NCBI GenBank assembly: GCA_947653315.1
Contig: CANTGP010000001.1
Coordinates: 1 to 30,814, forward strand
Direction of reading: 5' to 3'
Source: an uncultured Lachnospiraceae bacterium
Lineage (GTDB): Bacteria; Bacillota; Clostridia; Lachnospirales; Lachnospiraceae
DNA length: 30,814 nt
Within the stretch, counting starts at the first letter, position 1. Each line of letters opens with the position of its first letter. Below are positions 1 to 30,814 of this stretch, one piece after another. The notes under the pieces are model-generated. The model was not told the origin of the DNA. It was given only the letters and a program-made list of their open reading frames with translations, and searched no databases. Made by a program: the position numbers and the translations under genes.

Positions 1-201
1 CCTAGTCTGCGTCTGGCTGGAAAATTCCGCGATGACGCCGTCCGTTTCCACTTTGGTCTTTCCGTCCTCTTTTTTGCCGGATTCATCTTCTTCCTGCCCG
101 TAATTCAGAGAAAATTTCTCCCCGTTCTCCACGTTCGTGCCGACTTTTACATTTATCCGGTTGTATTCCTGATACCCCCGGTTATTTACCGGATCCACCA
201 T
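1..201 (-). CDS. Start of an unknown hydrophilic protein, cut by window edge
   Basis: A frame opens at the ATG ending at 201 and stays open for 67 codons to the left edge, so only the N terminus is seen. It begins MVDPVNNRGYQEYNRINVKV, then becomes strongly charged (GQEEDESGKKEDGKTKVE). There is no signal peptide and no membrane segment in this part. GGTGG lies five bases before the ATG; an in-frame GTG three codons upstream (210) with GGAAGG eight bases before it is an equal candidate. The gap from the preceding stop is about 30-39 bp, so it is probably part of the same operon. I do not recognise the family and suggest no function. Confidence 0.55.
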   Translation of the reverse strand, partial: MVDPVNNRGYQEYNRINVKVGTNVENGEKFSLNYGQEEDESGKKEDGKTKVETDGVIAEFSSQTQTR

Positions 202-240
202 AACTGCCACCCGCCTTTCCTTCCAACCAAAACCACATTA

Positions 241-1701
241 CTAACCCTTCCGGTATTCCCTGTAACACGACACCGCCAAAAGGAAATATCCCGTATAAAA
301 AGGGACAAAGCCGTAAATCATATACCGCGACAGACACATAATCGTCAGGGACACTGCCGAAACATTTGCCGCCACCGCAAGCAGGGCAACCAGCATAAGC
401 GGTACCGCCGGATTCTTCCTATCCTTCCGGTATACCAGCCACATCAGAAAAAACGCCGACAAATACAGGAATGCCGCCGCCAAGTTTAACACCGGATGAA
501 CCACCGCGATACTTCGCACCAACCCGTAACGGGCAATCAGGAGGTAATTGCCGAACCACCTCGCAAAACATGCCGGAAGAATCCCTTTGATAATTTTCCC
601 AGCCGTTTCGTCCGCCATTAAATTCTGTATGATGTAATCGCTCGTTACTTCCTTATCATAAGTCTGGTAAAACACATCCTCAATCATTTCGTATTTGACC
701 GTATCATGCCATTCCTCGATATGCTCCGTCTTCTCCTTCCAGGAATCCCCTGCATATTTGTAATTTGCCTGCCGTTCTTCGGTCAGGTCATACATGCGGT
801 AGAAGAACTCCCTCGCCTGCGCATCCCCAATCCGCTCCCCGTCCTCACGGTCCGCCGCATAGAGGATATTTGTCAGCGTATTTACGGTTCCATACGTATT
901 ATTGATAAAATGTCCGTTAAAAACCAAATTATAGCTTTTCACCGCCAATGTGCGCAGACAAAATACACAGACCACCGCCATGACTGCCATGGCCAGCCGA
1001 CATGCCTTCTCCTTTTTGAATCCAATTCCGCTTCCGGTTCCGTCCCCTGCTCCAATCCCCGCCGTTTTCCGGCGGTCTGCCTGCACGTTTTCCCCCCCGC
1101 CTTCAAAAACCGCGCCTCTTGCAAATAAAATCCTTGCGCCCACTACCACCAGCCACATTAACACCGTCAGCATCATCTGACTTCTTGTCAGGGACAGAAG
1201 GAGTGACAGCCCAAGGCTGACCCAAACCGCCTTCCGCACCGCTTTCCTGTTCGTTTCCACAACTATTTTAAAACATTCCATCATAAAAAGCGTGAAAAAG
1301 GGCAGGCAGAGTGCTTCACTCATCACCGAATTGCTCATAAACAGATGTAGGGAAGAAAAGAACATCGTCGTGAAATGGGGGGCGAATCCCAAAAGAAGGA
1401 CGGCGGTTTTCCCCCAAACAGAAAGTTTAAACCGCCTGCCCACATATTCCGCATACGCCCATACGCTGAATGCGGCAATCATGTTCTGCAGAATTCCCAT
1501 CGCCGTCAGCCAATTTTCCTCCCCCGGAAACAGCGTCCGGAGCAGGGCAAGAAACAGGGGGTACAACGGCTCCCTGTGGATATGCATTTTGATATACTGG
1601 TCCGAATCGTTATATACCCCCGGTCCGAACACAAGGAACATGCCGAGGAATACCGCATAAACCGGCAGGAAAGACACCGCCCGTTTCTTCCGCTCTGTCA
1701 T
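241..1701 (-). CDS. Polytopic membrane protein, GT-C glycosyltransferase-like
   Basis: A 486-residue membrane protein without a family name I can assign. Helix 1 at about 9-28 is followed by an outer-loop block, GVYNDSDQYIKMHIHREPLYPLF: acidic residues at 32 and 34 and HREPLYP at 42-48. Similar acidic-plus-Pro-Leu-Tyr-Pro blocks occur in ArnT-like and other GT-C enzymes. About nine more helices follow; a Gly-rich charged cytoplasmic loop lies near 195-235 and an outer loop of about 100 residues near 265-370. The ATG overlaps the dehydrogenase stop as TAATG, five bases after GGAGG; a TTG four codons upstream is less likely. It is the fourth such protein in the operon. Sugar and acceptor are unknown. 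Confidence 0.62.
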   Translation of the reverse strand: MTERKKRAVSFLPVYAVFLGMFLVFGPGVYNDSDQYIKMHIHREPLYPLFLALLRTLFPGEENWLTAMGILQNMIAAFSVWAYAEYVGRRFKLSVWGKTAVLLLGFAPHFTTMFFSSLHLFMSNSVMSEALCLPFFTLFMMECFKIVVETNRKAVRKAVWVSLGLSLLLSLTRSQMMLTVLMWLVVVGARILFARGAVFEGGGENVQADRRKTAGIGAGDGTGSGIGFKKEKACRLAMAVMAVVCVFCLRTLAVKSYNLVFNGHFINNTYGTVNTLTNILYAADREDGERIGDAQAREFFYRMYDLTEERQANYKYAGDSWKEKTEHIEEWHDTVKYEMIEDVFYQTYDKEVTSDYIIQNLMADETAGKIIKGILPACFARWFGNYLLIARYGLVRSIAVVHPVLNLAAAFLYLSAFFLMWLVYRKDRKNPAVPLMLVALLAVAANVSAVSLTIMCLSRYMIYGFVPFYTGYFLLAVSCYREYRKG

Positions 1702-3014
1702 TACAGCCTCCAATACAAATAGCCTTCCTGATAATCTTCCTTCCTTAACAGTCCTTTGATGTCCATCAGTACTTTTACCTCATGCTTCGGATGGAAAAAC
1801 CCGCCTATGGTTTCCTTGGAAAGCTCCAAAAATGCAGCATGCGCCACAGCCACAATAACCGCATCCATGTCCTTTACGTCTTCCAGCCTGCCAAACGTAA
1901 TCCCGTAAAGCCGCTCAGCCTCCCCGGCATCCGCCGCAGGATCCACCACCATCGGCGTAATGCCGTATTCCCCAAGCTCCCTGTAAATATCGATGACTTT
2001 CGTGTTGCGCGTATCCGGGCAGTTTTCCTTAAACGTAAACCCTAAAATCGCCACCTTCGCCCCTTTCACCGGAATATCCGTTTTAATCAGGTTTTTCACC
2101 ACATTTTCCGCCACGTACCTGCCCATATCGTCATTAATGCGGCGTCCTGCCAGGATAATGCGGGAATGATAGCCCAGCGCATCCGCCTTATAGGTCAGAT
2201 AATAAGGGTCCACGCCGATACAATGGCCGCCCACCAAACCGGGAGCAAATTTTAAAAAGTTCCATTTCGTCCCTGCCGCTTCCAGTACCGCCTTTGTATC
2301 AATGCCCATTTTATGGAAAATAATGGACAATTCATTCATGAACGCAATATTAATATCCCTTTGGCTGTTCTCAATGACTTTCGCCGCTTCCGCCACCTTA
2401 ATGGATTCCGCGCGGTATACCCCTGCCTCCACCACCAGCTCATATACCTTTGCCACCGTATCCAGCGTTTCCGCATCCATACCGGATACGATTTTCGTGA
2501 TGGTTTCCAAACGGTGCACTTTATCGCCGGGATTAATGCGCTCCGGGGAATACCCGATTTTAAAGTCCACTCCGCACGTTAACCCGGATTCCTTTTCCAA
2601 AATGGGAACACAGATTTCCTCCGTCACGCCCGGGTACACCGTGGATTCAAATACCACGACGGAACCTTTGGTCAGGTTCTTCCCCAACAGACGGCTTGCG
2701 CCCTCCACCGGGCTTAAATCGGGCGTATGGTCGTCGTTGACCGGTGTGGGAACCGCAACGATATGGAACTTTGCTTCCTTTAACCTCGATGCATCCGCCG
2801 TAAATTCCACCGTGGTATTCCGGATTACCTCCGGTCCCACTTCGTTGGTAGGATCTACCCCCGATTGGTACAATCCGATTTTCTGTTCGTTCAAATCAAA
2901 TCCAACGACCTTGATTTTCTTCGCAAAGGCAACGGCAATGGGCATCCCCACATAGCCCAAACCTACCAAAGACAGTTTTTCTTCCCCGCTTACCAACTTC
3001 TCATACAATCCCAT
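1701..3014 (-). CDS. tviB: UDP-N-acetylhexosamine 6-dehydrogenase (TviB/WbpO type)
   Basis: A 437-residue NAD-dependent four-electron dehydrogenase that oxidises C6 of a UDP-HexNAc to the uronic acid. The Rossmann motif [12 protein letters not shown] is at residues 16-27, [11 protein letters not shown] at 123-133, [10 protein letters not shown] at 156-165, [12 protein letters not shown] at 213-224, and the catalytic cysteine is Cys265 in [26 protein letters not shown] marks the C-terminal UDP-binding domain. Whole stretches match TviB of the Vi antigen pathway and WbpO more closely than UDP-glucose dehydrogenase, so UDP-GlcNAcA or UDP-GalNAcA is the expected product. The ATG follows AAAGGAGG by nine bases. 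Its TAA overlaps the next start by one base. Confidence 0.92.
1707..1711 (-). promoter_or_regulatory. Ribosome binding site inside the end of the dehydrogenase gene
   Basis: GGAGG on the minus strand lies five bases before the ATG at 1701, within the last codons of the dehydrogenase gene. It supports the ATG start over the upstream TTG. Confidence 0.65.
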
Positions 3015-3040
3015 CTAGCTGTTCCTCCTTTAACGCATTC

Positions 3041-3068
3041 TTTCATCTGCATCCTTTTATCCGCATCC
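3041..3068. repeat. Two 14-bp imperfect tandem repeats upstream of the dehydrogenase
   Basis: TTTCATCTGCATCC (3041-3054) and TTTTATCCGCATCC (3055-3068) match at 12 of 14 positions. They lie in the 130-bp gap 3015-3144 between the GT4 and dehydrogenase genes, just upstream of the ribosome site AAAGGAGG. I see no convincing promoter or terminator in the gap. Confidence 0.65.
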
Positions 3069-3144
3069 TAATATCAATCATCGCTACACGGTCGCTTCCA
3101 CAATCGTCTTATCCCCAATATGAATTTCCGGCCCCCTGCCGCAT

Positions 3145-4227
3145 TCACTCCACAATCCGGTCCACTTCCTCCAAATATGCCCGTATCACCTGTTTCCTGT
3201 CAAATTCGCGTTCCATCTTCTCCCTTGCCGCTTTCCCCATCCGTGCCCGTTCCTGTCTGGACAGCGCAAGGAATTTCTCCATGGCGCCGATTAAATCATC
3301 GGCATTGCCGGGCGTAAAGCCGAAACCGGTCACGCCTTCCTCAAAGGCTTCCCGGCATCCGCTGATATCCGAGGCAATGACAGGGCGTCCCGTTGCCGCC
3401 GCTTCGATTAAGGCATTGGACATCCCCTCATGGAAAGAAGCCACCACCACGGCTTCCGCCCTGGTAAGGAACGGGTGCACTTCCGTATGGAAGCCCCACT
3501 GGCTGATAATCCCCTTTTCTTCATATTCGTTCAAAAGTTCCTGATAGTCTTCGTCACAGTAACCGAGAATGGCAAATTCCACGTCGTCCCGGTGCAGCCG
3601 CACCGCCGCCTCAAGAAATTCCAGGATTCCGCGCTCCTTCATGACCCTTCCCACGAACAAGAACACCGTCTTCCCCACTTTCGGGTATTCCTCGAATACA
3701 TGCCGCTCCAGGTTAACGCCGGAACCGTTTACCAGCCGTTCCTTCTTTCCCCTGATGCGGAATCCGTCAAAAATCCCCTTGTTTTCCTTGTTTTGGAAGA
3801 AAATGCATTCCGCCTTCCTTAAACCCGTCCGGTACATGCAGACAATCATTTTTAAAAACAATCCCTTCCGGTCAAATGCCCCTCCCAATCCGGTAATCGT
3901 GGATATATAAGGAATCCGCAGCAGCCGACAGGCAAATCCCCCGTAAATATTCGGTTTTATCGTATAAGTAATGACTAAATCCGGTTTTACCTGTTTTAAC
4001 AGTTTCCGGTAGGCGAGAAACAGTTTCCCGTCTTCCCCCGGATTCACCCCCCTGCGGTTAATGGGAGTGGTAATGATCTCGCATCCCTCCTCCCGCAGTT
4101 CCTTCCCCTTCGTATCATCGGGAAGGCTGATGATGACCCGGTGTTTGATTAACAGCCCCAACAGCAGCTCATTGCGGAAATCATACAGCCCGCCGGAGGA
4201 GTTGGTTAGTATAAGTATTGTACCCAT
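3145..4227 (-). CDS. Cytoplasmic glycosyltransferase family 4 (PglA/CapM-like)
   Basis: A 360-residue GT-B retaining glycosyltransferase. The N-terminal domain has LTNSSGGLYDFRNELL, the KPDLVITYTIKPNIYGGFACR block and STITGLGGAF, characteristic of the PglA/CapM subgroup that adds the second sugar to a PglC-type lipid-linked primer. The C-terminal domain has FVGRVMKERGILEF at 191-204 and the nucleotide-sugar binding E-X7-E motif in FHEGMSNALIEAA with Glu267 and Glu275. Its coupling to the ATP-grasp gene (one-base gap) and closeness to pglC support a role as second transferase. The donor could be a HexNAc or the uronic acid made by the next gene; sequence does not decide. Confidence 0.87.
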   Translation of the reverse strand: MGTILILTNSSGGLYDFRNELLLGLLIKHRVIISLPDDTKGKELREEGCEIITTPINRRGVNPGEDGKLFLAYRKLLKQVKPDLVITYTIKPNIYGGFACRLLRIPYISTITGLGGAFDRKGLFLKMIVCMYRTGLRKAECIFFQNKENKGIFDGFRIRGKKERLVNGSGVNLERHVFEEYPKVGKTVFLFVGRVMKERGILEFLEAAVRLHRDDVEFAILGYCDEDYQELLNEYEEKGIISQWGFHTEVHPFLTRAEAVVVASFHEGMSNALIEAAATGRPVIASDISGCREAFEEGVTGFGFTPGNADDLIGAMEKFLALSRQERARMGKAAREKMEREFDRKQVIRAYLEEVDRIVE

Positions 4228-4228
4228 T

Positions 4229-5212
4229 CTATCTGATTATCTCCGTATCGTTCATATCCCTGATGGCTATTTCATTATATTTCATCATGCAGATACCGGC
4301 GCGGTAACGACCGATGGAATCCCTGTTTTCCTCTCCCTTTAAATTAAGGATCACCTGCTGGGGAAAGTTGACGCCGCACTCGTAAGCATGGGGATAACCG
4401 CCGCCAAAGCGGGGATTTACCTCCGAAATATAATACGTGTCCCCTATTTTAAAGATATCCATATCTATCATACCACAGAACCCGCATTTTTCCACGAATT
4501 TTTCAATCATGGCAAAGAGTTTCTCGTCTTTAAAGGAAACCGACTTGTCCGTTTCCCCCGCACGCATCTTAATCTTCTCTTTCACGAAAATGGAAGTACA
4601 CCTGCCCGTCAGCATATCCACGTACACGTCCGCCCCGTATTCCGTGCCGTCCATGTACTCCTGCACCATCAAATCATCGTATCTTTGGAACAGTGCCTCG
4701 ATTTCCCCGTCGCAGCATATTTTATTGATATGGATGCTGGCGCTTCCTTTCACCGGTTTTACGAACACCGGATAAGAAATCTCCCCCTTATGCAGCGCTT
4801 CATAAAATTCCTCTTTCCCTGCATAACACCTTCCGGTGGGAATCCCCATGCCGCAAAGCATTTGATACATTTTATACTTGTCAAAACAGGTTTCCACCAG
4901 CTCATAGGAAGAAATCACCGGTTTGGCGCCCACCTCAAGAAAACGCTCCTTCTCCTTTGCCAAAAGGCTTAATTCCGGGTCGATAAGGGAAAACACGCCG
5001 TCCACGTTTTCCTTTCTGCAGATATCCAAAATAAGGTCCAGATATCCCGGTTCGGATATTCTCGGCACCAGGTAAAACCGGTCCGCATCATATACCGCCG
5101 GGGCAAGGTTCGAGCAGTCAGTGGCAATGACCTTCCCTTCGTTTCCAAGCTCCCTCTTAAAATACTGTACAATCTTATTCCTCGTTCCCGCGCTCAATAT
5201 CAAAATATTCAT
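4229..5212 (-). CDS. ATP-grasp ligase of the amino-sugar block
   Basis: A 327-residue CarB-like ATP-grasp protein. An N-terminal domain starts with ILILSAGTRNKIVQYF. The ATP-binding core has VFVKPVKGSASI at residues 149-160, VQEYMDGTEYGADVY at 183-197 and the metal-binding YYISEVNPRFGGGYP at 260-274. It is shorter than the ATP-grasp gene next to pseI and lacks its charged insert. Family chemistry is ATP-driven formation of an amide or related bond through an acyl phosphate. It follows pglF, pglE and pglC where an acetyltransferase is usually found, so acylation or aminoacylation of the 4-amino sugar is an inference. The ATG is preceded by AAGGGA. Only one base separates its TAG from the next ATG. 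Confidence 0.82.
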   Translation of the reverse strand: MNILILSAGTRNKIVQYFKRELGNEGKVIATDCSNLAPAVYDADRFYLVPRISEPGYLDLILDICRKENVDGVFSLIDPELSLLAKEKERFLEVGAKPVISSYELVETCFDKYKMYQMLCGMGIPTGRCYAGKEEFYEALHKGEISYPVFVKPVKGSASIHINKICCDGEIEALFQRYDDLMVQEYMDGTEYGADVYVDMLTGRCTSIFVKEKIKMRAGETDKSVSFKDEKLFAMIEKFVEKCGFCGMIDMDIFKIGDTYYISEVNPRFGGGYPHAYECGVNFPQQVILNLKGEENRDSIGRYRAGICMMKYNEIAIRDMNDTEIIR

Positions 5213-5265
5213 AGGCTTCCCTTACTTCCTCTCTGTCTTCCTGCTTCCAAATCCCGGATTCCCAA

Positions 5266-5308
5266 GACATGCTTTAGCATGTCCTGGCATGTTCTGGCAT
5301 GTCCGGAC
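5266..5308. repeat. Inverted repeat plus 10-bp tandem repeats between pglC and the ATP-grasp gene
   Basis: The 135-bp gap 5213-5347 contains a perfect 7-bp inverted repeat, GACATGC (5266-5272) and GCATGTC (5277-5283), with a four-base loop. Three near-identical 10-mers of the form GGCATGTCCT follow in tandem at 5276-5285, 5286-5295 and 5296-5305, and GTCCGGAC at 5301-5308 is itself palindromic. In the transcript, three copies of ACATGC could pair with one GCATGT. No poly-U tract follows, so a simple terminator is not supported. No promoter hexamers are evident. Confidence 0.85.
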
Positions 5309-5347
5309 CTGTCCTTCCGGCATCCCTGCGCGCTTCTGCCCGCGCCG

Positions 5348-5989
5348 TCATTTCAGCTTTCCGGTTTCCTCCAAACGCTGCTTACGGATCTGTGCGAAAT
5401 TCCCCTCCACCGCATTGGTATCCTCCGCCACTTCCCCGCTGTGGCCAAACACTGTTTTCACCGTCAGCCACAGGACTTTCATATCCATGGCAAACGACAG
5501 GTTCTTCACATACTCCACATCCTTTTCCAGCCGCCTGTCCCAATCGATGAAATTCCTGCCGCTGACCTGCGCTAATCCCGTTAATCCCGGCCTGACCGTA
5601 TGCCGCAGCTTTTCTTCCTCCGTGTAATACGGCAGGTAAGATACCAAAAGCGGTCTTGGTCCGATCAGGCTCATATCCCCTTTTAAGATATTCAACAGCT
5701 CCGGCAGCTCATCCAGGCTCGCCGCACGCAGCAGGCGTCCGAATTTGGTCAGCCTTTCGCTGTCCGGCAGCAAATTCCCCCGGTCATCCTTTTTGTCCGT
5801 CATCGTCCGGAACTTGCACAGCGTAAAAATCCGCCCGTCCAGCCCCGGTCTCTCCTGCCGGAACAGCACAGGGGTCCCCAGCTTGCACCGCACCAGCACC
5901 GCCAACACCAACAGCACCGGGCTTAACACCAAAAGGGCCGCCAATGCCGTCAAAAAATCCAATCCCCGCTTCACAAACCTCCGGTACAT
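5348..5989 (-). CDS. pglC: Initiating phosphoglycosyl transferase (PglC/EpsL type)
   Basis: A 213-residue monotopic phosphoglycosyl transferase that moves a phospho-sugar from its UDP donor to undecaprenyl phosphate, the first membrane step of glycan assembly. A single re-entrant hydrophobic segment (about 10-34) is followed by FRQERPGLDGRIFTLCKFRTM, LRAASLDELPEL with the catalytic Asp-Glu pair at 93-94, GDMSLIGPRP at 104-113, and RPGLTGLAQVSGR at 133-145. Its short form without the extra four-helix domain matches PglC and EpsL rather than WbaP. The ATG has GGGAGG six bases upstream; an in-frame codon at 6019 would overlap pglE. The donor is presumably the UDP-4-amino sugar from PglF and PglE, possibly after acylation. 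Confidence 0.93.
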   Translation of the reverse strand: MYRRFVKRGLDFLTALAALLVLSPVLLVLAVLVRCKLGTPVLFRQERPGLDGRIFTLCKFRTMTDKKDDRGNLLPDSERLTKFGRLLRAASLDELPELLNILKGDMSLIGPRPLLVSYLPYYTEEEKLRHTVRPGLTGLAQVSGRNFIDWDRRLEKDVEYVKNLSFAMDMKVLWLTVKTVFGHSGEVAEDTNAVEGNFAQIRKQRLEETGKLK

Positions 5990-6008
5990 CCCATACCTCC
6001 CTGACCGA

Positions 6009-7145
6009 TTACTTTCCAAACAGGCCCTTCACAATTCCGATAATCCGCCCCATATCTTCCGCCGTATTCTTAATATCGCTGGGCAGGCAAAGTCCGCTGA
6101 GAAATACATCTTCCGCAAGACTTCCCGTTTCCTTGGCGGAATAAAAATCACACTCCGCAAATACCGGCTGCAGGTGCATCGGCTTCCACACCGGACGGCT
6201 CTCGATATTCTCTTTTTCCAGCGCATCCATCACCATATCCGGCGTCACGCCGCAGCCCTGCGCAATCCGCATGCCGGACAGCCAGCAGTTCGCATCCCCG
6301 TCCGGGTTCAGCGGATTCATGGATATCTCCGGAATATCCGCAAAGGCTTCCCGGTACTGCGCATAGATTTCCTTCTTGCGCTTCTTATGCTCCTCCAAAT
6401 ACAAGAGCTGCCCCCTGCCAATCCCGGCAACGATATTGCTCATCCGGTAATTATAACCAATCTGTGAATGCTGGTAATGTCTTGCAGGGTCGCGTGCCTG
6501 CGTCGCAAGGAAGCGGGACTTTTGAATCAACGCCTCATCCTCCGATACCAGCATTCCTCCGCCGGAAGTGGTAATGATCTTATTGCCGTTAAAGGAATAA
6601 ATCCCCATCTTCCCGAATGTTCCGGTATATTTTCCCTTGTAGGTACTGCCAAGGGATTCCGCCGCATCTTCTATCAACACCGTCCCGTGCTTTTCACAAA
6701 TTGCCATGATTTCATCCAGTTTGGCAGGAGTTCCGTACAGATGGACCAAAATAACCGCTTTCGGGTCCGGATATTTTTCATAAGCCGCTTCCAGCGCTTC
6801 CGGCGACATATTCCATGTATCCGGCTCCGAATCGATAAATACCGGCGTCGCATTTTCATAAACAATGGGATTGCAGCTTGCCGAAAACGTGAGGGAAGAC
6901 ACAAACACCACATCCCCACGCCCCACGCCGAGCAGACGCAGCGCAAGATGAATGGCCGCCGTTCCCGCACTCAATGCGGAAGCATGGGAAATTCCCACGT
7001 AACGCGCCATCTCCTTTTCAAATTCGTTTACATTGGGTCCCAAAGGCGCCACCCAGTTCGTATCGAACGCCTCCTGCACAAATTCCTGCTCCTTCCCGTG
7101 CATCGTCGGGCTGGACAGGTAAATCCTTTTCTGTTCCTTTTCCAT
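6009..7145 (-). CDS. pglE: UDP-4-amino sugar aminotransferase (PglE/EpsN type)
   Basis: A 378-residue PLP-dependent DegT-family enzyme. It should transaminate the 4-keto sugar made by PglF to UDP-2-acetamido-4-amino-2,4,6-trideoxyglucose. The N-terminal YLSSPTMHGKEQEFVQEAF and NWVAPLGPNV blocks are typical of the PglE/EpsN group. The PLP lysine is Lys189 in SFNGNKIITTSGGG; ALSAGTAAIHLAL at 57-69 binds the cofactor phosphate; IEDAAESLGS at 158-167 holds the ring-stacking aspartate. It differs clearly from the WecE-type enzyme of this window. It lies between pglF and pglC, as in eps and pgl loci. An acetyltransferase of the PglD/EpsM type, which normally completes this set, is not found in the window. 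Confidence 0.92.
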   Translation of the reverse strand: MEKEQKRIYLSSPTMHGKEQEFVQEAFDTNWVAPLGPNVNEFEKEMARYVGISHASALSAGTAAIHLALRLLGVGRGDVVFVSSLTFSASCNPIVYENATPVFIDSEPDTWNMSPEALEAAYEKYPDPKAVILVHLYGTPAKLDEIMAICEKHGTVLIEDAAESLGSTYKGKYTGTFGKMGIYSFNGNKIITTSGGGMLVSEDEALIQKSRFLATQARDPARHYQHSQIGYNYRMSNIVAGIGRGQLLYLEEHKKRKKEIYAQYREAFADIPEISMNPLNPDGDANCWLSGMRIAQGCGVTPDMVMDALEKENIESRPVWKPMHLQPVFAECDFYSAKETGSLAEDVFLSGLCLPSDIKNTAEDMGRIIGIVKGLFGK

Positions 7146-7152
7146 ACGGACA

Positions 7153-7158
7153 CCTCCT
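7153..7158 (-). promoter_or_regulatory. Ribosome binding site that fixes the pglE start
   Basis: A perfect AGGAGG on the minus strand, seven bases before the ATG at 7145. It favours this start over an in-frame ATG at 7190. Confidence 0.8.
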
Positions 7159-7160
7159 CT

Positions 7161-7216
7161 TTGTATTCCCTGCGGTTCCTTGTATTCCATCTATTTCCTT
7201 CGGTTCCTTTTATTCC
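7161..7216. repeat. Imperfect direct repeats between pglF and pglE
   Basis: CGGTTCCTTGTATTCC at 7173-7188 recurs at 7201-7216 with one change, 28 bp apart, and TTGTATTCC also occurs at 7161-7169. The second copy runs into the end of pglF. The region holds no promoter that I can support. Confidence 0.7.
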
Positions 7217-9090
7217 GTATAATGGTAAGTCGGTACAATTTCCCGGATTAACGGACGGATATCCCTGCTTTCGTTCTTGGACTCCTCTTTGAGTTTCTTA
7301 AGCTGCTTAAAGAAATTCATCTCGTCTATTTCAATAGGCTTCCCCACATGAATCAGCTTATTCGCCGTTTCCTTCAACCCTTCTTCCTCCATTAAAAGTT
7401 CCTCATACAACTTCTCTCCGGGGCGCAGGCCGGTAAACTCGATTTTAATATCCTCGCCTACCCGGTACCCCGACAGGCGGATTAAGTTCTGTGCCAAATC
7501 CAGGATTTTCACCGGTTCGCCCATATCCAGCACGAAGATTTCCCCGCCCTTGGCATAAGCGCCCGCCTGTAAGACGAGGGAAACGGCTTCCGGGATGGTC
7601 ATGAAATAGCGGATGATATCCGGGTGGGTCACCGTCACCGGACCGCCCTTCATAATCTGCTTACGAAACAGCGGAATCACGCTGCCGTTGCTGCCCAGCA
7701 CATTCCCGAAGCGCACCGCCACAAATTCCGTATCGTAATGGTTGTTAAACGTTTGGATGATCATTTCACAGATTCGTTTGCTCGCCCCCATGATATTCGT
7801 GGGATTGACCGCCTTATCCGTGGATATGAGGACAAATTTCTTTACCCCGTAGAAAGCCGCCGCCTGCGCGGTCTTCCAGGTACCGAACACATTGTTTTTC
7901 ACCGCTTCGTTTGGGCTGTCCTCCATCAGCGGTACGTGCTTATGCGCCGCCGCATGGTACACGATATCCGGCCGGTACGTTTCAAAAATCCAGTTCATCC
8001 GGTTCGTATTGCGCACGGAGGCGATGAGCACCACCATGTCCAGTTCCGGGTACTTGGTTTTCAATTCCTGCTGGATGTCATACACGTTATTCTCATAAAT
8101 ATCGAGAATCACCAGGCGCTTCGGTTTATGGCTGGCTATCTGACGGCAGAGCTCGCTTCCGATGGAGCCGCCGCCGCCCGTCACCAGCACCGTTTTCCTT
8201 TGTACATAACCCAGGATGGAATCCAAATCCACGCTGATGGGGTCCCTGCCAAGCAGGTCTTCCACTTCCACATCCCTCAGTTTACTTACATTCACTTCCC
8301 CGTTCACCAACTGGTACATGCCCGGCAGGGAACGGAGCTTACAGTTTGTCTCCTTACAGATTTCCAGTATGCTGCGCATTTCCGAGCGGGAAATGGCCGG
8401 CATCGCCACGATAATCTCATCGATATCGTAAATGTCCGCCGATTCGATGATCTTATCCCTGCCGCCCGTTACCTTAATCCCCTGAATGTATTTTCCCCAT
8501 TTCCCCTTATCGTCGTCAATGATGCATTTAATGACCATGGTACTGAAATTGCTGTTAACGATTTCCTTAATGATGACGTTCCCGGCTTCCCCCGCACCGA
8601 TGACCATGACGGAAATCCCGTTTTTCTTATTTTGCTGTTTATGCTTCTGGCTGCGCAGGAACCGGTAAGAAAACCGGCTGGCAAATATCATACTAATCAG
8701 CACAAACAGATACAGGAAATAATAACTGTTCGGTACCGGCTGTCCCACCGTTTTAAAAAACTGCAGCCCAACGCTGTTCATCAGGGTAGACATCACGCAG
8801 GACATGACAAGGTTCTGCAGTTCCGTCTCCCCCGCGAACGCCCAAAGACTGTGGTACATCCGGAAAAAGTAAAAAATACATAACGTAAGAAGGACATTGA
8901 CCGGAAGGAAACGGTTAATCGGCGACAAAAAGTGTTCCGGTATCATATCCAAATGAAACTCATAGCGGATTAACACCGCCATATAACTTGCAAACACGAT
9001 ACTGATGATATCGTAAATAATCAGGCATGTCCGGCGGTAGAACAGCTTTACGTTAAAAGGTTTTTTCTCTTTCCCATTCATATGCTTCAT
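7210..9090 (-). CDS. pglF: Membrane UDP-GlcNAc 4,6-dehydratase (PglF/CapD/EpsC type)
   Basis: From the ATG that overlaps the upstream stop (ATGA), the protein is 626 residues. Four membrane helices occupy about 22-145. A first nucleotide-binding domain starts at GAGEAG (165-170). The catalytic short-chain dehydrogenase domain starts at TGGGGSIGSE (304-313) and contains HAAAHKHVPLMEDSPNEAV and STDKAVNPTNIMGASKR (423-439), the PglF-type version in which the usual tyrosine is replaced. The reaction turns UDP-GlcNAc into UDP-2-acetamido-4-keto-2,6-dideoxyglucose, the substrate of the aminotransferase that follows. Length and domain order match the family. The frame continues 30 codons upstream inside the Wzy-like gene but has no homology there; GGAGG lies ten bases before the chosen ATG. 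Confidence 0.92.
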   Translation of the reverse strand: MKHMNGKEKKPFNVKLFYRRTCLIIYDIISIVFASYMAVLIRYEFHLDMIPEHFLSPINRFLPVNVLLTLCIFYFFRMYHSLWAFAGETELQNLVMSCVMSTLMNSVGLQFFKTVGQPVPNSYYFLYLFVLISMIFASRFSYRFLRSQKHKQQNKKNGISVMVIGAGEAGNVIIKEIVNSNFSTMVIKCIIDDDKGKWGKYIQGIKVTGGRDKIIESADIYDIDEIIVAMPAISRSEMRSILEICKETNCKLRSLPGMYQLVNGEVNVSKLRDVEVEDLLGRDPISVDLDSILGYVQRKTVLVTGGGGSIGSELCRQIASHKPKRLVILDIYENNVYDIQQELKTKYPELDMVVLIASVRNTNRMNWIFETYRPDIVYHAAAHKHVPLMEDSPNEAVKNNVFGTWKTAQAAAFYGVKKFVLISTDKAVNPTNIMGASKRICEMIIQTFNNHYDTEFVAVRFGNVLGSNGSVIPLFRKQIMKGGPVTVTHPDIIRYFMTIPEAVSLVLQAGAYAKGGEIFVLDMGEPVKILDLAQNLIRLSGYRVGEDIKIEFTGLRPGEKLYEELLMEEEGLKETANKLIHVGKPIEIDEMNFFKQLKKLKEESKNESRDIRPLIREIVPTYHYTE

Positions 9091-11876
9091 ATGCCGCTTT
9101 CCTCCCCCATGCCAAACAACAGCGGCGCCAGCGTCAGCATCAGCACGAATCCCGCCGGATGGCACAAATGGAAAATCCACTCCACCAGACCCGCCATGGC
9201 AAATGCCGTCAGCACGGCAACGGGCAGGGCTGCACAGGATACCCGCCTCCTCTTTTTATAATACAGGCACCCCTGTACGAACGTCGCCGCTCCCACCAGC
9301 ACGAACACGGCGCCCACCGCCAGTCCATGGTCATATGCCACCTGTAAATAAATATTGTGCGCATGGACCGCCAGCGACCCGTCAGGCAGTATGGCGCCCA
9401 TGTCGTCATGCCCGGCAAGGTTCAGTTCCTTTAAATAGGCGCGGAAGATGTCCATACGGCCATTGGCATATTCCTCGGTCTTTTCGTAAACGCTTAAATC
9501 TTCCTCCTCGGTTTCTTCTTCCTCCGCCTTTTCAAAATTGCCCTCCAAAGCGTCCTTCTCCAACTGCGCCGCCGCTTCTTCTTCCGCCGCGCGTTCTTCG
9601 TCCGTTTTCGTACCGATGATATTCAGCTTCTTATCGCCGCTTCCCACCGTACCGGTGCTTCCACCGTCACCGGTATCCTCCGCATGTCCTCCGGAGCCTT
9701 CTTCCGAAACGGCGGTTTGTCCGGAATCTCCCTGACTGCCGGACTCAGACTGCACACTGCCGTCCGCTAAGGGAACATCCTGCATCTCCTCGATATCGCC
9801 TTCCCATACCACATCGCCTTTGTTGTTAAAACGCTTCGCAAGGTATTCCCGGTACTCCGGGCTTCTTTCGTAAGAATAAGTCCCGCTTTCCGGTATGTCG
9901 AATATTTTACTGTTAAAGACTTCCGTAAACCTCCGTATGGTGATATAGTACATGGAATCCCATTCATTTCCCCGCATGACCACATCGGGAAATTCCTCCA
10001 CTTCATACCGGTACACGTTGTTGCACACGGCAGGAAGGATTCTTTGGGCGGTAAATGCAAGCGGAAAACACCATGCCACCGAAACCGCCATCAGTCCGGC
10101 AAGCACGGCGCATCCTTTCACTTTCTGTTTCCCCATGTCCGCCACCGCCAGCACTGCCACCACCGCTACCATCAGCGCCACCGCCAAAAAGCCCGTCCTC
10201 GATGCGGTAAACAGCATATACGTAGCCGCCAGTCCGAAAAACAGAAGTTCCCGCCAAAGATAAGCAAAGACAGTTTCCCCCTCCGTCCTGCGGTATTCCA
10301 AATAACGCTCTGTCAGCCGGACAAATGCGGCGCACAGAACCACCGCCATATAGACCGCCGTTACCGTCACCGTATGGAACACAAACGGATAACGGGGATA
10401 AATCCACGAAAGGAACGGTCTGCGCACAAAACAGAAAAACATGGAGCAGATAAAATGAAGCAGCAGCCCGTTACTGATATTCTGCAGCAAATGCGCCTTT
10501 TTATCCCAAAGCGCATAGCGGATATAAAACAACGAAAAAGCGGCAGCCATGGCAACCGTCCACCATCTTGTATTACGGAACAGGATTAACAGCACGAAAA
10601 ATATCCCTATGACCGCCCCATACCAAATGCGGATACGCGCCATTTTCCTCCTGCGCAGCAGTTGCAGCAGGATACTCACCACAAGAAGGCCCCCAAGGAT
10701 TACCACGGCAATCCCCCAGCGCAGAATGCGCATATCCCACTCGTCCATCGCAATCACATCCACGTAAATACTGCAGTAACGCATGGTAACGGCAGCCGCG
10801 ATTACGGCGTACAGCACCGTAAACTTATTAAAAATATCCTCTTTTTTGCACATCACAAGGGCTGCCAGCGCAAAGAATACCATAAGCTGACGTTCCGCCA
10901 CCCTGTGGTGGATGTCGTAGAGCCCGTTCATGTAATTGCAGCATGCCCATACGGCAGCCGCAAAAAACGCTGTCTGCAGATAGTCCGGCGCATTTTTCTT
11001 CCATTTCTTACCAAGCGGCACGTAACTGCCCCTGTCCCGCTTACGGTTTACCATATAAAAAAGGGTAACGGCGGCAAGCAGGATTCCCACGGTATAAAAC
11101 AGGTTATCCGTCCACTGCCCGCTGAAAAACCTCCGTATGCTCACGAGCCATAAGGCTTCCGCCGTAAATGCCGCCACCAGCACATTTGCCGTGGCGCGCA
11201 CCGCCTGTCCCACCGTTACCAGCCTGTCCTTCCCCGTCAGGCGCGTATGCAGTTCCACTGCCGCTATCAGTATCGCCATTGTGGCAAACAGTACGGCGCC
11301 GCACTGAAAGACTTTTTCCTTCCGCAGCGGAACCGAATAATAGTATTCCCCGATGATATTGTATCCTTCCAGCTCGTCGTAATTATAAATCAGGCGGCTG
11401 ACATAAGGCGTTCCCGCGCCTTCCGTTTCCTCCAACCCAAACCAAACCCTGCTGCCTTCCAAACCCTGCAGGAAATAGTAGTAATCCTTTCCCACTTCCA
11501 AATCTTCGTTCACGTAAATAGGGCAGAAACCCGGTATGTCGATAAATCTGGTATCCACCTTTTGCTCGAACATAATCTCCATATCCGAATCCAGCATACG
11601 GAAAATAAAGGAATCCACCCGTTCGTCATAAGACCAGCCGTTCCTAAAATCCGCCACATACAGGTTCACCGTCGCCAAATGGTCATACTGCGCAATAAAA
11701 CGCTGCAGCAGATAATCCTCCCCCACACTGTCCGAGGAGCCCGCAATCCTTTGGTTGCTCACCGACGGAATCGTTTCCTCCCAAAGACGCAGCGGATATA
11801 CGGTCAGCATGGCACACAGCGTCAGCAGGAAAATGACACACTGTATGGCACGGCTTTGCTTCACTACTTTATACAT
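9087..11876 (-). CDS. Wzy/O-antigen-ligase-like membrane protein with extra outer domains
   Basis: A 929-residue protein with about 14 helices. The C-terminal half carries marks of the Wzy_C/O-antigen-ligase superfamily: TASRTGFLAV at 557-566, then a long outer loop ending in HAHNIYLQVAYDHG at 838-851, where the histidine-asparagine motif is typical. Such enzymes polymerise lipid-linked repeats or pass the glycan to an acceptor. Two features are unusual: a soluble domain of about 160 residues between helix 1 and helix 2 (31-190), rich in aromatic and beta-type sequence, and a low-complexity acidic stretch within the catalytic loop (about 700-800; Gly/Ser then Glu/Ala). The ATG follows AGGTG by five bases, 51 bp after the start of the gap. 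The stop overlaps the next start as ATGA. Whether it is polymerase, ligase or protein O-oligosaccharyltransferase cannot be decided. Confidence 0.75.
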   Translation of the reverse strand: MYKVVKQSRAIQCVIFLLTLCAMLTVYPLRLWEETIPSVSNQRIAGSSDSVGEDYLLQRFIAQYDHLATVNLYVADFRNGWSYDERVDSFIFRMLDSDMEIMFEQKVDTRFIDIPGFCPIYVNEDLEVGKDYYYFLQGLEGSRVWFGLEETEGAGTPYVSRLIYNYDELEGYNIIGEYYYSVPLRKEKVFQCGAVLFATMAILIAAVELHTRLTGKDRLVTVGQAVRATANVLVAAFTAEALWLVSIRRFFSGQWTDNLFYTVGILLAAVTLFYMVNRKRDRGSYVPLGKKWKKNAPDYLQTAFFAAAVWACCNYMNGLYDIHHRVAERQLMVFFALAALVMCKKEDIFNKFTVLYAVIAAAVTMRYCSIYVDVIAMDEWDMRILRWGIAVVILGGLLVVSILLQLLRRRKMARIRIWYGAVIGIFFVLLILFRNTRWWTVAMAAAFSLFYIRYALWDKKAHLLQNISNGLLLHFICSMFFCFVRRPFLSWIYPRYPFVFHTVTVTAVYMAVVLCAAFVRLTERYLEYRRTEGETVFAYLWRELLFFGLAATYMLFTASRTGFLAVALMVAVVAVLAVADMGKQKVKGCAVLAGLMAVSVAWCFPLAFTAQRILPAVCNNVYRYEVEEFPDVVMRGNEWDSMYYITIRRFTEVFNSKIFDIPESGTYSYERSPEYREYLAKRFNNKGDVVWEGDIEEMQDVPLADGSVQSESGSQGDSGQTAVSEEGSGGHAEDTGDGGSTGTVGSGDKKLNIIGTKTDEERAAEEEAAAQLEKDALEGNFEKAEEEETEEEDLSVYEKTEEYANGRMDIFRAYLKELNLAGHDDMGAILPDGSLAVHAHNIYLQVAYDHGLAVGAVFVLVGAATFVQGCLYYKKRRRVSCAALPVAVLTAFAMAGLVEWIFHLCHPAGFVLMLTLAPLLFGMGEESGI

Positions 11877-11927
11877 ACTTTCACCTGTATCCTTTCCAAT
11901 TCTTAACAGTTCCTAAGTATAGCACAG

Positions 11928-13874
11928 TTATACCCCGTTTACAAGAACTGCCGCTGCCCATGGAAGCGCAAACCATAAAACCAGCACATACCTCGGCAGG
12001 TAAGTGGGTCCCAGTATCACCGTCAGCCATAAAAACCCCAGCATGGCAAAGGGAAGCAGCAGGCTGTATTTCTTCCTGTAATAAGCATACCCACACGCAA
12101 ACGCAAATACCCAGAAAAGAAAGCCCATGGAAAACAACATGGATACCACCGGAACTTTCTGCTGCGCAATTTCCAGCGACATATCCCGGTACCACCCATC
12201 CAGCCACGGAAGCAGGCTGTGCCTCTCTCCCGGCTGTTCCACCTCGTAGCCGAAGAAGGAGCTGTCTGCGTAAGTAAAAGTAAACACACTGTTGCCGCGG
12301 TATACGTCAACCACCGTATCGGGATACCAAAAACCGTAAGAAGTCATAAACCATGCGTTCAGATAAGTAAACGGATGCCTCAGCCCGATTTCCGCCCAAA
12401 GCCGTATATATTTTGAAGGTTCTGCCGTAAAGGCTTCGTTGTCAAACCATATTTTCACGCCGTCCGACACTTTCGCCGTATAATACGGAAGCGCTTCTTC
12501 CGGCAGAATCCCGTACAGGGTTTCCTTCTGTTCTTCCGTCAGGCTGTCCCCTTCATACTTCCACACCCTGGCAAGCTGCTGGATGGGTACCGTCAGCATC
12601 TCCTGGCGTCCGGCGCCCTTAGCGTCCAATGCAGCTTCCAGTCCCGTTGTCACAAGCGCATAAGCGGCAAATACCGTCCCCAGCAAAAGCGCCGTTTTCC
12701 TGCGGCAGCCCTTTGCAAACGCAAACAGCAAAACAGGCGCAAGCGCCAAAAATGCGTACATGCCGTTATGCCGGAAGCACATCATCACAAGCGCGCTGCC
12801 CGCCAGCCGCAGCAGGTTCCCCCGGCTTTTGAGAAATGTTTCCGCGTCTTTCGCAAAATCCGCCAACGCCGTCAGTAAAAGCAGCAGCGCCGCACTGAAA
12901 ATGCCGTCCTTCGCCGAACAGAGTACAAACATCACGTTCACCGGAAAAAATCCGAAATAAAAGGCGGTCACCGTGCGCAGCCACCGGCGCACGCCGGATT
13001 TCTTCATATAAGACAGTACATAAGCAAACACCGCAGCCATTCCCGCCATCTGCAGCAGGGTATATGCCGCAATTCCCGCATTATAAGAACCGGTCAGTTT
13101 ATGCACCGCCTGTATGGTTCCGCCCAGCAGCAGCACATGGGGCAGCGGATGATGGGTGGTAAACTGTCTCGTCTGCACCTGCACCAATTCTTCCTGCGCA
13201 TCATAGACAAAAAATCCCGGATACACCGCCAAAAACACCGGCAGCCAGCTAAGGAGGAAAAAGCATACCGTCGCCGCCGCCCTCTTTTTCCCGGACAGCC
13301 CGTCCCATTTTCCCACTAAAATCCGCAGGCGCGCCATCCATCCCGCATCCGCTTTTGCCATCCCTGCTTTTCCCTGCTTTTCCGCATTTCCCGGCTTTTC
13401 CGCTTCTTCTGCCGTCCCCCCACTTCCGGCCCCCGCGTCCCCGCGTCTGTCAAGAAGCATCCACCCGTAATAAATCCAAAGAAAAAACACAAGGCTCCAT
13501 GCCAAAACGGCAAACCACAGCACACCGCTTAAAAAGTCCACGCTTTCCCTGCTTTCCAACTGCACCCCAAACGCAAGACAGACGGCAAACACACACGCCG
13601 TGACGCCTGCCACCGCCATACCGTGTCCTCCGTCTCCCCCGCCTGCCTGCCGTATGCCGGTCACGGCGCGGTAACACGAAACCCAAATCATCCCGTATAC
13701 CGGCACGCCAAACCAGCTATTGCCCACCGCCAATGGGTTCCCATGCAGGTTTAACATCTGCGGCAGGGTCAGAACCGCCGCAAACGCCAACAAGCCCGAC
13801 AGTACCGGCGCAGGAATGCCGTCCCTCCCGTGTTCCTTTTTATTTATCTTTTCCGTCTTCCTGCCCATCTTCAT
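11928..13874 (-). CDS. DUF6020-like polytopic membrane protein, putative GT-C enzyme
   Basis: A 648-residue membrane protein. After an N-terminal four-helix part and a low-complexity cytoplasmic loop (about 142-178, rich in Gly, Ala, Glu, Lys), the conserved region begins with WLPVFLAVYPGFFVYDAQEE (YPG at 218-220, Asp at 225) followed by HHPLPHVLLLG at 241-251. These blocks resemble a large Firmicutes membrane family, DUF6020 to my reading, whose topology and post-helix acidic motif look GT-C-like. A large outer loop at about 425-560 precedes the last helices. The chosen ATG lies inside the end of the fusion gene, 35 bp overlap, so translation is probably coupled; its ribosome site is only moderate. 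Substrate and acceptor are unknown. Confidence 0.6.
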   Translation of the reverse strand: MKMGRKTEKINKKEHGRDGIPAPVLSGLLAFAAVLTLPQMLNLHGNPLAVGNSWFGVPVYGMIWVSCYRAVTGIRQAGGGDGGHGMAVAGVTACVFAVCLAFGVQLESRESVDFLSGVLWFAVLAWSLVFFLWIYYGWMLLDRRGDAGAGSGGTAEEAEKPGNAEKQGKAGMAKADAGWMARLRILVGKWDGLSGKKRAAATVCFFLLSWLPVFLAVYPGFFVYDAQEELVQVQTRQFTTHHPLPHVLLLGGTIQAVHKLTGSYNAGIAAYTLLQMAGMAAVFAYVLSYMKKSGVRRWLRTVTAFYFGFFPVNVMFVLCSAKDGIFSAALLLLLTALADFAKDAETFLKSRGNLLRLAGSALVMMCFRHNGMYAFLALAPVLLFAFAKGCRRKTALLLGTVFAAYALVTTGLEAALDAKGAGRQEMLTVPIQQLARVWKYEGDSLTEEQKETLYGILPEEALPYYTAKVSDGVKIWFDNEAFTAEPSKYIRLWAEIGLRHPFTYLNAWFMTSYGFWYPDTVVDVYRGNSVFTFTYADSSFFGYEVEQPGERHSLLPWLDGWYRDMSLEIAQQKVPVVSMLFSMGFLFWVFAFACGYAYYRKKYSLLLPFAMLGFLWLTVILGPTYLPRYVLVLWFALPWAAAVLVNGV

Positions 13875-15402
13875 TCACCGTTTCCCTCACTACATACTGG
13901 GGGGAACTGTTCATGGAAATGTACATCCTGCCGATGTACTCCCCCACCAGTCCAAGCATTACCATCGTCATGCCGCCCATAAACACAATCGCCGCCATTA
14001 ACGAACTGAACCCCAAAGGTACGTCGGGGTTAATAAATTTCTTAATGACCGTATAGATACCGTACAAAAACCCTGCCGCCGAACAGGTACAGCCAATGGC
14101 GGTGGCAATGCGCAGCGGCTTTACGCTGAATGCCGTAAACCCGTTAAACCAAAGCCCCAGCAGTTTCCCGAACGTATAACCGGAAGTCCCCACTTCCCGT
14201 TCCCTGTGCGTCACCGTCACGTTGCTGATACGCTTCGTCGTCCGCAGCACCAGCCCGATTACGTAAGGGAATGCGTTGGTATAGCGTTTCATTTCCTCCA
14301 CCACAAAGCGTCTTGCCGCAAAATAGCTGGACACATACAAATCCTTCGGCTTCCCCAGCATCACCTTTGCCATCTCCTCGTTTAACAGACTGCCGAAATT
14401 GCGGAACAGGGAATGTTTCTTATGCTCATACTTCGCATACACCACGTCCGAGCCCTGCTCAATACCGGCAAGCAGCTTGCCCGCTTCGTCGGCGGGCGTC
14501 TGTCCGTCGTCGTCCAGGCAGACCACGATATCACCGTCCACATAATGGAAGCCTGCCATCAGAGCGGCATGCTGCCCGAAATTCCTCGCCAGGTTAATTC
14601 CCTTAATGCGGGTATCTTCCGCCGCCAGTTTTTTTATGGTTCCGAACGTACCGTCCGGGGAACAATCGTTGACCAGCACGATTTCATAATCGTATGCCGT
14701 CCCTTCTTTCCCAAGTCTGTCCATCGTCGTCCTGATTTCCCCCACTACTTTAGGCAGCGTCAGCTCCGAGCGGTAGCAGGGAATGACGAAACTCACTTTT
14801 TTCCGTTTTTGTTCTTTTTTATCCGGTTCTTTTTTATCCGATTCTTTTTTCCGAACCATAAAAAACATGTCCTTTTTTTCGCCGTCCGAACATTCCACGG
14901 CTTCCAGCAGGGATTCCTTCACAAAACCCGCCCTTTCATAACTTCCCACCGCCGCATGGTTGTCCGTAAATACGCGCAGCACCAGTTTTTCAAGTCCAAG
15001 CTCCCCGAACGCATAATCCACGGCAAGCCTTGCCGTTTCCGTACCGTAACCCTTGCCCACCGCATCGTCCTCACCGATAAAGATGCCGTACTCCGCTTCT
15101 TTTTTGTCCCAGTCAATATCACGGAAATAAACGCTTCCCACCGGACGCAGGGCTCCGTTTTCGCACGCCGCATCTTCCGCGCCTTTTTCACATATCATGA
15201 GCTGGATCACCTTTCCGGTTTCCACCATGGTACGCATCCAGTCCTCATGCCCTTTTTGCGTAAACGTCTCCCGGTAGATAAAATGGCTCCTCACCCAATC
15301 CTTATTCCTCCAGGCCACAATATGTGCCGTATCCGCATATTCTATCTGCCGCAGCACAATCCGGTTTCCCGTTATCCTTACTTCCCGCATCCCTGTGTCC
15401 AT
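13840..15402 (-). CDS. Fusion of a GNAT N-acetyltransferase and a polyprenyl-phosphate GT2
   Basis: One uninterrupted frame of 520 residues encodes two enzymes. Residues 8-183 are a RimJ/PseH-like GNAT domain with the acetyl-CoA loop VGKGYGTETA at 115-124 and DNHAAVGSYERAGF at 147-160. Residues 184-202 are a Lys/Asp/Glu-rich linker. From 203 follows a GT2 domain with VIPCYRSE, LVNDCSPDG at 243-251, LARNFGQHAA at 271-280 and the metal motif DDDGQTP at 297-303, then two anchoring helices (about 431-455 and 465-490) and VGEYIGRMYI. The GT2 half is GtrB/ArnC-like. With RffA two genes upstream, N-acetylation of dTDP-Fuc4N and transfer to undecaprenyl phosphate is an attractive reading. PseH activity for the pseudaminic pathway is the rival. 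The start ATG has AGGGA upstream. The gene overlaps the next by 35 bp. Confidence 0.85.
   Translation of the reverse strand: MDTGMREVRITGNRIVLRQIEYADTAHIVAWRNKDWVRSHFIYRETFTQKGHEDWMRTMVETGKVIQLMICEKGAEDAACENGALRPVGSVYFRDIDWDKKEAEYGIFIGEDDAVGKGYGTETARLAVDYAFGELGLEKLVLRVFTDNHAAVGSYERAGFVKESLLEAVECSDGEKKDMFFMVRKKESDKKEPDKKEQKRKKVSFVIPCYRSELTLPKVVGEIRTTMDRLGKEGTAYDYEIVLVNDCSPDGTFGTIKKLAAEDTRIKGINLARNFGQHAALMAGFHYVDGDIVVCLDDDGQTPADEAGKLLAGIEQGSDVVYAKYEHKKHSLFRNFGSLLNEEMAKVMLGKPKDLYVSSYFAARRFVVEEMKRYTNAFPYVIGLVLRTTKRISNVTVTHREREVGTSGYTFGKLLGLWFNGFTAFSVKPLRIATAIGCTCSAAGFLYGIYTVIKKFINPDVPLGFSSLMAAIVFMGGMTMVMLGLVGEYIGRMYISMNSSPQYVVRETVNEDGQEDGKDK
14811..14850. repeat. 15-bp tandem repeat in the linker of the GNAT-GT2 fusion
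   Basis: Plus-strand GTTCTTTTTTATCCG occurs at 14811-14825 and 14826-14840, followed by a partial unit with one change. Each unit is five codons (Asp-Lys-Lys-Glu plus one more) and contains a run of six T. The array lies exactly between the two catalytic domains. Confidence 0.88.
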
Positions 15403-15427
15403 GCCTTTCCCTGTGTTTTTCCCATTG

Positions 15428-17290
15428 TTATTTCTCCGCCGGCACTGCCCGGTATACGCCGATGATGTCGCACACCGTATCCACCAGTTCCAGTTTCACC
15501 CCGGCATCCGTATCCTGTTCCGAAAAATAGTCTTCAAACCCTTCCGTCCCTTTCGCCAGTTCCGCCATCAGATATACGTTTTCCCGATGCAGCAGCGCAT
15601 CCTTCACGGAAGTAATCCCGAAGGCTTCCATCTTCTTTTGGTGGGTAGGGCTTTTCACCAGCCATCCGCCCATCAAATCATAATTCCCGAAACGGTTATC
15701 CACATCCCGAAACATTTTCTCCGCATAATACGTGGACGCATACGGCTCCAAAGGATAGGAAACCGCGGAATAAACATCCATAAAATAAAAATTCCCGCCG
15801 TGGCTTTTGCAATACGCCTTCATTCCGCCGTCCACCGTATCCGCCACAGCCCGCGCCCGGTATTCCGCATCGGTATCCGCAATACTGTTCCGGTCCGATA
15901 CCGCATTGGCAAAGACCAGCACCGACGCAGCCAAAAGGACGATACCGCCTGCAAAGCTCCTGTCGGATTTTCCCTTTCCCGTCCTCTCCTTCCCCAAAAC
16001 CTCCGCTTCGGTATGGAGCATGGCGGACAGGATCACGATTTCCATCAGGTACAGCGCATGGGTGATGCGTTCAGGGTCCCTCCCCCTTACCAAAATGAAC
16101 ATCCACAATGCCGTCCGGACGCAGAACAGGAACGCCAGTTTCCCGGCTCCTGCCGCAAACCTGCGGTATTTTTTCCTTTTCATGGCGTTTCCTGCCATCA
16201 CACCGGACACCGCCGCATAACCGGCAAGCACCGTCAAATTCCAAGGGTAGTCGTCAGGAATCCCGCTTCCCGCCGGTTCCTGATGGAAGATGCGGTAACG
16301 GTAAAGCCTTAACTTTTCCGCCAATAGGGAAAGAAATGTCTGCGCTTCCCTTTTTCTCCCCGCCTGGTATTCTATGATTTTATCCAAATCCCCGGCGGAC
16401 AATCCCTCGTCCAGCCCGAAGTTATACTGCTCCAACAGCATTGCCTGCCCGTTTTCCGTGATGCCCAGACTCCCGTAAAGTTCCTCGTTCCCCTCATAGG
16501 GCGGAATCCCCTGGAAATCATACAGCTCCGTCCGGCTGTTAAAAAATGCCGTATACTCCTTCCACCCGGGAGAAGAAAATGCCGCCGCATTGACCGCCCA
16601 TGCCGCCAGCATCCCCGCAAGGATTGCCCCGATAACCGTCAGGTATTTCGCCGCATTTTCACCGGTAAAAATCTTTGCCTCAAACGACCATCGGTACATT
16701 CCCGCCACGCAAATCAGCGGCAGCAGCAAAAGCAGCATCTCCGTCCGCAGCAAATAAGATAACACCGCCAAAAGAACGGAAGGAATACTGTTCCTTAAAA
16801 ACGCGGAATCCTTATTTTCCGGCATTTTGGGTACAAGGAACAAAAATGCCGCTGCCGCTGCCAGCATACCGCTTGTAAACGTATACTGCACGAACACCAG
16901 GTGCGGTAAGAGCAGGGCGGCTGCCACAACGCCCTCCGTCGCCGCCATTCCCGCCTTCACCCAAGGATTCCCGCCAAACCGCAGGCTCCTGTTTACCACC
17001 AGCCAAAGGCTGCCAAACTGGCAGACACAAAGGAAGATACCGTATACCGGAGCCTCCGGGAACAAACGGTACAACAGGCTGAGGGCGGCGCTGAGCGGAT
17101 ACAGGATTTGTATGTTATGTCCCTCCGGCGTCCCCGTATAAACGCCCGACAACAAATCCTTGATCGTCACGTCATCGTTCATGGCATAATAGTAGTCGTA
17201 CCGCACCCCGATAAACAAAAGCAGCAGGGCAAGAAGCACGGAAGCCAGTATTTCATTTTCCCACCGTTTCCAAAAGCCTTTAAGCCCCAT
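15428..17290 (-). CDS. Polytopic membrane protein, GT-C glycosyltransferase-like
   Basis: A 620-residue membrane protein of no family I can name with certainty. After the first helix (about 13-29) an outer-loop motif AMNDDVTIKDLL places two aspartates at 39-40, the usual spot for the GT-C catalytic or donor-binding acids, followed by GHNIQILYPLSAALSLLYR. About ten helices follow, broken by a large loop at roughly 240-335, and a soluble tail after about 475 that is probably outside. It overlaps the RffA gene by 11 bp (ATG within GGGGCTTAA) and is followed after 25 bp by the GNAT-GT2 fusion. The context suggests that it uses the amino sugar made by RffA, carried on undecaprenyl phosphate. This is inference. 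Confidence 0.62.
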   Translation of the reverse strand: MGLKGFWKRWENEILASVLLALLLLFIGVRYDYYYAMNDDVTIKDLLSGVYTGTPEGHNIQILYPLSAALSLLYRLFPEAPVYGIFLCVCQFGSLWLVVNRSLRFGGNPWVKAGMAATEGVVAAALLLPHLVFVQYTFTSGMLAAAAAFLFLVPKMPENKDSAFLRNSIPSVLLAVLSYLLRTEMLLLLLPLICVAGMYRWSFEAKIFTGENAAKYLTVIGAILAGMLAAWAVNAAAFSSPGWKEYTAFFNSRTELYDFQGIPPYEGNEELYGSLGITENGQAMLLEQYNFGLDEGLSAGDLDKIIEYQAGRKREAQTFLSLLAEKLRLYRYRIFHQEPAGSGIPDDYPWNLTVLAGYAAVSGVMAGNAMKRKKYRRFAAGAGKLAFLFCVRTALWMFILVRGRDPERITHALYLMEIVILSAMLHTEAEVLGKERTGKGKSDRSFAGGIVLLAASVLVFANAVSDRNSIADTDAEYRARAVADTVDGGMKAYCKSHGGNFYFMDVYSAVSYPLEPYASTYYAEKMFRDVDNRFGNYDLMGGWLVKSPTHQKKMEAFGITSVKDALLHRENVYLMAELAKGTEGFEDYFSEQDTDAGVKLELVDTVCDIIGVYRAVPAEK

Positions 17291-18410
17291 AAAACTCTTT
17301 TACCTTTCCGGCAATGTAATCCACTTCCCCTTCCGTCAGTTTATAAAACATGGGAAGCCGTAACAGCCGTTCGCTTTCCTTCGTGGTATAGTTATCCTCC
17401 CCGTGGAAACGCCCGAATTTCTGTCCGGCAGGCGCCGAATGCAGCGGCACGTAATGAAACACCGCCATAATCCCGTTTTCTTTCAGGAATTGAATCAAGG
17501 CCGCCCGTTCCTCCTGATCCCCGGTCTTGATATAGAACATATGGGCATTGTGGGTGCATTCCGCCGGAATAAACGGAAGCCCGATCTTTCCGCTCTCCGC
17601 CAGCGGGGTCAGAAGTTCCAGATAACGGTTCCATCTCGCCAAACGGATTCGGTTAATCTCATCCGCCAGTTCCAACTGGGCATACAGGTAAGCGGCATTC
17701 ATATCGCTGGGCAGGTAAGAGGAGCCGTAATTCATCCAGCGGTACTTGTCCACCTGTCCCCGGTAATATTTGCTCCGGTCCGTTCCCTTTTCCCGGAAAA
17801 TCTCCGCGTCCTCGATATATTTTTCCTCGCGGATTAATAACGCCCCGCCTTCTCCCATACTGTAATTTTTCGTTTCATGGAAACTGAAACAGCCGAAATC
17901 GCCGATGGTTCCCAACGCCTTCCCTTTATAAGACGCCATGACGCACTGCGCGGCATCCTCAACGACATACAGGTTATGCCGCCCTGCAATCTCCATGATT
18001 TTATCCATCTCGCAGCCCACCCCGGCATAATGCACCACCGCAATGGCTTTTGTTTTTGGGGTAACGGCATCCTCGATAAGATTCTCGTCGATGTTCATCG
18101 TATCCGGCCGGATATCCACAAAGACCGCCTTCGCTCCGCGCAGCACGAAAGCGTCCGCCGTGGAGACAAACGTATAAGAGGGCATAATGACCTCGTCGCC
18201 TTCCTTAATGTCCGCCAACAGCGCCGCCAGTTCCGTGGCGTGGGTACAGGAAGTGGTCAGCAGGCATTTCGCCGTCCCGGTTTTTTTCTCGAACCACTCG
18301 CTGCACTTTTTCGTAAATTCCCCGTCCCCGCAGATTTTCTGGTTTTCCACCGCCTGACGGATATAGTCCATTTCCTTCCCCGTAAAAGGCGGTACGTTAA
18401 AATTAATCAT
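17280..18410 (-). CDS. rffA: dTDP-4-amino-4,6-dideoxygalactose transaminase (WecE/RffA)
   Basis: This PLP enzyme of the DegT/DnrJ/EryC1 family is 376 residues long from the chosen ATG, the same length as E. coli WecE, and I recognise long stretches in common (GDGEFTKKC at 28-36, PSYTFVSTADAFVLRGA at 77-93, VHYAGVGCEMD at 126-136). WecE converts dTDP-4-keto-6-deoxyglucose to dTDP-Fuc4N with glutamate as donor. The PLP lysine is Lys181 in SFHETKNYSMGEGG. The end FGRFHGEDNYTTKESERLLRLP is also WecE-like. The ATG has GGAGG five bases upstream; the frame extends further upstream without homology. The dTDP-sugar supply genes are not in the window. It overlaps the next membrane protein by 11 bp, suggesting joint use of its product. 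Confidence 0.9.
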   Translation of the reverse strand: MINFNVPPFTGKEMDYIRQAVENQKICGDGEFTKKCSEWFEKKTGTAKCLLTTSCTHATELAALLADIKEGDEVIMPSYTFVSTADAFVLRGAKAVFVDIRPDTMNIDENLIEDAVTPKTKAIAVVHYAGVGCEMDKIMEIAGRHNLYVVEDAAQCVMASYKGKALGTIGDFGCFSFHETKNYSMGEGGALLIREEKYIEDAEIFREKGTDRSKYYRGQVDKYRWMNYGSSYLPSDMNAAYLYAQLELADEINRIRLARWNRYLELLTPLAESGKIGLPFIPAECTHNAHMFYIKTGDQEERAALIQFLKENGIMAVFHYVPLHSAPAGQKFGRFHGEDNYTTKESERLLRLPMFYKLTEGEVDYIAGKVKEFYGA

Positions 18411-18471
18411 ATGCTCCTCCATTCCGCGCTGCCGCAGCGCCCTTTTTCCGTCCCATGCACCCTTGCAGGCA

Positions 18472-20178
18472 TTACTGTCCTGCCCGGTATACCTGGTAAT
18501 TTGCGTTTTCATAGATGCAGATATAATGATGGGCTTCGATATAATCCATAATCAAATCGTTCTTCTCTCCCTCTGCCACCGGCTTTCCCGTCTCACGGTG
18601 CAGGATCACCGGCGGCTGCCGGTCCAGTTCCGTCAGCGCCTTATCCAACGCCCCGTACGTATTGCTCGGTATCTCCGGCCATGTGGTAAAAATTGCCGAA
18701 GGAACGTCCAAAATATAACTGAGCCCCGGCGCATCCCCCCATATCAGGACAGGTTCCCGCGTCACTCCGCTTTCCCTGCAGAACCCGATTAAACCGGTCA
18801 GGCTTTCCGCATTTTCCGCCGTGGTATACATTCCTGCCAATACCGGGCTGTTTTCCACCCTGGAATCCCTGGCTTCCCCGTATATCCCGTCACGGAACAC
18901 ATAGTTCAGACCGAATCCCACGCCCTGTACCAGCGTCATAAGCAAAATCAGCACGGTAAACGCCTGCCAGGGAAAATGAACGCCCCCGCGCCCCGTTTTC
19001 CGGAACAGACGGAAGCACGCCCAAACGGTATACGGCGCAACGAGGAACAGGTTATTCATATTTTGGTACGTGTAATTGTTGCTTCCTAACGGCGTAACCA
19101 AAAGAATGAGGAGCACCGTCACCGATGCCAGCCGCACCCTGTGGTCCTTGGAAAAATACCCCGCCGTCCCCATTGCGGCACATACCGCCGTTACAATCAG
19201 GAACAGCATCATCCACTGGAACACGCATCCTTCGTTATAATAACGCAGGGAAAACATACCCTGCCCCCAGTAAAAACGCAGCAGCACCAAAATACCGGCG
19301 CAGTAAAGTATTTTTTTGCCCTTTTCATACTTTCCTTTTTCCACCAAAAACATAATGGTTCCCGCTGCCGCGCAGGGAATCATGTAAACCATCCATCTCA
19401 GTCCCGCCGCATAGGCGCTTGCCGTCGCCGAAACCATTCCCCACAGCGTATAATCGGAGGCTTCCTCCGTCATGCCAAACAGGCTGCCCACCATGGCGGC
19501 GAAAGCGCCCGTCCCGTATTTTGCCGTAATCAACAAAAGAACGCCGCCAAAGCCCGCCAAATACCCGGCAAGGCAAAGCCCCGTCCGCTTCACCGTCACA
19601 GCTATTTTCCCCCGTTCCAGCCATCCGGCAAACCATACCGCCAAAATCAGCGCCGCTTCCGTCAGGTTGGAAAAACGCACCGTCACGTTCAGCCCAAGGC
19701 AGACGCCCGCCAGCACATAGCAAACATTTTTTCCCGTAAACAGCGCCCTGCCAAGCAGCAGACTCCCCGCCGCAAACAGGAAATAGGTCAGGTAATTATA
19801 CAAGATGGTGGTAGGGCACCAACAAAGCGCCAGCGCCGTAAGCTCCCCCGTAAAAGCCATCCATGACGGCATCCACCGCACCAGCGCCACATAACAAAGC
19901 AAGGCGGTCGCCGACACCAAAAGCCCGGTATAAACATTCATGCCAAGCAGCGTATCCCCCATGGGCAGCTTCATCAGAAAAGCCCCTGCCACATTCGCAA
20001 GGTAAGTGGCAAGTACCCATGTGATGTCCATTTCTTCCATAAAACGGTAATACCCGAGGGAATAAGTCGTATCCGTAACGTCAATGCCCTGGTTGGCCAA
20101 AAGCAGCGGGAATACCAATAGCACCAGCGGAAACACCACCCTGGTTAACCGGTTTTCTGTTTCTTTTTGTAACCGCAT
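18472..20178 (-). CDS. Polytopic membrane protein, GT-C glycosyltransferase-like
   Basis: I do not recognise a named family. The 568-residue protein has a positively charged N terminus, a first helix at about 13-30, then an outer loop with acidic residues (GIDVTDTTYSLGYYRFM, 32-48), then about ten more helices, and a soluble C-terminal part of roughly 130 residues after about 435. An acidic motif in the first outer loop plus many helices and an external C-terminal domain is the general plan of GT-C enzymes, which use polyprenyl-phosphate sugars outside the cell. The ATG has GGGAGG seven bases upstream. It is followed 61 bp later by the RffA-like aminotransferase. Function as a glycosyltransferase is inferred from topology and neighbours. 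Confidence 0.62.
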   Translation of the reverse strand: MRLQKETENRLTRVVFPLVLLVFPLLLANQGIDVTDTTYSLGYYRFMEEMDITWVLATYLANVAGAFLMKLPMGDTLLGMNVYTGLLVSATALLCYVALVRWMPSWMAFTGELTALALCWCPTTILYNYLTYFLFAAGSLLLGRALFTGKNVCYVLAGVCLGLNVTVRFSNLTEAALILAVWFAGWLERGKIAVTVKRTGLCLAGYLAGFGGVLLLITAKYGTGAFAAMVGSLFGMTEEASDYTLWGMVSATASAYAAGLRWMVYMIPCAAAGTIMFLVEKGKYEKGKKILYCAGILVLLRFYWGQGMFSLRYYNEGCVFQWMMLFLIVTAVCAAMGTAGYFSKDHRVRLASVTVLLILLVTPLGSNNYTYQNMNNLFLVAPYTVWACFRLFRKTGRGGVHFPWQAFTVLILLMTLVQGVGFGLNYVFRDGIYGEARDSRVENSPVLAGMYTTAENAESLTGLIGFCRESGVTREPVLIWGDAPGLSYILDVPSAIFTTWPEIPSNTYGALDKALTELDRQPPVILHRETGKPVAEGEKNDLIMDYIEAHHYICIYENANYQVYRAGQ

Positions 20179-20196
20179 GATTTTCCCTCCCTGCTT

Positions 20197-20268
20197 TTCT
20201 GAATCTTCTTCTGAATCTTCTTCTGAATCTTCTTTTGAATTTCTTTCTGAATTTTCCTCTGACTTTCC
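20197..20268. repeat. 12-bp tandem repeat between the acyltransferase and the next membrane protein
   Basis: Plus-strand unit TTCTGAATCTTC occurs three times without change (20197-20208, 20209-20220, 20221-20232), followed by three imperfect units to 20268. On the coding strand the unit reads GAA GAT TCA GAA in the frame shared by both flanking genes, so it would encode a Glu-Asp-Ser-Glu tract. The 129 bp between the two genes (20179-20307) contain no stop in this frame and no in-frame ATG, GTG or TTG. No promoter is visible there. The end of the region carries the ribosome site GGGAGG seven bases before the next ATG. Confidence 0.9.
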
Positions 20269-20307
20269 CCCTGCACGTTCTCCCGGTATTCCCGCTAAAG
20301 CCGTGTC

Positions 20308-21459
20308 CTACCGTTCTTCCGAAAACGCTCCGTCCAGCCGCCGCACCGCCGCCGCCAGCCGCGTCTTTGACACATAGCGGTGGACATACCGGAAAATATT
20401 CAGGCGCACCGCATCCACAAAAGTCCCCGCCGCATAAACCAATACGACGGAAACCGCCAAATGAATAAGAAATCCGCCGGTTCCCGTCTCCGCCACCGGT
20501 CCCATGAATTCCTCAATCCATCCCACCCACACATTGCGGATATCCAAATGTTCATGAAACAGATATACGCCAAACGTAAACGCAGACAGGAAGCAAATCC
20601 CGTCCGCCCGTTTACCCTCCGGGATGTTCCAATGCCCTGCTGCGGCAAACAGCGCAACGGCGCCAAGCAGACAGAGCACATAGTTATAATGAAAAGGAAC
20701 GGACACATAATAGGCAAACATCCCCGTTTTCCCGTAAAACAGCCATGCACCTGCCACGGCGGCAAACGTAAGGAGGGCGCAGCCCGCATAACACCCCCAT
20801 GCCCGTTTTGCGGTCCGCAGCACGGAAAAGCCATACAGGCGCAGGTAAGCCGCCACCAGGTATACGCACAGGAACCAGCCGAAATCATACCCGAAGCGGT
20901 CCGTCACGAAATAAAACGGTGCCACGCTTTTCACTCCGGCGAACAGTAAAAGCAGCCCGGCAATCACAATCCGGAGCTGGCGTTTCCCCATGTGCTTCAC
21001 CGCGGCATTTAAAAGCGGTGAAAACAGGTACAGCAGCACATAAGAAGTGGCGAACCAGTAATGCTCGGTCTGCAGGGGAAACACATAAGGAATCATCCGG
21101 TAGATTCCTTCCTCCCCCGCAAGTCCCCCCATTCCCAGCATCACGAGGGGAACCAGCAGCGAATAAAACAACACCTGGGCTGCAAGAATCAGAATCCGCT
21201 TCACCCGAAACCCCGCTTCCACAAGGAAATAACCGCTGATCAATACATACACATTCACCGCCACAATACAAAACGATTCGATCAGCGTTCCCAAAAACCG
21301 TCTAGCCGAAGCGTCTTCCCCCGCTTCCAACAGGCTTCCGGTATGACTCAGATAATGCAGCGTTATCACCATCACCATCGACAGAATCCGCAGCAGTTCA
21401 TAATTCGCCTTCCTTTTTGTCCGCCCCCCGTCCGGCAAAAACACCTGCCCCACAGGCAT
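20308..21459 (-). CDS. Membrane O-acyltransferase (acyltransferase family 3)
   Basis: A 383-residue polytopic protein of the acyltransferase-3 family, which transfers acetyl or other acyl groups to sugars of surface glycans. The family's R-X10-H signature is intact: Arg24 and His35 in ELLRILSMVMVITLH. About ten hydrophobic helices follow, with the family's external aromatic segment (QTEHYWFATSYVLLYLFSPLL). A late block, FLSAFTFGVYLFHEH, is also characteristic. The ATG follows AAGGAG by seven bases; an upstream GTG (21477) has no good site. The last residues are FSEER before a TAG codon. The next gene is in the same frame and the 43 codons between are open, described under the repeat entry. 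Likely target: a hydroxyl on the glycan or lipid-linked sugar made here. Confidence 0.87.
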   Translation of the reverse strand: MPVGQVFLPDGGRTKRKANYELLRILSMVMVITLHYLSHTGSLLEAGEDASARRFLGTLIESFCIVAVNVYVLISGYFLVEAGFRVKRILILAAQVLFYSLLVPLVMLGMGGLAGEEGIYRMIPYVFPLQTEHYWFATSYVLLYLFSPLLNAAVKHMGKRQLRIVIAGLLLLFAGVKSVAPFYFVTDRFGYDFGWFLCVYLVAAYLRLYGFSVLRTAKRAWGCYAGCALLTFAAVAGAWLFYGKTGMFAYYVSVPFHYNYVLCLLGAVALFAAAGHWNIPEGKRADGICFLSAFTFGVYLFHEHLDIRNVWVGWIEEFMGPVAETGTGGFLIHLAVSVVLVYAAGTFVDAVRLNIFRYVHRYVSKTRLAAAVRRLDGAFSEER

Positions 21460-21466
21460 CCCCCCT

Positions 21467-21472
21467 CTCCTT
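21467..21472 (-). promoter_or_regulatory. Ribosome binding site of the acyltransferase
   Basis: AAGGAG on the minus strand, seven bases before the ATG at 21459. It decides between this start and a GTG six codons upstream. Confidence 0.7.
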
Positions 21473-21495
21473 TCCACAGACCCGTTCCCCGGTCC

Positions 21496-21936
21496 CTATG
21501 CTTCTTTCTTCCGAAACACCCATAGTTTGCTGAAAATATAATTGGAAACAATCACTACCACGTTACACACAAACTTGGAAATCATATCGTCGATGTTTGC
21601 GAGGTCCACCATCAGGTACATAATCACAAGCTCCATCAAACCCGTCACAATCCGTGCCCCCACAAACGAGGCAAATTCCTTCCAAACCCCTGCCTTACCG
21701 GTGATTTTGCTTTTAAACACAAACGTGCGGTTCGTCCAGTAAGCAAACAGCACGGACACAATCCATGCAAAGGAGGTGGAAACCAACACCAATACCACGT
21801 TCTCGTTATTTGCGCCCAGCACCCACGCGGCGCCCGCATACGCCACCATATTGACCACAAACGCCAGGAACCCGAAAAACAGATAATTCACTGCTTCCTC
21901 GTACTTCTTATACATATTTATTGCAAACTTTATCAT
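21496..21936 (-). CDS. GtrA-family membrane protein
   Basis: A 146-residue protein with four predicted membrane helices: YLFFGFLAFVVNMVAYAGAAW, a second in VVLVLVSTSFAWIVSVLFAYW, then a loop with TNRTFVFKSK, and two more ending in FSKLWVFRKKEA. This pattern, especially NRTFVF after helix two and the KLWVF end, is typical of GtrA. GtrA proteins are thought to help move polyprenyl-phosphate sugars to the outer face so that a membrane glycosyltransferase can use them. The window contains two GtrB-like GT2 proteins and several GT-C-like proteins that could be partners. The ATG chosen has AAGGAG six bases upstream; an earlier in-frame start nine codons up lacks such a site. It lies 57 bp after the ABC gene. 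Confidence 0.87.
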   Translation of the reverse strand: MIKFAINMYKKYEEAVNYLFFGFLAFVVNMVAYAGAAWVLGANNENVVLVLVSTSFAWIVSVLFAYWTNRTFVFKSKITGKAGVWKEFASFVGARIVTGLMELVIMYLMVDLANIDDMISKFVCNVVVIVSNYIFSKLWVFRKKEA

Positions 21937-21942
21937 AGGATT

Positions 21943-21948
21943 CTCCTT
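21943..21948 (-). promoter_or_regulatory. Ribosome binding site that fixes the GtrA start
   Basis: The minus-strand hexamer AAGGAG ends six bases before the ATG at 21936. It selects this start over the in-frame codon at 21963. Confidence 0.75.
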
Positions 21949-21993
21949 ATTTTGGAAATACAAATACGTTTCTGGAAACGGCTTCTTCGTTTC

Positions 21994-23754
21994 TTAGGGA
22001 CAGCTTCTTACCTTCGCTACCTGCCCGTCTTCCACGCGGTATACCATGTCGCATTTTTCTATGGTTTGGAGTCGGTGGGCAATGATGATTAACGTCTTGC
22101 GCCCATGCAGACGGTTAATGGAATCCATGATTGCCGCCTCCGTTTCGTTGTCCAGCGCCGAGGTCGCCTCGTCCAGCACCAGCACTTCCGGGTCCTCATA
22201 CAACGCCCTCGCAATACCGATACGCTGTCTCTGCCCGCCGGAAATGCGGATGCCCCGTTCCCCGATGCCCGTATCCAGCCCCTCCGGCAGACCCCGCACA
22301 AATTCATCCAACTGCGCTTCCCGCAATGCCTGCCAGACTTTTCCGTCGTCAATTTCCTCATCCGCACAGCCGAATGCCACATTTTTGCGTATGGTGGAAT
22401 CAATCATGAAAATGGACTGCGGAATATAGCCGATATTTTTCAACCACGATTCATAATGTTCCCGCACTTCCACGCCGTCCGCCAAAATGCTTCCGCCCTG
22501 CAGGCGCAAAAGACCGAGCAGGATATCCACCACCGTCGTCTTCCCCGCGCCGGAGGTCCCCACGATTCCCACCGATTTCCCCACCGGAATACACATGGTG
22601 GCATGGTCGAAAATCAGGACATCGCTGTTGGGATACCGGTACGTAATGTCTTTTAACAGGATTTCCTTCGTCACCGGAAGTTTTTCCACCTGCTTTTTCT
22701 CCCGGTATGCCGCCTCGTCATAATTCACGCTCTTATCCCGGATTTCTTCCTGCAGGTTGTCCGTAACCCCCATAAAAAACGGCTCGAAATAGGAAATGGA
22801 CGTCAGGTAATTGTTAATGCGGTTGGCGCTTGGAATCAGCCGCATCGCCGCAGCCGCCAGCGTCACAAGCTGGGGCATGATGTCCGTTACCGGAGTCCCC
22901 CCTGCCAGCCGGAACATCAGGTACAGAATCATTCCGGCGATTGCCACCGTTTCGATTAGCAGACGCGGCGTCGCGTTATACAGGTTGTACCGCTGCACCG
23001 CGCTCACATATCCCGCCCCGCATTTGCAGTATTCGTTAATAAAATAGCTTTCCCGGTTGGCGACCTTGATTTCCTTAATGCCCATGACCGACTGGTCAAT
23101 CCATTTATACAATCCGCTGTAATAATCCTGGTTTTCCTCCCCCGCCTTGCGCATAATGGGCTTTAATACGCATTTTATCACGGCAAGCACCACAATTAAC
23201 AGCACCGCCACCGTCATGGTCATGACGATATCTTTATACAGGCAGAACACCGTTAAGCAGACAAAGACAATCATTTCGCTGACTAACTGCAAAAGGCTTA
23301 AAATCAGGCCGTACATATTGTTGACATCCGAGGTAATGCTTCTTTGGATCACCGAAGTATCCGCGTTCAGGTAATATTCATACGGTCTTTGCATGAAATT
23401 AATCATCATGCGCCTGGAAGTGGCGAACTGATTGCTGTACACGAACCGGAACTGCATCTTATTCTGGAAAAAAAGGTAAGCGTTTTTCACTGCGTACACC
23501 ACTATTAACGCCCCCAAAAGGACCATGGAAAACTCCGTCATGCTCCCCATGCCAAGCGCGCCGTATACCTCCGCCAGCATCCCGTTTTTCTCCAAAATAT
23601 CCGGGTCCGTGATGACCGTCACCGCTTCCAGGATCATCCCGACCCCCAAAAGCTCCAATGCCGCACCCACCAGCATCACGAATATGAGGTAAACCATAAT
23701 CCTCTTTTGCTTTTTATCCAGTAAAACGTTCAGTTTCCTTAAAATCTTTCCCAC
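21994..23754 (-). CDS. pglK: ABC transporter with fused membrane and ATPase domains, PglK-like glycan flippase
   Basis: A 586-residue half transporter that should work as a homodimer. Residues 1-320 hold about six membrane helices; 365-580 hold the ATPase with Walker A GTSGAGKTT at 399-407, Q-loop in YIPQSIFM, signature ISGGQRQR at 504-511, Walker B VLVLDEATSALD at 524-535 and a switch histidine in IIIAHRLQT. PglK and related MsbA-like proteins move lipid-linked oligosaccharides across the membrane. No Wzx-type flippase is visible in the window, and PglC, PglE, PglF homologues lie further along the operon, so a flippase role is the best inference. The start is a GTG with AGGGG ten bases upstream. 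The 56 bp before it hold nothing else. Drug or peptide export cannot be excluded from the fold alone. Confidence 0.83.
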   Translation of the reverse strand: MGKILRKLNVLLDKKQKRIMVYLIFVMLVGAALELLGVGMILEAVTVITDPDILEKNGMLAEVYGALGMGSMTEFSMVLLGALIVVYAVKNAYLFFQNKMQFRFVYSNQFATSRRMMINFMQRPYEYYLNADTSVIQRSITSDVNNMYGLILSLLQLVSEMIVFVCLTVFCLYKDIVMTMTVAVLLIVVLAVIKCVLKPIMRKAGEENQDYYSGLYKWIDQSVMGIKEIKVANRESYFINEYCKCGAGYVSAVQRYNLYNATPRLLIETVAIAGMILYLMFRLAGGTPVTDIMPQLVTLAAAAMRLIPSANRINNYLTSISYFEPFFMGVTDNLQEEIRDKSVNYDEAAYREKKQVEKLPVTKEILLKDITYRYPNSDVLIFDHATMCIPVGKSVGIVGTSGAGKTTVVDILLGLLRLQGGSILADGVEVREHYESWLKNIGYIPQSIFMIDSTIRKNVAFGCADEEIDDGKVWQALREAQLDEFVRGLPEGLDTGIGERGIRISGGQRQRIGIARALYEDPEVLVLDEATSALDNETEAAIMDSINRLHGRKTLIIIAHRLQTIEKCDMVYRVEDGQVAKVRSCP

Positions 23755-23810
23755 TTGGTTCTTACCCCTGCCTGTTTTTTCCTGTTTTTCCGCAAACTTT
23801 AGGTCTTATT

Positions 23811-24728
23811 CTAACACTTCGGGCGCGGAAATGCAATCTCTGCATTCATCACCGTGCCATACTCCCTGCGCCTTCCCTCCGAACAGTAAAAGCGTTTGGC
23901 GTCTTCGCTGACAAATTCCTCCCCCATTTCTTCCCGCTTGGAATACCCCGGATGAAACAGGATTTCCAGCGTCCTTCCCCGTTCCGCGCTCTGTTTTTTC
24001 ATGGCGGGGAACAGTTTGGATACCCGTTTTTCATCCATATTGCCGCTAAGCAGCACCCCCCACAGGAACATGGGTTTCTGCCCCGTCACTTTCCTTACGC
24101 GGCGCTCCATCACAGGCGAAAGGATATTGAGCAGCAAATTTTTCACCCAATTCACCGGACGGTATGTTTTCCAAAGGGATGCTTCCCGGATAAACGGCAG
24201 GATGGGTTCTTTCGTCACGCGGATATAAGATACCCGGTATCCCTCCTCCCGTATGGCTTCCAAAAGCGCACGGTATACAATGGGAATCATCTGCGTATGC
24301 TGGTGTCCGTCAAAACGCAGGGGTTGTTCCCCGCCAAAATATGTTAAGAAAGCGGCGGTCTGCGCCTTAATCTCCGCTTTCAGTCCCTTTTTGGCTTTGG
24401 CGTACTTCCACGGACAGAAACTCCAAAGGAGCAGTTTTCCCCAGCTTAGGTTAAAATACCCCCGTCCGTCCACCAGTCCGGCGACCTCCCCGCGCGCCGC
24501 CAGTGCCCTGCCTTCCATAAAGTTCAGGTGCACCGTAAGCAGGGGATCCTTCTTCCATGCCCCGGACTTCCTTTCTTCCGCATAAAGGCCCGCATAGAAT
24601 CCGTAACACGACATATTGGTGAGCACACTGATACTGTCCAGCCTGCCCGCACGGATACAGGTTAAAATATCCTCCGACGCTCCTGCCGACAGGGCATAAT
24701 CGTCCGCATGTATGTCCATCGCTTTCAA
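23811..24728 (-). CDS. YdjC/ChbG-family carbohydrate deacetylase (NaxD-like candidate)
   Basis: YdjC-family enzymes are metal-dependent deacetylases of N-acetylated sugars. The N-terminal metal motif MDIHADDYALS is present (HADD at residues 7-10), followed by TVHLNFMEG, FDGHQHTQMIP and a late ILFHPGYS block that supplies further metal-binding and catalytic histidines. The length of about 305 residues is normal and there is no signal peptide, so it acts in the cytoplasm or on its membrane face. The start proposed is a TTG overlapping the upstream stop as TTGA, eight bases after AAGGAG; an ATG nine bases later is also possible. Tight coupling to a GT2 that loads undecaprenyl phosphate recalls NaxD of Francisella, which deacetylates undecaprenyl-phosphate GalNAc. 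The same substrate class is inferred here, not shown. Confidence 0.82.
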   Translation of the reverse strand: MKAMDIHADDYALSAGASEDILTCIRAGRLDSISVLTNMSCYGFYAGLYAEERKSGAWKKDPLLTVHLNFMEGRALAARGEVAGLVDGRGYFNLSWGKLLLWSFCPWKYAKAKKGLKAEIKAQTAAFLTYFGGEQPLRFDGHQHTQMIPIVYRALLEAIREEGYRVSYIRVTKEPILPFIREASLWKTYRPVNWVKNLLLNILSPVMERRVRKVTGQKPMFLWGVLLSGNMDEKRVSKLFPAMKKQSAERGRTLEILFHPGYSKREEMGEEFVSEDAKRFYCSEGRRREYGTVMNAEIAFPRPKC

Positions 24729-25693
24729 TCTTCCGTCTCCTTCCAAATCATGGCTTCAATAATATAGCGCGGCCGCGCTTTCGTTTCCATATATATTTTC
24801 CCCACGTATTCCCCCACCACCCCGAGGGAAAAAATAGTCAGTCCGCCCGTCAGAAGCGATACCACCAAAGTCGTGGTATAACCCGGCACGTTTTTCCCGG
24901 TCAGCCAGTCCGCCAGACAAATTAAAATCATCACGATACTGAATACGCTGACCAAAAAGCCCAGTACGGTAATCATACGTAAGGGACGGGTACTCATGGA
25001 CGTAATGCCGTCCATTGCCAGTGTCACCATCTTCTTAAACGTATACTTGGAATGCCCCGCTTCCCTCTTTTTCACGTCAAAGTATACCACATCCGAAGGA
25101 AATCCCATGGTGGGAATCAGTCCCCGCAAAAACAGGTTGACTTCCTTATATTCCGTCAGCGCTTCCAGCGCGGCTTTGGATAACAGCCGATAATCCGCAT
25201 GGTTCTCCATCACATTGCAGCCAAGCATCCCCATCAGCTTATAAAAAGAAGTCGCGGACAGCTTTTTGAAAAATCCGTCCGAATCCCGGTTATTGCGGAT
25301 ACCGTAAACGATTTCACAACCGTTTTGGTAACATTCCAAAAAACGGTCCAGCGCTTCGATGTCCTGCTGTAAGTCCGCATCGATGGTCACCGCCATGTCC
25401 GCGTGTTTCGCCGCTTCCAACATGCCTGACAGAATCGCGCTTTGGTGCCCGTAGTTCCTGGAAAAGCAAATCCCCGAAAAAAAGGCGTCTTCCCTGCACA
25501 AACCGGAAATAATGTTCCATGTACGGTCTTTGCTTCCGTCATTTACAAACATAATTTTACTTTTCGGGGAGATTTTCCCCTCCCGTACCAAGCGTCCCAT
25601 TTTTTCCCGCATCACCCGTGCCGCATGTTCCAGCACGTCTTCCTCGTTATAGCACGGAACGACCAAATATAATATGTTTCCTCTGTCACCCAT
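24725..25693 (-). CDS. Polyprenyl-phosphate glycosyltransferase (GT2, GtrB/ArnC/DPM1-like)
   Basis: This 322-residue enzyme likely moves a sugar from a nucleotide donor to undecaprenyl phosphate on the cytoplasmic face. The GT2 domain has VPCYNEE at residues 12-18, VNDGSKD at about 50-56, SRNYGHQSAI at 78-87 and the metal-binding DADLQQD at 105-111. Two C-terminal hydrophobic helices (about 239-264 and 275-300) anchor it, followed by VGEYVGKIYMETKARPRY, the standard ending of GtrB/YfdH-type enzymes. The start is an ATG 63 bp after the preceding stop, with a weak ribosome site. Its stop overlaps the start of the following YdjC-family deacetylase, which points to a joint pathway. The sugar cannot be read from sequence; by analogy with FlmF2 of Francisella an N-acetylhexosamine is plausible. 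Confidence 0.88.
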   Translation of the reverse strand: MGDRGNILYLVVPCYNEEDVLEHAARVMREKMGRLVREGKISPKSKIMFVNDGSKDRTWNIISGLCREDAFFSGICFSRNYGHQSAILSGMLEAAKHADMAVTIDADLQQDIEALDRFLECYQNGCEIVYGIRNNRDSDGFFKKLSATSFYKLMGMLGCNVMENHADYRLLSKAALEALTEYKEVNLFLRGLIPTMGFPSDVVYFDVKKREAGHSKYTFKKMVTLAMDGITSMSTRPLRMITVLGFLVSVFSIVMILICLADWLTGKNVPGYTTTLVVSLLTGGLTIFSLGVVGEYVGKIYMETKARPRYIIEAMIWKETED

Positions 25694-25756
25694 TTCCTGT
25701 ATGTTCTCCTTCCGCTTTCTCCAACGCTTCCGTTTGTCCCCCGGCCGCCCGGCTTT

Positions 25757-26830
25757 CTAAATCAGTTCATTCTGCCGGTGCATCTCAGGCGCTTCATACC
25801 GATCCATAAAATCCTCCCCGAGATAAACGATTTCCTCCGCAAACCGGATGGCATGGACCACCGTAAATACCGATATGACCCGCCGGAACCGTAAATCCGG
25901 GATATAATTAAGCACCTCCATGGGAAATTTCCCGTCCAGCACAATATTTTCCGGGAACACTTTCCGGTAATCCAGCACATCCCTTGGATGGGGTTTGATT
26001 AAAACCACGGATTCCTCCCCGTCTATCCTGCCATACTGCTCGATACAGTCGCGGAAAATCCGCTCCCTGACATCCAGCGCGCACAGCGGTTCCGTCAACA
26101 GCAGGATTTTGTTCTTTCCGCCCCTTTCCAGCTTTTTTTGGATTTCTTCCATATCGGCAATAAACAGGTTTACCAGGATATCCTTCCCTTTCCGGTCCAG
26201 CGCTTCCGTCAGTTCCTTTCTGGGTTTCTCGATATATTTCGGACAGGGATACGGAAGCACCGACAGGTCGTTGACCTCCATGTCCACACAATACTTCGCC
26301 CATCCGTTTTGGATGAAAATCAGGTTTAAGGATGCCAAAAAGGCTTTCAGCTTAAAATGCCCCCGGTTGTCATACCGGGCCGTATCGTAAGTGCTGATGC
26401 AGTCCAAACCGTCCTCCAGCGCATGGTACCGGATTTTCTTATAGCTCAAATAATAACCGATGGGGTCGGAATCGCAGAAAACATAAATGTCCTTATACTG
26501 TTTAAAATCCACCGGGACATAAGGCTGCTGCATTTTTCCCAGCAATTTCGTATATTTCATCCTCGCCAGCATATTCAGGAGCAGGTTCTCCCTGTCGGCG
26601 TGGTATTTCATCACTTCCGGGAAATTCACGTCTTCCTTTTCCTCAAACATATAGACGGCTTCAAACAATCCGCAGGCTTCGGCGCGGCTTTTCAAATCGC
26701 CGAAATCGTTGGACATGGTGCTTAAGACCAGCGAAGCGTTTCCCCTGTCCTTTTCCGGAAGGTTCAGTTCTTTTAAACATGCCACATATACATGGTAGTA
26801 GGTGTGGCAGACGTAGATTCTATCCTTCAT
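25757..26830 (-). CDS. Sialyltransferase-like glycosyltransferase (GT52/polysialyltransferase type), candidate pseudaminyl transferase
   Basis: This protein of 357 residues begins with a typical strand and loop, IYVCHTYYHVYVACL, also seen at the start of GT52 and related bacterial sialyltransferases. It carries both hallmark motifs of bacterial sialyltransferases in families GT38, GT52 and GT80: the acidic motif EDG at residues 139-141 and the HP motif in KPHPRD at 279-284, followed by a serine/threonine patch in VISVFTVVH. These enzymes use CMP-linked nonulosonic acids, and CMP-pseudaminic acid is the donor made by the genes just upstream, so a pseudaminyl transferase is the natural inference. 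No signal peptide or membrane segment is visible, so it should act in the cytoplasm. The start chosen is the ATG after GAGGAG; an ATG four codons earlier (26842) is possible. Either overlaps the ATP-grasp gene. Confidence 0.78.
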   Translation of the reverse strand: MKDRIYVCHTYYHVYVACLKELNLPEKDRGNASLVLSTMSNDFGDLKSRAEACGLFEAVYMFEEKEDVNFPEVMKYHADRENLLLNMLARMKYTKLLGKMQQPYVPVDFKQYKDIYVFCDSDPIGYYLSYKKIRYHALEDGLDCISTYDTARYDNRGHFKLKAFLASLNLIFIQNGWAKYCVDMEVNDLSVLPYPCPKYIEKPRKELTEALDRKGKDILVNLFIADMEEIQKKLERGGKNKILLLTEPLCALDVRERIFRDCIEQYGRIDGEESVVLIKPHPRDVLDYRKVFPENIVLDGKFPMEVLNYIPDLRFRRVISVFTVVHAIRFAEEIVYLGEDFMDRYEAPEMHRQNELI

Positions 26831-28097
26831 GTCTCTCCTCATTTTCTCCGCCTTCCCATTCCACCGTCAAAAACCCCATCGCCTTTTCCCCGGCTTCCAT
26901 GGCTTCTTCCGGGGTATCCGCACTGGTAATGATATATCCCAAACGGTCATTGCTGGATTTGGTTCCGTGTACTTCGTCCCCCTCCTTTTTATCAATGACC
27001 ACGTCCTCAATCCCTTTTACTTTCCAAATTTCCCCGTCCACGGAAATCCTGCGGATGATACCTTCCTTTGCCGGAAGGAAGTGAATGGCTGCCGCTTTGC
27101 TCCATTTCGGACGGATATCCGCTTCCGCGCCCGTGGCAAGCGCCACGGAAGCGCCTACCATATCCACTCCCGTGGACAGCGGCACCAGCCTGGACGTAAT
27201 GAAATCGCCCCCTAACCGCGCCGCCAGTTCCACCACCTTGGGACCCTCCGGCGTCACTTTAATCTCCGTATGGGAAGGACCGTTTCTAAGCCCCACCGCC
27301 TGCACCGCCTGCAGGGCAACCTGCCGGATGCGCTGCTGTACGTCCTCATCCAAGCGACTCGGCTCACAGTGGGCAAGCTCCACAAAATACGGGGGCGGCG
27401 TAATATATTTATCGGTAATGGCAATAATCCGCGTTTTTCCTTCCACGGTCATCGCTTCCACACTGACCTCCGGTCCCCGCATAAATTCCTCTACCATCAC
27501 CGTTCCGTTCCTGGAATGGGATTTGCTGTATACGTAGATTTCCTTTAATTCTTTTATGTCCCCTGATTCTTTATCTTCTTTACGTTCCCCTTGATCTTCC
27601 GCCCCTGCCCGTTTCCCGTTTTCCATCAGCACCACGCCGCGGCTTCCCGCATTGTCCGCAGGCTTCACGATACAGTTTCCGCAGAATTTGCCGACGGCTT
27701 CCTTAAATTCCCCAAAATCCGATACGGCATAATATTCCGGTATGGGTACCTGCCGCTCCCGCAGCCGGTTCCGCATATGGCTTTTGACGGTAGCGCACAG
27801 GGAATCCGCATAAGACAGATCCGGCTGTTTCCCCAGCTTTTCATTCACGTACGCCGCCGTCCGCACCGGACCGTCGCTGGTGGATGTCATCACCACATCG
27901 GGCTTATGGATTAACGCCTGACGGTACACTTCCTCCTGGTCCAGCGTACTGACCACCAGCTTTACGTCCGCTAACGGAAAGCCGACCGCATGTTCGTCAT
28001 AATCCACGAGAATGATTTCATAACCCATTTCCTTCGCTTTTTTTATCGCCGGTACCTGTAAAGCGCTGGCGCCAAGCATCATTAATTTCTTCTTCAT
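26820..28097 (-). CDS. ATP-grasp ligase next to the pse genes
   Basis: A 425-residue ATP-grasp protein of the CarB/PylC-like type. An N-terminal Rossmann-like domain starts with LMMLGASALQVPAI at residues 5-18. The ATP-grasp core shows IVKPADNAGSRGV at 143-155, VEEFMRGPEVSVE at 202-214, and the metal-binding end HTEIKV...VVELAARLGGD at 276-298. Such enzymes activate a carboxylate as acyl phosphate and ligate it to an amine. Residues about 161-188 form a highly charged insert (Lys, Glu, Asp, Gly) between core strands, unlike the second ATP-grasp gene of this window. The open frame extends 54 codons further upstream, into pseI, but the conserved fold begins at the ATG used here. The gene ends inside the next one. 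The substrate is unknown; attachment of an amino acid or other acyl group to the nonulosonic acid or its amino-sugar precursor is an inference. Confidence 0.8.
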   Translation of the reverse strand: MKKKLMMLGASALQVPAIKKAKEMGYEIILVDYDEHAVGFPLADVKLVVSTLDQEEVYRQALIHKPDVVMTSTSDGPVRTAAYVNEKLGKQPDLSYADSLCATVKSHMRNRLRERQVPIPEYYAVSDFGEFKEAVGKFCGNCIVKPADNAGSRGVVLMENGKRAGAEDQGERKEDKESGDIKELKEIYVYSKSHSRNGTVMVEEFMRGPEVSVEAMTVEGKTRIIAITDKYITPPPYFVELAHCEPSRLDEDVQQRIRQVALQAVQAVGLRNGPSHTEIKVTPEGPKVVELAARLGGDFITSRLVPLSTGVDMVGASVALATGAEADIRPKWSKAAAIHFLPAKEGIIRRISVDGEIWKVKGIEDVVIDKKEGDEVHGTKSSNDRLGYIITSADTPEEAMEAGEKAMGFLTVEWEGGENEERHEG

Positions 28098-28104
28098 CTT
28101 ATTC

Positions 28105-29157
28105 TCACTCCACATGCTCCCAGCCAAGCGGCGTCCCCTTGGGGATATCCGTCCTTGCCGTTTTTCCAAGGATTTCCCCGTAATACATGGGCGCCATGCC
28201 GAACGCCGGACGGATGGAGCGGATATTTTTCTCCGTGAAGGTTTCCCCCGCCGCCACATCCTCCACCACGAACAGGGAACGGCCCTCCTCTCTGCTCTTT
28301 TCCTGCCGTTCCGTCAACCGGTACGTCACTTCGCCCAACGCTTTCTCCACGGTGCGTATCTCGTCCACCATCCGCTTAAATTCCTCCGGCTCCATGGAAA
28401 ACGCCGCATCCGGTCCCCCGTCCGCCCTTGACAGGGTGAAATGCTTCTCCACCATCTTAGCCCCCAGCGCCACGCTGGCGACCGCCACACAGCTTCCCAT
28501 GCTGTGGTCGGACAGTCCTGTCAGACAGCCGAACACTTCCGCCATATTGGGAATAACTTTAATATTCATATCCTCATAAGGCGTCGGATAAGTGGACGTA
28601 CATTTTAACAGCACGACCTGCCCGTTTCCTTCTTCCCCGCATACCCGCAGCGCCCGCTCAATGTCTTCCAGGTATGCGATGCCGGTGGCTATGATCACGG
28701 GTTTTCCCAGCGCCGCGACCTTACGGATTAGGGGAATATCCCGGATTTCAAAAGAGGCGATTTTATAAGCCGGCATCTTCATTTCTTCCATAAAATCCAC
28801 CGCCGAAAAGTCAAACGGCGAAGAAAAACATTCCATACCAAGCTCATTGGCCAGTTTCATCAGTTTCGGCTGCCAATCCCAGGGGGTATAGGCTTCCTCA
28901 TACAGCTTATAAAACGTGGTGCCGTCCCAAATCGTCCCCTGCTTAATCTGGAAATATTCATTGTCACAGTTTAACGTAATCGTATCCGGCGTATAAGTCT
29001 GCAGTTTCACCGCATCCGCACCCGCCTCCTTTGCCGCACGGATGACCGCTTCCGCACGGCGGTAATCCTGCAGATGGTTGGCGGACACTTCCGCCACGAT
29101 AAACGTCTTTTCCCCTTCGCCAAGATACCGGTTCCCTATTTTTATCCTTTTTTCCAT
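28105..29157 (-). CDS. pseI: Pseudaminic acid synthase (NeuB/PseI family)
   Basis: PseI condenses phosphoenolpyruvate with the 6-deoxy-diacetamido-altrose released by PseG to form pseudaminic acid. The 350-residue length matches the family. Residues about 1-275 form the NeuB-type TIM barrel: EVSANH at 23-28, KLQTYTPDT at 51-59, then LLKCTSTYPTP, GLSDHSMG and EKHFTLSR, the standard substrate and metal-binding blocks. The last 65 or so residues (RSLFVVEDVAAGETFTEKNI onward) match the SAF antifreeze-like domain. The ATG follows a GGAAGG site four bases upstream. Its stop codon is seven bases from the following ATP-grasp gene, whose ribosome site GGAG overlaps this gene's end, suggesting coupled translation. 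Sialic or legionaminic acid synthase is the alternative; neighbours PseG and PseF favour PseI. Confidence 0.93.
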   Translation of the reverse strand: MEKRIKIGNRYLGEGEKTFIVAEVSANHLQDYRRAEAVIRAAKEAGADAVKLQTYTPDTITLNCDNEYFQIKQGTIWDGTTFYKLYEEAYTPWDWQPKLMKLANELGMECFSSPFDFSAVDFMEEMKMPAYKIASFEIRDIPLIRKVAALGKPVIIATGIAYLEDIERALRVCGEEGNGQVVLLKCTSTYPTPYEDMNIKVIPNMAEVFGCLTGLSDHSMGSCVAVASVALGAKMVEKHFTLSRADGGPDAAFSMEPEEFKRMVDEIRTVEKALGEVTYRLTERQEKSREEGRSLFVVEDVAAGETFTEKNIRSIRPAFGMAPMYYGEILGKTARTDIPKGTPLGWEHVE

Positions 29158-29187
29158 TTTGCCTTCCTTTCCGCTTTCCGTTTTTTC

Positions 29188-29883
29188 TTATTTTTCCCCT
29201 TCCCGCATCATCCGGTATTTGATTTCCGCGATTTTCCAGTCCGAAAGGTTATCGATGTCCTGCACCTCCATTTCGGATACCACCAAAGGGACATACCCGT
29301 CCGGCAGGTCTCCCCTGCACGCAAGGTAGCGCTCCACATGATAACAGTAAAACTGTCCGCAGTCATGGTAAACGGTTTCCAAATCCTGGGAACGTTTCAT
29401 GGCATTTTCCGGATAACAATACCTTAACCTGCCGTCCTTAACCGCCATTCCCCTTTGGGGAGGAAACGAAAACGATACCACCGGCATCACGCCCGAAGCA
29501 TCCTCCCTGCGCAGCAGTTCCATCGCCGTCTTCAATTTTTCCGCCGTGACAAAAGGCGCGGTAGGGTAAATACACGCCATGTAGTCAAACTTCCTGCCGC
29601 GCTTTTCATATTCCCCCAGCACTTCCATCAGCACGTCGTCCGTGGTAGCGTAATCATCGGAAGCGGCATCGCTGCGCAGAAACGGCACCGACGCCCCCGC
29701 TTCTTTGGCAATCCGGGCAATCTCCCTATCGTCCGTGGAAACCATGACTTCCCCAAACAAACCGGAAGAAAGCGCCGCCTCTATGGAATAACAGATAATG
29801 GGCTTTCCGAGGAAATCCCTCTTGTTCTTACCCGGTATCCTCTTACTGTTCCCCCTTGCCGTGATGATTGCAATCGTATCCAT
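29188..29883 (-). CDS. pseF: Pseudaminic acid cytidylyltransferase (CMP-Pse synthetase)
   Basis: This 231-residue protein is a member of the acylneuraminate cytidylyltransferase family. It should activate pseudaminic acid with CTP to CMP-pseudaminic acid, the donor for a cytoplasmic transferase. The N-terminal nucleotide-binding signature ARGNSKRIPGKN is at residues 9-20, MVSTDDREIA follows at about 47-56, and the IYPTAPFV motif lies near 109-116. The segment with KRSQDLETVYHDCGQFY is typical of PseF rather than NeuA of sialic acid pathways. Length is normal for the family. The ATG start is preceded by AAAGGAGG, 11 bases upstream. It sits between pseG and pseI with gaps of 25 and 30 bp, so co-transcription is very likely. 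A legionaminic acid enzyme is the main alternative, considered less likely from the motif set. Confidence 0.92.
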   Translation of the reverse strand: MDTIAIITARGNSKRIPGKNKRDFLGKPIICYSIEAALSSGLFGEVMVSTDDREIARIAKEAGASVPFLRSDAASDDYATTDDVLMEVLGEYEKRGRKFDYMACIYPTAPFVTAEKLKTAMELLRREDASGVMPVVSFSFPPQRGMAVKDGRLRYCYPENAMKRSQDLETVYHDCGQFYCYHVERYLACRGDLPDGYVPLVVSEMEVQDIDNLSDWKIAEIKYRMMREGEK

Positions 29884-29908
29884 GCTCCGTAACTCCTCCT
29901 TTTACGCT

Positions 29909-30814
29909 CTAAAGTTCCAGGATTGCCTGCGCAATCCGTAATGCCCCCCTGCCGTCCGTTACCCGATGCAGCGCCTCTTTCATACGCTGCCGCAAACCGG
30001 TATCCGACTGCAGTTTTTTCAGGTTTTTCAGGATATTTCCGATACATCCCTGCTGGTCCGTCCGGATATCCCCCGCAAACAGCATCCGTTCCTCTTCCGC
30101 GAAAAAACTGCTGTCATACTGCTGGTTATCCGCACTGACAAAGAAAACGGCGGGTACCTGCATGGCGCTTAATTCAAACAGCATCGTCCCCGCTGCCGAA
30201 ACCGCCGCATCGCACCGGCGCATCAGCCCCGCCATGTCGCTGACCTCCCGGTGCAGGAGGATTCCGGGATAACGCCCTGCCAAGTCTTCCAATTCCCCGG
30301 CATGGCCGTGGAATTTCCCGACTACCACATGAAACACGGTCTGTGACAGTTCCCCATCCTTTACCGCTTCTTCCAGGATTCCCGCAAGGGCATTGTGGCG
30401 GTCTCCGCCGCCGGAAGACAATAAGACATGAAAGGCTTCCTCCGGCGTCTCCCCGGCTCCCCGCTCCCAAAATTCCTGCCGCAGCGGCACATAGGAAGTC
30501 CCAAGCAGCAGCCTTGTCTTTTCCCCATACCGTTCCCCGTAAGTTTCCCGATAAGGAAACCGCACATGGTATGCATTATAATTAATCAGAAGATTTACCG
30601 GATAAACGTCTTCAAAACAATCGTCAATATACGCCAGCCTGCACAAATCCGCCAATCCGGCAAAATATGCGGCATCCACCCGGTAAGAATCCACAAGCAG
30701 TTTCCCGCATCCCGCCCGTTCCAGCTCCTTACGCAGCCGCGGGATTTCCTTTTCCATTTGATCCCACTGCGTATGGAGGCAGACATGCTCCATCCCCGCC
30801 TGTTCCAAAAGTCC
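29909..30814 (-). CDS. pseG: PseG-like UDP-sugar hydrolase, 5' end cut by window edge
   Basis: In the pseudaminic acid pathway PseG removes UDP from UDP-2,4-diacetamido-2,4,6-trideoxy-beta-L-altrose, giving the free sugar that PseI uses. About 300 residues are visible and the frame stays open to the right edge, so the TTG at 30806-30808 is probably not the start; the expected N-terminal nucleotide-binding segment with the catalytic histidine lies outside the window. Visible GT-B-like features are LLSSGGGDRHN, a VVVGKFHGH strand, and AAGTMLFELSAMQVPAVFF followed by a DNQ motif, all usual for PseG and MurG-like folds. PseF and PseI follow directly, which strongly supports the role. The gap to pseF is 25 bp. 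PseB, PseC and perhaps PseH would be expected upstream, beyond the edge. The alternative is the equivalent hydrolase of another nonulosonic acid pathway. Confidence 0.86.
   Translation of the reverse strand, partial: GLLEQAGMEHVCLHTQWDQMEKEIPRLRKELERAGCGKLLVDSYRVDAAYFAGLADLCRLAYIDDCFEDVYPVNLLINYNAYHVRFPYRETYGERYGEKTRLLLGTSYVPLRQEFWERGAGETPEEAFHVLLSSGGGDRHNALAGILEEAVKDGELSQTVFHVVVGKFHGHAGELEDLAGRYPGILLHREVSDMAGLMRRCDAAVSAAGTMLFELSAMQVPAVFFVSADNQQYDSSFFAEEERMLFAGDIRTDQQGCIGNILKNLKKLQSDTGLRQRMKEALHRVTDGRGALRIAQAILEL

Follow-up and report, generated by a model that had tools for sequence, protein, structure and literature searches.

A GtrB/ArnC-like GT2 and a YdjC-family deacetylase, encoded by overlapping genes of an uncultured Lachnospiraceae bacterium, form a conserved two-gene cassette. 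The two enzymes probably act in sequence, GT2 and then YdjC, on a route to a polyprenyl-phosphate hexosamine with a free amine, which would be flipped and then transferred outside by a GT-C-type enzyme. The window, i.e. the whole stretch of 30,814 nucleotides that was analysed, corresponds to contig C1; the draft genome to which it belongs has 3.24 Mb in 508 contigs and is 81% complete. Its closest named relatives being Lachnospiraceae, the bacterium is treated here as a Gram-positive member of that family. All genes called in the window using a simple longest-ORF script lie on the minus strand. The following features are referred to below:

24725–25693, minus strand: GT2, GtrB/ArnC-like polyprenyl-phosphate sugar synthase (predicted HexNAc); PF00535, GtrB 5ekp match, two C-terminal helices
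23811–24728, minus strand: YdjC-family N-deacetylase, 305 aa, predicted soluble and cytoplasmic; PF04794, motifs
24725–24728, minus strand: overlap of the YdjC start TTG (24728–24726) and the GT2 stop TGA (24727–24725), read from the sequence
25757–26842, minus strand: GT52/polysialyltransferase-like glycosyltransferase, upstream border of the pair; PF07922 54.7 bits, PF07388 23.5 bits
21994–23754, minus strand: PglK/MsbA-like ABC transporter, downstream border of the pair; PF00005, PF00664, PglK 343.7 bits (below the cut-off of 1000)
21496–21963, minus strand: GtrA-family membrane protein, possible flippase; PF04138 67.9 bits
18472–20178, minus strand: glycosyltransferase of GT-C fold, by conservation the partner of the second GT2
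13840–15402: second GT2, ArnC-like, fused to a GNAT acetyltransferase
17280–18512: WecE, 630 bits (cut-off 375)

The GT2 and YdjC proteins

The GT2 frame is unbroken and encodes 322 aa from an ATG start (PF00535, 61 bits in Pfam). The protein was matched near full-length to GtrB sll0501 (PDB 5ekp; E 3.5e-53, GT2 residues 8–314 on GtrB residues 28–328) and also to the ArnC structure 9hwj (E 1.1e-34), and its homology to GtrB/ArnC-type polyprenyl-phosphate GT2s spans both the catalytic and the membrane parts. Two C-terminal membrane helices are predicted; in the two main GT2 clusters (76 members), 71 proteins have two helices and 5 have one. The NCBIfam equivalog cut-offs for ArnC (141.8 bits vs 529) and PgfS (230.6 bits vs 500) were missed, and the model of the polyprenyl-P-GalNAc synthase PpgS was matched weakly (22.9 bits, cut-off 370). 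The GtrB with a solved structure uses UDP-glucose as donor, and the assignment of HexNAc to the window GT2 therefore rests on its deacetylase partner.

The overlap of the two genes and the intact HADD and DGHQH motifs given in the preliminary description were confirmed in the sequence: the genes share 2 nt on the minus strand, both frames are intact, and VHLN is present as well. YdjC belongs to the PF04794 superfamily (121.4 bits, cut-off 29.7) and has no predicted membrane helix. Its likelier start is the TTG at 24728–24726, which has GGAGA 5' of it and two bases in common with the GT2 stop TGA; the start given earlier, 24746, corresponds to the frame's first TTG. A public protein cluster (P0001) is likewise 305 aa long and is annotated merely as ChbG/HpnK family deacetylase. 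Across the window and the best 80 of 176 relatives, an HADD-type motif and D(G/S/A)HQH were found in 81/81 YdjC loci and the VH motif in 80/81. We take ADD, VH and DxHxH to be the metal and catalytic motifs.

By score, the closest named family is HpnK (TIGR03473; 57.4 bits, cut-off 232.6, across YdjC residues 10–275) and not ChbG (NF002559; 44.3 bits, cut-off 227, limited to residues 12–169), both lying far under their cut-offs. A closest relationship to ChbG, which had been named as speaking against the earlier reading, is thus absent by family score. YdjC and one HpnK sequence have a central helical stretch and SGxMD in common, and the short ChbG layout differs. In a tree of 61 of the 125 available rows (quick search, SH-aLRT support only; duplicate loci L034, L035, L041 and L043 were left out of tree sampling), the window-type YdjCs form a separate clade. 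The nearest solved folds among the matches listed are EF3048, ChbG and CmCBDA, i.e. ChbG-like enzymes of free oligosaccharides, with no HpnK or NaxD structure among them. Pfam scanning of 23 window proteins detected no radical SAM or hopanoid family that would indicate hpnI/hpnJ neighbours, and no PTS or chitobiose hydrolase family as in the E. coli chb operon.

Linkage, partner changes and site of the pair

The adjacency seen in the window is conserved in Lachnospiraceae, as counted from both the YdjC and the GT2 side. A lack of linkage in related genomes, the other result named beforehand as counting against the earlier reading, did not appear. For the YdjC side, loci were collected with the YdjC profile alone, and the best 80 of 176 relatives plus the window gave 81 loci, a set that leans to close kin and whose genes were also called with the longest-ORF script. 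In this set (best 80 of 176 relatives plus the window), a GT2 of this kind lies directly upstream on the same strand (-1) in 50/81 loci and at -2, with one gene between, in 26/81, while the positions -5 (four genes between) and +1 occur in 1/81 each. No such GT2 was found in the remaining 3/81 loci (L074, L108 and L076); the contigs of L074 and L108 start 33 and 364 bases before YdjC, and L076 is a true absence in a 20.9-kb locus.

On the GT2 side, which covered 250 family genomes, all seven matches of at least 409 bits have a YdjC in the same contig cluster, five of them directly adjacent, one with a 97-aa ORF between (G107) and one 5.5 kb off (G100). Sister GT2 loci (334–401 bits) were also fetched (n=18), and YdjC was present on the fetched stretch in 0/17 of those with a callable GT2; in another sister, L046, a YdjC lies at a distance of 3.1 kb. 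In the family sample, a GtrB-like GT2 of more than 300 bits was found within 1.5 kb of 6/13 window-type YdjCs vs 0/16 other YdjCs, two of which have weak GT2 matches (21–23 bits). Three of the seven window-type YdjCs that lack such a GT2 within 1.5 kb have one at 2.6–5.5 kb. The pairing of GT2 and YdjC is not by chance.

At E 1e-15, the window YdjC type was detected in 3/398 phylum genomes, two of which belong to the window's family, including its own genome. A Firmicutes-wide system was ruled out by this count, and the YdjC type is a family-level feature. A plasmid DNA search with the GT2-YdjC pair as query gave no match. The pair was also seen in a Treponema draft genome (L078), in reversed order with a GtrA-like gene, YdjC and then GT2; horizontal transfer would explain this, or else an error of binning.

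A GT2 tree was built from 54 of 106 GT2 rows and two outgroup rows (quick search, SH-aLRT support only). Its main clade (support 83) comprises 29 rows, 27 of them YdjC-linked, one near and one unlinked (L129). A distant clade of seven rows, with 32–37% identity to the window GT2 where a figure was given, has five linked and two near rows. Between these two linked clades lies the sister group, unlinked in 16/17 rows with L046 as the exception. The linked GT2 of L082 joins an unlinked GT2 from the window's own genome. Six changes of the linked label are needed on this tree vs a shuffled mean of 18.0, and 0/500 shuffles were as low. On the YdjC tree, with partner type split at 400 bits (35/61 rows scored, L046 left out), GT2 partner type needs at least four changes among the 35 scored rows.

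In the window, L048 and L049, the pair is flanked by the GT52 gene on one side and the ABC gene on the other. The same GT52 and ABC genes adjoin in the pair-less relatives L156, L157 and L165, with gaps of 99, 27 and 50 bases, and are separated by one other gene in pair-less L162. Since the pair is present or absent together and YdjC is kept while the GT2 type changes, consecutive steps are the best explanation for the two enzymes.

Neighbouring genes and candidate outside transferases

The genes 5' of the pair comprise pseudaminic acid genes (PseG-like, PseF, PseI), an ATP-grasp ligase and the GT52/polysialyltransferase-like enzyme, and those 3' of it the PglK/MsbA-like ABC transporter, GtrA, an acyltransferase, the GT-C, WecE, more membrane proteins and the GNAT-GT2 fusion. 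PseI (485.7 bits), PseF (270.3 bits) and WecE are all above cut-off; the PseB-like and PseG-like proteins are below. A TviB-like UDP-GlcNAc 6-dehydrogenase at 1701–3014 (499.6 bits, cut-off 592) would, judging from its sequence, add an acidic sugar to the locus alongside the pseudaminate genes. The 929-aa protein encoded at 9087–11876 has about 13 predicted transmembrane helices and an extended, charged stretch of low complexity; it matched no Pfam or NCBIfam family and may be a polymerase or ligase of the locus. An Rfam scan of the window gave no match.

GT2, GtrA-like and GT-C kinds are all present in the window, and the GT-C seemed at first to be the third part of the pair's route. Conservation ties it to the second GT2 instead: an ortholog of the GT2 at 13840–15402 lies less than 10 kb away in 17/27 cases, and the GT-C is near YdjC in 1/27 genomes, the window itself (250 family genomes; tables counted by eye). 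The GT-C at 18472–20178 was therefore ruled out as partner of the pair. GtrA-like genes were found by profile search in 7/81 YdjC loci (window, L048, L049, L067, L127, L078 and L084; best 80 of 176 relatives), in L078 and L084 as immediate neighbours of the pair, and also in 2/13 second-route loci without YdjC (L157, L161). With the window GtrA itself as query the count was 4/81 YdjC loci (best 80 of 176 relatives plus the window). Because the GT-C belongs to the other GT2 and the GT2 served by GtrA is ambiguous, the window alone demonstrates no complete route.

WecE, the GT-C and the GNAT-ArnC-like GT2 fusion make up a second lipid-carrier sugar route in the window. GNAT and GT2 domains occur together in 117/120 homologs among the matches listed, and GNAT is a separate gene (171–192 aa) in 9/13 fetched family loci of this route. 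A YdjC of any type is present in 12/27 genomes with the second-route GT-C vs 20/223 others (Fisher p 1.2e-5, kinship ignored).

The pair occurs in differing loci, which were divided into type A (n=44) and type B (n=37, including the window) within the 81-locus set of the best 80 of 176 relatives plus the window. Of the type-A loci, 38 carry a gene for a TuaD-like dehydrogenase and 37 an epimerase-family gene, and DUF6056, FkbH-like, ACP and MBOAT genes are frequent in type B. In 23 of the 26 one-gene-between loci of this set (best 80 of 176 plus the window), the intervening gene codes for 537–600 aa. A LIC_10190-like protein (representative 289 bits, NCBIfam cut-off 100) is encoded within three genes in 23/44 type-A loci, and none of three tested GT-C-like families was found nearby in 20/44 type-A and 9/37 type-B loci (best 80 of 176). 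The window itself holds no LIC_10190 or DUF6056 gene, and one strong member of either family is encoded elsewhere in its own genome, on other contigs. The best candidate transferases in the relatives are DUF6056 proteins and the LIC_10190-family proteins whose genes separate GT2 from YdjC. LIC_10190 and DUF6056 matched none of the solved structures, a profile comparison of GT-C with DUF6056 was likewise negative (probability 0.5%), and a GT-C role for either is therefore proposed from their size, number of helices and place in the loci.

Nucleotide-sugar dehydrogenase or pseudaminate genes were present in 38/44 type-A and 10/37 type-B loci, window included (best 80 of 176), the dehydrogenase representatives being TuaD-like and TviB-like. 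Epimerase genes were kept out of this count of acidic loci because their representative had its best score, below cut-off, as a dTDP-glucose dehydratase.

Other gene sets were observed in these loci and in the window's own genome. Contig C75 of that genome (L172, 1562–10276) carries genes for DUF6056 and GtrA-family proteins beside a WecG/TagA-type glycosyltransferase, FliD and FliW, a layout suggestive of a DUF6056 transferase that glycosylates flagellin. Eisenbergiella-type type-B loci (e.g. L053, L059) have FkbH-like (18 loci), ACP (12 loci) and MBOAT acyltransferase genes, all of them 3' of the pair; FkbH and ACP occur together in nine loci, in six of them with MBOAT as well (best 80 of 176), and the set suggests outside transfer of a small acyl group bound to ACP. 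DltD-like (representative 26.6 bits, cut-off 22.7) and MBOAT-type genes lie on the opposite strand immediately 3' of YdjC in most type-A loci (e.g. L077, L087).

Proposed route, alternatives and known systems

The gene anatomy, the families and motifs, the predicted YdjC fold, the linkage, the partner changes and the occurrence of the pair as a unit at one site are direct observations. From these, the lipid-carrier amino-sugar reading, in which sugar, lipid and acceptor are predicted, is the best one. The GT2 would join UDP-HexNAc and polyprenyl phosphate to polyprenyl-P-HexNAc at the inner membrane face, and soluble YdjC would remove the acetyl group at the cytoplasmic face, leaving polyprenyl-P-HexN with a positively charged free amine. 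This product would be flipped across the membrane, and a membrane enzyme of GT-C type would then pass its hexosamine on to a surface glycan outside. For such chemistry there are precedents in FlmK with its C55-P-GalN, HpnI/HpnK, HexSDF and GpgSDF. What was put forward in the preliminary description is supported by the polyprenyl-phosphate type of the GT2, by a YdjC that is predicted to be soluble, keeps its motifs and forms a clade apart, and by the linkage; the window GT-C belongs by conservation to another GT2.

The pair could instead make a cationic membrane glycolipid as its end product, with a GT2 acceptor other than polyprenyl phosphate and no outside transfer. Three published systems of a glycosyltransferase and a deacetylase end in a free-amine membrane lipid, according to the available parts of their papers; in addition, YdjC is nearer to HpnK than to ChbG, and many loci are without a tested GT-C-like neighbour. 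We nevertheless consider this unlikely, as the GT2 is of GtrB/ArnC type, whereas the same partial sources describe GpgS as GT4 and HexS as annotated monogalactosyldiacylglycerol synthase, and as the pair lies amid glycan genes, with a large polytopic membrane protein between GT2 and YdjC in 23/44 type-A loci (best 80 of 176). Slightly less probable still is an action of YdjC on some other glycan intermediate (a nucleotide sugar, an Und-PP repeat unit or a nonulosonic acid), with adjacency reflecting a shared locus only. The window locus does make N-acetylated sugars, with PseI, PseF and WecE over cut-off, but Pse genes (clusters 42 and 46) occur in 6/81 loci and a linked GT2 in 78/81 (best 80 of 176 plus the window), and the pair is found in loci of different make-up. 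That YdjC is a ChbG-type chitooligosaccharide deacetylase, working on free or phosphorylated oligosaccharides beside an unrelated GT2, is very improbable despite its nearest solved folds. A ChbG function was dropped on the low score, the partial match, the clade of its own and the lack of PTS or chitobiose hydrolase families among the 23 window proteins scanned; moreover, none of the 16 YdjCs of other types in the family sample has a GtrB-like GT2 over 300 bits within 1.5 kb.

Under the preferred lipid-carrier amino-sugar reading, the cassette might further be a plug-in that makes acidic surface polysaccharides of gut Lachnospiraceae zwitterionic, LIC_10190 and DUF6056 proteins being the outside transferases that attach the free-amine hexosamine from polyprenyl phosphate; this is a speculative extension, which we hold with considerable doubt. 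Many host loci look acidic by gene content, and a free amine would therefore give both charges on one polymer. Zwitterionic capsules have been studied for their T-cell effects (PMC2742891, available part). If the proposal is true, Gram-positive gut commensals own a dedicated, movable route for free amino sugars at the cell surface, a modification described until now chiefly for lipid A, as a means against cationic peptides. A YdjC clade whose annotation goes no further than ChbG/HpnK family deacetylase would then have a named substrate, and sugar transfer would be a role that can be tested for the proteins LIC_10190 and DUF6056. Zwitterionic glycans would also be expected on the surface of Eisenbergiella and other gut Lachnospiraceae.

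NaxD of Francisella belongs to the YdjC family. According to the available parts of two papers, FlmK of Francisella novicida uses C55-P-galactosamine (PMC6581854), and NaxD is needed for galactosamine on lipid A (PMC4448142). FlmF2/NaxD/FlmK likewise combines an ArnC-like GT2, a deacetylase and an outside transferase, a likeness drawn from the description of these proteins. Its acceptor is lipid A, which the Gram-positive pair cannot use, and its third partner is FlmK, as opposed to the conserved LIC_10190 or DUF6056 in the window's relatives. In HpnI/HpnK, a lipid-linked GlcNAc is made by a glycosyltransferase and then treated by a deacetylase of the YdjC superfamily (PMC12583986, available part). 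The central segment and SGxMD are the likeness of the HpnK sequence to the window YdjC, and the hpnIJK gene order is present in L149; the glycosyltransferase is different, however, no hopanoid family was found among the window proteins scanned and YdjC is under the HpnK cut-off.

A GT2 of CsbB/GtrB type makes a C55-P-sugar that a polytopic glycosyltransferase uses outside in CsbB/GtcA/YfhO and GtrABC (PMC7389260, PMC11127046, parts available). The sugar in these three-component systems is GlcNAc, galactose or glucose and, in the parts available, no deacetylation step is described, whereas the window pair has a deacetylase. We know of no YdjC in the mycobacterial route that places galactosamine on arabinogalactan. 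This Rv3779 route (PMC7502851) resembles the proposal, as far as the available part describes it, in putting a free amino hexosamine on the wall glycan of a bacterium without lipid A. A further parallel is the polyprenyl-P-GalNAc synthase model PpgS of NCBIfam, although its match to the window GT2 is weak.

A search of open papers did not find a GtrB-type GT2 and YdjC cassette in Gram-positives, its partner changes or the link to LIC_10190 and DUF6056. HexSDF of C. difficile (PMC10128005) and GpgSDF of P. aeruginosa (PMC12713373) each consist of a synthase, a deacetylase and a flippase leading to a free-amine lipid, as described in the accessible parts of these sources. There, the deacetylases are a polysaccharide deacetylase and a COG3233 protein, not YdjC, the synthases are MGDG-synthase-like and GT4, and the products are diradylglycerol or phosphatidylglycerol glycolipids. 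HexSDF is accordingly a Gram-positive precedent with enzyme families other than those of the window pair. On the published parts consulted, the lipid-carrier amino-sugar idea is already known from Gram-negatives, and HexSDF is its Gram-positive analogue.
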